Assembly (NCBI GenBank): GCA_012520915.1 | Contig: JAAYNJ010000022.1 | Location: 1 to 64,000 of the forward strand | Length of the DNA stretch: 64,000 nucleotides | Source: Oscillospiraceae bacterium | GTDB taxonomy: Bacteria; Bacillota; Clostridia; Oscillospirales; Ruminococcaceae | Direction: 5' to 3' | The notes under the pieces: generated by a model | The model's database searches: none | Told to the model about the DNA's origin: nothing | Seen by the model: only the letters and a program-made list of their open reading frames with translations | Shown here: piece after piece, positions 1 to 64,000 of the stretch | How the letters are laid out: each line of letters opens with the position of its first letter | Numbering within the stretch: the first letter of the stretch is position 1 | Program-made: the position numbers and the translations under genes

Positions 1-12
1 AATTTGTGGTTT

Positions 13-55
13 AAAAAGACAACATATAAGTCTGAGGACAACAAAAAAGACAACA
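13..55. repeat. Short direct repeat at the window edge
   Basis: AAAAAGACAACA occurs at 13-24 and again at 44-55, with a third partial copy GACAACA at 37-43. The copies lie in a gene-free, A-rich stretch that begins outside the window. It could be low-complexity drift or the edge of something larger; nothing here assigns a function. Confidence 0.3.
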
Positions 56-144
56 AATTTCCAATTTATACTGCTGAATAGTACTTGATAATACTTTTAT
101 CAAAACGCCGAAAATGCGTGTATTACAAGATAATGGGTGATAAT

Positions 145-642
145 ATGTTAAACGAGAAACAATTCCCGACGATGAAGCCTTTGGGCGGACAAACGCTTGA
201 AAACCAAACTTCCGACGAATTGACCGATAATAATTGTGACACTGTAACGACCGTTTTTAATAAATTGGACCTTTCCAAGGTGAAGATAGAACCTCTATTT
301 GAGGATACGGTCGACTTTGAAACTTTTTCGAAGTCTGATTTTAGGGTCGTAAAAGTTTTGAATTGTGAAGAAGTCCCGAAATCAAAAAAGCTTTTGAAAT
401 TTACCCTGGATGACGGTTCGGAAGAGGAAAGAACCATCCTTTCAGGAATCAAGGAATATTATGACGCAGAAGACTTAATCGGTAAAACCTTGGTAGCAAT
501 AACAAATTTACCGGAAAGAAAGATGATGGGATTGCCGTCACAGGGTATGGTAATATCTGCGGTGTGTGAATACGATGGAGAAGAAAAACTGGACCTTCTA
601 ATCTTGGATGACAACATACCCGCGGGAGCAAAGTTGTTTTAA
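145..642 (+). CDS. Stand-alone tRNA-binding protein (MetRS C-terminal / CsaA-like)
   Basis: The last ~110 residues form the OB-fold tRNA-binding domain found at the C-terminus of methionyl-tRNA synthetase and in CsaA/Arc1p/EMAP-II proteins. Visible hallmarks are FSKSDFRVVKVL, the LSGIKEYY segment, the NLPERKMMGLPSQGM strand-loop and the closing PAGAKLF. Before it is a ~55-residue non-conserved N-terminal extension that resembles a linker. Starts at 85 (TTG) and 133 (ATG) are also open; 145 is preferred because GGGTGA lies six bases upstream. The catalytic HIGH/KMSKS domains of a full MetRS are absent, so it is either a free-standing trans-acting tRNA-binding factor or the retained tail of a second metG. 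By family knowledge it would bind the outer corner of tRNA in the cytoplasm. It is monocistronic and followed by a good terminator. Confidence 0.8.
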   Translation: MLNEKQFPTMKPLGGQTLENQTSDELTDNNCDTVTTVFNKLDLSKVKIEPLFEDTVDFETFSKSDFRVVKVLNCEEVPKSKKLLKFTLDDGSEEERTILSGIKEYYDAEDLIGKTLVAITNLPERKMMGLPSQGMVISAVCEYDGEEKLDLLILDDNIPAGAKLF

Positions 643-666
643 GTTAAAAAAGAAGATAATAATATA

Positions 667-702
667 AAACCTGGTCGAGCAGCTTTTCTCGACCCGGTTT
701 TT
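667..702 (+). terminator. Rho-independent terminator after the tRNA-binding protein gene
   Basis: GGTCGAG at 673-679 pairs with CTCGACC at 688-694. The stem is extended by AAACC/GGTTT past one mismatch and runs into a T-tract at 698-702. It ends the upstream transcript. The remaining bases to 913 hold no gene I can recognise. Confidence 0.8.
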
Positions 703-913
703 AATATTGCGCTTTATTTCAAGTCATCGATTTGAAAAAGAGAACCGCCGAAAAGCGATTTAAAGGAATTTTTGTTTAAAATATTTAAAACTCTTCGTCC
801 AAAAAAGAATGTGTAAGGGTGAATTTTCTGTTTTAATAAAGTTATGCGAAAAACTGCAAATACTTTTGTTACCTTATGTATCCGTTCATTCCGTAAAAAG
901 GCGGCGCAATTAA

Positions 914-2434
914 CTAAAATCTAAGTGCCTTTGCAATATCGCCTGCCGTCATGGAGATGTTTCCATATTTTTCGGAAGCTCTTTTTCCTGCTTTAGCGTG
1001 TTCATAAACCCCAAGCAGTGCTGCTTTCTCCATACTGATTCGCGGGTTTGCGGCCAGAGCACAGATAGTTCCCGCCAAAACATCTCCGCTTCCCGCCGTT
1101 GCCATGCCGTTGCATCCTCCAATCGAAATATACGCCTCGCCGTTTGGAAGAGCTATTACGGTTCTTGCGCTTTTGAGAACGATAATAATATTGTATCGCT
1201 TGGATAATCCCTGGGCTGTTCCGATAAGATCATCCAATATAACTGAATTGTCGCAACCCATAAGTCTTGCCATCTCCCCCACATGAGGTGTAAGGACGGT
1301 CTCAGCCTTTCTATCCTTTAGCATGTTCATAAGTTCGAGGTCTTCTGCCAGAATATTTAGCCCGTCTGCATCTATAATAAGGCGTTTTTCGCTCTTAACA
1401 GCAGCCTCTGTTAGGATATATGTATTTGTCTGTCGTCCAAGCCCCGGACCGACAAGTATGGATTTTGCCTGCTTTTTCTCTTTTTCAAACAAAGAAATAA
1501 GTTCCGTTTCCGCACAGTCTTCCGAATATCCGATAAAGATAGCCTCTGGTACATTAGTTAACAGGGCAGTCCTGTTTTTTTCGGAACTGAGAACACGGAC
1601 AACGCCTGCACCACTCCTGTATGAGGCTTTGCTTGCCAGGATTGCGGCACCGCCCATATTCCCGCTTCCGGCGACTATAAGGGCAGTGCCGAAAATTCCT
1701 TTATGTGAATCGTCCGGCCTATGTTTTTCTTCGGAAAAGTCTTCGGCTTCCAGAAGCTTTAGATTTGTAGGCATTTCCTCTATCGCACAAGACGGAAATC
1801 CGATGTCTTTAACAACTACCTCGCCCGCCATCTCCGCTCCGGGAAACAATAGAAGACCTCTTTTTAACCCGCCGAAACTTATTGTTTTATGAGCTCTTAC
1901 GGCAACCCCGCATATCTTTCCTGTCTTCGAGTTTATACCTGACGGTACATCTAAAGCGTATATGGTAGCGGGCAGGGAATTAATGAGGTTTATTGCAGCT
2001 TTTTGTATTCCCTCGATAGACCCTTTGCATGCGGTGCCGATTATGGCATCGCATATTAAATCTGCCGAGGACAATCTTTCTTCGGTTTTTTTAAAATCGC
2101 TTTCTTCATTTAAGAAATAAATGGGAATTTTGAGAGCTCTAAGCGAAGAAAGATGAGTTTTTCCGACTGACTTTATCTTGTCTTCCTCGCCTACTATAAA
2201 AACTTCAGGTCTATAACCTTTGCAGAAAAGTTGTCTCGCAAGCGCAAGTCCGTCTCCTCCGTTATTTCCGGTACCGCAAAAGATAGCTATCGAGGAATCG
2301 GGAGTGAACTCATCAATTATTTCTTCGAAAACGCCCCTCGCCGCATTTTCCATAAGAATAAAAGAAGGAATATCATATACTTCTATAACTCTTTTATCCA
2401 GCGCCGACATTTCTTCCCCTGTATATATGTACAT
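914..2434 (-). CDS. nnr: Bifunctional NAD(P)H-hydrate epimerase / ADP-dependent NAD(P)H-hydrate dehydratase
   Basis: This repair enzyme restores NAD(P)H from its hydrated forms (NADHX): the N-terminal YjeF_N domain epimerises R and S forms and the C-terminal ribokinase-like domain dehydrates S-NAD(P)HX using ADP. Visible N-domain signatures are FCGTGNNGGDGLALARQL near residues 52-69 and LDVPSGINSKTG. C-domain signatures are GSGNMGGAAILASKASYRSG, VGPGLGR, DADGLNIL, TPHVGEMARL and NGMATAGSGDVLAG near the end. At 506 residues it matches the fused bacterial family. The ATG is preceded by GGAG at good spacing. It stands alone, without the acpS or alr neighbours common elsewhere. Confidence 0.95.
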   Translation of the reverse strand: MYIYTGEEMSALDKRVIEVYDIPSFILMENAARGVFEEIIDEFTPDSSIAIFCGTGNNGGDGLALARQLFCKGYRPEVFIVGEEDKIKSVGKTHLSSLRALKIPIYFLNEESDFKKTEERLSSADLICDAIIGTACKGSIEGIQKAAINLINSLPATIYALDVPSGINSKTGKICGVAVRAHKTISFGGLKRGLLLFPGAEMAGEVVVKDIGFPSCAIEEMPTNLKLLEAEDFSEEKHRPDDSHKGIFGTALIVAGSGNMGGAAILASKASYRSGAGVVRVLSSEKNRTALLTNVPEAIFIGYSEDCAETELISLFEKEKKQAKSILVGPGLGRQTNTYILTEAAVKSEKRLIIDADGLNILAEDLELMNMLKDRKAETVLTPHVGEMARLMGCDNSVILDDLIGTAQGLSKRYNIIIVLKSARTVIALPNGEAYISIGGCNGMATAGSGDVLAGTICALAANPRISMEKAALLGVYEHAKAGKRASEKYGNISMTAGDIAKALRF

Positions 2435-3065
2435 GATTACTCCATAATTTAGAATATGTTACGTATCAATACTGCTGTTGAACGGTTATAAGATTGGGAT
2501 TTCCAGAAATTTTTGTCTAAACAAGAACTAATTGATCTGCAAACAATTTTTATCTAAGATTATTCGTCTCAAATAGAACCGTTTATCTGGATGTGATGCA
2601 AATAAAAATCAATTAAATTTTAACATATCAGAAAATCTACATATAGTAAAATCTGAAAAAGGCAAAAACAAAAAAATAATGTTAAAGGATGATATAAAAA
2701 AGATAATGCAATGAAATCCTTTTTAGCAAATACTGATATTAAAACTAATTTGAGTTATACATAGACGAAACGGACATTTTCTTAGTTGCCCAAGAGAAAT
2801 GTTTGAGAGCAAAACAGGGTGAATCATAAAAGCATACGGCCGATTTGTGATTCTTTCATCGAAACTAAACGGGGATTTTTAACATTTTAAATTTAATCTA
2901 AACCTCTGTTCTACATGCATATTTTGCGAATATATAATGGGCACGAAACTCTGAAAGCCCGTTGATTTTTCAGCGGGCTTTCCTTACTTGAGGAATATAT
3001 GAAATTGTCACTACTTTATAGCCGCCTGAAAAAGACAACTACACTTTTGTTCTACCTAAAGATTT
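2435..3065. other. Gene-free stretch, 631 bp
   Basis: No ORF here is supported. The stretch is AT-rich and separates the start of nnr from the end of the rbsD operon. One short plus-strand reading around 2753-2830 (reads FELYIDETDIFLVAQEKC) looks faintly like a transposase core, but it is broken by stops and I do not assign it. One clear hairpin is listed separately. Confidence 0.5.
2953..2982. terminator. Hairpin downstream of the rbsD operon
   Basis: GAAAGCCCG at 2953-2961 pairs perfectly with CGGGCTTTC at 2974-2982 around a 12-base loop. It lies about 85 bp past the rbsD stop on the minus strand and is the best candidate for the end of that operon. No strong T-tract follows on either strand, so its efficiency is uncertain. 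Confidence 0.55.
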
Positions 3066-3461
3066 TTAAAAAGCTACACCGGAAATCAGAATTACATTTG
3101 CAAAAGAAGTGCATTCCCCTGTACGTATGATACCGCGAGAACTTTGGGTTAATTTTTTAAAATCCTCGTGAGAAACATATTCTATTTTTACGTCTCCAAG
3201 TAACTCCAGTATACTTTTATACATTTCTGGCGAAACATCAATTATCTCAGATGCCAGGATGGCACCCTCAATTTTGAGTTCACTTAAAACGGTTTCGAGT
3301 GTCTGTGGAAGAGTCGGAGTCCCGAATGTAAGGGCAAGATCAATCCGCTTAGGGCCATCGGATATAGGTAAGCCGCAGTCGCAGATAGTAAGCATATCGG
3401 TATGTCCCATCTCGGCGACAAGGGCTGAAGCAGGGGCGTTGAGCAGAGTTGATTTTTTCAT
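3066..3461 (-). CDS. rbsD: D-ribose pyranase (RbsD/FucU family)
   Basis: This mutarotase interconverts pyranose and furanose forms of a transported sugar, classically beta-ribopyranose to beta-ribofuranose before phosphorylation. At 131 residues it is close to the usual ~139. The sequence shows the N-terminal LLNAPASALVAEMGHTD block with His20, the CDCGLPI segment with Asp28, and the C-terminal RTGECTSFANVIL block. In most family members the last block carries a tyrosine (PYANIIL) where this protein has phenylalanine, so substrate preference may differ. The start has GGGAG eight bases upstream. It is the last gene of the minus-strand sugar operon, 21 bp after an esterase gene. Ribose is inferred from family only; another pentose or deoxyhexose is possible. 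Confidence 0.92.
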   Translation of the reverse strand: MKKSTLLNAPASALVAEMGHTDMLTICDCGLPISDGPKRIDLALTFGTPTLPQTLETVLSELKIEGAILASEIIDVSPEMYKSILELLGDVKIEYVSHEDFKKLTQSSRGIIRTGECTSFANVILISGVAF

Positions 3462-3482
3462 GTTAAATTCTCCCGATGAATA

Positions 3483-4457
3483 TTAGGTGTTTGCCTTGAA
3501 AAACCCACACATGCGATCAAGGGCAGCGAAAGTCTCCTCGTAGGTGCGAAGTATAAAAGCGTGTGGCATACCTTTATAGATTTCGCATTCGACCATTACA
3601 CCGGCATCGGCCAATTTTTGGGCGTAGATTAGACCGTCATCAAGTAATGCATCGCATTCAGCCTGAATGAACAGGGCGCTTGGAAAACCGGTAACGTCTT
3701 CAGTCCAGAAAGGAGAGACAAGCGGGTTTTTAAGGTCGACATCCAAGGTGAGATATCTTTTTATTGTGGTCGACATCATCTCTTTTTGATTCTCCTGTGA
3801 ATTGCCGCTACCGGAGCTATAAACCTCATACGATTTTTTATAGATATCACCTGACATGTCGGTTGCAGGATAAATAAGTATTTGGCTCTTAAAGAGGTCT
3901 TCTCCGGAGCTTCGCGCCATCACGCATAGAGCTGCGGTAAAATTACCTCCGCCGCTGTCGCCTGATAAACAAAGTCGCCCAGCATCGATTCCAAATCTGC
4001 CGGCATTATCTATAATCCACAGAATCGCATCATAGCAGTCCTCAAGACCTTTGGGAAATTTGTATTCAGGAGCGAGCCGGTACTCAATTGAAAAAGCGGC
4101 GAAACCTGTATTGGCGGCGATATAGGAAGGGACGAAGTCGTGGGTTTCGACGCTACAAGTGACGAAGCCTCCACCGTGAATGAATATATAGGCCGGAGAA
4201 TTATCATTCATGTTTTTTGGAATGTATGATTTTACCTTCAGCTCTGCACCGTCCCGAGCATGAAATGTGTGATAAAGCTTATCAAGTTTATCGTCCACCG
4301 AATAGGGTGCCGTGATACTATGATAAAACTTTTCCTCCTCACATACGATTTCGGTTCTAAGCGAAGGCTCGAAGCCTGTATAGAAATCGGGCTCAAGGTT
4401 GACTTTGGGGTTAAGCGGGCCGTAGTCACAATCGGTAAATTTTTTATATTCTAACAT
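3483..4457 (-). CDS. Alpha/beta hydrolase, hormone-sensitive-lipase type esterase
   Basis: A 324-residue carboxylesterase of the alpha/beta-hydrolase fold-3 (HSL/AES) family. The oxyanion-hole motif HGGG is at residues 94-97 and the nucleophile elbow GDSGGG places the catalytic serine at 168. The acid is probably in ECDALLDDG and the histidine in GMPHAF near the C-terminus. There is no signal peptide, so it is predicted cytoplasmic. It lies between a second esterase and rbsD in one operon, 21 bp from each, suggesting it removes acyl groups from an imported sugar ester. The ester is not identifiable from sequence. An acetyl-hydrolase role for xylose or arabinose esters is one possibility. Confidence 0.88.
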   Translation of the reverse strand: MLEYKKFTDCDYGPLNPKVNLEPDFYTGFEPSLRTEIVCEEEKFYHSITAPYSVDDKLDKLYHTFHARDGAELKVKSYIPKNMNDNSPAYIFIHGGGFVTCSVETHDFVPSYIAANTGFAAFSIEYRLAPEYKFPKGLEDCYDAILWIIDNAGRFGIDAGRLCLSGDSGGGNFTAALCVMARSSGEDLFKSQILIYPATDMSGDIYKKSYEVYSSGSGNSQENQKEMMSTTIKRYLTLDVDLKNPLVSPFWTEDVTGFPSALFIQAECDALLDDGLIYAQKLADAGVMVECEIYKGMPHAFILRTYEETFAALDRMCGFFKANT

Positions 4458-4478
4458 TTTATTCTCACCAGTTTATTA

Positions 4479-5651
4479 TTATTCTGAAATTATAAGCTCT
4501 TTAGTAACAGGGTCGCGTCTGAACCTCTTCATAAAATCCCACACGAGTTCCGGCATAGTTGCTATTGGCCAGTGGGGTTGCCCCTCAACGCTTATGAAAC
4601 GAAGTGTGTTTTCTCCCTCGTCGTTGAAAAAGTCTCCCACAAAATGTCGTACACCGAGAACCGTTTTTATCTCTGTTTCATCGCAAGGGAAACCGAGGTT
4701 GCGTTCAACCTCATTATCGCTTCCGCGGCAAGCAATACATTCCTGCAGACTGACATCTCTACAGCGCATTGAATAAAGACGTTTTTGCAGGAGATCAACC
4801 TTGTCCTCCACTTTACGATGACGAATCCTCGGTCGTTGTTCGTCTCTGGTAGGATCTTTTCCGTAAGACATACTGTGACGATCAGGACCGAAACTTTCAT
4901 CTCCCAATATGGAGTTCTCGTTAACGGGAAACATTTCAAGCGATTCCTCCTGTCCGCAGATTATGATGACGGGAAGATCGTAACTCCTTACATTTTCAGT
5001 GTCGGAAGGACTGATATAGTAATCTTCAGGATAGAGATACATACCGCAAGGTCCGACGGCAGCGAAGATTTCAGGATGACGAAGCGAAACCTCATTGGTC
5101 TTGCGACCGCCTTGGGAGTAACCGCTGCTGTATATTCTGCTCTCGTCAACAGGATATTTTGATTTGACGATGTCAAGAATACGCATAATATTCGATTCAT
5201 TGTGGTTCTGCGGCGATACAACAATCATCTCTTCGCGTCCTGCAATAGGCAGAAAACCTGTTGACTCCTCCCAGTGTATGGGCATGCTACCGCCATGAAG
5301 CACAAACAGAAGGGGATAGAGGCGATCTTTGTTCTGAAGCTCATACATTGAAAGCGGAGTATAGCAGGACCACTTTGTGTAGATGTCACCGGACTCATAA
5401 AGTTCCTTTTTTAATCCTATGCTTTCATAGTATTTGAGTAGTTCAGAGTCCATCTCGTCTTCATAAAGGATATATGGCTTCATGGTCGAGACCATCTGCT
5501 CGCCGTAAGGGCTGTCGATGATGGCGTCAAAATCAACTTTGCCGGGGCGAGCCATATCCTGTATGCGCAACCTCATGGGGACAAGTTGGGAATCTATATT
5601 CCAGACTCTCGGGATATCCCAAAGATATTTATTCGGATAATCGTATGCCAT
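4479..5651 (-). CDS. Alpha/beta hydrolase, PHB-depolymerase/feruloyl-esterase-like
   Basis: A 390-residue serine hydrolase. LFVLHGGS (HGG at 119-121) is the oxyanion region and SSGYSQGG supplies the nucleophile Ser179. The order of motifs and the following RHPEIFAAVGPCG segment resemble esterases of the PHB-depolymerase/feruloyl-esterase group. A histidine in GQPHWPIATMPELVWDF near residue 370 is the likely third triad member. There is no secretion signal. It is unrelated in detail to the esterase immediately downstream, so the operon carries two independent ester-cleaving enzymes. GGAG precedes the ATG by eight bases. Placement between rbsC and the second esterase implies activity on what the transporter brings in. 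The precise substrate is unknown. Confidence 0.8.
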   Translation of the reverse strand: MAYDYPNKYLWDIPRVWNIDSQLVPMRLRIQDMARPGKVDFDAIIDSPYGEQMVSTMKPYILYEDEMDSELLKYYESIGLKKELYESGDIYTKWSCYTPLSMYELQNKDRLYPLLFVLHGGSMPIHWEESTGFLPIAGREEMIVVSPQNHNESNIMRILDIVKSKYPVDESRIYSSGYSQGGRKTNEVSLRHPEIFAAVGPCGMYLYPEDYYISPSDTENVRSYDLPVIIICGQEESLEMFPVNENSILGDESFGPDRHSMSYGKDPTRDEQRPRIRHRKVEDKVDLLQKRLYSMRCRDVSLQECIACRGSDNEVERNLGFPCDETEIKTVLGVRHFVGDFFNDEGENTLRFISVEGQPHWPIATMPELVWDFMKRFRRDPVTKELIISE

Positions 5652-5687
5652 TACATCAACTCCTTTTGATGATCGATATGAGACTGC

Positions 5688-6680
5688 TTAACGCGCACCC
5701 CCGGCGAGAAGTTTTCTAGTCCTGATATCATCAAGGTAAACGGCAAGCAGAATGATGATTCCTTTGGCTATGTACTGATAGAAGGAGTCAAGACCAAGCA
5801 GATTGAGCCCGTTATTTATAAAACCGATAATAAAAGCTCCTATAACGGTACCGAGAACACCGCCACGCCCGCCGCCCATTGAGGTTCCTCCGAGAACAAC
5901 GGCTGCGATGGCGTCCAACTCCATTGCCTCTCCCAAAGCCGGCTGCATTGAGCAGTTGCGACTCGTATAAACAAGTCCGGCAAGACCCGAACAGAAACCC
6001 GAAACTATATAGACAAATACGCGAACTCTTTTAACGTTGATTCCTGCGAAGAGTGCCGCCTTCATATTGCCCCCCATCGCATACATATGACGGCCGAGTT
6101 TAGTGCGAGCCATGACGATATATGTCAAGATGATGATGACCGTCATATAAATTACGGGATAAGGCAAAAAACCTAGCGAACCGCCTCCGAAAGCAAGGAA
6201 GCTTTTATTGGTAAGTCTTATTGAGGCAGCCGAAGTTATGACATAGACCATGCCACGCAATATACTCCTCATGGAAGAAGTGACAATAAATGGTGGAAGA
6301 CCTGTATTGGAGAGGATGGTGCCGGTAATGGAACCGACAAACATACAGGCTGTAAGCGCTGTTATTGCACAAAGCCAAAAAGGCAAGCCTGCTAAAGACA
6401 TAAGCGAGGCAATCATGCCCGACAACGCCATGATGGAACTTGTAGAAAGGTCAATGCCCCCCTGCGTGAATACCATGGTCAGAGCACAACCTATGTATAG
6501 GTTACAGGAGATTTGACGCGAAACGTTAATCAGATTATTTGCTTTGAGGAATACAGGTGACATTAGAGACAGCGCCGTGAAAATGAATACAAGGAAAATA
6601 AGCTGTGCGGCGTACTGCTTGAGCGTCGTTTTTATAACGTTCCAACTATCCGAAAAAAATGACGATGATTTAGTTGCCAT
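5688..6680 (-). CDS. rbsC: Ribose-type sugar ABC transporter permease
   Basis: A 330-residue polytopic membrane protein of the RbsC/XylH family, with about eight to ten hydrophobic spans. Family blocks seen are TQGGIDLSTSSIMALSGM near the second span, YAMGGNMKAALFAGINVKRV (the loop that contacts the ATPase), and the glycine-rich AAVVLGGTSMGGGRGGVLGTVIGA segment towards the C-terminus. It forms the inner-membrane channel for a monosaccharide delivered by the lipoprotein encoded upstream. It follows rbsA by 24 bp. The family also transports xylose, galactose, allose and AI-2, so the sugar cannot be read from the permease. Confidence 0.93.
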   Translation of the reverse strand: MATKSSSFFSDSWNVIKTTLKQYAAQLIFLVFIFTALSLMSPVFLKANNLINVSRQISCNLYIGCALTMVFTQGGIDLSTSSIMALSGMIASLMSLAGLPFWLCAITALTACMFVGSITGTILSNTGLPPFIVTSSMRSILRGMVYVITSAASIRLTNKSFLAFGGGSLGFLPYPVIYMTVIIILTYIVMARTKLGRHMYAMGGNMKAALFAGINVKRVRVFVYIVSGFCSGLAGLVYTSRNCSMQPALGEAMELDAIAAVVLGGTSMGGGRGGVLGTVIGAFIIGFINNGLNLLGLDSFYQYIAKGIIILLAVYLDDIRTRKLLAGGAR

Positions 6681-6704
6681 ATGATAACCCTCTCTAAAAC
6701 ATAT

Positions 6705-8186
6705 TTAAATGTGTACAGCGTGTTTCATAATTTCTTCCTGAGATATCTCATCATGCTCGAGTATCCTGGAAACAGATCCCTCACGCATGACGACGACACG
6801 GTCACTCATATTGATTATCTCGGGAAGTTCCGAGGAGATCATGATTATCGCCATACCTTGTTTGGCAAGGTCGTTCATCAGGGCGTATATTTCAGACTTT
6901 GACCCAACGTCAATGCCTCTGGTCGGCTCGTCTAGAATAAGAACCTTTGGCTTGGTAGCCAACCAGCTTGCCAAAACGCACTTTTGTTGATTCCCGCCCG
7001 ATAGATTCTGCATTGCCGTCAGTTGCGACGTTGTTACAATTTTCAGCTGTTTAATAAAGGATTCGGTTATTTCCTCTTCCTTTTTAAAATTGACGTATAT
7101 ACCGCGTATAAAATCTTTCAATACCTTTATAGTAGTATTAAAGCGCATTGTATGTAGAGGATATATACCTTCCTCACGTCGGTTTTCGGGGACGTATCCG
7201 ATTTTATTGTTATATGCTTCGATTGGCCTTTTAAATATGACCTTTTCTCCGTTGAGGAATATTTCGCCTGATAAAAGATGATCGAATCCGAGAATACCCC
7301 TGACCGTCTCAGTGCGCCCTGCGCCGACAAGACCTGAAAGACCGAGTATCTCGCCTTCACGCACATCAAAGCTGACGTTGCTGACTTTTGTCGTGGTTAT
7401 ATTTTTTATACTCAACACAATCTTTTTGGATTTGTTATAGGTACGGGTATAGTAACTTGTTATCTCGCGACCAACCATATGACGAACTATCTCGTCATTG
7501 TTGGTTTCATTGATTTTCATAGTAGTTACCGTTTCGCCGTCACGCAGTATCGTGACTCTGTCTGCAATTAGGGAAAGCTCCGACAATTTGTGAGAAATAT
7601 AAATTATTCCGATTCCCTGAGCTTTCAATCTGTGTATACACTCAAACAAAGCGTCGATTTCTTTGTCTGAAAGTGCCGAGGTCGGCTCGTCCATAACGAT
7701 TATTTTTGCTTTAAAAGAAACCGCTTTCACGATTTCTAACATCTGTTGTTCGGCGATAGAAAGTTCAATCGGCTTCTTGTAGACGTCAAGTTCAATCCCA
7801 AGATCGTCTACAAATTGCTGAGCTTTTGAATACATGGTTTTATAATCAATGAAACCGTTTTTTAAAGGTTCGCGGTGTACAAATATATTTTCTGCGACCG
7901 ACAGATAGGGTATAAGAACCAGCTCCTGATGGATAATGCTGATACCGGCATCACGAGCTGCCAGGACGCTGTCTATATGAGAATCCTGGCCTTCAATAAA
8001 AATTTCGCCCTCGTCCCTTTGATAAATACCCCCAAGGACATTTATCAAGGTGGATTTTCCGGCACCGTTTTCGCCCACCAACGCAAGGACTTCACCCTTC
8101 TCAAGTGTCAGGTTGACGGACTTAAGAGCGTAAACGCCGGGGAATTTTTTGTGGATATTTGTCATTTCCAGCAAATGCGTGCTCAA
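6705..8186 (-). CDS. rbsA: Ribose-type sugar ABC transporter, double ATPase subunit
   Basis: The protein has two fused ABC ATPase domains. The first has Walker A GENGAGKST, signature LSIAEQQMLEI and Walker B IIVMDEPTSAL. The second has the degenerate Walker A GLVGAGRTE typical of RbsA/MglA/XylG, signature LSGGNQQKCVLASW and Walker B VLILDEPTRGID. It energises uptake at the inner face of the membrane. I use a TTG start at 8186, because AGGGAGG lies six bases ahead of it; an in-frame GTG at 8207 overlaps that ribosome binding site. The resulting 493 residues match the family. It lies between the binding protein and permease genes. Confidence 0.93.
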   Translation of the reverse strand: MSTHLLEMTNIHKKFPGVYALKSVNLTLEKGEVLALVGENGAGKSTLINVLGGIYQRDEGEIFIEGQDSHIDSVLAARDAGISIIHQELVLIPYLSVAENIFVHREPLKNGFIDYKTMYSKAQQFVDDLGIELDVYKKPIELSIAEQQMLEIVKAVSFKAKIIVMDEPTSALSDKEIDALFECIHRLKAQGIGIIYISHKLSELSLIADRVTILRDGETVTTMKINETNNDEIVRHMVGREITSYYTRTYNKSKKIVLSIKNITTTKVSNVSFDVREGEILGLSGLVGAGRTETVRGILGFDHLLSGEIFLNGEKVIFKRPIEAYNNKIGYVPENRREEGIYPLHTMRFNTTIKVLKDFIRGIYVNFKKEEEITESFIKQLKIVTTSQLTAMQNLSGGNQQKCVLASWLATKPKVLILDEPTRGIDVGSKSEIYALMNDLAKQGMAIIMISSELPEIINMSDRVVVMREGSVSRILEHDEISQEEIMKHAVHI

Positions 8187-8315
8187 TAATTGACCTCCCT
8201 TCTTCACAAATCATGGATTATGCAGTTAGAAAAACCATTTTTCGGCAAGGTTGCCCGGCTAAATATCGAACAACCTTGCCTGCCACGTGTGAAAGGATGT
8301 GATTACTATTTAGTA

Positions 8316-9314
8316 TTACTCCCAAACCGCGGTATCATATTCTCCGATATTGTCTCTGTCTATAAGCCACATATCAACAATGGAGAATTCTTCGTAAGGT
8401 TTATTGTTGAGTATGGCGTCGGCGACAACAACGGCCTGTTTGGCAAGGCCGACGGGAGAATAGACCATAGTACCATACATTTCTCCGGCGGCTATCGACT
8501 GCTTAGCGGCGGGATCTCCGTCAAAACCGAATACTCTGATGTCTGTGCGGTTGAGCTGCTCGCAGATACCCTGACAGGTCATTCCTGAGTTGTCATTGTA
8601 GCAAACGAAGGCGGCAATTTCAGAGTTGGCTATTATGAGGTCCTCGCAGTCTGAGCCGACAGCGTCGCGAGAGGTACGGTCTTTGTTGACAATCTTTATG
8701 TCATCGCGCTTGAGGTCCTTTACTGCATCATTGATCCCCTCAAATCTTGCAGCGATGGAGGCGTTGGTGGGAACGTTTAGTGTCGCAATCGTGGCTCCGT
8801 CGGGGAACATATCGCAAAGATACTCGCCCAACGAATATCCGGCGGCATATGTGTCGGACTTAATAAATGCGGTGACATACTGCTGGTCCTCTTCGCCAAC
8901 CATTGAATCGGCATTGATAACAGGGATTTTTGAATCAAAAGCTTCCTGAAGGCCGGTGCCTATGGCGGTGTAGTCAACGGGAAGAACAACAAGCAAATCG
9001 ATATCCTGGATAAGAAGGTCCTCCATATTAGCTACCTGAGTATCGGCTTTGCTGGCGGAATCATTCCACACTACTTCAAAGCCAACTTTTTCTGCTTCGG
9101 CAAGGAAGGTGTCCTTGAACGTAACTGCCCACTCTGCGGTGGTATTGTGCATCGAAAGACCAACTTTGAACGTTTCCTTTTCTTCGGTTGTGGAAACAGG
9201 ATCGGACGCTTCGGGAGTATCTTCGGCTGGAGCCGGAGGAGTCTCTTCCTTCTTACATGCGGAGAAGGCGAAGATGAGGACAAGAACTAATAGAATCGCA
9301 ATTAACTTTTTCAT
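8316..9314 (-). CDS. rbsB: Sugar-binding lipoprotein of the ABC transporter (RbsB-like)
   Basis: A 332-residue periplasmic-binding-protein type 1 (Peripla_BP_4) lipoprotein. It has a lipoprotein signal peptide, lysines then a hydrophobic run, ending in a FSAC lipobox with Cys20 as the lipidated residue. An acidic, Pro/Glu-rich tether follows to about residue 50. The mature domain opens FKVGLSMHNTTAEWAVTFKD and carries the PVDYTAIGTGLQEAFDSKIPVINAD hinge block. It captures sugar outside the membrane for RbsAC. GAGGAG sits ahead of the ATG. It is the first gene of the operon behind an operator at 9558-9569. Divergence from RbsB leaves the ligand open. Confidence 0.92.
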   Translation of the reverse strand: MKKLIAILLVLVLIFAFSACKKEETPPAPAEDTPEASDPVSTTEEKETFKVGLSMHNTTAEWAVTFKDTFLAEAEKVGFEVVWNDSASKADTQVANMEDLLIQDIDLLVVLPVDYTAIGTGLQEAFDSKIPVINADSMVGEEDQQYVTAFIKSDTYAAGYSLGEYLCDMFPDGATIATLNVPTNASIAARFEGINDAVKDLKRDDIKIVNKDRTSRDAVGSDCEDLIIANSEIAAFVCYNDNSGMTCQGICEQLNRTDIRVFGFDGDPAAKQSIAAGEMYGTMVYSPVGLAKQAVVVADAILNNKPYEEFSIVDMWLIDRDNIGEYDTAVWE

Positions 9315-9533
9315 TTTTTTCTCCTCTCAATATGATTTTATTTACAAAAACGCGCTAATGAACAGTATGTTTGCTTTTTCAAACTGTCATCATTTAAACT
9401 GCGCGCAAATGCCGGTATGCAGGTAAGCTTATCTTAAAACTCGCACAGGACAGCAGGGCGGCGTGTATGGTGTTTTTTAACATAAAGTATTCCGGTGAGA
9501 CCGCATGCGTTTGCGGAAAGACAATAATACATC

Positions 9534-9573
9534 ACTGTAAACAAGGATTTGTTATAAGTAAACGTTTACCCAT
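9534..9573 (-). promoter_or_regulatory. LacI-family operator and candidate promoter of the sugar operon
   Basis: GTAAACGTTTAC at 9558-9569 is a perfect 12-bp palindrome with the central CG typical of LacI/GalR operators. On the minus strand a possible -35 TTTACT (9557-9562) overlaps it, followed 17 bp later by TACAGT (9534-9539). A repressor bound here would block that -35 box. The operator is clear; the promoter boxes are weak and inferred. The rest of the 336-bp gap 9315-9650 shows no gene. Confidence 0.75.
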
Positions 9574-9650
9574 TAGATAAAATGGCTATAAGACAATTTG
9601 TAAAAAATGCTTGAAAGTTTTGACGACTTAGTTTCTGCCTTTATTTGAAT

Positions 9651-10637
9651 TTAAACAGAGTCTCTTATAATGAGAGTGTAATCCAATATCTTTGTTGAAA
9701 GGGGAACATCATAAAGTATATTGTCAATGAGCATTTTTGCCGCCTCGCTCCCGATTTCATAGGCCGGCTGTTTTATAGTTGTAAGTGCCGGATTTATATA
9801 ACTGCCGAAATATACATCATCAAATCCGATGACTTTCACGTCGAGAGGAACACTCAGATTCGCCTCGTTCAACGCATTTATAACCCCTACTGCGATAAGG
9901 TCATTGCCACAGACGACACCATCTATTAATTCTGAAGACAATATTTTTCTTATACCCTCGTATCCTGTTGCAACATCATAATCACGGCGATAAACAAGCC
10001 TATTATCAATACTGGCGCCTGCCTCGGTTATGGCTTTTTTGTAGCCAGTATAACGGTCAAACTCGGAGTCATAATCTGCTGATATATAGGCTATTCTTTT
10101 GCAACCCTTATCCAAAAGCAGCTTAGTGGCATCGTATATCCCGCGCTGGGTATCTACGGCAATCATACCGAATCCAAAACCGGAGATGTTGATTTCGCGA
10201 TCGACGACAACAACGGGTATATTTGCATTGGCATATTCCTCGATGTTGTTCGGCCGCAATGCACGTGTGAAAATTATGCCATCAACCATTCTTGAAGCCA
10301 ACCCTCGAAAACTTGCAAGCTCACGTTGAGCGTTATTGTCCGTGTTGCTTATTATTACGCTAAAACCTTTCGAATTTGCAACGTCTTCAATCCCTCTGAC
10401 GATTTCGGGGAAAAATGGATTACAGATATCGGGCAGGATAAACCCAAGAGTATTAGTACGCTGGGTCCTGAGACCTTTCGCCACGGCATTAGGTACGTAT
10501 CCGTATTTTTTGACATTTTCAAGTATTCTGTTTCGCGTAACGGCACTTATATTATTATCGCGCCCGTTAAGAACTTTTGATACTGTCGTTGTCGAAACCC
10601 CCGAAGCCACGGCTATATCCTTCATCGTAACATTCAT
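9651..10637 (-). CDS. LacI/GalR-family transcriptional repressor of the sugar operon
   Basis: The protein opens with a classic LacI helix-turn-helix and hinge helix: VTMKDIAVASGVSTTTVSKVLNG, then the NAVAKGLRTQRTNTLGF segment. The rest is a sugar-binding-protein-like effector domain (PDICNPFFPEIVRGIEDVA, GVVCGNDLIAVGVINALNEA, VIGFDDVYFGSYINPALTTIKQP). ATG at 10637 is chosen over an upstream in-frame start at 10673 because GCGGAGAA precedes it and the family begins MxxxMKDIA; this gives 328 residues. It sits just upstream of the transporter genes on the same strand. Matching operators lie both before rbsB and before its own gene, implying autoregulation and induction by the imported sugar. Confidence 0.93.
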   Translation of the reverse strand: MNVTMKDIAVASGVSTTTVSKVLNGRDNNISAVTRNRILENVKKYGYVPNAVAKGLRTQRTNTLGFILPDICNPFFPEIVRGIEDVANSKGFSVIISNTDNNAQRELASFRGLASRMVDGIIFTRALRPNNIEEYANANIPVVVVDREINISGFGFGMIAVDTQRGIYDATKLLLDKGCKRIAYISADYDSEFDRYTGYKKAITEAGASIDNRLVYRRDYDVATGYEGIRKILSSELIDGVVCGNDLIAVGVINALNEANLSVPLDVKVIGFDDVYFGSYINPALTTIKQPAYEIGSEAAKMLIDNILYDVPLSTKILDYTLIIRDSV

Positions 10638-10674
10638 TAAATTCTCCGCTTGAAGACATAATAAAAAAATCAAG

Positions 10675-10687
10675 GGTAACGTTTACC
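10675..10687. promoter_or_regulatory. LacI-family operator copy 2 (before the repressor gene)
   Basis: GGTAACGTTTACC is the same half-site pair as at 9558 with one base missing on the left arm. It lies about 40 bp upstream of the repressor start codon. Confidence 0.65.
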
Positions 10688-10724
10688 TATGATAATAACA
10701 GCCGCTCAAAAGAAAGAGAGCGAT

Positions 10725-10744
10725 TTAGGTTAACGTTTACCTAA
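10725..10744. promoter_or_regulatory. LacI-family operator copy 3, longest palindrome
   Basis: A 20-bp palindrome with a single mismatch, TTAGGTTAAC followed by GTTTACCTAA. Its core matches the sites at 9558 and 10675. The centre is about 53 bp from copy 2, a spacing that would allow cooperative or looped binding. It supports negative autoregulation of the lacI-type gene. Confidence 0.75.
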
Positions 10745-10842
10745 TTTTATAACCATTAACTATAATTTACAATCAATAAAATTCACAAACATATTTTAAA
10801 AAAACTGTAAAAACCGACAATTTGATGTTATGTGAAAAAATA

Positions 10843-10891
10843 TTGACATGAAATAAGGTTAAGTGATAATACTTACCTCATATTCATGTCA
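10843..10891 (+). promoter_or_regulatory. Plus-strand promoter embedded in an imperfect inverted repeat
   Basis: TTGACA at 10843-10848 and GATAAT at 10865-10870, with a 16-bp spacer, make a good vegetative promoter pointing right. The same DNA is an imperfect inverted repeat: outer arms TGACATGAA (10844-10852) and TTCATGTCA (10883-10891), inner arms GGTTAAGT and ACTTACC around the -10. No plus-strand gene follows until ruvX at 11698, with yjbQ antisense between. It could be an operator-controlled promoter for a small RNA or an antisense transcript. Confidence 0.5.
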
Positions 10892-10961
10892 GTAAGAAAA
10901 TTTTCAGGTACGAAAATCCGATTAGTATGTGCTAAAGAAACCAGTTATTATTGACAAAAAG

Positions 10962-11363
10962 TTAGAGTTCGCCGGCTAAGACCTTTACATAAAAGCTCCG
11001 GCTTCTTGGCGGATCAAATTCACAAAAATAAATTCCCTGCCAAATTCCAAGTACCGGCTTGCCCTCTTCAATGAGAATCGTCACACTGGAACCTACGGAT
11101 GACGCTTTAAGATGAGCCGACGAGTTTCCTTCACAATGAAGAAATTCCGCTCTGTCCGGAAAGGCCTTTTCTAATCCTAACAACATATCCGTCACGACAT
11201 CGGGGTCTGCATTTTCATTGATGGTAATACCTGCAGTCGTGTGGGGACAGTATACTACCGCGATTCCGGATTGAATACCGCTTTTTTGTATAGCCTCTCT
11301 GACCTGAGAAGTAATGGGATAAAGGTTTTCTGTAGGTGTTTTTAGTTGATACTTGTACAACAT
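10962..11363 (-). CDS. yjbQ: YjbQ family protein (UPF0047; secondary thiamine-phosphate synthase-like)
   Basis: A 133-residue small enzyme. The diagnostic blocks are VVYCPHTTAGITINENADPDV, the HCEGNSSAHLKASSVGSS region and IWQGIYFCEFDPPRSRSFYVKV. Some homologues have weak thiamine-phosphate synthase activity, but the physiological role is unsettled. The start at 11363 has AAAGGA upstream; an in-frame extension to 11405 adds only unconserved residues. The gene is alone on the minus strand between the LacI regulator region and ruvX, with no visible link to the sugar operon. Confidence 0.9.
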   Translation of the reverse strand: MLYKYQLKTPTENLYPITSQVREAIQKSGIQSGIAVVYCPHTTAGITINENADPDVVTDMLLGLEKAFPDRAEFLHCEGNSSAHLKASSVGSSVTILIEEGKPVLGIWQGIYFCEFDPPRSRSFYVKVLAGEL

Positions 11364-11697
11364 GTTGACTGTCCTTTCCGTTTTCTTAAAAAATATATTC
11401 CTCAACTAACATCTAATATGGGTTATTAGTTTACTAGGAGAAATTATATCATAATTGATTAAACGGTTATTATCTGCCCCAAAATTCACTTTAAAAACAA
11501 TAAGACTTCACATTTATCCCGGTTAAACTTCCAAAATATTGAATTAGGGATATTCTGATGAGCTCTCAAAGTTGCCTTTAAGATGCAATATGTTTAATTT
11601 AATAAACTTAAATGGTATGATGACTCAGGAAATAATAGAGCTTATGAATATAATTGAGATAAAAGACAGAAAAATATGAGCAGTTTGGAGATGCTGT
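11364..11697. other. Intergenic stretch with a candidate ruvX promoter
   Basis: The 334 bp between two divergent genes hold no supported ORF. On the plus strand TTTAAT (11593-11598), a 17-bp spacer and TATGAT (11616-11621), preceded by TGG as an extended -10, could drive ruvX. The boxes are plausible, not strong. Confidence 0.4.
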
Positions 11698-12126
11698 ATG
11701 AGAATAATGAGTGTGGATTACGGGGAAGCGCGCACCGGGATTGCCGTGAGTGACAGAATGGAGATGCTGGCAAATCCGGTAAAGGTAATATTTGAAAAAA
11801 ACACCGAAAGGACGGTTGACAGCATTATCCTCACCGCTGAGGAGTTGGGGGCGGAACTGATTATAGTGGGTTTGCCCATAAACATGGACGGCAGTGAGGG
11901 GGAGCGTGCAAAAAGAAGTAGAGAAATATCCGATATGATAGCCGAAAAAACTAAAATTCCCGTAGAGCTTTGGGATGAAAGAGGGACTACGAAAACGGCG
12001 TCCGTATATATGAATATTCTGGACCGAAAAGGGGCAAAAAGAAAAAAGAATATAGATGCCGCCGCTGCCGCAATAATCCTGGAAAGCTATCTGCAATACA
12101 GAAAAAATTTAAACCTTACCGATTAA
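11698..12126 (+). CDS. ruvX: Holliday-junction resolvase-like / pre-16S rRNA nuclease
   Basis: A 142-residue YqgF/RuvX protein with an RNase-H-like fold. The N-terminus IMSVDYGEARTGIAVSD carries the first catalytic aspartate. IIVGLPINMDGSEGERAK is the second conserved block, and the C-terminal ELWDERGTTKTA plus IDAAAAAIILESYL supply the remaining acidic residues. In E. coli the homologue matures the 5' end of 16S rRNA, and a recombination role has also been proposed. GGAG precedes the ATG by eight bases. In many Firmicutes it follows alaS and ireB; here those neighbours are absent and the gene stands alone. Confidence 0.93.
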   Translation: MRIMSVDYGEARTGIAVSDRMEMLANPVKVIFEKNTERTVDSIILTAEELGAELIIVGLPINMDGSEGERAKRSREISDMIAEKTKIPVELWDERGTTKTASVYMNILDRKGAKRKKNIDAAAAAIILESYLQYRKNLNLTD

Positions 12127-12648
12127 TTAAATGTCAATTATTGAAACATAATACTGTATAAAATGCCTCTTTTATATTTTTGTGGTGTAGCAAACAAACC
12201 TTGAGAGAAGATTTCTCAAAATGATTTTACTGCAGGTGGGTGCCCAAATTGTTTGTTGATAAAATCCGCACTTTTGATTACAATCAATTTATTGTGACAA
12301 TTATCAGAAGTTTGCAGGTGCTTAAGAGAAATCTGTTGAATTTACTGAGGTTTCTGAATTGGATGCGCTTGAAGCTACGCTGTATGATGGTATTGAAGTA
12401 GAAGTATTTACCGACTGCAGAGATGCCGTTGAAAAATGTGTGAGGATTTTCAAATTATACTAACCAGGCAAGAGAAAGAGTTCCAAATATAATAAGTTAT
12501 TTAAGTTTTGGGAACATTGCAATAATACAAGCAATGAGAAAATCTACATCTAAACCGGAAGCCCGGGTTTGATATTGCCGGATAGGAGAAAACAAAACCA
12601 TTACACAGAACGACGCAAATTGAAAATGATTAAAGGATAATAACACTA
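12127..12648. other. Gene-free stretch with a kinase remnant
   Basis: No intact ORF in 522 bp. The central part carries the decayed FGGY-kinase tail listed separately at 12314-12525. The flanks show nothing recognisable. AAAGGAT ahead of 12649 is the ribosome binding site of the next gene. Confidence 0.5.
12314..12525 (+). pseudogene. Decayed C-terminus of an FGGY-family sugar kinase (xylulokinase-like)
   Basis: The reading from about 12337 to 12464 gives VSELDALEATLYDGIEVEVF, then TDCRDAVEKCVRIFKLY and a stop. This mirrors the end of xylulokinase-type proteins, where a (E)xxALGAAxLAGxGxGVF block is followed by a helix ending VKxxxxYxP. After a shift of one frame the text continues PGKRKSSKYNKLFKFWEH, matching the usual last helix (KYxKLYxxYxxLY). 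A stop at 12323, the frameshift and lost glycines show decay. The ATPase core and N-terminus are missing. It may be the lost kinase partner of the nearby sugar operon. Confidence 0.55.
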
Positions 12649-14097
12649 ATGAGAAAGTTACTAATTAGACTTTTTAATTGGATTACCATGGGGCGAGTTT
12701 CTAACGCTTTGAATGCTTTACAAAACGTTCAACAACGTCTCTCCGGTCTGGAAAATCGATTAAATGCCATAGAAGGTAATGTGCAAAACATTGAACAAGG
12801 CTTAAATGATGTGGAAAGAAAATCCGGGTTGGCGTTAGAAGAATTAAGCTCGCAGATAGAAAGCCATGCTTTAGGTTCAATACGGCGTCACCGTGCAATT
12901 AAGCAAAATTTTAAAATGCCTTTCACCGTGGTGTTTTTGTGTGAACTGCCAGCTGCATATAACTCTTTTAAAGCTCTTGTGGAGGCTTGTGAAAAAGATG
13001 CACAGATTCAGACTATTATTGTTATAACTCCGAATAAAAAGTACAGCCCAGACGGCAGCTTTACTTATGTATACGAAGATTTTACCGATATAATTGATTA
13101 CGATTCTCCTAATGTTAAAAAGGCATATTGTGAAGCTACAAATACATGGCTCGATTTGAAATCTTTGTCCACGGATTATTTTTTTTATCAGCGGCCGTAC
13201 GATTATTATCGTTACGAAGAATACCATATAAAGGTTGTCTGCAATTATTCAAAAACATGTTGTATACCTTATTATGGTATAGGATTAAAGGTGGGAAACA
13301 ACATAATTAACTTACCTATTGATTTTTTGAGCAAACTAGATTTTTACTTTGCTGAAAATGATGAAAGGGCCGAACATTTTAGGAATAGAATAAAAAAAGA
13401 AACGGATGATTATAAAGGGAGGATAATTACTACGGGGAGTCCCCGGCTGGATTTGTCGTTAAAGTCATTTGAGAAAGAGGAATATAATCAACTTTGGAAG
13501 AAAGATGGGAAAAACGGTTATCGCATCCTCTGGGCTCCGCGTTGGAGTACTTCAGAGGGGAATTGTCATTTTTTTGACTACAAATCAGTTTTGCTCAACT
13601 ATGCGATGAAGCATAAAGATATTGAACTTTTGCTCCGGCCCCACCCCATGATGTTTGACAATTTTATATTTACCGGGGAGATGAGCGAGACTGAAGTTAA
13701 AGAATTTAAAGATAAATACAACGGAACAGATAATGTTGGTATAGACGAGACCGCCGACTACAGGACAGCACTATATACTGCGGATTGCTTGGTGGCGGAC
13801 GAAACGTCATTAATCGCAGAGTTTTTTTTGACAGGGAAACCGATAGTTTTTTGTAAAAAAATTACTCATTTTAATGCTCTTTCCGAGCGCCTTTCGAAAG
13901 GTATGTACATTGTATCAAATGAAAATGAACTTATAAGTACTTTCAATTCTTTAGTAAATGGTGAAGACAACTTGAAGGAGAAAAGGCAAAGTATAGCGGA
14001 GAAAGAATTTCCTTCAAGGTATAGAAATGCGGTAAATTTAATTAAAAACATCCTAAAAGATGATTTTTACGGAAATGATTATCTACAGGAAGACTAA
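12649..14097 (+). CDS. CDP-glycerol glycerophosphotransferase-like protein with N-terminal coiled coil
   Basis: A 482-residue predicted transferase of the CDP-glycerol:poly(glycerophosphate) transferase (TagF/TagB-like) superfamily. Residues about 20-70 (LQNVQQRLSGLENRLNAIEG and the following heptads) form a coiled coil. The catalytic half shows the superfamily landmarks ILWAPRWS, LLLRPHPMMF and DYRTALYTADCLVADETSLIAEFFLTGKPIVFC, with the His/Asp pairs expected for this GT-B fold. There is no membrane span, so it is probably peripheral at the inner face. It opens the surface-polysaccharide region and would transfer polyol-phosphate or similar units. The acceptor cannot be predicted. Confidence 0.75.
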   Translation: MRKLLIRLFNWITMGRVSNALNALQNVQQRLSGLENRLNAIEGNVQNIEQGLNDVERKSGLALEELSSQIESHALGSIRRHRAIKQNFKMPFTVVFLCELPAAYNSFKALVEACEKDAQIQTIIVITPNKKYSPDGSFTYVYEDFTDIIDYDSPNVKKAYCEATNTWLDLKSLSTDYFFYQRPYDYYRYEEYHIKVVCNYSKTCCIPYYGIGLKVGNNIINLPIDFLSKLDFYFAENDERAEHFRNRIKKETDDYKGRIITTGSPRLDLSLKSFEKEEYNQLWKKDGKNGYRILWAPRWSTSEGNCHFFDYKSVLLNYAMKHKDIELLLRPHPMMFDNFIFTGEMSETEVKEFKDKYNGTDNVGIDETADYRTALYTADCLVADETSLIAEFFLTGKPIVFCKKITHFNALSERLSKGMYIVSNENELISTFNSLVNGEDNLKEKRQSIAEKEFPSRYRNAVNLIKNILKDDFYGNDYLQED

Positions 14098-14127
14098 CCC
14101 ATGCAGAAAAGCCTTTAGATAACATCA

Positions 14128-14165
14128 AGTCTCTTATGGTAAAATTAAAATTACCATAAGAGACT
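14128..14165 (+). terminator. Perfect 15-bp inverted repeat after the transferase gene
   Basis: AGTCTCTTATGGTAA (14128-14142) pairs perfectly with TTACCATAAGAGACT (14151-14165) around an 8-base A/T loop. It is placed 30 bp past the stop codon as expected for a terminator, but it is AT-rich and lacks a long T-tract. Confidence 0.6.
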
Positions 14166-14799
14166 AATTTGCAGAAAAAAGCTCACTCCCGCTTTTAAGG
14201 GTTATGCAGCAAATTTATTTAATATGTTTATAAGGTCATTAATTAACATATATACAGCAATCTCTGTGCTTGCTTTTGGGATGATGACCTTTTTCTAATG
14301 ACTAAAGAAAAACGCAGTTTATTATTACACTTAAATCATATGCAATATAAGTGCGAGCCTATTGTCCTCTGTAAGAATGGTGTTTTTAGCAACAATTCAT
14401 TCTTCACGAACTATGGTTTTATAATCCGGATGTATCCAACTCGACTTTTTATAGGGAACATAAGTCTGTAACACCTTGTAATATGAAACATTAATGTCAA
14501 TTCATATTTTTTCAGGAGAGATAGTGTTAGAGTTGTTAACATAGCTTATTAATGGTATTATTGCACGATAAGAGGCTTTTTATTGCTATCTGACGAAGTG
14601 TTTTGCAAGATTTAATAAGATAGCTTTGTGCCGAATTTTATAAATTCGTCTTAACTATGTGTTAAGCTCTGCGAATGACGGTTTTATTTGTTTAAAACTA
14701 CTTGGATTAAAGGCGGAGCTTGGTGACAGGGCAATATAGAGAAGGTAGAAACATATATGTGGATGAAAATTATATGTATTTCTACAGAGGGAAGGTAAT
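14166..14799. other. Gene-free stretch, 634 bp, AT-rich
   Basis: Nothing recognisable lies between the inverted repeat and the membrane-protein gene. A 57-codon plus-strand ORF at 14298-14471 has no clear ribosome binding site and no family resemblance. The stretch may be a decayed gene of the polysaccharide locus. Confidence 0.45.
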
Positions 14800-16875
14800 A
14801 TGTCAAAAATTAAGAAATTATTTTTAATCATATTTATAGTCGCGTTCTTAATATCAATACAGTTTCAGTCTGAAATAAAAAACTGGGCTCATTCGAACCC
14901 GAAAACTAAAAAAGTCGTAATACAAACGATTGACAGTATCGGGGGAGAATACTCCCAGTTTCTTCCCCTGATATTAACGGACGGTTTTTCTTTTAATGGT
15001 ATTAATCAAGGGGATTACAAATTTTCTCTACCTTTCGAAAAGTTGGAAAATCTGATTGTAGAAAATAAAGGTTTTCGGAAATTTTCGAAAGAAGAATCTC
15101 CCTACGGCGAAGCGGTCTATGTCTCGCAATCGCCGGATGCCTATTTGATTATAAATTTGCCATACTTACCGGAAACGTCTTTGTTTTTCCTCGACGGAGA
15201 TGTTGGCTCCTATGCTGTAGTCACCGTTGACGATGAGCAACAGATTTTTTGGTTTGGTAAAGGGGCTGAAGGCGTACAGACCGTCCAGGTTTTTCCCTTT
15301 AGAGATTTGAGAGTGTATATAAATCTTTATACCCGGTATTTTTTAGCTTATTCTGTATTAATCGTAAGTATGTTTGTGTTGATTTCTATTGGCGCTTTTC
15401 TTTTGAATAGATATGGGGATGCGCTGACAGATAATGTTCTGGACCTTAAAGCCCAAAGGTGGGTTTTTTGTATTGTGTTCATTTTACTGTTTGCGGGCAC
15501 ATCGTTTTACTATTATAAAAATAGCGAGAGCTATTATCGGGTATTAAATGTAAAATCTCAAGCGGATGTATATTTCTATACCCACCCCAATTTTTACGAC
15601 GAAAATGGGCAAGCTTCTCTATACAATTTTGTAAATAATTTTGGTATGTCGCATAGAGGCTTTTATATGCCGCTTGTTTGGGGCGGGTATAATTTGATTG
15701 CCGGTGTTGTAAACATAGATCCTCAATACATTCATCTCTTTGTTTTGACATTATTAATAACATGTACTTTTGTTTTTGCTGTTCCGCAAATAGCGAAAAC
15801 GCTCTTCAATATTCAACCGACGGTAGTTTCATGTGTGGTATCCATACTTTTGTTTTTATTTTTTTGGAAATGGTGGATTTTTTACTATATGCCCGATATT
15901 CCGAGTCTTTGCTTTTTTATCCTATCCATAGCTTCATTAATGAAAGGTCTTGAATCTAAGTTGTTGTCAAATTGGTTTTTGAGCGGGATTTTTATATCCT
16001 TATCCATAAATTTGCGCAGTTTCTACATAGTTACACTATATTTCATCATCGCTTTTGCGGTTTGGACAATCTGGAAAGAAAGAAATCCCGTCAAAAAGAT
16101 TGAAAACGGGAAGTTGCGATGTTGTCCGGTATCGCTTTGGGGGATGTTTTTTATTGGAGTTGTGCTCGCTACATTGCCTCAATTTGCTCTGGGGTTGATG
16201 AAGATGAACGGGAAATTTGCGCTGTTTCCGTATTCACCGGCTTGGAAAACAGACTATACTAACGGTTTTCATCAATCTATGGCTCTAAGATCATTTCAAA
16301 ACGGCTCAAATGCCTACTATTTTATGGGGCCACGGGGAAAAGACAGACAAATTGCCAGCTTCAGTCATCTTTTTTACGATAGATTGTTATCAAAAAAGGA
16401 CATATTATTGATGTGTCTGAGCGAGCCGTTAACTTTTTTTTCGCTTATGGGGAAAAAAGCTCTTGTGGCGTTTACACCACATATTGAAGATAATTATAGA
16501 GGCGGTGTATCGTCATTAATCGTCAATTTGTCAAGAAATATTTCTTTATTGTTACAGGCGGGAGTTATATTTTCGCTAAAACAGAAACTGCTTGCTTTAA
16601 AGAAAAATTCCCGCCTTGTTTTGTTTGCCGCCGGAATTTTGGTTATGAATACGTTGCCGTTATTGCTTTTGCATATTGAACTTAGATATTTTATGTTCGC
16701 AAATTGGGTTTTGATATTTATATTTACCTATGTTACTTTACCGGTTCTTATTCGAAACGGCAAGAAAGGTTCCGAAGGGAAAGAGAATTTAATCAGGAAA
16801 TTTACTTTATCATCGATTGTCTATTGTTATGTAATGGGTGTGTTTCTTGATACAATTTGGAAAAATTTCCTTTAA
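14800..16875 (+). CDS. Large polytopic membrane protein, probable GT-C-type glycosyltransferase
   Basis: A 691-residue integral membrane protein. Residues about 6-21 form a first span, followed by a ~165-residue extracytoplasmic domain. Roughly ten hydrophobic spans then start near residue 183 (AYSVLIVSMFVLISIGAFLL). This one-plus-many layout with large loops is typical of lipid-linked-sugar GT-C enzymes and of polymer-modifying membrane proteins. I see no unambiguous family motif. GGGAAGG lies just ahead of the ATG. It is 33 bp upstream of rfbF and probably in its transcript, so a role in exporting, polymerising or decorating the glycan with the CDP-derived sugar is inferred. Confidence 0.65.
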   Translation: MSKIKKLFLIIFIVAFLISIQFQSEIKNWAHSNPKTKKVVIQTIDSIGGEYSQFLPLILTDGFSFNGINQGDYKFSLPFEKLENLIVENKGFRKFSKEESPYGEAVYVSQSPDAYLIINLPYLPETSLFFLDGDVGSYAVVTVDDEQQIFWFGKGAEGVQTVQVFPFRDLRVYINLYTRYFLAYSVLIVSMFVLISIGAFLLNRYGDALTDNVLDLKAQRWVFCIVFILLFAGTSFYYYKNSESYYRVLNVKSQADVYFYTHPNFYDENGQASLYNFVNNFGMSHRGFYMPLVWGGYNLIAGVVNIDPQYIHLFVLTLLITCTFVFAVPQIAKTLFNIQPTVVSCVVSILLFLFFWKWWIFYYMPDIPSLCFFILSIASLMKGLESKLLSNWFLSGIFISLSINLRSFYIVTLYFIIAFAVWTIWKERNPVKKIENGKLRCCPVSLWGMFFIGVVLATLPQFALGLMKMNGKFALFPYSPAWKTDYTNGFHQSMALRSFQNGSNAYYFMGPRGKDRQIASFSHLFYDRLLSKKDILLMCLSEPLTFFSLMGKKALVAFTPHIEDNYRGGVSSLIVNLSRNISLLLQAGVIFSLKQKLLALKKNSRLVLFAAGILVMNTLPLLLLHIELRYFMFANWVLIFIFTYVTLPVLIRNGKKGSEGKENLIRKFTLSSIVYCYVMGVFLDTIWKNFL

Positions 16876-16908
16876 TATCGAATATTGTGAAACGGAAGGG
16901 ATATAAAA

Positions 16909-17682
16909 ATGAAAGTGGTAATACTTGCGGGGGGTCTTGGTACGAGAATTACCGAGGAGAGTCAATTTAAACCTAAACCTATGATTGAGATAGGAAATAT
17001 GCCTATTATTTGGCATATTATGAAATCGTATTCGCATTACGGATATAACGAATTTATAATATGTGCGGGCTATAAACAGCATATTATAAAAGAATATTTT
17101 GCGAATTATTATATGTATAATTCGGACATAACCTTTGATTTTTCAAGAGAAAATAAACTTACGGTGCATAATAATGAAAGCGAACCGTGGAAAGTCACTA
17201 TAGTGGATACAGGCCTTTATACCATGACAGGAGGAAGGGTTAAAAGGGTGAGCAGATATATTGGCACCGATACATTTATGCTCACATATGGCGATGGAGT
17301 TTGCGATATCGATATAAATGACTTGGAAAAATTCCACAAGGCTCATAAGAAAAAGGCGACGATTACCGCAATCCAGCCCGGAGGAAGATTCGGAGCGCTC
17401 GATATAGATAAGGAAGGAGTAATAAAGTCGTTCGTAGAGAAAAAGAAAGAAGACGGCGGTTGGATAAACGGCGGGTTTATGGTGCTTGAGCCTGATATAA
17501 TGGATTTAATTGATGACGATGCTGTTATTCTTGAAAGATATCCTCTGGAGGAATTGTCAAGACAAAACGAACTTATAGCCTATAAACATCACGGGTTTTG
17601 GCAATGCATGGATACGCTCAGAGATAAGGAGTTCCTGGAGAGTTTGCTACTAAATGGCAGAGCGCCTTGGGTAAAATGGTAG
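16909..17682 (+). CDS. rfbF: Glucose-1-phosphate cytidylyltransferase
   Basis: It makes CDP-D-glucose from CTP and glucose-1-phosphate, the first step to all CDP-3,6-dideoxyhexoses. The 257 residues match the family. The N-terminal nucleotide-binding motif is LAGGLGTRITEESQFKPKPM, followed by NEFIICAGYKQHIIKEYF, LTYGDGVCDIDI and the C-terminal HHGFWQCMDTLRDKEFLE. A strong GGAAGGG precedes the ATG. It is followed 19 bp later by rfbG, the next enzyme. By hand count all ten arginines use AGA/AGG, as in the surrounding genome and unlike the genes from about 19.7 to 23.4 kb. Confidence 0.96.
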   Translation: MKVVILAGGLGTRITEESQFKPKPMIEIGNMPIIWHIMKSYSHYGYNEFIICAGYKQHIIKEYFANYYMYNSDITFDFSRENKLTVHNNESEPWKVTIVDTGLYTMTGGRVKRVSRYIGTDTFMLTYGDGVCDIDINDLEKFHKAHKKKATITAIQPGGRFGALDIDKEGVIKSFVEKKKEDGGWINGGFMVLEPDIMDLIDDDAVILERYPLEELSRQNELIAYKHHGFWQCMDTLRDKEFLESLLLNGRAPWVKW

Positions 17683-17701
17683 TATTCTAACGGGTGAAAT
17701 C

Positions 17702-18760
17702 ATGAAAAATTTAAAAGATTTCTATGAAAATAAAACCGTGCTGATCACGGGCCATACGGGTTTTAAAGGAAGTTGGCTTTGTCACATATTGCTAAACCTA
17801 GGTGCAAAAATAGTTGGGTATGCTCTTGAGCCGGAGACTGAACCGAGCTTATTTTGTTTATCTTTTCTTGATAAAAAGGTAATAAGCATAATCTCCGATA
17901 TCAGGGACTATGAAAAACTTAAAAAGGAATTTGATACCCACAAACCGGAAATAGTATTTCACCTAGCAGCTCAACCTATAGTAAGAGACAGTTACAAAGA
18001 TCCGAGATACACATATGATACGAACGTTATGGGAACGGTAAACGTACTTGAATGTATAAGAAACACCGATTGCGTTAAAAGCTTTTTAAACGTAACCACA
18101 GATAAGGTCTATAAAAATAAAGAATGGGTCTGGGGATACAGAGAAAATGAGGAGTTGGATGGGTATGACCCGTATTCCAACAGCAAAAGCTTATCGGAAC
18201 TCGCGACATGGACTTATGTAAGAAGTTTTTTTGAAGATAGAAATGTTTCCGTCTCTACCGCAAGAGCGGGAAATGTGATAGGCGGAGGGGATTTTTCCAA
18301 TGACAGAATTATCCCCGATTGCGTGAGAGCAGTGGAAAAATGCGAGGATATTATAGTTAGAAATCCGTATTCCATAAGACCTTATCAGCATGTTCTGGAG
18401 CCCCTGTTTGCATACCTTATGATAGCGGAAAAACAGTATGACAATAAAGATTACCAGGGAGCATATAATGTAGGACCTAATGAGACGGATTGCGTTACCA
18501 CCGGCACACTTGTCAATCTGTTTTGCAAAAATTGGGGAAATCAGGCAAGATGGAAAAACATATCGGAAAAAAATGCGCCTCATGAAGCGGGCTTCTTAAA
18601 GCTCGACTGCTCTCTAATTAAATCCAAATTTAATTGGAAACCTAAATGGGATGTGGATGAGGCAATTAAAAAAACATGCAGTTGGACTAAAATCTGGTTG
18701 GAAAATGGCGATGTCGCAAATGAAATGTTAAATCAGATTAATCTATATATGGAGGAATAA
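17702..18760 (+). CDS. rfbG: CDP-glucose 4,6-dehydratase
   Basis: This NAD-dependent extended short-chain dehydrogenase converts CDP-glucose to CDP-4-keto-6-deoxyglucose. It is 352 residues long. The Rossmann motif TGHTGFKGSW is at about residues 17-26. FHLAAQPIVRDSYKDPRYTY is the family-specific second block, VTTDKVYKNKEW holds the catalytic Thr/Asp/Lys, and DPYSNSKSLSEL gives the YxxxK pair. It sits directly behind rfbF with GGTGA ahead of the ATG. Arginines are nearly all AGA/AGG, as in rfbF and rfbH, marking it as part of the older layer of this locus. It supplies the substrate for RfbH. Confidence 0.96.
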   Translation: MKNLKDFYENKTVLITGHTGFKGSWLCHILLNLGAKIVGYALEPETEPSLFCLSFLDKKVISIISDIRDYEKLKKEFDTHKPEIVFHLAAQPIVRDSYKDPRYTYDTNVMGTVNVLECIRNTDCVKSFLNVTTDKVYKNKEWVWGYRENEELDGYDPYSNSKSLSELATWTYVRSFFEDRNVSVSTARAGNVIGGGDFSNDRIIPDCVRAVEKCEDIIVRNPYSIRPYQHVLEPLFAYLMIAEKQYDNKDYQGAYNVGPNETDCVTTGTLVNLFCKNWGNQARWKNISEKNAPHEAGFLKLDCSLIKSKFNWKPKWDVDEAIKKTCSWTKIWLENGDVANEMLNQINLYMEE

Positions 18761-19220
18761 TTTTGGGATTACTATTACTTGTATAGTCGGATTTGTCGGA
18801 AGTATTCTGAACTATGATGTTTTATTAAAATTGAGTTATTGGTGTTAAGACATATAAAACAGAAACTATTGGAGATATCGTAATTTCGAGCTTATTATCC
18901 GCCGCACCAAATAACAATGTGTAAGAGCGGGGCAGACCACAAAAAACCGCCTCCATATAAGACTATTCGTTCAGAGATTGGGGGCGGATTATATATGCCC
19001 AAGTGGAAAGATTCAAACACGAGCACTTTTATCTGTAAATTTAATGTGCCATCCTTGTCTTGACCAAATGAGAAACGCTGATGTGTATCGGATAATCGGA
19101 GAGCTACTGATTGTTGAAAAAAGATTATAATAATATTTTTGGGGTTGGAATTTACCCGGTAATAGAGAGGGTAATGATAGAGGGATGACGAAGATGATAA
19201 TGGTGGGAGTAAAATAAGGG
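18761..19220. other. Junction region between rfbG and gtrA, 460 bp
   Basis: No supported plus-strand gene. Just after rfbG a short plus reading (CIVGFVGSILNYDVLLKL) loosely resembles the N-terminus of a class II glutamine amidotransferase, but it stops after 20 codons. A minus-strand ORF spans 18895-19230 without a family match, and a minus-strand terminator-like hairpin lies inside it. The purine-rich end (19155-19220) carries the gtrA ribosome binding site. This is where codon use begins to change. Confidence 0.45.
18941..18987 (-). terminator. Minus-strand hairpin with T-tract in the rfbG-gtrA gap
   Basis: Reading the minus strand, CCGCCCCC (18987-18980) can pair with GGAGGCGG (18954-18947) with one mismatch across a 25-base loop, followed by six T (18946-18941). 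It resembles the 3' end of an independent minus-strand transcript. No protein gene is evident upstream of it on that strand. Confidence 0.4.
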
Positions 19221-19700
19221 ATGAAGGCAAAGGGTTATATAGTAAAGTTTTTAGAGCAACACATGGACCAATTTATTAAATTCGGTCTGGTTGGTGTTTC
19301 CAACACACTAATTTCTTATGTTACTTATGCTGTTCTTGTGTATTTTGGAGTGCAATATGTGTTTGCGAATGTTATAGCATTTGTAATAAGTGTGCTTAAC
19401 TCTTTTTATTGGAACAATAAATTCGTTTTTAAAAAAGAAAAAGATGAAACGCGGAGTGTTTTTCGCTCTCTCCTTAAAACTTTTATTTCTTATGCCTCTA
19501 CGGGGTTGATTTTAGCGAATTTTTTGCTTTTAATCCTTGTGGAAAAATTCAAAATTTCAAAATACCTTGCTCCGGTATTTATTTTAGTGGTTACGATTCC
19601 GCTTAATTTTCTTTTAAATAAATTTTGGGCGTTTAAAACACAAAGAAAGAGATTGGTAGAAGAGAATGAAGAAAATAAGTGTTCTGATTGCATGCTTTAA
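19221..19700 (+). CDS. GtrA-family membrane protein (probable lipid-linked sugar flippase)
   Basis: A 159-residue protein with four predicted spans and the GtrA signature opening, QFIKFGLVGVSNTLISYVTY, then FVISVLNSFYWNNKFVFK and the closing PLNFLLNKFWAFK. By family knowledge it moves an undecaprenyl-phosphate-linked sugar across the membrane so that a GT-C enzyme can use it outside. It overlaps the next gene, a GtrB-like glycosyltransferase, by 35 bp. That arrangement is typical of gtrA-gtrB pairs that modify surface glycans. GGGAG lies a little far upstream of the ATG. Met at 19264 is an alternative start but lacks a better site. Confidence 0.88.
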   Translation: MKAKGYIVKFLEQHMDQFIKFGLVGVSNTLISYVTYAVLVYFGVQYVFANVIAFVISVLNSFYWNNKFVFKKEKDETRSVFRSLLKTFISYASTGLILANFLLLILVEKFKISKYLAPVFILVVTIPLNFLLNKFWAFKTQRKRLVEENEENKCSDCML

Positions 19701-20607
19701 TGAAGAAGAGAACGTGGTTGGTATTTCAAAAGCTGTTGAAGAAGAATTAAAAAAGAATTGTAGCAACTACGACTATGAGATTTGTTTTATTGACAATTGT
19801 TCTACCGACAACACTCGTGCGTTAATCCGTGAAATTTGCAAACAAAATCCAAAAATTAAGGCTATCTTTAACGCACGTAACTTTGGACAGTTTAATTCGC
19901 CCTATTATGGAATGTGTCAGCTCAATGGCGATTGTGTCATTAAACTCGCCGCAGATTTCCAAGACCCTGTCGAACTTATTCCCCAATTTATACAAAAGTG
20001 GGAAAAAGGAGCAAAAATAGTCTCTGCTATTAAAACTCGCAGCAAGGAAAACCCTGTTATGCGTTTTTTGCGCACAATTTATTATAAATTGATTAAAAAA
20101 ATGAGTGATGTAGAGCAAATTGAACATTTTACAGGCTTCGGTTTATATGATAAAAGTTTTATCGAAGTAATGCGTAACTTGCATGACCCTACACCTTTTT
20201 TACGAGGAATAGTTGCGGAATTAGGCTTTAAACGTGTTGAAATTCCCTATACACAGGCAAAACGCAAGGCAGGAAAAACACACAACAACTGGTACTCTCT
20301 TTTTGATGCTGCAATGCTTTCATTTACTTCATATACAAAAATCGGTTTGCGTATCGCAACTATAGGAGGTTTTATTCTTGCAGTACTCAGTTTTTTTGTA
20401 GCTCTGTTTTATTTTATTTATAAACTTTTAAACTGGGACAGTTTTGCAGCCGGAATGGCACCACTAGTAATAGGTATGTTTTTCTTTAATTCAATCCAAT
20501 TATTTTTTATAGGTTTCTTAGGTGAATACATAATGAGTATAAATGCTCGGGTGATGAACCGCCCACTTGTAATCGAAGAAGAACGAATTAATTTTGAAAA
20601 CATATAA
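19666..20607 (+). CDS. Family 2 glycosyltransferase, GtrB/DPM1-like with C-terminal membrane anchor
   Basis: A 313-residue polyprenyl-phosphate glycosyltransferase. The GT-A domain shows VLIACFNEEENV, FIDNCSTDNT, the metal-binding LAADFQDP near residue 97 and the acceptor-side GFGLYDKSF. Two C-terminal spans follow (GGFILAVLSFFVALFYFIYK and PLVIGMFFFNSIQLFFIGFL). It should load a nucleotide-activated sugar onto undecaprenyl phosphate for the adjacent GtrA. All 14 arginine codons are CGN by hand count, while rfbF upstream uses only AGA/AGG, so the gene looks imported. A second, broken copy of its C-terminus lies at 23488-23673. Confidence 0.92.
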   Translation: MKKISVLIACFNEEENVVGISKAVEEELKKNCSNYDYEICFIDNCSTDNTRALIREICKQNPKIKAIFNARNFGQFNSPYYGMCQLNGDCVIKLAADFQDPVELIPQFIQKWEKGAKIVSAIKTRSKENPVMRFLRTIYYKLIKKMSDVEQIEHFTGFGLYDKSFIEVMRNLHDPTPFLRGIVAELGFKRVEIPYTQAKRKAGKTHNNWYSLFDAAMLSFTSYTKIGLRIATIGGFILAVLSFFVALFYFIYKLLNWDSFAAGMAPLVIGMFFFNSIQLFFIGFLGEYIMSINARVMNRPLVIEEERINFENI

Positions 20608-20629
20608 CCCGATTGATGGAGATAAATTG

Positions 20630-22480
20630 ATGAAAAAAAGACTTGCAGATTATGTTGCGGATTTCTTGGCAGATGCTGGAATTACAGATTGCTTCACGGT
20701 TACAGGCGGCGGAGCGATGCATTTAAATGACGCGTTTGGACATCATCCCAAAATGCAGTGTACCTATAATCATCATGAGCAAGCCTGTGCTATAGCTGCC
20801 GAAGGTTATGCTCGATTAAATAATAAAACAGCCTTGGTTTGCGTTACTTCGGGACCCGGCGGCACCAATGCTCTTACCGGTGTTGTAGGTGGCTGGCTCG
20901 ATTCAGTTTCTATGCTTATTATTTCAGGACAAGTGCGTTATGATACCACAGCTCGTTATAACGAAAGATTTACTGACGGCTTGAAACTAAGAGCATTGGG
21001 TGATCAGGAGTTTGACATAACAAAAGCCGCTTCAAGTATGTGCAAATATGCGGTTATGATTGAAGACCCCAAACAAATTCGATATGAGTTGGAGCGAGCT
21101 ATGCATTTCCTTAAAACAGGACGTCCCGGACCTGTTTGGATTGATATACCCGTAAATTTTCAAGGTGCGTATATAGAAGTAGATAAATTAGAATCGTACC
21201 ATGGAAGCAGGGATGAAAACGCCGATTTGAAAGCTCTTCCTCCGAAAGTAAGTGATAAGACAATTGAAACGGTTCTGGAAAAAATTAAAAACGCAAAGCG
21301 GCCTGTTTTATATGCAGGAAATGGAATTCGTCTTTCGGGCGCTTATGAGGAATTCAGAAAAGCGGTTGAACTTTTAGGCGTTCCTGTTTGTACCTTCAGG
21401 ACTTCTGTTGATTTAATTGAAACCGAACATCCTCTTTATTGTGGACGTGGCGGAAGTGTGGGGGATAGGGCAGGCAACTTTGCCGTACAAAATTCTGACC
21501 TTTTGCTTGTTGTCGGAAATCGTTTGTCAATTCGTGTCGTAGGTTATAATTGGAAGACTTGGGCGCGCGAAGCGGAAGTGATTATGGTTGATATAGATGA
21601 GGCGGAGTTAAAAAAATCGACTATTCATGTTGAGTTTCCAATCCATGCAGATGCGAAAGATTTTTTAAATGCAATCATCAAAAAATGCGAAGGAACAAAA
21701 ACTCCGGTTTTTACAGGCGAAAATTGGATAAAGATATGCCAAAACTGGAAAAAAAATTATCCCGTTGTGTTAGAACGACATTGGGACGAAGATGGCAACT
21801 TTGCAAATGTCTATGCAACCTTTGACTATATCAGCAAAACTATTCCCGAAGGAACGTTAACGGTATCGAGTGTCGGAGCTTGTGCGGCGGCAGGGCATCA
21901 AAGCTGGTATATAAAAAAAGACACTCGGTTTTTTACAAGTAATGGTGCGGCGAGTATGGGCTATGGCTTACCTGCGGCAATCGGCGCATGTGTGGCAAAT
22001 GATAGAAAGCCTATGATTTGCCTGGAAGGTGACGGCAGCATAATGATGAATTTACAGGAGTTGCAAACTGTTGTTACCAATAGACTGCCAATAAAAATAT
22101 TTTTAATAAATAACGCGGGCTATCATTCTATAAGGCAAACACAAAACAATATTTTTGCCGGTAGGAGTAAAGTGGGAATAGGACCTGAAAGTGCCGATTT
22201 GACTTTCCCCTCGTTCAAAAAAATAGCCTATGCTTTTGACATTCCATATTATGAAGCTCATTCAAATGCCGAAATGAAAAAAGCTGTGGACAATACCTTA
22301 AATGAACCTTCATTTGTGATGTGTGAAATTTTTGTTTCAACCACCCAATTTTTTGAGCCCAAAAGTGCTGCAAAAAAACTTCCCGACGGTACGATTATAA
22401 GTCCTCCTTTGGAGGATATGGCGCCGTTTTTGCCTCGTGAAGAGCTGCTGAAAAATTTGTATATAAAACCATTGTTTTGA
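20630..22480 (+). CDS. Thiamine-diphosphate-dependent acetolactate-synthase-like enzyme (YerE-like)
   Basis: A 616-residue three-domain ThDP enzyme. The N-terminal Pyr domain has GGGAMHLNDAFGHHP and catalytic Glu50 in the HEQACAIAAEGYAR block. TSGPGGTNALTGVVGGWLDS follows, and the C-terminal PP domain has the ThDP/Mg motif EGDGSIMMN (about 465-473) leading to LINNAGYHSIRQTQ. It is not an ordinary IlvB: it sits inside a CDP-dideoxysugar locus with no small subunit. In Yersinia, YerE adds a two-carbon unit from pyruvate to C4 of CDP-4-keto-3,6-dideoxyglucose, and this is the best-fitting role here. The start at 20630 has GGAG eight bases upstream. Arginine codons are mixed with many CGN. Confidence 0.82.
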   Translation: MKKRLADYVADFLADAGITDCFTVTGGGAMHLNDAFGHHPKMQCTYNHHEQACAIAAEGYARLNNKTALVCVTSGPGGTNALTGVVGGWLDSVSMLIISGQVRYDTTARYNERFTDGLKLRALGDQEFDITKAASSMCKYAVMIEDPKQIRYELERAMHFLKTGRPGPVWIDIPVNFQGAYIEVDKLESYHGSRDENADLKALPPKVSDKTIETVLEKIKNAKRPVLYAGNGIRLSGAYEEFRKAVELLGVPVCTFRTSVDLIETEHPLYCGRGGSVGDRAGNFAVQNSDLLLVVGNRLSIRVVGYNWKTWAREAEVIMVDIDEAELKKSTIHVEFPIHADAKDFLNAIIKKCEGTKTPVFTGENWIKICQNWKKNYPVVLERHWDEDGNFANVYATFDYISKTIPEGTLTVSSVGACAAAGHQSWYIKKDTRFFTSNGAASMGYGLPAAIGACVANDRKPMICLEGDGSIMMNLQELQTVVTNRLPIKIFLINNAGYHSIRQTQNNIFAGRSKVGIGPESADLTFPSFKKIAYAFDIPYYEAHSNAEMKKAVDNTLNEPSFVMCEIFVSTTQFFEPKSAAKKLPDGTIISPPLEDMAPFLPREELLKNLYIKPLF

Positions 22481-22488
22481 GGTCTGAA

Positions 22489-23382
22489 ATGAAAAAGCTA
22501 CTGCTTACAGGTGCTACGGGACTGATAGGTACTGCTATTGTTGGAGAAGCAATACAGAGAGAATATAAAGTGACATGTCTTGTAAATCCTAACAGCACTC
22601 GAGAAGCTAATATTCCAAAACACAAAAATATAACAATTACCCACTGCAATATTGATGAATATAATGCTTTTGAAGTAAAAGAAAAATATGATGTTTTTAT
22701 GCATTTAGCTTGGGAAAAAACAGTTGGTTCCGGGCGTGATGATGTGGATACGCAGCTGAAAAATATTCAGCATACTTTAGATGCTATCAAACTTGCAAAA
22801 CGTGCCGGATGTAAAACCTTTGTCGGTGCCGGCTCGCAAGCGGAATATGGTGTGCAGAAAGTTAATTTAACGCCTGAGCTGGCGGTGCAGCCAACTAGTG
22901 GCTATGGTATAGCAAAATATGCTGCAGGGTGTTTAGGCAAGTTATTATGCGAACAACTTGGAGTACATTTTAATTGGATTCGCATTTTGAGTACCTATGG
23001 AAAAAACGATGGAGAACACACTCTTATTAGCCACTGCATAAACGAGTTAAAAAACGGACGTTCTCCACAGCTTACAAAATGTGAACAAATTTGGGACTAT
23101 TTAAATGCAAAAGATGCCGCCTGTGCATTTTTTGCGGTTGCTGAACGTGGTATTGATGGAAAGATATATCCTTTAGGCGCGGGAGTCGGACGATCCTTAC
23201 GTGATTATGCTATTGAAATAGCACAAATTATTAATCCTGAGATACAACTGGATTTTGGGGTAAAAGAATATTATCCACATCAGCCAATGTACTTAGTGGC
23301 TGATATTTCTGAACTTACCCAAGATACCGGCTGGAAACCTAGTATAAGTTTTAGTGAAGGGATTAAGGAAATGCTGGTGTGA
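22489..23382 (+). CDS. Extended short-chain dehydrogenase, nucleotide-sugar reductase
   Basis: A 297-residue NAD(P)-dependent SDR. The cofactor loop GATGLIG is at residues 8-14. The catalytic pair is Tyr139/Lys143 in SGYGIAKYA, with GAGSQAEYG upstream holding the serine. ATG 22489 is chosen because GAGG overlaps the preceding stop at ideal spacing; a TTG at 22477 lies before that site. It belongs with RfbJ/RfbS/YerF-type enzymes that reduce the keto group left after earlier steps. Next to the ThDP enzyme it would most simply reduce the acetyl branch of a CDP-sugar. Eight of nine arginines counted are CGN, again unlike rfbFGH. Confidence 0.82.
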   Translation: MKKLLLTGATGLIGTAIVGEAIQREYKVTCLVNPNSTREANIPKHKNITITHCNIDEYNAFEVKEKYDVFMHLAWEKTVGSGRDDVDTQLKNIQHTLDAIKLAKRAGCKTFVGAGSQAEYGVQKVNLTPELAVQPTSGYGIAKYAAGCLGKLLCEQLGVHFNWIRILSTYGKNDGEHTLISHCINELKNGRSPQLTKCEQIWDYLNAKDAACAFFAVAERGIDGKIYPLGAGVGRSLRDYAIEIAQIINPEIQLDFGVKEYYPHQPMYLVADISELTQDTGWKPSISFSEGIKEMLV

Positions 23383-23487
23383 AAAAATCGATATTTAGCT
23401 CCATCTCTCTATTTTGGAATCCTGTAACACCTAACGATTAATTCACAATAAATTTGGCTTAAATATTTTAATTGCGTCTACCTGATA

Positions 23488-23673
23488 TTGAAGTTGATAT
23501 ATTGGGATAAATTTCCTGCAGGGACTGCACCCATATTGATAGGCGTGTTTTTGTTGGGTTCGATTCAGCTGTTTTTTATAGATTTTCTTGAGGAATACAT
23601 TATCAACATAAATACAAGAATTATGAAAAGGCCCTTGGTCGTAGAGAAAAGAAATATTAATTTTGATGAATAA
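23488..23673 (+). pseudogene. C-terminal remnant of a second GtrB-like glycosyltransferase
   Basis: The 61-codon reading IYWDKFPAGTAPILIGVF through GSIQLFFIDFLEEYIININT to RIMKRPLVVEKRNINFDE lines up with the last 62 residues of the intact glycosyltransferase at 19666-20607. The catalytic domain is gone, and upstream of 23488 the frame breaks up. At nucleotide level the two tails have diverged, so it is not a recent duplication. Its three arginines are AGA/AGG, matching rfbF/rfbG/rfbH and not the intact copy. It therefore looks like the stump of the original resident glycosyltransferase. The remaining ~100 bp after the SDR stop show nothing else. Confidence 0.85.
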
Positions 23674-23687
23674 AATGCGGAGAAAAA

Positions 23688-25007
23688 ATGGATAAATTAA
23701 GACAGGAAATTTTGGAAAAAGTAAAAGAATACTATAAGGAATATCATGAAGTTAAAAACGAAAAATTCGAAGCGGGAAAAGACCTGGTGACTTTCGCCGC
23801 AAGAGTATATGATGAAGAAGAGATGGTCAATCTGGTGGATGCTTCTCTTGACTTCTGGCTTACGGCGGGAAGATATGCAAAAGAATTTGAGAAATCTTTT
23901 GCTGAATATATGCAAAACAGATATGCGTTACTCACAAACTCCGGATCATCCGCAAATCTTCTAGCTCTTACCGCCCTCACATCACCTTTATTAAAAGATA
24001 AAAGACTTAAAAAAGACGATGAAGTTATAACGGTGGCGGCAGGTTTTCCGACCACTATAAATCCTATTGTGCAAAACGGGCTTATTCCGGTATTTGTGGA
24101 TGTGGAAATAGGTACTTATAATATTAAAATTGATGAGTTGCAGGAAGCTCTGTCTGAAAAAACAAGAGCTATTATGATAGCTCATACTCTCGGAAATCCC
24201 TTTGATCTTTCTTCCGTTATGAAATTTGCAAAGGATAATAACCTATATGTGGTTGAAGATTGCTGTGATGCGGTAGGCTCAATATATGACGGAAAACCGG
24301 TCGGAACATTCGGGGATATCTCAACGGTCAGTTTTTATCCCGCTCATCATATGACCATGGGTGAGGGCGGTGCTGTAGTAACGAGCGATCCTATACTCTA
24401 TAAAGCGATAAAATCTCTCAGGGATTGGGGCAGAGATTGTTTTTGCGATCCGGGAGTAAACAATTCCTGCGGCAAGAGATTTACGGGGCAATACGGCACC
24501 CTTCCCAAAGGCTACGACCATAAGTATGTGTATTCCCATGTGGGCTATAACTTGAAGGTAACTGATATGCAGGCAGCCATAGGTGTGGCACAACTGAAAA
24601 AATTACCTGTTTTTATAGAAAGAAGAAAAGAGAATTTTAAAAAGTTGAGCGCGGGTTTAAAAAAATTTGAAGAGTATCTTATACTCCCCCGGGCCACGGA
24701 AAACTCGGATCCTTCCTGGTTTGCCTTCCCTATAACGCTTAGAGAAAACTGCAATTTCACTAAAAACGAAATTGTCGCTTTTCTGGAAGAGAAAAAAATA
24801 CTCACAAGAGAGTTGTTTGCAGGAAATATTACAAGACAACCTGCCTTTGAAGATGTGGAGTATAGGATTGTCAGTGAACTTAAAAATACCGATTATATAA
24901 TGAATAATACATTCTTCATAGGAGTGTATCCCGGAATAGATGAAAGAAAGTTGAATTATATTATAGAAACGTTTGAAAGCTTTTTTGATAATCTAATCGC
25001 AAACTAA
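23688..25007 (+). CDS. rfbH: CDP-4-keto-6-deoxyglucose 3-dehydrase (E1)
   Basis: This PMP- and [2Fe-2S]-dependent enzyme removes the C3 hydroxyl to give the 3,6-dideoxy precursor. It has the aminotransferase fold, but in SFYPAHHMTMGEGG the usual PLP lysine is replaced by His220, the hallmark of E1. Cys193, Cys251, Cys253 and Cys261 form the C-x57-C-x-C-x7-C iron-sulfur motif, identical in position to Yersinia E1. The length, 439, is normal. CGGAG precedes the ATG. No E3-type (RfbI/AscD) ferredoxin reductase is encoded in the window, so its electron donor must be elsewhere. Arginine codons are host-like. Confidence 0.96.
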   Translation: MDKLRQEILEKVKEYYKEYHEVKNEKFEAGKDLVTFAARVYDEEEMVNLVDASLDFWLTAGRYAKEFEKSFAEYMQNRYALLTNSGSSANLLALTALTSPLLKDKRLKKDDEVITVAAGFPTTINPIVQNGLIPVFVDVEIGTYNIKIDELQEALSEKTRAIMIAHTLGNPFDLSSVMKFAKDNNLYVVEDCCDAVGSIYDGKPVGTFGDISTVSFYPAHHMTMGEGGAVVTSDPILYKAIKSLRDWGRDCFCDPGVNNSCGKRFTGQYGTLPKGYDHKYVYSHVGYNLKVTDMQAAIGVAQLKKLPVFIERRKENFKKLSAGLKKFEEYLILPRATENSDPSWFAFPITLRENCNFTKNEIVAFLEEKKILTRELFAGNITRQPAFEDVEYRIVSELKNTDYIMNNTFFIGVYPGIDERKLNYIIETFESFFDNLIAN

Positions 25008-25045
25008 TTTAAGTTCCGATATATTATTGTTATATTACTGAAAAC

Positions 25046-25072
25046 AAAAAAACCGCGTAATGCGGTTTTTTT
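25046..25072. terminator. Bidirectional terminator between rfbH and degV
   Basis: AAAAAAACCGC (25046-25056) pairs with GCGGTTTTTTT (25062-25072), giving a T-tract on both strands. It can end the plus-strand glycan operon and the minus-strand degV transcript. Confidence 0.9.
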
Positions 25073-25090
25073 GATCGCGGATTTGAAATT

Positions 25091-25948
25091 TTAAAGACTC
25101 TCGGCAAGAAATGCGATGACGATACCGCCCCTGCTGGCATATACGGATGATAATCCGCTTGTAGCTGAAATTATCACATCTTTTATCGCATTGCACTCGG
25201 AGAGAATTCTATCTTTTAGCTCAACAGCTCTCTCAAAACAACAACATTGACTCATCGTCAGGATAATTGATTTCGGTTTAATTGGGGAAGTCCATTCTCC
25301 TATTAAATTGGTCATCCGGTTAAGAGAATTCTTTAATCCGCGCACTTTTGCGGCAACCTTAATCTCTTTGGATTTGAATTTGTAGAGAATGGGATAAATA
25401 TTTAAAAGTGAAATGATTTTTTCTGTTACCTTGTCAATGCGCCCGTTTCGAACCATATTTCCAAGGTCTTCCAACACGAACACGGTACACATTTTTTCTG
25501 CAAAAATTTCCGCTTTTGTTGTGATATCCTCAAATGACATGCCTTCTTTTATCAGCTTGTCAATATACAAAGCCAATAAAGTCTCTCCGGATGCCACGCT
25601 CTGCGAATTTAAAACATACACTTTCTTATCGGGATAGTTCTCGATAATCATCTCTCTTGCAGCACAAGCAGAATTATATGATCCGCTCAAAAAGTCTGCC
25701 AAAGTGATTACTATGCACTCATCGCAACGCTCCATAAGCGAATAGTAGTCCTCGACAGAGGGACAGTTTGTTTTCAGCCATTTACTTTTTTGCATGCGAT
25801 TCAGCAAATTTTCAATGTCTAAATCCAAACTGTCAACTACTTCATATCCGTCGGAAAGTGATATCTTAAGCGGAGCGATAAGTAGATCTATTTCATCTCT
25901 CATCTCTTCGGTTGTATCACAACAACTGTCAACAATAATTTTAATCAT
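25091..25948 (-). CDS. DegV family fatty-acid-binding protein
   Basis: A 285-residue DegV/EDD-fold protein. Recognisable blocks are the N-terminal IIVDSCCDTTEEM, TNCPSVEDYYSLM, the ligand-site ITLADFLSGSYNSACAAREM and VYVLNSQSVASGETLLAL. Family members bind a long-chain fatty acid in a deep pocket; in staphylococci and streptococci FakB homologues present fatty acids to the kinase FakA. No fakA is visible here. The canonical FakB motif TSQPS reads TNCPS in this protein, placing it with the wider DegV group. It is monocistronic, converging on the glycan operon. Confidence 0.9.
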   Translation of the reverse strand: MIKIIVDSCCDTTEEMRDEIDLLIAPLKISLSDGYEVVDSLDLDIENLLNRMQKSKWLKTNCPSVEDYYSLMERCDECIVITLADFLSGSYNSACAAREMIIENYPDKKVYVLNSQSVASGETLLALYIDKLIKEGMSFEDITTKAEIFAEKMCTVFVLEDLGNMVRNGRIDKVTEKIISLLNIYPILYKFKSKEIKVAAKVRGLKNSLNRMTNLIGEWTSPIKPKSIILTMSQCCCFERAVELKDRILSECNAIKDVIISATSGLSSVYASRGGIVIAFLAESL

Positions 25949-25980
25949 TTATATCCCTGAATGTGGTGAAATGTGACGAC

Positions 25981-26010
25981 TTTAGCGAGCTTACATTATT
26001 GCTCGCTAAA
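25981..26010. terminator. Hairpin downstream of glgA
   Basis: TTTAGCGAGC (25981-25990) and GCTCGCTAAA (26001-26010) form a perfect 10-bp stem with a 10-base loop, 31 bp past the glgA stop. It is the probable end of the glycogen operon, though no long T-tract follows. Confidence 0.6.
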
Positions 26011-26040
26011 GGTCAACTAAAAAATGTTAACAGTTTGTCG

Positions 26041-27465
26041 TTATTCCCAAAGTGTAAGCATTTCTGCATAGAGATCAAGATAATCATTTGCAGATTTCTT
26101 CCAGCTGTTGTCGCACGACATTGCTCTCTTTATAAGCTGATTCCAACTTTCCTTATCATAATAAAGATTTTTTGCGCGGAAACATGCATCCAACATATCG
26201 TGAGCATTATAAGTTTTAAATGTAAAACCGTTCCCTTTACCGTCACCGCTGTCAAAAACGCTGTCTTTAAGTCCTCCTGTTTCCCTGACAATAGGTATTG
26301 TTCCGTATCTAAGAGAAATCATTTGTGCAAGCCCGCAGGGTTCGGATTTGCTGGGCATGAGATACATATCGGAACCGGCATATATCTTCCTTGCAAGTAC
26401 TGAGTTAAAATCGATACGCACACCCAGTTGTCCGGGGTATCTGGCAGCATAATCTGTGAAAAAGCTTTCATAAATATATTCTCCCGTACCGAGAACAACA
26501 ACTTTCATTCCGGCAAGGAGTATGTATTCGAGAACATGCTTTATCAGATCAAAGCCTTTATGGGCAACGAGCCGACTGACGATTCCGATTACAGGCTCGC
26601 CGTTATCGACCATTCCGAATTCCTCTAAGAGGTCGTCTTTACACACTGCCTTGTTTGAAAAATCCGAGTGAGAAAAATTCGCTGCTATTATATCGTCTTT
26701 GCTCGGGTCATATAGTACGGTATCAATGCCGTTTAGTATCCCGCGGAGCTTGTACTTATAAGATGAAAGCAAATCGCTTAGACCGTGAGAAAACCATGGA
26801 TCAAGGATTTCGGAAGAGTAAGAGGGGCTGACAGTATTTACCCTGTCGCTGGTCGCTATTGCTCCCTTGAGGAAGTTGCAGTTGCCGTTATATTCAATGG
26901 TGGAGTAATCGGCCTTTCCGATACCCAAGACCTCTTCAGCAATTTCCATACCGTATTTTCCCTGGTATTGGATATTGTGAATTGTCAGAAGCGTCTTGAT
27001 AGGATAAAACTTCGGAATATGTCTGTAATAGAGGTCGAGATACACATTTACGAGTGCGGATTGCCAATCATTCACATGAATAATCTCAGGCTCGAAATCT
27101 ATGTTGTTGAGCATCTCCAAAACAGCTCTGGAAAAGAAGGAGTATCTTTCCGCATCGTCATAATACCCGTAGAGCCCTTTACGGTTAAAATAATATTCAT
27201 TGTCGAGGAAGTAATACTTTACGCCATCGAATGTGAGCTCGAATACCCCGCAATACTGATTTCTCCACGACACGGGAACGTTGAAATGGCACAGGTACTT
27301 CATTTTGTCTCTATATTCACTTCCAATGTCGCTGTATAGAGGCATTACAACCCTTATCGCCTGCCTTCTGTTTCTCAGAGCTTTCGGCAGTGCAGAGGAA
27401 ACATCGCCTAATCCGCCTGTGACTGCAAACGGTACGGATTCACTTGTTACAAATAATATTTTCAT
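26041..27465 (-). CDS. glgA: Glycogen synthase (ADP-glucose type)
   Basis: A 474-residue GT5 transferase that extends alpha-1,4-glucan from ADP-glucose. Motifs seen are the N-terminal FVTSESVPFAVTGGLGDVSSALPKAL, IIHVNDWQSALV, LTIHNIQYQGKYG, GIVSRLVAHKGFDL and the donor-site MPSKSEPCGLAQMISLRYGTIPIVRETGGLKDSV. In the classic K-T-G-G-L motif the lysine (Lys15 in E. coli) is Val15 here. AAGGAGC precedes the ATG. It is the last gene of the operon, 33 bp after glgD. Confidence 0.95.
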   Translation of the reverse strand: MKILFVTSESVPFAVTGGLGDVSSALPKALRNRRQAIRVVMPLYSDIGSEYRDKMKYLCHFNVPVSWRNQYCGVFELTFDGVKYYFLDNEYYFNRKGLYGYYDDAERYSFFSRAVLEMLNNIDFEPEIIHVNDWQSALVNVYLDLYYRHIPKFYPIKTLLTIHNIQYQGKYGMEIAEEVLGIGKADYSTIEYNGNCNFLKGAIATSDRVNTVSPSYSSEILDPWFSHGLSDLLSSYKYKLRGILNGIDTVLYDPSKDDIIAANFSHSDFSNKAVCKDDLLEEFGMVDNGEPVIGIVSRLVAHKGFDLIKHVLEYILLAGMKVVVLGTGEYIYESFFTDYAARYPGQLGVRIDFNSVLARKIYAGSDMYLMPSKSEPCGLAQMISLRYGTIPIVRETGGLKDSVFDSGDGKGNGFTFKTYNAHDMLDACFRAKNLYYDKESWNQLIKRAMSCDNSWKKSANDYLDLYAEMLTLWE

Positions 27466-27498
27466 TTTAGCTCCTTACGCCGATTTGATATTAATAAA

Positions 27499-28623
27499 CT
27501 AAACCACACTGCCTTTTTGAATATAAAGCGGGTAACTTTCATATCCCATTAGAGATCTGTCTTTGCCAATCTTAACTTCTTTATCGGCAATTACATAGCT
27601 CAGGCTTGCTCCTTCTTCTATCACGGTATCCTGCATAATTATACAGTTTTTCAGAACCGATCCCGAACGAACTTTTGCGCCTCTAAACAAGAGGCAGTTT
27701 TCGATTTCACCTTCAATAATACATCCGTCGGCTACAAGCGAATTCTTAACATTGCATCCGATTCCGTATCTTGCAGGGGCATCGTCATTTACCTTTGTGT
27801 AGATTGGTTTGAGCGGATCGAAAAGGCATTTTCTATTATCGGGTTCCAAAAGGCTCATTGAAGATGTGAAATAGCTTTGAACACTGTTTATGCGCCTGAC
27901 AAACCCGTCATAAACCACTGTATTAATAAATAAATCCTTTATGTGATGTTGAAGAATGTCTCGCTCAAGTACAATCATGCGATGACTGTAAGCGTCCTCG
28001 ACAAGCTCGATTAACAACTCTCTGTTTATAACCATGATGTTCATGCTTACGAGGTAGTTTTCCTTTGGAGGTCTGTTGAAGTCTATGTCAATCACTCTGC
28101 CGTTTTCGTCCCGCAGTACCGATGTGGCATTTAATCCGCCTTCATCTTTGTTCTGCTGTTCATAACAGAGTATTGTTACATCCGCCCCGTTATCAATATG
28201 ATTATTTACCAATTCAGCAGTATTAAAGTTGCTGACATGATCACAATCAGCCAAAACTACATGCTTTGAACCGGATTCTTTGATGTAAGGAAGGACATTA
28301 TAAAGGGCAGCTATTTTTCCGTGATATACCGTTCCGCTCAGGGAACCGATAAAAGGCGGATAAACCATCAGACCTGCAATTTTCCTTGAAAGATCCCACT
28401 CTTTTCCTGAACCCAGGTGGTTCATTAAAGAGTGATAGTTTTCCTTGACGATTACGCCTACCTCCCTCAAACCGCCCCTTACGAAGGATGAGAGGCAAAA
28501 ATCAACTAAACGATACCTTCCCGCAAACGGCAGCGACGCCATTGTTCTCTGAGCTGTCATGTTGCCTACAGATGAACTGTGCATATTTGCGAAAATCAAA
28601 CCCATTGCTTTATTGGTTAGCAT
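27499..28623 (-). CDS. glgD: GlgD, non-catalytic-type subunit of glucose-1-phosphate adenylyltransferase
   Basis: A 374-residue partner of GlgC, found only in Firmicutes and relatives. It keeps the nucleotidyltransferase fold ([16 protein letters not shown]) and the left-handed beta-helix C-terminus ([27 protein letters not shown]), but it lacks the N-terminal GGxGxRL signature: the start reads [14 protein letters not shown]. By family knowledge it forms heteromers with GlgC and changes activity and regulation. It overlaps the end of glgC by seven bases, with GGGAGAAG for translation, indicating tight coupling. Confidence 0.94.
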
Positions 28624-29828
28624 TCTTCTCCCTCCCCTACACTGTCATATACCATCGCTTTGGGACGGACGAACGCCCCTTCACCGATTGTAAGACCGGC
28701 GGCTACTACGGAAACACCCCAGTTTTCAATGTCATCCATATTCTCCGGCCGTTCTCCGACTTTTGCTCCTTTTTTTATCACGACATCTTCTGCGATTATC
28801 GAATAATGGACTTCAGCGCCTTCTTCGACTATCGACCCCGGCATGATAATGCTGTCCCTAACAGTTGCGTTCTTGTGAATTTCAACACCGTCAAAAATAA
28901 CCGAGAAATCAACATTCCCGTCAATTGAGCTTCCGGCAGTTGCAATGGAGTTTTGAATGACGGCGTCATTGCTTACATACTGTGGCGGTCTGCCCGGGTT
29001 TCTGCAGTATATCCGCCAATCATCAGCCCAAATATCGAACGGAACGTTCGGGTTGATAAGGTCCATATTCGCTTCCCAAAGACTGTCAATGGTTCCCACG
29101 TCTTTCCAATATCCTTCGAATCTGTAAGCAACGAGCTTTTTCCCTGTGTTTAACAATGCGGGAATGACATCCTTTCCGAAATCGTTGCTGCTGTTGGGGT
29201 TATTGTTATCATCCTCAAGATATTTATTCAGCACATCCCAACGGAAAAGATATATCCCCATTGAAGCAAGATTGCTCTTTGGGAATTCGGGTTTTTCCTC
29301 AAAATCTATAATTACGTCGTCTTTGTCGGTGTTCATTATTCCGAATCTTGAAGCTTCTTCCTTAGGTACCTCTAAAACCGATATGACAACGCTCGCATCG
29401 GTCTTTTTCAGAAGATCTACCATTTTGCTGTAGTTCATTTTATAAATGTGGTCTCCTGAAAGAATCAGAACATATTCCGGATTATATTTCTCAATAAAAC
29501 CGAAATTCTGATAAATCGCATTTGCGGTACCGCGATACCAGTCGCTTCCTTCAATCTTCTGATATGGAGACAGGACATGCACCCCTCCCTCCAATCTGTC
29601 GAGGTCCCAGGGCCTGCCGTCTCCGATATAGGCATTCAGTTCTAAAGGCTGATACTGAGTCAGGACACCGACTGTGTCGATTCCCGAATTGATGCAGTTG
29701 CTTAGCGGGAAATCAATAATTCTGTATTTTCCGCCGTACGGAACTGCGGGTTTGGCGATGGTTTGTGTCAAAGCATATAGTCTGCTGCCTTGACCGCCGG
29801 CTAAAAGCATTGCAATAGTCTCTTTCAT
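28617..29828 (-). CDS. glgC: Glucose-1-phosphate adenylyltransferase, catalytic subunit
   Basis: It makes ADP-glucose from ATP and glucose-1-phosphate, the committed step of glycogen synthesis. The 403 residues carry the ATP site [46 protein letters not shown] and the glucose-site [11 protein letters not shown] beta-helix C-terminal domain follows. AAAAGGAG precedes the ATG. It lies between glgB and glgD. Confidence 0.96.
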
Positions 29829-29872
29829 TCAATACTCCTTTTACTGGGCGATTATTACCGCGGGAAACAAAT

Positions 29873-31822
29873 CTATTTAGCTTGATCAGATTTATTGGGT
29901 TTATTGGGTTTTTTCTTATTAGGCTGTTTTTTTGGTTTCGGAACTCTTAAATACATACCCGAAAGCGGGGGAATAACCAATGAAATAGAGTTTTCAAACC
30001 CGTGATTTTCTATTTCTTCAGTTGCATAAGATTTTGGCCAATCTCTCGTATTCTCCGTCTCAAAATCACAGGAATTGAAAATGACTTCGTAATCGCCGCT
30101 TACAGGTACACCCATCAAATAGCCGGAACGCTCGACAGGTGAAAAGTTGATAATTACCAATATAGAATCCCCTTTTGAATTATACCTCAAAAAAGAAATA
30201 ATGTTTTGTGTTCTGTCATCCACGTTTACCCATCTGAAGCCCTCCCAACTATCATCGATTTCATAGAATTCGGAATGGTTGAGGTAAAAATTGTTTAGTG
30301 ATTTTACAAATTTCTGGAACTGTCTGTGTGTATCGTAATCAAGCAGGAACCAGTCAAGACCTTTGTCAAAATCCCACTCGATAAATTGAGCAAATTCCTG
30401 CCCCATAAATAAAAGTTTTTTTCCGGGGTGTGACATCATGTAGCAGAGCATTGCCTGCAAACTGCTGAATTTTTGCAGATATTCACCGGGCATTTTATTG
30501 ATGAGAGAACCTTTTCCGTGAACAACCTCATCATGTGATAAAGGAAGAACATAATTTTCGGAAAATGCATAATACATGGAAAAGGTTATTTTGTCGTGAT
30601 TATCTTTTCTGAAGAACGGATCCATAGACATATAGTCAACAAAATCGTTCATCCAGCCCATATTCCACTTGTAATTAAATCCCAAACCGCCTATTGAAAC
30701 GGGTTTTGTGACCAACGGCCAAGCTGTCGACTCTTCCGCAATCATCATTGTGTTCGGGAAAAGTCTGAAAATTTCAGTATTTAACTGTCTGATAAAATGT
30801 ATTGCCTCGAGGTTTTCGTTACCGCCGTAATAATTTTTAACAGCTTCTCCGTCCCTTCTGTTATAATCAAGGTATAACATCGACGCTACGGCATCCACCC
30901 TAAGACCGTCCAAGTGATACTTTTCAAGCCAATAGACGGCGCTGCTGATGAGGAAGCTTCTGACCTCGGGTTTTCCGAAGTCAAAGATGAGAGTGCCCCA
31001 TTCCTTGTGTTCCCCTCTGAACGGATTCGGATCTTCATAACAGAAACCGCCGTCAAATTTTGCGAGTGCAAAATCGTCTTTCGGAAAATGTGACGGCACC
31101 CAGTCTAAAATTACCCCGATGTTTTTTTGATGCATTATATCAACGAACTTCATAAAATCATGTGGGGTGCCGAATCTGGAGGTAGGTGCGTAGTATCCTG
31201 TTGTCTGATAGCCCCATGAGCCGTCATACGGATGCTCTGTTATAGGGAGAAGTTGAACATGTGTATATCCCATATCGTGAGCGTATTCGGATAATTTTTC
31301 CGCCAAATCGATATAACTCATTGTGTTCCCATCTTCATGGCGCATCCAGGACCCGGCATGAACTTCGTAAATGTTAACCGGTTTATCGTAAACCAATCTG
31401 TTTTTGTTTCTCTTTATGTATTCGTCGTCTTCCCATTCGTATTCGAACAGATCATAAAATTTAGATGCGTTTGAAGGTCTTGTTTCAAAATGATAGGCAT
31501 AGGGATCCGTTTTTAATAGCACTTCCCCCTCGCTTGATGTAATCGCATATTTGTAACTGTCAAAAACCTCTATTCCGGGAATAAAGACCTCATATATCCC
31601 TTTTTCAGAAATTTTATCCATTGTTACCCCGGGTAACTCCCAGTCGCAAAATGAACCGACAACCGAAACGCCGATGGCATTTGGAGCCCACAATCTAAAA
31701 ACGGCACCACTTTCATTGTCAACGACAGCTTTATGACTTCCGAAATACTCAAATGAGCGAAAGTTTGTACCCCTATGAAAAAGGTCTTGGTGATTTAACA
31801 TGTCTTTATTATGCTTTCCCAC
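29873..31822 (-). CDS. glgB: 1,4-alpha-glucan branching enzyme
   Basis: A GH13 enzyme that introduces alpha-1,6 branches. An N-terminal CBM48-like domain (FRLWAPNAIGVSVVG) leads to the catalytic barrel: the DGLRVDAVASMLYLDY region with the nucleophile Asp, MMIAEEST with the acid Glu, and PLSHDEVVHGKGS with the third acidic residue. A lysine/proline-rich basic tail (KPKKQPNKKKPNKPNK) ends the protein and is unusual. The start is a GTG at 31822, because AGGAGG lies seven bases ahead; the longer ATG at 31861 would overlap that site. This gives 649 residues. It is the first gene of the glg operon, 44 bp before glgC. Confidence 0.95.
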   Translation of the reverse strand: MGKHNKDMLNHQDLFHRGTNFRSFEYFGSHKAVVDNESGAVFRLWAPNAIGVSVVGSFCDWELPGVTMDKISEKGIYEVFIPGIEVFDSYKYAITSSEGEVLLKTDPYAYHFETRPSNASKFYDLFEYEWEDDEYIKRNKNRLVYDKPVNIYEVHAGSWMRHEDGNTMSYIDLAEKLSEYAHDMGYTHVQLLPITEHPYDGSWGYQTTGYYAPTSRFGTPHDFMKFVDIMHQKNIGVILDWVPSHFPKDDFALAKFDGGFCYEDPNPFRGEHKEWGTLIFDFGKPEVRSFLISSAVYWLEKYHLDGLRVDAVASMLYLDYNRRDGEAVKNYYGGNENLEAIHFIRQLNTEIFRLFPNTMMIAEESTAWPLVTKPVSIGGLGFNYKWNMGWMNDFVDYMSMDPFFRKDNHDKITFSMYYAFSENYVLPLSHDEVVHGKGSLINKMPGEYLQKFSSLQAMLCYMMSHPGKKLLFMGQEFAQFIEWDFDKGLDWFLLDYDTHRQFQKFVKSLNNFYLNHSEFYEIDDSWEGFRWVNVDDRTQNIISFLRYNSKGDSILVIINFSPVERSGYLMGVPVSGDYEVIFNSCDFETENTRDWPKSYATEEIENHGFENSISLVIPPLSGMYLRVPKPKKQPNKKKPNKPNKSDQAK

Positions 31823-31866
31823 TGTAATACCTCCTGCTCTAAGGTGCTTATATTTTATCAAACTTT

Positions 31867-31895
31867 AATATAAATATTCAATATGACAGAGACAA
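31867..31895 (-). promoter_or_regulatory. Candidate promoter of the glgBCDA operon
   Basis: On the minus strand TTGTCT (31895-31890), a 17-bp spacer and TATATT (31872-31867) form a plausible vegetative promoter. Transcription would start about 38 bases before the glgB GTG. Confidence 0.55.
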
Positions 31896-32104
31896 GATTG
31901 TGGGTTTAGACATAAATTACAAAAAATATAGTCTATATTCTCAATTAAAGCCGCTTGTAAATTGAATTTTTCTCGAAAGATTATTGCGTTTGTGCCTATT
32001 ATTTAGAAATTGCAGACTTGATTTTATCTTGGATTACAGGAAAGTTTGTTGTTTTTGAAACGAAATGCAAAAGAAAATACTCTATATATGGTGAGTGGTT
32101 CAAT

Positions 32105-32647
32105 ATGCCGAATGCCGATGAAAATTTAGTAATATCAGCCCGGGACGGAGACGCGGAGGCTTTTGGCTGCCTCTACGAGAAGTTTAAAGACGGACTTTAT
32201 AAATATGCATACTACATGCTTGGCAACCCCGAGGATGCGCAGGATGTCGTAATGGATACGGTTATTGATGCATTTGCGGGAATAAAAAAACTTAGAGAAC
32301 CCAATCTTTTTAAGAATTGGATTTTTAAAATCTTATACAACAAGATAAAAATGAAGAGGAAGGGGTACATTGTTGAAAAAAGTTTCCAATTAGAGGAAAA
32401 TCTGACAAAATCTAATGAGAATTTGGAAATCGAAACTATTGAAAGAGAAGATCTTTTGAGAGCTCTTTCCAAACTCGAAGAAGAGGACAGGTCAATTGTG
32501 CTTTTGTCGGTAAATGAAGGTTACTCTTCAAAAGATATCGGCGAAATGATCGGGATGAATTCGAATACGGTCAGAACGAGGTTGAAGAGGGCATTGGACA
32601 GGATGCGCTTGTTTTTAGAAATTGAAGAAGGAGGTTATTATGCATAG
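32105..32647 (+). CDS. ECF-type RNA polymerase sigma factor
   Basis: A 180-residue sigma-70 family protein with only regions 2 and 4. Region 2 shows DAEAFGCLYEKFKDGLYKYAYYMLGNPEDAQDVVMDTVIDAF. Region 4 shows LSKLEEEDRSIVLLSVNEGYSSKDIGEMIGMNSNTVRTRLKRALDRM. The start at 32105 gives the normal ECF N-terminus, with GGTGAG upstream; the open frame to 32018 adds residues unlike the family. The stop overlaps the next gene by eight bases, so a sigma/anti-sigma pair is likely. The signal it answers cannot be told from sequence. Confidence 0.9.
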   Translation: MPNADENLVISARDGDAEAFGCLYEKFKDGLYKYAYYMLGNPEDAQDVVMDTVIDAFAGIKKLREPNLFKNWIFKILYNKIKMKRKGYIVEKSFQLEENLTKSNENLEIETIEREDLLRALSKLEEEDRSIVLLSVNEGYSSKDIGEMIGMNSNTVRTRLKRALDRMRLFLEIEEGGYYA

Positions 32648-33059
32648 ACATAGAATGACGGACGATGAATTTGTCCACCTCCTTAAAAAGTCCATGGATG
32701 ATTGTTGTGCTCCAAAAAGCCTTGATTTTGATGTTATTAAAAGAGAAATATATAATAAACGGGACAGACGGATGGTTTTTTTCAGAAGATTAGTTGTAGC
32801 GGCCTCCGTGCTGATTTTGTCAATTGCAATAGGGGTAACGGTCTTAAGACCCGGGAATCGGTTTATTGACAAGGTTTCACGTCAAAAAAGTGCCGACAGA
32901 GGATATTCTTATTCAGAGTTTGGGGTTTCGGCCAATGATGAGCTTGCGCCGGAATGTGATTATTTCGACGAATACAAAAGTGACAGCGACCGTGGGGAAA
33001 CGGCAAGTGATGCTTTGAAGAAACTTATGGATTATAGAATTGCTAATAAAACTCGATGA
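32640..33059 (+). CDS. Putative membrane anti-sigma factor
   Basis: A 139-residue protein with a charged ~40-residue cytoplasmic N-terminus, one predicted span near residues 46-66 (VVAASVLILSIAIGVTVL) and a hydrophilic outer part ending in a highly charged tail. The size and one-span topology suit an anti-sigma factor, and its AAGGAGG lies within the end of the sigma gene. The zinc-binding HxxxCxxC motif of ZAS anti-sigma factors is absent. The role rests on gene order and topology, not on recognised homology. Confidence 0.6.
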   Translation: MHRHRMTDDEFVHLLKKSMDDCCAPKSLDFDVIKREIYNKRDRRMVFFRRLVVAASVLILSIAIGVTVLRPGNRFIDKVSRQKSADRGYSYSEFGVSANDELAPECDYFDEYKSDSDRGETASDALKKLMDYRIANKTR

Positions 33060-33199
33060 CGGAATTATATTTATCTATAATTTTTAAATAGTGTTAAGTT
33101 GATACAATGATGTTTATAGAAGTTATTTGAACCGAATCTTTAAGAGTTGGAGTAAGATTTGAGCCGTCCTAAACTCTGTATTGTATCGGTATTTATGGT

Positions 33200-33679
33200 A
33201 TGGAAATGTTCAGAAGTAAATTTAAAAGAATAGTTATAGGAATATTGGCAATAACGGCTTCAGCGTTTATAGCGCTTTGGGTCAAAGACCTTGTTGATAG
33301 GTCGACGCCGGAGCATGCGGTGCCGAAAATTTCCGTTACTGCAGACGAACAGCGACTTGATGCAAAACTGTACGGATATTACTGGACCTTTTATATGGGA
33401 GAAGCGGTTGAGGTGGTTGCCCCCATAGTTTCTGACATATATGAAAAAGATATGCCCCCTATTTCGCACCTCAAGGGAGGCGAAGAATTGAAGATTGATT
33501 TTTCGCAAACTCCGGAATATAAACATGTAAACAGGGGGGAGTCATATACATATATATTTAGTCCGGCTGAAAATGAGAGTCATGTTCCTTATGAATCCGG
33601 CTCATATATCTATGAAGTTCTTGCGGGTTTTGAACGGGGAACGGTAACGTATTATTTTATAATTAATGTCGAGGGGTGA
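33200..33679 (+). CDS. Exported or membrane-anchored protein of unknown function
   Basis: I do not recognise the family. The 159 residues begin with a basic stretch and one hydrophobic segment (IVIGILAITASAFIALWV), an uncleaved anchor or signal peptide. The outer domain looks beta-rich, with repeated Tyr residues (YGYYWTFYMGE, YTYIFSPAENES, YIYEVLAGFERGTVTYYFIINV). It lies 140 bp behind the sigma/anti-sigma pair on the same strand and ends at a terminator. It may be a target or sensor of that system. An in-frame ATG two codons in is equally possible. Confidence 0.65.
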   Translation: MEMFRSKFKRIVIGILAITASAFIALWVKDLVDRSTPEHAVPKISVTADEQRLDAKLYGYYWTFYMGEAVEVVAPIVSDIYEKDMPPISHLKGGEELKIDFSQTPEYKHVNRGESYTYIFSPAENESHVPYESGSYIYEVLAGFERGTVTYYFIINVEG

Positions 33680-33680
33680 A

Positions 33681-33714
33681 AAAGAGACTAAAGCGAGTTC
33701 GCTTTAGTCTCTTT
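33681..33714. terminator. Bidirectional terminator, 15-bp stem
   Basis: AAAGAGACTAAAGCG (33681-33695) pairs with CGCTTTAGTCTCTTT (33700-33714) around AGTT. It separates convergent genes. Confidence 0.85.
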
Positions 33715-33737
33715 ATAATTTGAAATATAGTGGAAAA

Positions 33738-34229
33738 CTAATAACTTAGAAATTTGCTTAAAGCTCCGAAAACACCTGCAGATGCGAGAGACATAATTAT
33801 TCCGGCAAGAACAACGCCGGCCGAAATTGCCCAAAAAGCCTTTCCCACTTTCATTCCCAGGAGGGCGGCTATAAGCGAACCGGTCCATGCACCTGTTCCC
33901 GGAAGCGGTATTCCTACAAATAGGAGAAGCCCGATGTATTCGTAAGTACCCAAATTCTTGGCTTTTCTTTCAGCCCGGTCGATGATTTTTTGGAAAAACG
34001 TTCCGATTTTTTTTATTCCGGACAATTTAAACAAAATCTTTTTAGAAAAAAAGATTAAAGGAATCACCGGAATAATGTTGCCGATAATTGCGATAATAAA
34101 AGTAGGCCAGAAATCAAGCCCCATACCCAACCCGACAGGGATAGCGCCCCGGAGTTCTATTACCGGCAACATTGAAATAAAAAGTATCCAAATGTATTCT
34201 TCGAGTATTTTTAGCATATTAATTCCCAT
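33738..34229 (-). CDS. Small multi-drug export family membrane protein
   Basis: A 163-residue polytopic protein of the COG2426 / Sm_multidrug_ex family. The diagnostic N-terminal segment is MLPVIELRGAIPVGLGMGL, followed by FVGIPLPGTGAWTGSLIAALLGM. About four to five spans are predicted. The family name comes from a weak multidrug-resistance phenotype; the true substrate is not established. Met at 34217 is an alternative start with GGGA just ahead. It is convergent with the unknown exported protein and follows comM on the same strand. Confidence 0.85.
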   Translation of the reverse strand: MGINMLKILEEYIWILFISMLPVIELRGAIPVGLGMGLDFWPTFIIAIIGNIIPVIPLIFFSKKILFKLSGIKKIGTFFQKIIDRAERKAKNLGTYEYIGLLLFVGIPLPGTGAWTGSLIAALLGMKVGKAFWAISAGVVLAGIIMSLASAGVFGALSKFLSY

Positions 34230-34257
34230 TAATGTAAATAATTGTAATCATCATATA

Positions 34258-35784
34258 CTATCTGACGAAGTATTTTCTGTCCAATGTTCTGAAAGAGATG
34301 GCCTCGGCAATATGGCTTTTTTCTACCGATTCGCTTCCTTCGAGGTCTGCGATTGTTCGCGAGATTCTAAGAACTTTCGTATATGCTCTTGCAGACAAAG
34401 AGAGTCTTTCAAATGCCCGCTTGAGCATGTTTTCAGCTTCTGCCGACATTCTGCAGGCTGATTTGATAACTGAAGGTGAAGCATCTTTGTTGCAAAAATA
34501 TCCTTTACCGCGATATCTGGACTTTTGAATATTGCGAGCCTTAACCACCCTCTCTCTTATTGCGGATGAGGACTCGCTTTTTAACTCGGATGACAGTGAC
34601 TTGTAATCCACCGCAGGAACTTCAACGTGCATGTCTATTCTATCAAGCAAAGGACCCGATATTCTGGAAAGGTATTTTTCCACAGCCAGATTGGAACAGC
34701 TGCATACTTTTGTTTTACTTCCGAAATTTCCGCATGGACAGGGATTCATTGCGGCTACCAACATCAGGGAACACGGATAGGTAAGCGAAGCCGCTGCCCT
34801 GGAAATTGTTATTTTGCCGTCTTCCAAAGGTTGCCTTAGAACTTCCATGGAAGTTCTTGAGAACTCGGGAAGTTCGTCTAAAAATAAAACGCCGTTGTGA
34901 GAAAGAGAAATTTCTCCAGGTTTAGGAATACTGCCGCCACCTGTAAGTCCGGCAGGAGATACGGTGTGGTGGGGTGACCTGAACGGCCTTGCAGTAATCA
35001 ATGGGTTTTTTCTGTCAACAAGACCCGCGATAGAATAAATTTTAGTTGTTTCCAATGACTCTTCATACAAAAGCGGGGGCATTATTGAAGGTATCCGTTT
35101 AGCTATCATGCTCTTACCTGAACCCGGAGGTCCTATCATAAGGATATTGTGTCCGCCTGCTACAGCAATTTCCACTGCTCTTCTTGGAACCGTTTGACCT
35201 CTGACGTCTGAAAAATCCAATACATTATCGATATAAAAGCTCGGAAATTCGGGTGGAGTCATAGGGACTATCGGCTCTTCTCCCTTAAGATGAGAAATAA
35301 TTGAAGAAACGGAAGATGCTCCGAATACGTTAATACCCTTGGCTACGGATGCCTCTGAAGAATTGTCGATGGGTAAGAATAAATTTGAATTTTTATTCTG
35401 CTCAATGGATATTGCCATAGGCAATACTCCGTTGATTGGTCTAAGCTTTCCCTCGAGCGAAAGTTCGCCTATGAAATAACTGTTTCTAAAATCATACGAA
35501 ATCTGCTTTGTTGCCAGAAGTATTGCAATCAATATGGGTAAGTCATATACGGAACCCGACTTTCTCACATCTGCGGGTGCGAGGTTAACAGTAATCCTGC
35601 TTACCGGAAATTTGTAGCCGCTGTTTTTAATTGCCGCCCGAACTCTGTTTTTTGATTCGCTCACGGCGGTATCGGGCAAACCGACAATATCGAATGCGGG
35701 AAGACCCGAGGATGTATCCGCTTCGACCTCAACTTTATATGCATCAAGACCTATTATGCCGAGACTGTTTACCTTTGCATACAT
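34258..35784 (-). CDS. comM: ComM/YifB-family Mg-chelatase-like AAA+ ATPase
   Basis: A 508-residue protein with the family opening MYAKVNSLGIIGLDAYKVEVE and a ribosomal-S5/Lon-like N-domain (LPAFDIVGLPDTAVSESKNRVRAAIKNSG). The AAA+ core has Walker A GPPGSGKSM and Walker B VLFLDELPEFSR. A Mg_chelatase C-terminal part contains NPCPCGNFG and C-terminal cysteines. ComM homologues are DNA helicases that promote branch migration during natural transformation. ATG 35784 is chosen over an in-frame TTG at 35799 because it matches the conserved family start. Confidence 0.93.
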   Translation of the reverse strand: MYAKVNSLGIIGLDAYKVEVEADTSSGLPAFDIVGLPDTAVSESKNRVRAAIKNSGYKFPVSRITVNLAPADVRKSGSVYDLPILIAILLATKQISYDFRNSYFIGELSLEGKLRPINGVLPMAISIEQNKNSNLFLPIDNSSEASVAKGINVFGASSVSSIISHLKGEEPIVPMTPPEFPSFYIDNVLDFSDVRGQTVPRRAVEIAVAGGHNILMIGPPGSGKSMIAKRIPSIMPPLLYEESLETTKIYSIAGLVDRKNPLITARPFRSPHHTVSPAGLTGGGSIPKPGEISLSHNGVLFLDELPEFSRTSMEVLRQPLEDGKITISRAAASLTYPCSLMLVAAMNPCPCGNFGSKTKVCSCSNLAVEKYLSRISGPLLDRIDMHVEVPAVDYKSLSSELKSESSSAIRERVVKARNIQKSRYRGKGYFCNKDASPSVIKSACRMSAEAENMLKRAFERLSLSARAYTKVLRISRTIADLEGSESVEKSHIAEAISFRTLDRKYFVR

Positions 35785-35905
35785 TGAAGCACCAATCAAA
35801 AAAACAAGACAAACAATATTCTACTGAAATTTTGTAAAACAGGCAAATAAAATGGTATAATTCAACATACGGAAGAATATTATTAAATTATTTGGGAGTG
35901 TATCT

Positions 35906-37618
35906 ATGGATTATATGACTGAATATAAGAGATGGAAAGAAAATGTTGCCGATCCGATCTTAAAGAAGGAGCTCGAAGAAATTTCCGATAAACCTGAGGA
36001 AATAAAAGAGAGATTTGCAATTTCACTGACTTTCGGCACCGCCGGATTAAGAGGGATACTTGGTGCCGGAACCAATATGATGAACATTTATACTGTTTCA
36101 CGCACAACGCAGGGACTTTCAAACTACCTGTTGAGTAAGCAAGAAAAAGCTTCCGTGGCAATAGCATATGATTCAAGAAATATGAGTAAGGAATTTGCTG
36201 AGTATTCGGCTTGTGTGTTAGCGGCAAACGGGATAAAAGCCCATATCTATAAGGTGCTTATGCCGACCCCGATGTTGTCGTTTGCGGTTCGAGAGCTTAA
36301 GTGCGATGCGGGAATTATGATTACGGCAAGCCACAATCCCGCTGCGTATAACGGATACAAAGCTTACGGTCCGGACGGTTGCCAAATGAATGAAGAAGAT
36401 TCCGAAAATGTATTGAAGTTTATAAATGAGCTTGATGTGTTGACGGGAGCAAAGAAAGCGGATTTTGATGATGCCGTGGAAAAAGGACTTATCGAGTATA
36501 TTGGGGATGATGTCATTGAAAAATACTATGATGCGGTTAAAGAGCAACAGATTCTGCCGGGGATTTGTAAAGAAAACCCGATAAAAGTAGTATTTTCTCC
36601 ACTTCACGGAACCGGGAACATACCCGTTAGAAGGATTTTGAAGGATATCGGCCTTGATGATGTAACAGTCGTAAAAGAGCAGGAAAATCCTGACGGCAAT
36701 TTCCCGACAGCTCCCTACCCGAACCCTGAGACTGCGGATGCATTAAAACTCGGTTTGGAAGTTGCGAAAAAAATAGGTGCCGATATATTCATAGCTACGG
36801 ATCCCGACGCCGACAGAGTAGGAACGGCTGTCAAGGACGGAGAGAACTATCTGATTTTAAACGGAAACCAAATAGGTATACTTCTTTTCAACTACATCTC
36901 TACGGTCAGAAATCAACTGAAGAATATGCCTGATAGGGCTTTGGCTGTCAGAAGCGTCGTTTCGACTCCGATGGTTGATAAAATCGCGAAGGATACCGGA
37001 GTTGAAATGGTATCGGTATTAACCGGATTTAAGAATATTGGTGAAAAAATATTGAGACTCGAAGAAAAAGGTGAAGAGAAGAGATTTATTTTCGGGTTTG
37101 AAGAAAGTTGCGGATATCTTGCCGGCAGTTATGTGAGAGATAAGGATGCGGTATTAGCTTGCATGCTGATTTGTGAAATGGCCTGCTATTACAAATCTAT
37201 CGGGATTTCGGTAGTGGAATTGATGAACAATCTATACGAAAAGTACGGATACTTTCTCAATAATGTAGTGAATCTGGAGTTCCCCGGACTTGAGGGAGCC
37301 GATAAGATGAAGGCTATTATGCAGAGCCATAGAGAGTCTCCGTTAAAAGAGATTGGAGGACAAAAGGTAGAGAGATACTCGGACTACCTTGGCGGAAAAA
37401 GTGTTTGCGTTGACACAGGAGAGGAAAGTGAGATTGATCTTCCGAAATCCGACATAGTTTCCTACAATTTGGAAGGTGGCGCCGAGGTTATTGTAAGACC
37501 TTCCGGCACTGAGCCGAAGATGAAAGTCTATATAACGGTATGCGAAGAAAATTATACCGATTCGGCAGACAGGCTTGAAGTTTTAATTTCCGAGGCAAAA
37601 CAGTTTGATAAAGTCTGA
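35906..37618 (+). CDS. pgcA: Phosphoglucomutase / phosphomannomutase (alpha-D-phosphohexomutase)
   Basis: A 570-residue enzyme interconverting glucose-6-phosphate and glucose-1-phosphate. It shows TFGTAGLRGILGAG at the N-terminus, the phosphoserine loop ITASHNPAAYNGYK, the metal loop ATDPDADRVG, the sugar-specificity FGFEESCGY and the C-terminal phosphate site VRPSGTEPKMK. The length fits the long PgcA type. Its product feeds both the glycogen genes and RfbF in this window, although it is not in either operon. GGGAG precedes the ATG. Confidence 0.94.
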   Translation: MDYMTEYKRWKENVADPILKKELEEISDKPEEIKERFAISLTFGTAGLRGILGAGTNMMNIYTVSRTTQGLSNYLLSKQEKASVAIAYDSRNMSKEFAEYSACVLAANGIKAHIYKVLMPTPMLSFAVRELKCDAGIMITASHNPAAYNGYKAYGPDGCQMNEEDSENVLKFINELDVLTGAKKADFDDAVEKGLIEYIGDDVIEKYYDAVKEQQILPGICKENPIKVVFSPLHGTGNIPVRRILKDIGLDDVTVVKEQENPDGNFPTAPYPNPETADALKLGLEVAKKIGADIFIATDPDADRVGTAVKDGENYLILNGNQIGILLFNYISTVRNQLKNMPDRALAVRSVVSTPMVDKIAKDTGVEMVSVLTGFKNIGEKILRLEEKGEEKRFIFGFEESCGYLAGSYVRDKDAVLACMLICEMACYYKSIGISVVELMNNLYEKYGYFLNNVVNLEFPGLEGADKMKAIMQSHRESPLKEIGGQKVERYSDYLGGKSVCVDTGEESEIDLPKSDIVSYNLEGGAEVIVRPSGTEPKMKVYITVCEENYTDSADRLEVLISEAKQFDKV

Positions 37619-37699
37619 AAAATAATCTGCCAATCGGTTGCAATATTATCACTGTTGTGGTAATATACTTCGGCAAAGTTAATTAGAAAAGGTGATAAA

Positions 37700-37915
37700 A
37701 TGAAAGCAGATATTCATCCCGAATATGTTGAAACTACAATTACATGTGCTTGTGGAGAGATAATCCCCACTCGTTCAACGCGTAAAAATATTAAAGTTGA
37801 GATATGCTCAAAGTGCCACCCGTTTTATACCGGGAAACAGAAGCTTGTTGATACAGGCGGGCGTGTCGACAGATTTAAGAAAAGGTTTAATATACAGGAT
37901 CAAAAACAGAACTAA
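37700..37915 (+). CDS. rpmE: 50S ribosomal protein L31 (zinc-binding C+ form)
   Basis: 71 residues. [20 protein letters not shown] provides Cys16 and Cys18, and [29 protein letters not shown] provides the second Cys pair, so this is the zinc-containing paralogue. It is a component of the large subunit's central protuberance and bridges the subunits. AAGGTG precedes the ATG. A terminator follows. Confidence 0.97.
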
Positions 37916-37935
37916 CTTTTTCATAAGATGATTTT

Positions 37936-37964
37936 AAGGGTGCACTGTACTGTGCGCCCTTTTT
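37936..37964 (+). terminator. Terminator after rpmE
   Basis: AAGGGTGCAC (37936-37945) pairs with GTGCGCCCTT (37952-37961), with one G-T pair, and is followed by a T-run. Confidence 0.85.
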
Positions 37965-37980
37965 GTCAAGGTATGGGTAA

Positions 37981-38598
37981 ATGAAGATCTATAAAACTCT
38001 GGGTAAAAACGGAAAATCGTTTATTGAGGAAAAAAAGTCGAAGTTTTATGGGAATTGCGCCTCGGTTAAGAGCAGGGAAGAGGCGGTTGAATTTATTTCC
38101 TTAATAAAATCCGAGCATAGAATGGCAACTCATAATGTAACGGCTTATTCCATTAAGCTTGACAACCTGGTTCACTCGTCTGATGACGGCGAACCTCAAG
38201 GCACAGCAGGCGCACCGGTTTTAGATGTACTGAGAAACGCCGAAATTGTTGATGCCGTGATAGTTGTTACCAGATACTTTGGCGGGAAACTTCTCGGCAA
38301 GGGGGGTCTTGTAAGGGCGTACTCTAAATGTGCCTCTTTGGCTGTCGAAGATGCCGGAATTTCGGTTTTCGTACCTTGCATAAAATCTGAACTGTTGATA
38401 GATTACCCGATTTTAGATATCACAATGAATTATTTTAAATTAAATGATATAAGGGTTGACGAACAAATTTTTGCTGAAAATGTCAGAGTTGTTTTTACTT
38501 CCGAGAAAGAAAAATATGATGAAATCCGTTTGGCCTTAATGGAAATAACAAGAGGAAGAGAACCTGAAATAATAGAAGAAACATACGAATCATTCTGA
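37981..38598 (+). CDS. yigZ: YigZ family protein (IMPACT/UPF0029)
   Basis: 205 residues. The N-terminal IMPACT domain is clear: KSKFYGNCASVKSREEAV, THNVTAYSI, SDDGEPQGTAGAPVLDVL and VVVTRYFGGKLLGKGGLVRAYS. A C-terminal DUF1949 ferredoxin-like domain follows. In eukaryotes IMPACT affects Gcn2 signalling; the bacterial role is not settled, though an E. coli homologue binds nucleic acid. The gene begins 16 bp after the rpmE terminator. Confidence 0.93.
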   Translation: MKIYKTLGKNGKSFIEEKKSKFYGNCASVKSREEAVEFISLIKSEHRMATHNVTAYSIKLDNLVHSSDDGEPQGTAGAPVLDVLRNAEIVDAVIVVTRYFGGKLLGKGGLVRAYSKCASLAVEDAGISVFVPCIKSELLIDYPILDITMNYFKLNDIRVDEQIFAENVRVVFTSEKEKYDEIRLALMEITRGREPEIIEETYESF

Positions 38599-38662
38599 CA
38601 TGATAAAAAATAAAGGACTTTTTCCGTTTTTATCGTATCTACATTATAGGAGGGTGTGAAGA

Positions 38663-39670
38663 TTGAAGTTGCGAGAACGACAACAAGAACTCGAAATGAA
38701 GATACTGAGCGAGTATGCCTCAAAAAGTGCCGACTCAAAGGGAAGAAGAATAAAGGAAGCGGAATGTGATGTCAGAACACCGTATTCCAGAGACAGGGAT
38801 CGAATAATACATTGCAACTCATTCAGAAGGCTGAAAGAGAAGACTCAGGTGTTCATTTCTCCGGAGGGGGATCATTACCGCACCCGCTTGACTCACACGC
38901 TTGAAGCTTCCCAAATTGCAAGAACGATATCCAGGGCTTTGAGACTGAACGAGGACTTGACGGAGGCCATTGCTCTTGGACACGATTTGGGACATACTCC
39001 ATTCGGTCATGCGGGAGAGCGTGCTTTAGATACAATAACAAGCTTTGGATTCAGACACTATGAACAAAGTGTCAGAGTGGTTGAGAAAATTGAGAGAGGA
39101 CACAAGGGGCTTAATCTGTGTTATGAGACAATAAATGGAATAAAGTGCCATACCAAAGGACCGGAAGCGGAAACCATGGAGGGCAGAGTGGTAAAACTTT
39201 CGGATAAAATAGCATACATAAATCATGATATAGAAGATGCTATAACGGCAGGTGTGTTTTCGGAATCGATGATTCCGACGGATGTTTCAGACATACTTGG
39301 AAGCGGGAAGTCTAAAAGAATAACAACCCTTATAGATTCACTTATCGAAAACACTCGAGAAGATAATTTAATGTTCGGCGATGAAGTAAGATACGCTTTT
39401 AAAAAATTGCACAGGTTTATGTTTGACGAGGTATATCTGAATACTGAATCCAGCGTCAAAAATGAAGAAAAAAAGGTTATCAGACTGATTTCGGCGCTTT
39501 TCGAATATTACATGAAATTTCCCGAAAGCATGCCAGAACTTTATCTGCTGACGGCCGAGACTGAATCGGTCGAAAGGGCAGTAGTGGATTATATATCCGG
39601 AATGAGTGATGATTACGCAACGCATTGTTTTGAAAATTTGTTTATTCCAAAACCCTGGTCGTTGAGATGA
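38663..39670 (+). CDS. dgt: dGTP triphosphohydrolase-like HD protein
   Basis: A 335-residue HD-domain phosphohydrolase that hydrolyses dNTPs to nucleoside and triphosphate. The metal ligands are visible in RTRLTHTLEASQIARTI (His), ALGHDLGHTPFGHAGE (His-Asp) and the later AYINHDIEDAI. It uses a TTG start at 38663: AGGAGG lies eight bases ahead and the family N-terminus begins there. It is followed by dnaG after 21 bp, an order common in Clostridia and Bacilli. Confidence 0.92.
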   Translation: MKLRERQQELEMKILSEYASKSADSKGRRIKEAECDVRTPYSRDRDRIIHCNSFRRLKEKTQVFISPEGDHYRTRLTHTLEASQIARTISRALRLNEDLTEAIALGHDLGHTPFGHAGERALDTITSFGFRHYEQSVRVVEKIERGHKGLNLCYETINGIKCHTKGPEAETMEGRVVKLSDKIAYINHDIEDAITAGVFSESMIPTDVSDILGSGKSKRITTLIDSLIENTREDNLMFGDEVRYAFKKLHRFMFDEVYLNTESSVKNEEKKVIRLISALFEYYMKFPESMPELYLLTAETESVERAVVDYISGMSDDYATHCFENLFIPKPWSLR

Positions 39671-39691
39671 ATAAATTAATGAGGCGGCAAG

Positions 39692-41443
39692 ATGGCTTTA
39701 CCTCAAGGTTTTATTGAAGAACTGCACGAGAAAAATGATATTGTTGAAATAGTCTCCTCTCATGTTGAGCTGAAAAGGTTCGGGAGACTGTACAGAGCAT
39801 TGTGCCCTTTTCATAGTGAAAAGACGGCAAGCTTTACCGTGTATCCGGATACACAATCCTTTTATTGTTTCGGGTGCGGAGTCGGTGGTGACGTAATAAC
39901 TTTTGTGATGAAACAGGAAAATTTCGACTACATGGCTGCCGTAAGATTTTTGTCGGAACGAGTGGGTCTTCTGATACCCGATGACGACGGTGAGGATGAA
40001 AGTCACAGAAGAAGAAAGATTTACGATGCAAATAAAAAAGCTGCCCGGTTTTTCTATTCATCGCTAAACTCCGATGAAGGGCGCGGTGCAAGAGGGTATT
40101 TGAGAAAAAGAGGACTTGCCGATTCGACTATAAAAAGGTTCGGAATAGGGTATGCGCCATCAGGTTGGAGAAATCTCTACGAAGCGATGCTGAGTCAGGG
40201 CTTGAATGAGGAAGTCTTGTTTTATTCGGGTCTGTGTGGAAAAGGTAAAAAGGGGCCTTATGATATTTTCAGAAACAGAATCATTTTTCCCATAATTGAT
40301 TTGAGTGGAAATGTAGCCGGTTTCGGCGGTCGGAGTATGGGAGAAGGAGCAAAATATATAAACACCTCCGAAACATCTGTTTTCAGAAAAAGAAGAAACC
40401 TTTATGCGCTTAACATCGCAAGAAAGTCTTCTGAAAGGTCGATGATACTTGTCGAAGGATATATGGACGTTATTTCCCTACATCAAGAAGGCTTGGATAA
40501 TGCGATAGCGACACTCGGCACCGCGATTACGCCGGAACAGGCAAGGATCATCTCAAAATATTCCGATGAAGTCGTGCTGGCGTATGATACCGATGGAGCA
40601 GGAAAATCGGCGACAAATAAAGCAATAGCGGTTTTCAGAAAGATTGGAATGCCGACAAGAATACCCGATTTATCAGGCTCCAAGGATCCCGATGAATTTA
40701 TCAAGGAGTACGGTGCGGAAAGCTTTAAGATTCGCATTTCTAAATCCGGAAGTTCAATAGATTATGAACTGTCAAAGGCGAGGGAGAACAATCCGGTTGA
40801 ACTCGATTCGGGAGTTGCGTTTTTGAGAGAAGCGACGGCGATAATTTCTTCCAGTGATCTGAAGGCTGAAAGGGAAATCTATGCCGGGAAATTGTCTGAA
40901 GAATTTAACGTCGATAAAAACACGATTATGACGATGATTGAACGTGCAGGAAGAAAGAGATATAAACGGAATTCGGAGGAGGTCGTATTTAAAGCATCGG
41001 ATATTAAGAAGAGATTTGACTTCAGCAGCAGCATGAAAATGCAGCTGGGTTCCGTTGCAAGTGAGCAGAGACTGATATCCTTGTTTTTTCTGAATCCCGA
41101 CCTTGTGAAAGAATATGGAAAAGAGTTGGAGGAAAACTTTTTTAAGTCAAAATATGTTTCGGAAATCTACGAAGAACTAAAAAAATCCGTTGAATCAGGT
41201 AGTTTTTTCGGAATCGGATCACTTAGTGGCAAAATAAGCGAAGATGCGATGAATATGCTTACGAAGTCCATATCGGAACCTGAATTGATAAATTTTTCAA
41301 GGGAAGATGTGGAGTTCTATATAGAAAGAATAAGAACTTTAAATAATAAATTGGACTTTACTGATGTAATCGAAATGGATTCGAACGAACTTAGAGACCA
41401 TCTTGAATCAAAAAGAAATGAGGTAAAAGAAGGGAATGAGTGA
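39692..41443 (+). CDS. dnaG: DNA primase
   Basis: Synthesises RNA primers for replication. The 583 residues contain the N-terminal zinc ribbon ([20 protein letters not shown] then YCFGCG), the catalytic TOPRIM domain ([32 protein letters not shown]) and a C-terminal DnaB-interaction region that is less conserved. The stop overlaps rpoD by eight bases, so both are translated from one message, as in the macromolecular-synthesis operon of other bacteria. Confidence 0.96.
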
Positions 41444-42515
41444 GAAAAAGAAATTACTAAAAGAATTGCTTGAAAGAGGGAAAAAACTCGGTAAGCTTTC
41501 TGCTAAGGAGATTAGCGAGGCTCTTGAAGAGTTGGACTTTGATGTTGATCAGGTTGACAAACTGTATGAGTCGATTGAGAGAAACAATATTGAGGTAATA
41601 GATGAACTTGATGAAACGGAAGACGATGATGACGGTTCAAAGGAAGAAACCCCTCAGATGGACGCCGTGGATATTGCGGTAGCTGAAGGAATCGATGACC
41701 CTGTAAAAGTTTATCTGAAAGAGATCGGACGTGTTGCACTCCTGACGCCTGAAGAGGAAGTTAGCCTGGCAAAGCGTATGGAGCAGGGTGACGAGGAAGC
41801 CAGAAAGAGCTTGTCCGAAGCAAATCTTCGTCTGGTCGTAAGCATTGCAAAAAGATATGTTGGCAGGGGAATGCAGTTTCTTGATCTCATTCAGGAAGGC
41901 AATCTTGGATTGATGAAGGCTGTAGAAAAATTTGACTACACAAAGGGCTTTAAGTTTTCAACATATGCAACATGGTGGATTAGACAGGCAATAACGAGAG
42001 CTATAGCGGACCAGGCAAGGACGATAAGAATACCTGTGCATATGGTTGAAACCATAAATAAGGTTAAAAAAGTCAGTAGCCAGTTGCTCCATAAAAACGG
42101 ACACGAGCCGACAGCGGAGGAAATTGCCGTCGAACTTGATATGACGGCAGATAAAGTTAGGGAAATATTGAGGGTGGCGCAGGAACCGGTTTCTCTCGAG
42201 ACGCCTATTGGCGAAGAAGAGGATAGCCATCTCGGAGATTTCATACCCGATGAAGATGCCCCGGTTCCGATAGATGTTGCATCCCAGATTCTGTTGCGCG
42301 AGCAACTTGGGGAAGTCTTATCTTCCCTCACTCCAAGAGAAGAGAAGGTACTGAGGCTGAGATTCGGACTCGAGGATGGAAGACCGAGAACATTGGAAGA
42401 AGTAGGAAAAGAATTCAGCGTCACCCGGGAAAGAATAAGACAGATTGAAGCAAAAGCTCTTAGGAAACTTAGACACCCCAGCAGAAGTAAAAAATTGAAG
42501 GATTTTTTGGAATAG
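41436..42515 (+). CDS. rpoD: Primary (vegetative) RNA polymerase sigma factor
   Basis: The housekeeping sigma factor (SigA), 359 residues. An acidic, short region 1.1 is followed by region 1.2 ([28 protein letters not shown]). Region 2 is [40 protein letters not shown], region 3 carries HMVETINK, and region 4 carries [34 protein letters not shown]. It directs transcription from TTGACA/TATAAT promoters such as those found before rpoB, rpsL and metK here. A terminator about 100 bp downstream ends the dgt-dnaG-rpoD transcript. Confidence 0.97.
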
Positions 42516-42619
42516 AATTTAAATGATAATTGATACCTATCAGATAGGGTAAAAGAATCACCCATTGATTATTGAAAACGATAGACACCTATATACTATT
42601 TACTTTACTGATTTTAACG

Positions 42620-42646
42620 AAAAGCAGGGGATTTTACCTGCTTTTT
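42620..42646 (+). terminator. Terminator after rpoD
   Basis: AAAAGCAGG (42620-42628) pairs with CCTGCTTTTT (42637-42646), followed by a T-rich stretch. It lies between rpoD and the rpoB promoter. Confidence 0.85.
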
Positions 42647-42741
42647 GTCCTTTTTTATATAGCAAAACCGACTAACAAAAGAACCGCCCGGGGTAGTGGT
42701 AAAAAATTGTGCAAGTTGCATAAAATAAATAATAATAATTG

Positions 42742-42770
42742 TTGACTTTATATCCATCAGCCTATATACT
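42742..42770 (+). promoter_or_regulatory. Strong promoter for rpoBC
   Basis: TTGACT (42742-42747), a 17-bp spacer and TATACT (42765-42770), each one base from consensus. The leader to rpoB is about 165 nt. In many bacteria rpoB is transcribed from rplJL; here it has a dedicated promoter. Confidence 0.8.
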
Positions 42771-42840
42771 GATACAAGTGATTAAAAATGGGGTACTGTC
42801 GCTTATATTTTGTTTACATATTTAATAAAATGAATTTTGT

Positions 42841-42867
42841 CGAAGTCGATAGTTGTATTTGACTTCG
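42841..42867 (+). promoter_or_regulatory. Hairpin in the rpoB leader
   Basis: CGAAGTC (42841-42847) pairs with GACTTCG (42861-42867), followed by CTTTGTTGTC. It is about 65 bases into the transcript and could be a weak attenuator or a stabilising leader structure. Confidence 0.4.
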
Positions 42868-42943
42868 CTTTGTTGTCAAGAGAAATAAAATATAAATCCG
42901 GTATCAATGTTACTTTGATTAACTGCACATAGGAGAGGTCAAA

Positions 42944-45900
42944 ATGGTGAATGTCAAACCTGTTTTACTCGGGAGAAATGAAAGGCAGAGCTTTTCTCAG
43001 ATAAACGAAGTTTTGGAGATGCCTAATCTCATTGAAGTTCAGAAAAGTTCTTACAAGTGGTTTATCGAAGAAGGGCTCAAAGATATATTTAGGGATATAT
43101 CCACAATTGAGGACTATACGGGAAGACTTGTTTTAGACTTTATAGACTATAGAATTGAGGAAAAACCCAAGTATTCGGTTGAGGAGTGCAAGGAGAGGGA
43201 CGCTACCTACAATGCTCCGCTTAGAGTTAAGGCGAGACTTCTTAATCGTGAAACGGGAGAGATAAAGGAACAGGAAATATTTATGGGGGATTTCCCCCTT
43301 ATGACGGATAGCGGAACTTTCATCATTAACGGAGCCGAAAGGGTTGTGGTTTCTCAACTGGTGCGTTCACCGGGCATATACTTTGAAGAAACCAGAGACA
43401 AATCCGGAAAAAGGCTTTATACAGCGCAAATAATCCCCAACAGAGGTGCCTGGCTGGAATATGAAACCGACTCAAATGACGTTTTCTATGTAAGAATAGA
43501 TAAAAACAGAAAAATACCCGTTACGGTTTTCCTGCGCGCGCTGGGTTTGGGTTCCAACAATGAAATCATTGACTATTTTGGAGATGATATAAGAATTGAA
43601 TCGACTCTCTCTAAAGACATTACTGCAACGGAGGAAGAAGGTCTTCTCGAAACATACAGAAAGCTGAGACCGGGCAAACCCCCGACAGTTGATTCTGCAA
43701 AAACACATTTGAACAATTTGTTCTTTGATGCGAGAAGATATGACCTTTCCAGATTCGGAAGGTATAAGTATAATAAAAAACTTTCGCTCGTTCCGAGAAT
43801 ATATGGACGAATAGCGGCAGAGAATGTAATCGCACCTTTGACAGGTGAAGTTATTGTTCTCGAAGGTGAGGAAATCACACGCAAAAAAGGTGATGAAATC
43901 GTCAAGAACGGAATTTCTTCAGTAAAAGTCGTAGTTGAGGACGGCGTTGTTGAAGTCAAAAGCAATGGAATGGTCGATATCGATGATTTCATAAATTTTG
44001 ATGTCACGCATCTCGGCGTCAATGAAAAGGTCTCTTTTAAGGTGTTGACAGAGATTTTAGATGAATCTGAAGGAGACAAAGAAGCAATTGAGCAGTTGAT
44101 TAGCAAAAGGCTTGATGATCTTATTCCGAAGCATGTCGTTGCCGACGATATTTTGGCCTCGATTAATTACCTTAACGGTCTGGACAGCGGAGTGGGAGTA
44201 ACCGATGATATCGACCATCTTGGAAACAGGAGGATAAGATCGGTCGGCGAGCTTCTCCAGAACCAGTTCCGCATCGGGTTTGCAAGGATGGAAAGGATTA
44301 TTCGGGAGAGAATGACCCTGCAGGCGCAGGAAATTGATACCGTTACTCCTCAGTCGCTGGTTAATATCAGACCGGTAGTAGCTTCTATTAAAGAATTCTT
44401 CGGCAGTTCTCCTTTGTCTCAATTTATGGACCAGACAAACCCGCTGGCAGAATTAACGCATAAGAGAAGGCTCTCCTCTCTGGGTCCTGGAGGACTGTCC
44501 AGAGAGCGTGCCGGATTTGAAGTGCGTGATGTCCACTACAGTCACTATGGAAGGATGTGTCCCATTGAAACCCCAGAGGGCCCGAACATAGGTCTAATCT
44601 CATATTTGGCCACTTTTGCCAGAATAAATGAGTACGGCTTTATTGAAGCTCCATATCGCAAGGTCGATAAAGATACGGGTAGGGTTACTGATGATGTCGT
44701 ATATATGACGGCTGATTTGGAAGACGAATATATCGTTGCTCAGGCAAACGAACCTCTTGATGATGAGGGGCACTTTATTAGAAAGCGTGTCAATGCAAGA
44801 CATCGGGATGAAATCCTTGAAATAGAAAGAGAAAATGTTGATTTCATGGACGTGTCGCCTAAAATGGTCGTTTCCGTGGCAACAGCGATGATACCCTTTC
44901 TTGAAAACGACGATGCAAACCGCGCATTAATGGGCTCAAACATGCAACGCCAGGCAGTACCTCTTTTGACTTCAGAGTCCCCGATAGTCGGCACGGGAAT
45001 GGAATATAAAGCTGCTGTTGATTCCGGTGTTGTCGTGTTGGCAAAAAATTCCGGAACGGTTACATACGTCTCTTCGAGAAGGATAGAGATCTTAAATGAT
45101 GAAGGCGAAACCGATGTTTACAAGCTGATTAAATTTTTGAGATCGAACCAAAGCACCTGCATTAATCAACGCGCTATTGTCAGCAAAGGCGAAAGAGTAA
45201 AAAAAGGTGATGTAATAGCCGACGGTCCGGCGACATCAAACGGCGAAGTTTCTCTTGGTAAAAATGTGCTCGTCGGTTTTATGACGTGGGAAGGATATAA
45301 CTACGAGGATGCGATACTCATCAGTGAAAGCGTAGTGCGAGATGATGTATTTACATCAATACATATCGAAGAGTATGAAATAGAAGCCAGAGACACAAAA
45401 CTCGGTGCGGAAGATATAACGAGAGATATTCCCAACGTAGGCGAAGACGCACTCAGAGACCTCGATGAAAGAGGGATAATCAGGGTTGGTGCCGAGGTTG
45501 TGGCGGGGGATATATTAGTGGGAAAAGTAACGCCGAAAGGTGAAACGGAACTGACTGCTGAAGAACGGCTTCTCCGAGCGATATTCGGTGAAAAAGCGCG
45601 TGAAGTTCGCGACACCTCGCTTAGAGTTCCGCACGGTGAACACGGAATAGTTGTCGATGTGAAAGTATTTACCCAGGACAATTCCGATGAGTTGAATCCC
45701 GGTGTCAATATGGTGGTGCGATGTTATGTGGCACAGAAGAGAAAAATCAGTGTCGGTGATAAGATGGCGGGCAGACACGGAAACAAGGGTGTTGTCTCAA
45801 GAGTTCTTCCGCAGGAAGATATGCCGTTTTTACCCGACGGAACTCCTCTTGACATCGTTTTGAACCCTCTCGGAGTACCGTCCAGAATGAATATTGGACA

Positions 45901-46633
45901 GGTGCTGGAAGTTCACCTCGGACTTGCCGCAAAGGAATTGGGCTGGAAAATAATGACGCCGGTATTCGACGGGGCGAATGAATACGACATAATGAACTGT
46001 CTCGAAATGGCGAATAAAGACAGAGACGGTAAGACGTGGTTGTATGACGGAAGAACGGGAGAGCGTTTCGACAATAGGGTTACAGTCGGATATATGTATT
46101 TCTTAAAGCTTGCCCACCTGGTAGATGATAAAATCCACGCGCGTTCGACCGGACCGTATTCTCTTGTAACCCAGCAACCGTTGGGAGGCAAGGCGCAGTT
46201 CGGCGGACAGAGATTCGGTGAGATGGAAGTTTGGGCACTTGAAGCCTATGGTGCGGCTTATACGCTACAGGAGATACTCACGGTTAAATCCGATGATGTT
46301 GTCGGAAGAGTAAAGACTTATGAGGCTATAGTAAAGGGCAATAATATTCCTAAGGCAGGGATACCCGAGAGTTTCAGGGTTTTAATTAAAGAGCTTCAGT
46401 CTCTTTCGCTTGATGTCCGCGTTATGGACGGAAAGGGAAAAGAAATTGATTTGAAGATGAATCTCGATGAGGATGATATCGGAATGGCTCCGATGGTTGA
46501 AGAGAAGGATGTCGTTGTGGAGTCTGAATTGACCGGCTATTCGGTTGACTCGATTGACGATTCAGAAGAATCGGATTCAAACGCCGATTACGAGCAGTAT
46601 GATGAAGATTCCGAATATCTCGATGAGGAATAA
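42944..46633 (+). CDS. rpoB: RNA polymerase beta subunit
   Basis: A 1229-residue core polymerase subunit. The rifampicin region reads [20 protein letters not shown] then [20 protein letters not shown], with Gln, Asp, His and Ser intact at the positions most often mutated in resistance. [15 protein letters not shown] and the C-terminal [29 protein letters not shown] contribute to the active site and clamp. The C-terminus ends in a long acidic, Ser-rich tail of about 40 residues ([20 protein letters not shown]) beyond the conserved core. GGAGAGG precedes the ATG. rpoC follows after 13 bp. Confidence 0.98.
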
Positions 46634-46646
46634 TTAGGAGGTTCCA

Positions 46647-49600
46647 ATGGCTAACAGTGCTTTTGAATCAATAAGAATCGGATTGGCTTCGCCGGAACAA
46701 ATTAGAGCTTGGTCAGAGGGTGAAGTGAAAAAACCCGAGACAATAAATTATAGAACATTAAAACCCGAGAGAGACGGCCTGTTTTGCGAAAGGATTTTCG
46801 GACCGACTAAGGATTGGGAATGTCATTGCGGTAAATATAAGAGGCTTCGTTATCGAGGGAAAATATGCGACAGATGCGGTGTCGAAGTTACAAAGTCTAA
46901 AGTCAGACGTGAGAAAATGGGGCATATCGACCTTGCGTCTCCGGTATCTCATATTTGGTATTTTAAAGGTATACCCTCAAGAATAGGGTTGATGCTTGAC
47001 GTGTCTCCCAGAGATTTGGAAAAGGTTCTGTATTTTGCAAACTATATTGTTACGGATCCGGGATATACACCTCTTGAGGAAAAACAGTTTCTCACCGAAA
47101 CGGAATACAGGGACATGCGTGAGCGGTATGAGGACGAGTTCAGAGCATCAATGGGTGCTGAAGCAATAAAGGAACTGCTTTCAAAAATAGACCTCGACGA
47201 ACTTTCCGAACAGCTCAGGGAAGACTTTAAGAATGCATCCGGACAAAAGAGAATAAGATTACTTAAGAGGCTGGAAGTTGTTGAGGCGTTTAGGTCTTCC
47301 GGAAATAAACCGGAATGGATGATTCTGGATGTGATTCCGGTAATTCCTCCGGATATTCGTCCCATGGTACAACTTGACGGCGGAAGATTTGCTACAAGCG
47401 ATCTAAACGATTTGTACAGGAGAGTTATAAACAGAAATAACAGACTGAAGCGCATGATGGAGCTTGATGCCCCCGATATTATCGTAAGAAACGAAAAAAG
47501 AATGCTTCAGGAAGCGGTTGATGCGCTAATAGACAATGGGCGGAGAGGAAGGCCGGTCACCGGTCCCAATAACAGACCTCTCAAATCATTGTCGGATATG
47601 CTCAAAGGTAAACAGGGGAGATTCAGACAGAATCTTCTCGGAAAGAGGGTCGACTATTCAGGGCGTTCGGTTATAGTTGTAGGTCCTGAACTGAAAATAT
47701 ACCAATGCGGTCTTCCGAAAGAAATGGCGCTTGAATTATTTAAACCGTTTGTCATGAAACATCTTGTAGAAGAAAAGATGGCAAACAACATTAAAAGTGC
47801 AAGAAAAATGGTTGAGAGAATGAGAACCGAAGTGTGGGATGCGCTTGAGACCGTTATCAAAGACCATCCGGTATTGCTTAACCGTGCTCCGACACTTCAC
47901 AGGTTGGGTATTCAGGCTTTTGAACCCGTTCTGGTAGAGGGAAAAGCTCTAAAGCTGCATCCTCTGGTATGTACCGCGTATAACGCGGACTTTGACGGTG
48001 ACCAGATGGCCGTCCATGTTCCGCTTTCTGCTGAGGCGCAGGTTGAAGCAAGGTTATTGATGATGTCCGCGAAGAACTTGCTCAAACCTTCAGACGGACA
48101 CCCCGTTACGGTGCCCACTCAGGATATGGTGTTGGGAGTATACTACCTTACAACAGTAAAAGAGGGGGAAAAGGGCGAGTGGAAAATATTTAGAGACATT
48201 GACGAAGCAAAAACTGCATATTTTTCTGACATAATCGGACTTCACTCCAGAATCAGAGTCAGAATGATAAAGGAAGTAGATGGAAAAACTTATTCGGATA
48301 TTGTTGAAACGACCGTAGGAAGACTTATATTCAACGAAATAATTCCCCAGGATCTAGGTTTCTGTGACAGAACCAAAGACGAAAATAAAGCATTGCTTGA
48401 AGTTGATTATCTTGTGGGAAAGAAACAGCTTGCAGATATAATAGAAGCATGCATAAGAATTCATGGAAAAGATGTTACCGCAAGGGTTTTGGACGATATC
48501 AAGGCGCTCGGATTTGAATATTCCACGAAAGGTGCAATTACAATTTCAATTTCGGATATTGTGGTGCCGCCCCAGAAAAAAGAACTGATTAACAGTGCCG
48601 AAAAAATGATTGAAGAGATAACGAGGCAATATCAGAGAGGGCTCATCTCGGATGAGGAAAGATATATTGAAGTAATAAAGATTTGGTCAAGAACTACCGA
48701 CATGGTGTCCGACGCCCTGAAAGCGAACCTCACGGATGACAACCCGATATTTATGATGGCGGACTCCGGAGCAAGGGGTTCGACAGACCAAATAAAACAA
48801 GTAGCGGGAATGCGTGGCCTGATTGCCAATACTTCCGGTAGAACTATAGAAATACCGATTCGTTCAAACTACAGGGAAGGTTTGAACATATTGGAGTATT
48901 TTATTTCCTCAAGAGGAGCGAGAAAAGGATTGGCGGATACAGCGCTGAGAACTGCGGACTCTGGATATTTGACAAGAAGACTTGTTGACGTTGTACAGGA
49001 ATTAATTGTAAGAATTCATGACTGTGGAACCACCGAGGGAATAGAAATCAAGGATATCAGAGACGGAGTAGAAATTATTGAGCCCATGCAGGAAAGGCTG
49101 TTGGGAAGATTTCCGGTTGAAGATGTGCTCCATCCCGAGACAGGGGAAATATTGGCTCGGTCGGATAAACTTATCGACGAAACAACGGCGAGAGCGATAA
49201 TAAAATCCGGAATTAAAAAGCTTACCCTGAGATCACCGCTCAACTGCAAATGCGAACAGGGAATTTGTGCAAAGTGCTATGGTGTGGATTTAGCTACCGG
49301 AAGATTGGTGGGAATTGGTGAAGCTGTCGGAATAATAGCTGCACAATCCATTGGTGAACCGGGAACACAGCTTACTATGAGAACTTTCCATACCGGGGGA
49401 ATCACAAGCACTGAGGACATAACACAAGGCTTGCCGAGGGTTGAAGAACTGTTCGAAGCCAGAAAACCTAAACCCCAACACCTTGCTATTTTAACCGAGA
49501 TTGAAGGAACCGTGGAGATTGATGACAGCAAGAAAAACAGGTACGCCGTGGTGACTGGCAAGGATAAAGACGGAGAAGCCGCTGTAAAGAGTTACCTCAT

Positions 49601-50210
49601 ACCTTATGGCGTCAGTTTGAAGGTTTCTGAAGGGAGTGAAGTTAAGATAGGCGATATGATAACGGAAGGGTTGGCAAATCCGCATGACATATTGGCTATA
49701 AAAGGAAAGCTTGCAGTTCAGGACTATCTGATAGAAGAGGTTCAAAGGGTCTATCGCATGCAGGGCGTTGATATTAATGACAAGCATATCGAGACAATAG
49801 TGCGTCAAATGATGCGAAAAGTAAGGATCCTGGATTCCGGAAGTACTAAACTGTTGCCCGGTATGTTGGTGGATAGGGGTGACTTTGAGAAAACCAATGA
49901 AGATATTTTGAAGAGAATCGAAGGCGGAGAAGAAGGGCTTGAACCGGCAATTGCCGAATCGGTGCTCCTGGGGATAACAAAAGCATCGCTGGCTACCGAA
50001 TCTTTCCTGTCAGCAGCGGCTTTCCAGGAGACGACAAGAGTTCTGACCGATGCGGCCATAAAAGGAAGGGTAGATCCGCTGCTCGGACTCAAAGAAAATG
50101 TCATTATCGGAAAATTGATTCCTGCCGGTACGGGAATGGAACAGTATTCCGATGCAAACTATGAATTTACCGACAGTTATATAAGGGAAGCACTGACCGG
50201 AGCAAACTGA
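46647..50210 (+). CDS. rpoC: RNA polymerase beta' subunit
   Basis: 1187 residues. The N-terminal zinc site is [20 protein letters not shown]. The catalytic Mg triad is in [16 protein letters not shown] bridge/trigger-helix region follows ([54 protein letters not shown]). A second zinc site lies in [15 protein letters not shown], and the C-terminus ends [18 protein letters not shown] lies at good spacing before the ATG. The gene ends the rpoBC unit; a separate promoter 20 bp downstream drives rpsL. Confidence 0.98.
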
Positions 50211-50230
50211 TGTGCTTGAATCCGAAGATG

Positions 50231-50259
50231 TTGCAATAAAAAATATGTTGATGTATAAT
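50231..50259 (+). promoter_or_regulatory. Promoter of the rpsL-rpsG-fusA operon
   Basis: TTGCAA (50231-50236), a 17-bp spacer and a perfect TATAAT (50254-50259). It starts a leader of about 65 nt before rpsL. Confidence 0.75.
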
Positions 50260-50331
50260 CTTCGTTGCAATTTGGAAGGGATATAATTTTCCCATTCAAT
50301 ATTTAAAGTATTAGAGAAAGGAGGAGATAAG

Positions 50332-50748
50332 TTGCCGACATTTAATCAGCTGGTGAGAAAAGGACGTAAACAGACTATATATAAGTCTAAGTCGCCTGCT
50401 CTTCAAAGAGTGTATAACTCCCAAAAAAGGAATTACTCGGAATTGAGCTCACCTCAAAAAAGAGGCGTATGTACAACAGTAAAGACTATGACCCCAAAGA
50501 AACCTAATTCTGCTCTTAGAAAAGTTGCCAGGGTTAGACTTTCAAACGGAATGGAAGTCTGGGGATATATCCCCGGGGTTGGACACAACCTGCAGGAACA
50601 CAGTGTCGTACTGGTTAGAGGCGGAAGAGTTAAGGACCTGCCCGGTGTGCGTTATCATATCGTAAGAGGAACGCATGATACACAGGGAGTTACGGGAAGA
50701 GCACAGTCTCGGTCTAAGTACGGAGCCAAGAGACCTAAATCTGTATAA
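50332..50748 (+). CDS. rpsL: 30S ribosomal protein S12
   Basis: 138 residues. [14 protein letters not shown] opens it and the decoding-site loop [20 protein letters not shown] carries the lysine of the usual streptomycin-sensitive form. [26 protein letters not shown] follows. The start is TTG, with AAAGGAGG seven bases ahead, which fixes the N-terminus. It is the first gene of the str operon. Confidence 0.98.
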
Positions 50749-50915
50749 TTAAATTTACAGCCCTTAAGAGACGGGTTTTATATATACTTTTGCTTCTCTG
50801 AAAGGGCAAACTGCGGAATTGCATTCCGAGTACCTGTGAATTCATTATGCAACGGCGAACAACTGCCGAGCAGCGATCGGTTTTTGATCGCATATTGTGA
50901 AGGAGGGAAGAAAGT
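50749..50915 (+). promoter_or_regulatory. rpsL-rpsG intercistronic region with two hairpins
   Basis: 167 bp between S12 and S7 genes. CGGAAT/ATTCCG (50814-50828) and GCGATC/GATCGC (50873-50891) are visible hairpins, the second ending about 25 bases before the rpsG start. In E. coli S7 binds the S12-S7 spacer to repress its own translation. Whether this unrelated-looking spacer does the same is inference. Confidence 0.4.
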
Positions 50916-51386
50916 ATGCCCAGAAGAGGCAACATTCCAAAAAGAGATGTTTTACCTGATCCCTTATACGGATCAAAAATGGTAACAAAATTAATTAATT
51001 TTATCATGTACGATGGCAAAAGAGGTGTAGCACAGAAGATTGTCTACTCCGCTTTTGAGGAAATCAGGGACAAGACGGGAAATGACCCCCTTGAAATGTT
51101 TGAAAAAGCTCTTGATAACATAATGCCGGAGGTTGAAGTAAAAGCTCGACGTGTCGGCGGTTCGACATATCAAGTTCCTATGGAGGTCAGGCCTGCGAGA
51201 AGAACGACACTGGGTCTTCGCTGGTTGGTCGGATATGCCCGCTCCAGAAACGAACATACCATGAGCGGAAGATTAGCTCACGAAATTATGGATGCGGTAA
51301 ACGGTTCGGGTAATGCAGTGAAAAAACGCGAAGACACACACAGAATGGCAGAAGCCAACCGTGCATTTGCTCATTATCGCTACTAA
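50916..51386 (+). CDS. rpsG: 30S ribosomal protein S7
   Basis: 156 residues starting [20 protein letters not shown]. The RNA-binding core is [29 protein letters not shown] and the end is [15 protein letters not shown]. It nucleates assembly of the 30S head by binding the 3' domain of 16S rRNA. GAAGGAGGG precedes the ATG. fusA follows after 59 bp. Confidence 0.98.
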
Positions 51387-51445
51387 GCTGCCGTCTGTCA
51401 GACCCAAGAGTTAATTGTTTAATCATAAAAAAGATGGGAGAATTT

Positions 51446-53518
51446 ATGCCGCGCGAAGTATCGCTTGAATCAACCAGAAATGTCGGTATCATGGCTCATA
51501 TTGATGCCGGAAAAACTACAACAACTGAGCGGATTCTGTTTTATACAGGTATCAACTATAAGCTCGGTGAGGTTCATGACGGTGCTGCTACAATGGACTG
51601 GATGGATCAGGAAAAGGAACGCGGTATAACGATAACATCCGCAGCTACGACGGCTTTCTGGAAAAAACACAGGATTAATATCATAGATACTCCCGGTCAC
51701 GTTGACTTCACGGTAGAAGTTGAGAGATCGCTAAGAGTGTTGGACGGTTCGGTTACTGTTTTTTGCGCCAAGGGAGGCGTAGAACCTCAGTCGGAAACCG
51801 TCTGGAGACAAGCTGATCGCTATAAAGTTCCCAGAATGGCCTATATCAATAAAATGGACATCATGGGAGCCGACTTTTTCAAGGTTGTTAATATGATCAG
51901 GGAAAGGCTGAAGGCAAATGCAGTACCTATACAGATTCCAATGGGAGCGGAGGAATCGTTTGTCGGGCTGATTGATTTGGTCGAAATGAAGTCGTATGAC
52001 GATTTTGATGTTGTTTTGGAGGATCCCGAGAGCAAGGAGATTCCCAAGGAATATTTTGATGAGGCGAATAGGTGGAGGGAAAATCTTCTGGAGTCGCTGT
52101 CTGAAATAGACGAGACTGTTATGGAACTCTATCTGGAAGGCAAGGATATTCCGATTGAGGTATTGAAGGCCGCCATCAGAAAGGGCACGATAGACAATAC
52201 TTTGATACCGGTTGTCTGCGGAACATCATATAAAAATAAAGGCGTTCAAGAGCTTTTAGACGCTATTGTCGACTACATGCCCTCACCCTTAGACATTCCC
52301 GCCATTACCGGCATTAACCCGAAAACCGGGAAGGAAGAAGAGAGGCTTAGTGCTGACGATGAACCGTTTTCAGCACTTGCATTTAAGGTTGCCACGGACC
52401 CATTTGTCGGGAAACTCTGTTTCTTCAGGGTCTATTCAGGTACAGTGAAGTCCGGTTCGTCTGTTTATAATTCGACGAAAGACAGCACCGAAAGAATAGG
52501 CAGAATTCTTCAAATGCATGCGAATCACAGGACGGATATCGATACCTGTTATTCCGGGGACATCGCGGCGGCAGTCGGCTTAAAGAAAACTTCAACGGGC
52601 GATACCCTTTGTATTCAGAATAAACCAATAATACTCGAGTCAATGGATTTTCCCGATCCGGTTATACGCGTTGCAATAGAACCGAAAACTAAAGCCGGTC
52701 AGGAGAAAATGTCGGTTGCACTCTCAAAATTGTCCGAAGAAGATCCTACATTCAAGTCCTATACCGATGAGGAAACCGGACAAACAATTATTGCCGGGAT
52801 GGGAGAGCTTCATCTTGAGATAATTGTGGATAGATTGCTTAGAGAGTTTAAGGTTGAAGCAAATGTCGGAATGCCTCAGGTTGCTTATCGAGAAACAATT
52901 CGAAAAGAAGCCGAAGTTGATGAAAGATATGTTAGACAGTCCGGAGGACATGGACAGTACGCACACATTAAAATCAAGGTTGAACCCAACGAGAGCGGAA
53001 AGGGTTATGAATTTATCAATAAAATTACCGGAGGTGCTGTTCCAAAAGAGTATATTGAACCTGTAAATCAGGGAATACAGGGAGCATTGCAATCCGGTGT
53101 GCTGGCAGGATACCCGGTAGTTGATGTCAAAGTGACATTACTTGACGGTTCGTTCCATGAAGTGGACTCGTCTGAAATGGCCTTTAAGATAGTCGGTTCC
53201 ATGGCATTAAAGAATGCGCTGAAAAAGGCTGACCCAACCATAATGGAACCTATAATGAAGGTGGTTGTAATAACGCCTGATGAATATCTTGGAGATGTGA
53301 TAGGGGATATAAACAGTAGAAGAGGCCAGGTACAGGGAATGGATACGCTTACGGGAGCACAGCAAATTACTGCAATGGTTCCGCTTTCCGAGATGTTCGG
53401 ATATGCAACGGATATGCGTTCGAAAACTCAGGGAAGGGGTCAGTACAGTATGGAACCAAGTCATTACACTGTTGTTTCCGCTTCAGTGTTGGCGGATATC
53501 ACCAAACACATTTATTAA
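51446..53518 (+). CDS. fusA: Elongation factor G
   Basis: A 690-residue translocase GTPase. GTP-binding motifs are [19 protein letters not shown] (G1), the [10 protein letters not shown] switch I, DTPGHVDF (G3) and INKMD (G4). Domain IV and V blocks [18 protein letters not shown] and [17 protein letters not shown] follow. The ATG at 51446 matches the family start MPRE and has GGGAG six bases ahead; the upstream ATG at 51434 adds four residues over that site. Confidence 0.98.
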
Positions 53519-53574
53519 TAACCCTTCAACCGTTGAAAAGCAGGATTTACAGTTGATATGGAAGTATTTTAGAC

Positions 53575-53603
53575 TTGAAATTTGCCACTGTTGTTGTTAG
53601 AAT
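53575..53603 (+). promoter_or_regulatory. Promoter before tuf
   Basis: TTGAAA (53575-53580), a 17-bp spacer and TAGAAT (53598-53603) in the 144-bp fusA-tuf gap. It would allow tuf to be made in excess of the str operon. Confidence 0.65.
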
Positions 53604-53662
53604 ACAATTCACAAGTTATAATAATAAAGTATTTAATAGAATTCTAAGGAGGAACTGAAAGA

Positions 53663-54865
53663 ATGGCTAAGCAAAAATTTGATCGCTCAAAGCCACACGT
53701 AAATATTGGTACTATTGGACACGTTGATCACGGAAAGACAACTTTGACAGCTGCAATCACAAAGGTCCTTTCGTTTTTAGGCACTGCAAAATTTGAGGCC
53801 TACGACATGATCGACAAGGCGCCGGAAGAACGTGAACGCGGCATTACTATTAATACATCACACGTTGAGTATGAAACTGAAAATAGACACTATGCCCACG
53901 TCGACTGCCCGGGACACGCCGACTATGTTAAGAACATGATTACCGGTGCAGCTCAGATGGACGGAGCAATTTTGGTTGTTTCAGCAGCAGACGGTCCTAT
54001 GCCGCAGACAAGAGAGCACATTCTGTTGGCTCGTCAGGTTGGTGTTCCGTATATTGTTGTATTTATGAACAAAGTTGACCAGGTTGATGACCCTGAGCTT
54101 CTTGAACTCGTTGAAATGGAAATCAGAGAACTTCTTTCAACCTATGATTTCCCCGGTGATGATACCCCGATTATTCAGGGTTCCGCGCTTGTCGCACTGG
54201 AAAGCACAAGCACAGACATCAATGCGCCCGAGTATGCTTCCATAGTAGAACTGATGAATGCTGTCGACGAGTTTATACCGACTCCCGAGAGAAAATCGGA
54301 TCTTCCCTTCCTAATGCCGGTTGAAGACGTCATGACAATAACCGGACGCGGTACCGTTGCGACCGGAAGAGTTGAGAGAGGAACAGTAAAGCTTAACGAT
54401 AGCGTTGAGATAGTCGGACTTTCTGACGAAAAGGCGAAGACCGTTATAACCGGACTTGAAATGTTCAGAAAACTGTTGGATTCCGCAACTGCAGGAGACA
54501 ACATCGGAGCATTGTTGCGCGGCGTTCAGCGCGCGGATATCGAGAGAGGACAGGTTCTATGTGCGCCCGGTTCAATTAGTCCCGTAAACAAGTTCCGCGG
54601 ACAGGTCTATATACTTAAAAAAGATGAAGGAGGACGTCACACACCTTTCTTCAATAACTATAGGCCCCAGTTCTACTTCAGAACAACCGACGTAACAGGT
54701 GTTGTAACTCTTCCCGAAGGTGTTGAGATGTGTATGCCCGGAGATAACGTTGAGATGGACGTTGAACTGATTACCCCGATTGCAATCGAAGCGGGACTTC
54801 GCTTTGCTATTAGAGAGGGTGGCCGTACCGTAGGATCTGGTGTTGTTATTTCGCATACAAAATAA
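53663..54865 (+). CDS. tuf: Elongation factor Tu
   Basis: 400 residues. It delivers aminoacyl-tRNA to the ribosome. G1 [14 protein letters not shown], switch [18 protein letters not shown]3 DCPGHADY and G4 NKVD are all intact. Domain II and III follow normally, ending [17 protein letters not shown] precedes the ATG. It is the only tuf copy in the window. Confidence 0.98.
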
Positions 54866-54874
54866 GAAATTTTA

Positions 54875-54904
54875 TAAACCCTTCCGCAAAAGCGGAGGGG
54901 TTTA
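54875..54904 (+). terminator. Hairpin between tuf and the IMP dehydrogenase gene
   Basis: TAAACCCTTCCGC (54875-54887) and GCGGAGGGGTTTA (54892-54904) form a 13-bp stem with an AAAA loop. The short T-rich tail suggests a partial terminator, so guaB may depend on read-through from tuf, as I see no other promoter. Confidence 0.65.
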
Positions 54905-54928
54905 TTGTTATATGGTGAAAGGATGAAT

Positions 54929-56047
54929 ATGGGAAAAATCGTTTACGAAGGTTTTGCGTTTGATGATGTTCTATTAATTCCGCAGTACTCCGAGGTGCTT
55001 CCTAAGGATGTATCGGTAACTACCGAACTTGTTAAAGGAATAAGTTTGAACATCCCGCTTGTCAGTGCAGGAATGGATACCGTAACGGAGTGGGAGCTGG
55101 CTGTTGCATTGGCAAGAGAGGGAGGAATCGGAATTGTTCATAAAAGTATGACAGCGGAGGAGCAGTCGCAGCAAATATTTAAGGTTAAAAACTCAGATTC
55201 TACCGGATATGACAATGCCGTCGTCGATTCAAGGGGCCGATTGCTGGTTGGTGCGGCTGTAGGTGCTACGGGGGATGTCATTGAAAGAGTATCTGCGCTG
55301 GTAGATGCCGGTGTCGATATAATCGCCGTGGATACCGCACATGGATATTCAAAAAATGTCTTAAACACTATAGAAAAAATTAAAACGAAATTTTCTGATT
55401 TGCCTGTTATTGGCGGAAATATTGCTACATCAGCTGCGGTCACTGATTTGGTATCATCCGGGGCTGATTGCGTTAAAGTGGGTATGGGACCCGGAGCAAT
55501 ATGTACAACGAGAATTGTTGCCGGCATCGGCGTCCCGCAGTTATCGGCAATAATGGAATGTGCGGAAGCAGCTGAAAAATGCGGTGTAACATTGATTGCC
55601 GATGGCGGAATTAAGTATTCCGGAGATATTGTAAAAGCAATTGCCGCAGGTGCAAATACGGTTATGATAGGATCGTTGTTTGCCGGAACCGAGGAAAGTC
55701 CCGGAGAGTCGATAACGAATTATGGAAAAAGATACAAAGCTTATAGGGGAATGGGTTCGACGGCTGCGATGAAGAGATCTGGAGGAGACAGATATTTTCA
55801 AAGCGGTAGTAAAAAGTTTGTGCCTGAAGGAGTGGAAGGTTTAGTGCCTTATGTGGGTACACTTTCCGACATGGTTTATCAGATGATTGGCGGTTTGCGA
55901 GCCGGAATGGGTTATTGCGGAACAAAAAATATTGAAGAGCTGCGTAAAAACGGAAGGTTTGTAAAAATAACGGGAGCCGGACTTCATGAAAGCCATCCGC
56001 ATGATCTAACGATGATTAGTGACGAACCCAACTATAAGAAGAATTAA
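54929..56047 (+). CDS. guaB: IMP dehydrogenase lacking the CBS (Bateman) domain
   Basis: It oxidises IMP to XMP, the committed step to GMP. Only 372 residues, against about 485 for the usual enzyme. The barrel is intact: EGFAFDDVLLIPQYSEVLP, PLVSAGMDTVTE, GGIGIVHKSM, the catalytic loop GMGPGAICTTRIVAG with Cys192, DGGIKYSGDI, the YRGMGS loop and GLRAGMGYCG. Near residue 85 the chain passes straight from KVKNSDST to GYDNAVVDSRGRLLVGAAVG, just where two CBS modules normally sit. The start at 54929 is set by AAAGGA. Natural CBS-less enzymes are known (for example Borrelia), and the domain is not needed for catalysis. Confidence 0.95.
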   Translation: MGKIVYEGFAFDDVLLIPQYSEVLPKDVSVTTELVKGISLNIPLVSAGMDTVTEWELAVALAREGGIGIVHKSMTAEEQSQQIFKVKNSDSTGYDNAVVDSRGRLLVGAAVGATGDVIERVSALVDAGVDIIAVDTAHGYSKNVLNTIEKIKTKFSDLPVIGGNIATSAAVTDLVSSGADCVKVGMGPGAICTTRIVAGIGVPQLSAIMECAEAAEKCGVTLIADGGIKYSGDIVKAIAAGANTVMIGSLFAGTEESPGESITNYGKRYKAYRGMGSTAAMKRSGGDRYFQSGSKKFVPEGVEGLVPYVGTLSDMVYQMIGGLRAGMGYCGTKNIEELRKNGRFVKITGAGLHESHPHDLTMISDEPNYKKN

Positions 56048-56107
56048 TAAATAGTTCTGCTTTTAAAAACGGACATAGAATTATTGAAAGAATTGTCGCT
56101 GCACTGT

Positions 56108-56136
56108 TTGACATAATAACGGTGCAGTGATATTAT
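56108..56136 (+). promoter_or_regulatory. Consensus promoter of the metK riboswitch transcript
   Basis: TTGACA (56108-56113), 17-bp spacer, TATTAT (56131-56136). The start point near 56143 places the first base of the riboswitch almost at +1. A hairpin TCGCTGCAC/GTGCAGTGA (56096-56104 with 56122-56130) overlaps it and may end the guaB transcript. Confidence 0.85.
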
Positions 56137-56146
56137 TATGTCCGAA

Positions 56147-56237
56147 CTTATCGAGAGTGGTGGAGGGAAGGGCCCTGTGAAACCCGGCAACCTGCTAAAG
56201 CAAGGTGCTAAATCCCACGATATAATCGGGAGATAAG
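56147..56237 (+). ncRNA. SAM-I (S-box) riboswitch
   Basis: P1 strands are CTTATC (56147-56152) and GATAAG (56232-56237). Between them are the conserved GAGAGTGGTGGAGGGA, TGAAACCCGGCAACC and AAGGTGCTAAATCC core elements of the S-box. By established knowledge it binds S-adenosylmethionine and, when occupied, lets the downstream terminator form. Here it controls metK, whose product makes SAM, giving direct feedback. Confidence 0.97.
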
Positions 56238-56240
56238 ATG

Positions 56241-56270
56241 AAGGGCCTGCTGATGTTAGGCCTTTTATTT
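56241..56270 (+). terminator. Riboswitch-controlled terminator
   Basis: AAGGGCCT (56241-56248) pairs with AGGCCTTT (56258-56265) and a T-rich run follows. It is the expression platform between the S-box and metK. Confidence 0.85.
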
Positions 56271-56305
56271 TTGACTTTTTAATTTCATTCTATGAAAGGG
56301 TTTAT

Positions 56306-57484
56306 ATGAACAGATATTTATTTTCTTCAGAATCGGTAACGGAAGGACATCCCGATAAAATTTGTGACATAATTTCCGATTCAATTCTTGATGCCATTAT
56401 TGCCAGAGACAGAAATGCCAGAGTGGCCTGTGAAGTTATGGTAAAAAACAGGCATGTCATCATTTCCGGAGAAATATCGTCGAGTTATATACCGAATATT
56501 AAAGACATCACGAGAAATGTCATAAGAGATATTGGATATAATGATAAATCTTCAGTATTTAGCTCCGAAAATGCCGATATAAGAATATATGTTTCCAATC
56601 AGTCTCCGGACATAGCCTTAGGTGTTGATTTGTCCTACGAGAGCAAGAACGGTTCTGAAAAAGAAATCGGTGCAGGTGATCAGGGTATGGTCTTCGGGTA
56701 TGCATGCAGCGACACACCTGAACTGATGCCTCTTCCGATTCAGCTTTCCCATGAGATATGCAGGAGATTGTCTTATGCGAGAAAAAGAGGAGAAATACCC
56801 TATCTTAAACCGGATGGGAAATCCCAGGTTACTGTCGAGTATGAAAACGACCTGCCGTCAAGGGTGGCAGCTGTTGTGGTTAGCGCCCAGCACGAAGAAA
56901 CGATAGAACTCGAAAGATTAAGGAAAGATATAAAAGATAAAATCATAATGAGATCTTCATTGAGAGATTTAGTCGATGCCGAGACCAAGTATTTTATCAA
57001 TCCGACAGGCAGATTTGTAGTTGGAGGCCCTCAAAGCGATACGGGTCTTTCCGGAAGAAAAATTATTGTTGACACATACGGCGGTGCGGCGCGTCACGGA
57101 GGGGGAAGCTTTTCCGGTAAAGATCCCACTAAAGTGGATCGTTCCGCGAGCTATATGGCGAGATATGTCGCTAAAAATGTGGTAGCTTCAGGCGTTGCAA
57201 AAAAATGTGAAGTCCAGATATCTTACGCAATAGGAGTGGCGAATCCGATTTCGGTATATGTAAAAACAGACAGGACATCACAGGAAGATTCACTTATTGT
57301 TGAGTGTATAAATGAAGTATTTGACTTAAGACCGGAAGCAATATTAAACTGCCTTAATCTCAGGCGCCCCATCTACAAACAACTTGCGAGTTATGGGCAT
57401 ATAGGGAGAACGGATATTGATCTTTCCTGGGAAAAAACAGATCGTGCAGAAAAAATCAAAACACTTTTTGAAAGCAAACAATAA
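56306..57484 (+). CDS. metK: S-adenosylmethionine synthetase
   Basis: Makes SAM from methionine and ATP. 392 residues. SVTEGHPDKICDIISDSILDA is the N-terminal substrate site, GAGDQGMVFGYA the central signature and GGAARHGGGSFSGKDPTKVD the second signature with catalytic Lys and His. GAAAGGG precedes the ATG. SAM itself should limit expression through the riboswitch. recD2 follows after a 77-bp gap. Confidence 0.98.
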   Translation: MNRYLFSSESVTEGHPDKICDIISDSILDAIIARDRNARVACEVMVKNRHVIISGEISSSYIPNIKDITRNVIRDIGYNDKSSVFSSENADIRIYVSNQSPDIALGVDLSYESKNGSEKEIGAGDQGMVFGYACSDTPELMPLPIQLSHEICRRLSYARKRGEIPYLKPDGKSQVTVEYENDLPSRVAAVVVSAQHEETIELERLRKDIKDKIIMRSSLRDLVDAETKYFINPTGRFVVGGPQSDTGLSGRKIIVDTYGGAARHGGGSFSGKDPTKVDRSASYMARYVAKNVVASGVAKKCEVQISYAIGVANPISVYVKTDRTSQEDSLIVECINEVFDLRPEAILNCLNLRRPIYKQLASYGHIGRTDIDLSWEKTDRAEKIKTLFESKQ

Positions 57485-57561
57485 ACATAATTTTAATCTC
57501 ATTTCGGCGCACGCAGCTGCAATAACTGCCTGCGTCGAATTGATTTTTTCGGAAAGTTATT

Positions 57562-59766
57562 ATGAAAAGTAAAGAAGAACTGAAAGGTATCGTTAATCGG
57601 GTGGTGTTTAGAAGCGAAACCACCGGGTTTACCGTACTGGAATTGAATAGTGATGCGGGGAAAATAACCGTTGTCGGTATTTCCCCCGAAATTAATGAGG
57701 GCGAATACCTGACCGTATACGGAGAATATGTATATCATAGGGAATATGGAAATCAGTTTAAGGGGGAATTTTTTGAGAGATTGCTGCCGGACAGCGCCGT
57801 TGCCATTACAAAATATCTATCGGGAGGTGCCGTCAGAGGTATAGGACCTAAAACCGCTGTGAAATTGGTTGAGCGGTTTGGCGATGACACACTTAATGTT
57901 ATGGCAAACGACCCGGAAAGAATTTCTGAGGTTAGGGGAATATCAAGAAAATCAGCTTTAGAAATCAGCAAAAAAATCAACGAAATTGTTGCCGTAAAAT
58001 CGACAATAGAGGAACTTGGAAATATTGAACTCAGCTCTCTTGAATCAATAAAATTGTTTAATAGGTACGGTATGGGGACTGTTGATTTGATTAACGATAA
58101 CCCCTACATTTTATGCGGATATCCGCTTTATAAAAATTTTGATTTTGCGGATACGATTGCTTTGAATACAATGTGGTTTTCTCCTAATGATAAAAGGAGG
58201 GTAGTTGCTGCGATAGTTTATATTCTCAGACATAATAATCTTTCTAACGGACACACCTGTTTGCCGTTAGACCGTTTGGTGACCACAACGGCGGGATTTC
58301 TTTCACTATCGGAGGAAGAAATATACGGGAATATAAATTCGGCATTTGAAAACGGAAGTATCTCTCTTGACAATATTGAGGGGGAAACATATGCTTTTTT
58401 GCCCGAATCAATTACAAGTGAACAGTATATTTCGGATAGGCTTAATTTACTTAACTCTATAGAATATAAGACTTCTTCGGATATTGATTTAAGAATAAAT
58501 GCGCTGGAAGAGCGGGTAGGTATTGTGTATGAAGAACTTCAAAAAAACGCGATACGCAGCTCTTTGAAATATGGTGCGGTTGTGATAAATGGTGGACCGG
58601 GAACCGGAAAGACGACTGCGCTTAAAGCAGTACTTGAAATTTGCGAAGAACAGGGAGATAGAGTTGTATTGGCGGCGCCTACAGGAAGGGCGGCAAAAAG
58701 GATAACCGAAGTTACAGGCAGAGACGCATATACAATACACAGACTCCTGGAAGTTGATTTTGGAAACAATATTGAAAGACTAAGATTTCTCAGAAATGAG
58801 AATAATCCATTAAAATATGATGTTGTTATAATTGACGAGATGTCTATGGTTGACGTGGGTTTGTTTGAGTCCTTGCTCAGAGGAATAATGCCCCAATGCA
58901 GATTGATAATGGTTGGTGACAGCAACCAAATTCCTGCTATCGGAGCAGGCAACCTTCTCGACGACATCGTCAACAGCGGTTACTGCCAAGTTGTATCATT
59001 AAATAAAGTGTTCAGACAGGCAGAAAACAGCGGGATTATTATAAATGCACACAGAGTTGTGAATGGAGATTATCCGATATTTCATGGGAAGTATGAAGAT
59101 GTGCTCTTTGTTGAAGCCGATAGATTTTCTGCGGCTGAAATAATCACGTATTTGGCATCTGAAGAATTGCCTAAAAGATATAATGTTAACCCTAATAATG
59201 ATATTCAGGTTCTGACACCCCAGAGGAAAGGTTATGCCGGCTCGGACACGTTAAATATTAAACTGCGCGAAAGCTTGAACCCTGAAAGCGGAAACAAACA
59301 GGAAGCGGTTGTCATGGGGAGGTTATTCAGAGAAGGCGATCGGGTTATGCAGATAAAGAACAACTACGATATTACATATAAAAATATGATAGGGGAATTT
59401 AAAACCGGCATATTTAACGGGGAAATCGGGGTTATCAGGCAAATCAATCCGCATATGAGGGTTGTGCTGATTGAGTTTGAGGATGATAAAATTGTCGAAT
59501 ACTCTTATGAAATGCTTCACGAACTGGAACCGGCATTTTCTATTACAATTCACAAAAGCCAGGGTAGCGAGTTTCCCGTCGTAATTCTTGCCCTTTCCGG
59601 TGTGGCAGAAAAGTTGAGATATAGAAGCCTGCTTTATACTGCAATGACAAGGGCAAAAAAACTGTTAGTGATAGTCGGCGATAAAAACATTGTCAATCAA
59701 ATGGTTGAGAATAACAGCAAAAAGCTCAGGTTCACCGGACTAAAAGAATTTATCAGAAGAGGGTAG
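57562..59766 (+). CDS. recD2: RecD2-type ATP-dependent DNA helicase
   Basis: A 734-residue SF1B 5'-3' helicase. It has the RecD2 N-terminal OB region (LKGIVNRVVFRSETTGFTVLE) and helix-hairpin-helix repeats (AVRGIGPKTAVKLVERFGD). Walker A is NGGPGTGKTTALKAVL and motif II is VVIIDEMSMVD. Motif III is VGDSNQIPAIGAGN and a C-terminal block is FSITIHKSQGSEFPVVILAL. No RecB or RecC is nearby, as expected for RecD2. It is four bases from comF, so the two are co-translated. Confidence 0.95.
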   Translation: MKSKEELKGIVNRVVFRSETTGFTVLELNSDAGKITVVGISPEINEGEYLTVYGEYVYHREYGNQFKGEFFERLLPDSAVAITKYLSGGAVRGIGPKTAVKLVERFGDDTLNVMANDPERISEVRGISRKSALEISKKINEIVAVKSTIEELGNIELSSLESIKLFNRYGMGTVDLINDNPYILCGYPLYKNFDFADTIALNTMWFSPNDKRRVVAAIVYILRHNNLSNGHTCLPLDRLVTTTAGFLSLSEEEIYGNINSAFENGSISLDNIEGETYAFLPESITSEQYISDRLNLLNSIEYKTSSDIDLRINALEERVGIVYEELQKNAIRSSLKYGAVVINGGPGTGKTTALKAVLEICEEQGDRVVLAAPTGRAAKRITEVTGRDAYTIHRLLEVDFGNNIERLRFLRNENNPLKYDVVIIDEMSMVDVGLFESLLRGIMPQCRLIMVGDSNQIPAIGAGNLLDDIVNSGYCQVVSLNKVFRQAENSGIIINAHRVVNGDYPIFHGKYEDVLFVEADRFSAAEIITYLASEELPKRYNVNPNNDIQVLTPQRKGYAGSDTLNIKLRESLNPESGNKQEAVVMGRLFREGDRVMQIKNNYDITYKNMIGEFKTGIFNGEIGVIRQINPHMRVVLIEFEDDKIVEYSYEMLHELEPAFSITIHKSQGSEFPVVILALSGVAEKLRYRSLLYTAMTRAKKLLVIVGDKNIVNQMVENNSKKLRFTGLKEFIRRG

Positions 59767-59769
59767 AAG

Positions 59770-60432
59770 ATGCCGAAAATTCGAATTATCGACCTTCTGT
59801 TTCCGCCAAGATGTATATTCTGTGGTGGGATTATTGAAGTATTTACTTACAGCAAGTGTTGCGATGAAAAGGTAAAAAAATACAAGCTTGAGGGCGATTT
59901 GAGAGTGGATTACCTAAAACATATTAGGGACTTATCCGATATTGCGGGAACTTTGACCTCGTATATTTACTCGGGACCTGTTGCAAAATCCATAGTCGAT
60001 TTAAAATTTGGAAAGAATTATCATATTGCGAGGGAAATTGCAAAAATAATGTCTAAAGACCTCAAAGATACTTTCGGATTTGATTACGATGTTGTGATCC
60101 CGATACCGTCATATAAGAATATCAATCGCCACTCTGAAAAAATTGCGAAATATCTTTCAAAGGAGATTGGCATAAAAAACCTTCCGGATTGCCTAGTGAA
60201 AAGCAGAAAAACAAAAAAACAACATGAACTTACATTAAACGGGAGAAGAAAAAACCTCTCAGGAGCTTTTTGCGTGAAAGACCCCTCGAGAATTGCGGGA
60301 AAGAAAATTCTGCTGTGTGATGATGTGTTGACAAGCGGGAATACATTAAACGAAGCGGGTAAAACATTGAAAGCTTCGGGAGCGTATTCCGTCTTGGGGG
60401 TTACCTTTTCCGCTACCGATAAAATTAAATGA
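59770..60432 (+). CDS. comF: ComF-family phosphoribosyltransferase-like protein
   Basis: 220 residues. An N-terminal zinc-type segment PPRCIFCGG opens it; the second pair appears reduced to YSKCCDEK. A PRTase fold follows, with DYDVVIPIPSYKNINR and the PRPP loop KILLCDDVLTSGNTLNEAG. Family members take part in DNA uptake during competence and possibly in other DNA processing. The link to recD2 immediately upstream, and comM elsewhere in the window, fits DNA metabolism. No complete competence pilus locus is present here. Confidence 0.9.
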   Translation: MPKIRIIDLLFPPRCIFCGGIIEVFTYSKCCDEKVKKYKLEGDLRVDYLKHIRDLSDIAGTLTSYIYSGPVAKSIVDLKFGKNYHIAREIAKIMSKDLKDTFGFDYDVVIPIPSYKNINRHSEKIAKYLSKEIGIKNLPDCLVKSRKTKKQHELTLNGRRKNLSGAFCVKDPSRIAGKKILLCDDVLTSGNTLNEAGKTLKASGAYSVLGVTFSATDKIK

Positions 60433-60457
60433 TATAAAGAAGATTATTTTCAACATA

Positions 60458-60466
60458 TGGTATAAT
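60458..60466 (+). promoter_or_regulatory. Extended -10 promoter before pcrA
   Basis: TGG immediately before a perfect TATAAT (60461-60466) makes an extended -10; the -35 region is poor. Initiation near 60473 would leave almost no leader for an ATG at 60477, favouring the pcrA start at 60501. Confidence 0.55.
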
Positions 60467-60500
60467 AACAACAAATATGTGTTTTAAAGAGTCGAAGTTT

Positions 60501-62873
60501 ATGCCGGATAGCGAAAGAAAAAAGACATTTCTTAATTTGAGAAAAAAGTTCATTGAGAGCAGGTTTAAAAAACTTAATCCGGAACAGAGAAAGGCTGTTT
60601 TATCCGTAAAAGGTCCCTTGTTGATATTGGCAGGAGCGGGTAGCGGCAAGACAACCGTACTGATAAACCGGATTCAAAATTTAATAGAGTTCGGGGATGC
60701 ATACGAAAGCAACGAAATTTCTGACGGGATTACCGATGCGGATATAGATAGTTTGAAAGAACTGCTGGTTTCCGGGAAGGAACCAAGTGCCGGGATGAGG
60801 AAGCTGCTAAAAACCGGTAACATAATGCCGTGGAATATATTGGCGATAACATTTACAAATAAAGCTGCCGATGAACTAAAAAAGAGGATTAGTGATGCCG
60901 TAGGTGCAGATTCCAACGAAGTGTTTGCATCTACGTTTCATTCTGCTTGCGTAAGATTTTTGAGAAGAAATTCGGATGCAGCAGGAATATCAAATAATTT
61001 TGATATTTATGATACAGATGACAGTCAAAGGGTAATGAAGGATATTTTGAAGAGCAGGGGAATTGACTCGAAGTTTATTTCTCCAAAAGCTGTATTGTCG
61101 GTAATATCAAGGGCAAAAGACGAGATGAACTCGCCTGATGACTTAAGGGTTGCTGCAAGTTCAGCGCGAGAGGAGCTTTTTGCCACGCTTTATCATGATT
61201 ATCAATTGAGATTAAAAAACTCGAATGCTCTTGACTTTGACGATCTCATCTATTTTACTGTTAGACTTTTAGAAAATAATCCGGAAGTTAAAAGCTACTA
61301 TAATAACCGCTTCAAATATATACATGTAGATGAGTATCAAGATACAAGCTATGCACAGTCCAGACTTATTTATCTGCTCACCGGAAAAGAAGGAAACATT
61401 TGTGTTGTAGGAGACGATGATCAGAGTATATATAAGTTCAGAGGGGCAACGATTGAGAATATTTTGGGGTTTGAGGAGAGATTCCCCGGTTCAAGGGTTA
61501 TGAAACTCGAACAGAATTACAGGTCAACTTCCTCGATTTTAAATGCTGCTAATCGGGTGATTTCCAATAATGTTGGTAGAAAAGGAAAAGTCCTCTGGAC
61601 GGACAACGAGGACGGAGATTTGATTACGGTTTATAAAGGTGAACGAGAGAATGATGAAGCGGCATTTATTGCGTCTAAAATATGGGAAAACAATAAAAAA
61701 GGAATACCGTACAATGCACATGCAATTCTGTATCGAATGAATGCCCAATCAAAAATTTTTGAAAATTATTTTATAAGGGCAGGGATACCGTATGTCGTGA
61801 TGGGTTCGCTCAGGTTTTTGGATCGGGCCGAAATTAAAGATATATTATCTTATATGAGCATATTAAATAACCCCTATGATGATCTCAGGTTAAAGAGGGT
61901 AATCAATGTGCCTGCCAGGAAAATAGGACAGAGAACCGTGGAGAACATAGAAAATATAGCGAGCGGATTAGGGATACCTATGCTTGAGGTTATCGCCAAC
62001 GCCTCTGATTTCCCAATACTTGAACGTTCGCTGAAACCGTTAAAAGAATTCTACGGATTATATGAGCGGCTCGCAGAATGTGCAGCCGATAAGTCAATAA
62101 GCGATTTGCTTACTTATGTTCTTGAAGAAACGGGCTATCTTGACATGCTTAAAGCGGATGGAGAAAAAGGACAGGTTAGAATTGAAAACGTCGGCGAATT
62201 GATGTCGAGCGTGAAAATCTTCGAGGATGAACAACCTGAAGCATCTCTCAATGATTTTCTTACCGATATGTTTTTGGCGTCTGATTTGGATAATTATTCA
62301 GAGGAAAATGATGCGGTAGTAATGATGACTCTACACAACTCAAAGGGTCTGGAATTTGATATTGTCTTTATGCCCGGGATGGAAGAAGGAATATTTCCCG
62401 GTGATGCATCGCGATATGATGAGAAGGAAATTGAAGAGGAGAGGAGACTCTGCTATGTAGGAATGACAAGGGCGCGCAAACAGCTTTATCTGATATTTGC
62501 CGAGATGCGCATGTTGTTCGGAATGACAAGAAGAAATCCGGTTTCCAGATTTATTGAAGAAATTCCGGAGGAAATGACAAATTCAATCAATACCGGAGAA
62601 AAGTTTCTTACTGCAAGACAAAAAAGAGAGAGAGAAGAGAGAAGAGATCCTGCCATCTTAAAAACCTCAATTACTACTCATAGCATAGATAAGAAAAGAA
62701 GCACGAAAAAAATCTTTAAAGGTGGAGACAGAATAATTCATAAAGTATTCGGGAGAGGAATTATATTAAAGGCTACTGAAATCGGTGACGATATTCTCTT
62801 GGAAATAGATTTTGACGATTTCGGCAAAAAGAAGGCAATGGCAAATTATGCACCTATTCAACTTGATAAATAG
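60501..62873 (+). CDS. pcrA: UvrD/PcrA-type SF1A DNA helicase
   Basis: A 3'-5' helicase for repair and plasmid or fork processing. 790 residues from ATG 60501 (an ATG at 60477 is also open). Q motif LNPEQRKAV, Walker [11 protein letters not shown], motif Ia ITFTNKAA, motif [14 protein letters not shown], motif [18 protein letters not shown] and motif [15 protein letters not shown] are intact. The C-terminal Tudor-like segment ([20 protein letters not shown]) binds RNA polymerase in relatives. Between motif I and Ia there are about 50 residues where typical PcrA has about 15; similar insertions occur in some Clostridia. Confidence 0.96.
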
Positions 62874-62890
62874 AAAAGACTGGAGAGATT

Positions 62891-63661
62891 ATGAAGGTAA
62901 TTTTATTGTCACACACTGATAATCCTGAAAAAATAGTCGCTGCTGCGGCAAAATTGTGTTATTCTGAAGTCGGCGTGGGAGAATTGATGGATAACCTGGA
63001 AAAAGAAGAGGCAGGTAAATTCGTAGACATGCTGTTGAATGAACTCGGACATGAAAGTCCGGTAGAACATGCAAATTTTACTTTTGCAATAGAAGGGGTA
63101 AGCAGATCCTTTTTGGCACAGATAACAAGGCATAGAATTGCCAGCTACAGTGTGCAGAGCCAGAGATATGTTAAACTCGAAAACTTTCAATTTGTAATTC
63201 CCCCCTCAATAGAAAATGATAGAAACGCAAAGAAACTGTTTTTAGACTCAATGCGAAATGAAGCGGAAAGTTATCTTAAACTGACGAAACTGCTTTCTGA
63301 AAAGTATAGCGAAGAATTGATTTCTTCAGGGATTTCCGAGAAAAAGGCGGGAAGATTGTCGGAGAAAATGGCGATTGAAAATGCGAGGTTTGTTCTACCG
63401 AACGCTTGCGAAACAAAAATGATTGTAACTATGAATGCACGTTCGCTGCTGAATTTTTTCAGACAGAGATGTTGTAATCGTGCACAATGGGAAATTCGCG
63501 AGGCTGCTGAGCGGATGTTGAAATTGGTCTACAATCTGGCTCCCTCAATATTCAGAAATGCTGGTCCTCCGTGTCTGTCCGGACAGTGCCCTGAAGGTAA
63601 GATGAGCTGTGGGAAAATGGTTGAAGTGAGAAAACATTACGAAGAATTGAAGGGGAATTAG
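62891..63661 (+). CDS. thyX: Flavin-dependent thymidylate synthase
   Basis: Makes dTMP from dUMP with methylene-tetrahydrofolate, FADH2 and NADPH. 256 residues. The diagnostic ThyX motif [13 protein letters not shown] spans residues 80-92. [19 protein letters not shown] precedes it and [24 protein letters not shown] follows. The C-terminal cysteines in [17 protein letters not shown] are common in Clostridial homologues. GGAGAG precedes the ATG. It ends four bases before tmk, so dTMP synthesis and phosphorylation are encoded together. Confidence 0.97.
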
Positions 63662-63665
63662 ACTT

Positions 63666-64000
63666 TTGGAAGGCAGAATACTTGTAATTGAAGGGCTTGA
63701 CGGCTCCGGGAAAGAGACGCAAAGCAATATCTTGGTTGAAAGACTGAAGTCTGAGGGAATAGACGCGATGAAACTAAGTTTCCCTAGATATGATGAGGCG
63801 AGCTCTCTGTTTGTGAAAATGTATCTAAACGGTGAATTCGGCAGCTCATCAGAAGATATAAATGCCTACACAGCGTCATTGTTCTTTGCTTTAGACAGAT
63901 ATGTAAGCTTTAAAAAATGGTGGGGTGAAGAGTATTCAAAAGGCAGGTTAATTATTTGCGATAGATACACTACCTCCAACGCGGTTTATCAAATGTCAAA
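63666..64000 (+). CDS. tmk: Thymidylate kinase, 5' part (cut by window end)
   Basis: Phosphorylates dTMP to dTDP. The 111 visible codons show the P-loop VIEGLDGSGKETQ near the N-terminus and FPRYDE in the substrate site. A segment ALDRYVSFKKWW and the LID-proximal ICDRYTTSNAVYQM follow, as in Clostridial enzymes. The start is a TTG at 63666, directly behind the thyX stop, with AGGGG in the thyX end as ribosome binding site. The C-terminus lies beyond the window. Confidence 0.92.
   Translation, partial: MEGRILVIEGLDGSGKETQSNILVERLKSEGIDAMKLSFPRYDEASSLFVKMYLNGEFGSSSEDINAYTASLFFALDRYVSFKKWWGEEYSKGRLIICDRYTTSNAVYQMS

Follow-up and report, generated by a model that had tools for sequence, protein, structure and literature searches.

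The sugars on a bacterial surface determine how the cell is recognized by phages, hosts and immune systems, and the exchange of the genes that finish these sugars is a known process. Within the dideoxyhexose O-antigen loci of Salmonella and Yersinia exchange is modular, with common CDP-dideoxy backbone genes and exchangeable final steps. The product of the pathway formed by RfbF, RfbG and RfbH is CDP-3,6-dideoxy-4-keto-glucose, and in CDP-yersiniose A synthesis YerF acts as the reductase of the branch.

YerE is described as transferring activated acetaldehyde from pyruvate onto CDP-3,6-dideoxy-4-keto-glucose (PMC12247030). JanthE, the enzyme of structure 8rph (PMC12188165), is termed YerE-like (PMC12247030, PMC12188165) and is stated to carry CDG in its ThDP motif (PMC12247030). 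For three-component glycosylation systems, a model of lipid loading followed by flipping has been presented (PMC11127046). No report of yersiniose-type sugars in clostridia was found in the literature searched, most subscription journals being outside its scope.

Here we analyse a stretch of 64,000 nucleotides (the window), part of a 1.9-Mb genome in 32 contigs. It contains a locus that appears to be a well-marked new case of the known exchange process, across phyla, in which the exchange of a whole sugar-finishing module is readable.

Organization of the locus

The genes are found in the order rfbF-rfbG-psi-rfbH-gtrA-GT2-ThDP-SDR-psi-GT2-rfbH, with a membrane glycosyltransferase gene upstream:

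14800-16875, forward strand, GT-C membrane glycosyltransferase of the PMT_2 type, by presumed role a candidate acceptor enzyme for a lipid-linked sugar; PF13231, 29.6 bits (cut-off 26.1)
16909-17682, forward strand, rfbF, glucose-1-phosphate cytidylyltransferase, flank taken as resident; TIGR02623, 393 bits (cut-off 300); arginine codons CGN 0/10
17702-18760, forward strand, rfbG, CDP-glucose 4,6-dehydratase, flank taken as resident; TIGR02622, 446 bits (cut-off 278); CGN 0/13
18808-19211, forward strand, psi-rfbH, decayed remains of the 3' part of an additional rfbH, between rfbG and gtrA; aligned over 18847-19211, the start near 18808 being set by eye
19221-19700, forward strand, gtrA, putative flippase for a lipid-linked sugar, cassette; PF04138, 90.6 bits
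19666-20607, forward strand, GT2, GtrB/ArnC-like polyprenyl-phosphate sugar transferase, cassette; PF00535
20594-22480, forward strand, ThDP enzyme, YerE-like, cassette; decarboxylase superfamily, three TPP domains
22477-23382, forward strand, SDR, likely YerF-type reductase, cassette; PF01370
23461-23673, forward strand, psi-GT2, 3' end left over from a further GT2, considered resident; 57% to GT2 residues 242-311
23688-25007, forward strand, rfbH, intact CDP-4-keto-6-deoxyglucose-3-dehydrase; NF011936, 724 bits (cut-off 423); CGN 1/17

The open reading frames of the ThDP enzyme and the SDR both open at TTG, and the likelier starts are the ATG at 20630 for the former and the ATG at 22489, rather than the TTG at 22477, for the latter; codon 2 of the SDR counted from the TTG is AGG. 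The gap between rfbG and gtrA (18761-19220, 460 bp) occurs only once in the genome. An Rfam scan of 10000-26000 gave no match. The window contains no tRNA, so the cassette is no tRNA-linked island.

Codon composition of the cassette and its flanks

The cassette uses CGN for 39 of its 54 arginines, while rfbF, rfbG and rfbH together use it for 1 of 40. All 14 arginines of GT2 are CGN, as are 8 of 10 in the SDR counted from the TTG at 22477 and 8 of 9 from the ATG at 22489; the bias is milder in the ThDP enzyme (15/26) and in gtrA (2/4), and the tail in front of rfbH has none (0/3). The hand counts in the sequence-only reading, 14/14 for GT2, 8/9 for the SDR, none for rfbF and almost none for rfbG and rfbH, are correct; it contained no counts for the ThDP enzyme and gtrA. 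As a background, 176 open reading frames from 20 stretches of the same genome were used (CGN fraction 0.363). The CGN share of GT2 is higher than that of all 151 background frames with at least 8 arginines (binomial P 7e-7), and that of rfbF, rfbG and rfbH lies at about the 3rd percentile. The codon scan which the sequence-only reading had proposed across the locus bears out this contrast: the difference in CGN share between cassette and flanks is 0.70, matched by none of 2168 random pairs of gene groups from the same genome. Over all codons, 6.7% of 1450 random pairs are equally different, and the all-codon difference between cassette and flanks is only suggestive.

A codon model built on Treponema RUI346 (42 open reading frames) was scored against the own-genome model. 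GT2 (+11.9) and the SDR (+11.1) lie at or near the extreme of the 176 background frames (maximum 11.4, 95th percentile 0.9), gtrA and the ThDP enzyme score +2.8 and -3.8, and rfbF, rfbG, rfbH and the tail lie between -15 and -19, close to the background median of -19.4. With a Desulfosporosinus locus as the model, the cassette codons are fitted as well as with Treponema or better, so composition alone names no donor. The codons of the upstream PMT gene are unusual as well (98th percentile).

Gene remnants at the two joints

The sequence-only reading had described a 61-codon glycosyltransferase tail with three AGA/AGG arginines directly after the cassette. By its alignment this tail does derive from the 3' end of a related glycosyltransferase gene: at 23488-23673 its DNA is 68% identical to the end of GT2 (E 3e-10), and the homology begins near 23461. 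Its best match is the GT2 of the clostridial locus L032, with 45 of 60 residues identical, against 36 of 60 for the GT2 of the window. Its codon usage sides with the flanks. As a pair, the tail and the window's own GT2 are not rejected in a tree of 60 columns (P 0.119). The best other GT2 in the genome reaches 29%, so the tail is without an intact partner there.

A further remnant, of rfbH, lies at about 18808-19211 and had escaped the sequence-only reading. In translated searches the gap after rfbG matches the rfbH genes of many loci (tblastx E 7e-19). A frameshift alignment with the rfbH of L073 (Treponema RUI346) gives 64 of 122 identical residues and a score of 150, whereas the best of 40 shuffles reached 41. 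This psi-rfbH has lost its 5' part and, by an internal deletion, about 109 further residues, and its reading is interrupted by 5 frame breaks and 3 stops. The window's intact rfbH reaches a score of just 69 against it, rank 74 of 77. Among the sites that distinguish L073 from the intact rfbH, psi-rfbH agrees with L073 at 29 and with the intact gene at 2 (P 5e-7), the frames having been read against L073, which may favour L073. The low score and rank of the intact rfbH, together with these sites, indicate that psi-rfbH is not a copy of the downstream gene. On the 29:2 sites such a copy is rejected; tree tests alone do not reject it, as the pair of psi-rfbH and intact rfbH has P 0.595 in a large tree, where the likelihood with the two held together exceeded that of the free search, and P 0.084 in a focused tree.

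In a careful tree on a 37-row subset, psi-rfbH groups on a long, decayed branch with nine Treponema rfbHs (support 100/97.6). A grouping of the Treponema rows without psi-rfbH is not rejected in the focused tree either (P 0.072). Compared with 83 rfbHs, 9 of them from Treponemataceae, psi-rfbH has at least 58 of 111 identical residues with 9 rows, 6 of which are Treponemataceae; the Treponema row L043 is only 21st in this ranking and L224 only 31st. At 16 Treponema-diagnostic columns it agrees with Treponema at 7, with the others at 2 and with neither at 7. Site counts favour Treponema only weakly over other mainstream rfbHs, by 10:5 against L071 (P 0.30) and 11:8 against L075. The rfbH of L073 is favoured over those of L062, L106 and L108, which are the nearest kin of the window's rfbF in a first tree, by 17:6, 15:4 and 17:5; its preference over L033 or L043 is not significant. 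By these comparisons psi-rfbH appears to group with Treponema, less firmly than GT2 does.

Relatives of the cassette and flank genes

Rows entered the trees if they passed a bit-score cut and a length cut set at 80% of the query, or at 65% in the case of L212-L225. Longer stretches from the same positions took the place of L003-L031, and L156-L178 and L227-L237 are in no tree. Among the first loci the SDR is 60% identical to that of Treponema UBA4319 (L033), and the next best is 48%. SDRs at 57-67% identity are present in 15 of 274 genomes of Treponemataceae, the family of Treponema RUI346, and the best other match among 392 genomes of the window's own family is 49%. A careful 47-row tree nests the window SDR inside the 15 Treponema rows (100/96), and a grouping of the Treponema SDRs without it is rejected (P 0.014). 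These SDR trees omit named remote SDRs, 11 in an earlier tree and 15 in the careful one; among these 15 is L043, a Treponema with an SDR of another kind that stood apart in the earlier tree.

GT2 groups with all 4 Treponema GT2 rows (support 97). In a tree that omits 18 named remote paralogues, the ThDP enzyme falls in a group of seven rows with four from Treponema, one from Lachnospiraceae and one from Oscillospiraceae; against a Treponema origin, 9 of the 13 Treponema ThDP rows fall elsewhere in this tree. Its closest single relative is the clostridial L032 (71%). The Treponema blocks showed no gtrA, and one gtrA at 42% is found in L213, apart from the block. GT2, ThDP enzyme and SDR are adjacent and in the same order in Treponema L223, and the order recurs in L033 with one gene in between. 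A Treponema order rfbH-gtrA-GT2 was also considered and failed, since L073 has an epimerase-like gene (named by eye) between rfbH and GT2.

For the flanks, a pairing of rfbF with L033 is rejected (P 4e-5). Pairings of rfbG and rfbH with Treponema rows are mostly not rejected: those of rfbG have P 0.18 with L033, whose row is a partial reading of 281 residues, P 0.057 with L073 and P 0.03 with L212, and the pairing of rfbH with L033 has P 0.064. The 9 Treponema rows of rfbF and the 9 of rfbG each form a clade at 99 without the window. A placement of the window's rfbF and rfbG as sisters of all Treponema is not rejected (P 0.65 and 0.80), and the trees constrained in this way outscored the free search. 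The intact rfbH is an outlier, with a best identity of 61% to anything found, and thus the flanks may not share one history.

The sequence-only reading had proposed that gtrA, GT2, the ThDP enzyme and the SDR form a foreign block. This holds best for GT2 and the SDR, which differ from rfbF, rfbG and rfbH in codon profile and have Treponema kin; for gtrA and the ThDP enzyme the codon signal is weaker. Its left boundary at gtrA is less well placed: the import probably starts upstream of gtrA, within a donor rfbH of which a shredded 3' part is left immediately downstream of rfbG.

Predicted function of the cassette

The ThDP enzyme matches JanthE (8rph) with 413 bits, compared with 237 bits for the best acetolactate synthase. 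The alignment to 8rph has GDG and HHEQA, which by their positions we take to be the ThDP motif and the catalytic glutamate site of a ThDP enzyme. The association with rfbH is strong: an rfbH is nearby in 31 of 42 ThDP loci, and a genome-wide search of 8 of the other 11 (L051, L065 and L069 lying outside it) found rfbH elsewhere in all 8. With a YerE-like ThDP enzyme, the block should make a CDP-yersiniose-type sugar. None of the SDR matches is labelled YerF, so the role of the SDR rests on context. The best solved relative of GT2 is 5eke, sll0501 (E 4e-40), and ArnC is also among the nearest. Since gtrA and this GtrB/ArnC-like GT2 are present, the sugar is probably lipid-loaded, and as predicted from homology the product should be a CDP-yersiniose-type sugar loaded on undecaprenyl phosphate. 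PF00535, PF04138 and PF13231 all fall within 6 kb, which brings GT2, GtrA and the GT-C candidate together, and we infer that the GT-C enzyme at 14800-16875 belongs with the other two.

The branched-sugar chemistry predicted from these assignments is as follows. RfbF, RfbG and RfbH would make CDP-3,6-dideoxy-4-keto-glucose, the YerE-like enzyme would join a two-carbon unit from pyruvate to C4, and the SDR (YerF-type) would reduce the branch to give the CDP-yersiniose-type sugar. GT2 would transfer the branched sugar to undecaprenyl phosphate, GtrA would flip the lipid-linked sugar, and a GT-C enzyme, perhaps that at 14800-16875, would attach it to a surface polymer. A swap of the sugar in the strain, as the sequence-only reading had suggested, is plausible.

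Origin of the cassette

Gene order is very variable among the relatives. In a count without L168 and without L092 and L172, which come from the contig of L062 and the place of L103, respectively, rfbH directly follows rfbG in 69 of 104 loci, and GT2 directly upstream of rfbH is found in none of the 100 loci with enough upstream sequence. The order F-G-H-gtrA-GT2 is present in L061 and L080. The claim that the tail is the stump of a native glycosyltransferase gains from its flank-like codons and its likeness to clostridial GT2s, while the resident layout that it implies, an uninterrupted rfbG-...-GT2-rfbH, is found in no genome (0/100 loci). In the sole other genome of the genus, a contig of 6345 bases ends about where the locus would begin.

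We consider it probable that the middle of a resident clostridial locus for a 3,6-dideoxyhexose was replaced by a block of Treponemataceae type, which brought the stump of the donor rfbH with it. This block would have begun inside the donor rfbH and run through gtrA, GT2, ThDP enzyme and SDR. Its left edge would lie just 3' of the resident rfbG and its right edge inside the resident GT2, so that nothing but the 3' end of that gene would remain ahead of the intact rfbH. The donor rfbH stump would have decayed after arrival because the intact rfbH stayed in the cell. One replacement would explain why both stumps are without their 5' parts, and would also account for the composition and for the tree positions of the SDR and GT2; from these we infer a single event and its direction. 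The main rival, ranked below replacement and unlikely in our judgement, is decay in place followed by rescue: the locus would always have been F-G-H-gtrA-GT2-ThDP-SDR, its rfbH would have decayed, and a fragment with a GT2 tail and an intact rfbH would have arrived downstream and taken over. Psi-rfbH indeed sits where rfbH normally is, directly after rfbG (69/104), the absence of GT2 before rfbH elsewhere (0/100) is accounted for, and the required order is known as far as GT2 in L061 and L080. The outlying intact rfbH, at most 61% identical to anything found, and the placement of rfbF and rfbG as Treponema sisters, which is not rejected, point the same way. However, rfbF, rfbG, rfbH and the tail have native-like codons and GT2 and the SDR do not, psi-rfbH fits the rfbHs of L062, L106 and L108 less well than that of L073, and the arriving rfbH must also have borne a GT2 tail.

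Compared with replacement by one block, an old mosaic of several small exchanges over time, with the two remnants from different steps, appears improbable, more so than decay in place. The order GT2-ThDP-SDR and the kinship match L223 and L033 together, as expected if at least these three genes were transferred jointly, although the variable gene order among relatives, the atypical codons of the PMT gene (98th percentile) and the weaker signals of the ThDP enzyme and gtrA beside those of GT2 and the SDR would suit such a mosaic. That nothing was imported, the codon contrast being due to expression or chance and the tail being what decay has left of a tandem copy of the cassette GT2, is hardly credible. 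The pair of tail and own GT2 (P 0.119) and the all-codon difference at only 6.7% would allow it, but the tail is closer to L032 (45/60) than to its own GT2 (36/60), the SDR tree puts the window among Treponema, and none of the 2168 random pairs reaches the arginine contrast.

Comparison with known systems

YerE-type genes occur in many clostridia: a single scan gave 42 loci, of which 3 are from Treponema. Tentatively, and at somewhat less than even chance, the branched-octose module (lipid loader, flippase, YerE-like and YerF-like enzymes) may shuttle between spirochaetes and clostridia as a cassette for switching surface sugars, and the locus would then have caught one switch, with the broken genes of donor and recipient legible at the joints.

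The ThDP enzyme is of the same kind as that of CDP-yersiniose A synthesis by YerE/YerF (Yersinia pseudotuberculosis O6, O12) and as the other YerE-like lyases ErwE and JanthE. As in the CDP-yersiniose A loci, it is found beside genes for CDP-3,6-dideoxy-4-keto-glucose and an SDR, the YerE chemistry on which this likeness is based being that given in PMC12247030 and PMC8533242. In contrast to the YerE/YerF systems, the host here is clostridial, gtrA and a GtrB/ArnC-like GT2 are present, and the substrate is putative. The three-component glycosylation systems (GtrB, GtrA, GT-C) have their counterparts in GT2, GtrA and the nearby GT-C candidate, whereas the predicted donor here is a CDP-branched sugar. 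Compared with the dideoxyhexose loci of Salmonella and Yersinia, the exchange here would be between phyla, and two gene stumps are still readable.

The foreign or mosaic zone of the locus may extend leftward beyond rfbF, since codon use is atypical in the two genes that lie upstream of it:

12649-16875, genes for a CDP-glycerol-type transferase and a PMT_2 transferase, upstream of rfbF

Measured against 176 ORFs from 20 stretches of the same genome, the CDP-glycerol-type transferase stands at the 90th percentile and the PMT_2 transferase at the 98th.

A broken second copy of the cassette-type SDR is found in the Treponemataceae locus L214 (genome G839, contig C32, 26288-26989). It is interrupted by two TGA stops and one TAA, and the intact copy of this SDR lies about 5 kb away. 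The broken copy is possibly another cassette scar. In Treponema RUI346 (L073), a gene at 4959-5558, named epimerase-like by eye, separates rfbH from GT2; its position is occupied by gtrA in some other loci.

Among same-family genomes, one in-frame TAA is observed inside the rfbH match of L074 (G252, contig C66, 43660-44943). Three same-family loci (L098, L104 and L111) share a layout different from that of the window, in which diverged rfbF, rfbG and ThDP genes are followed by an rfbH-like aminotransferase and rfbH.
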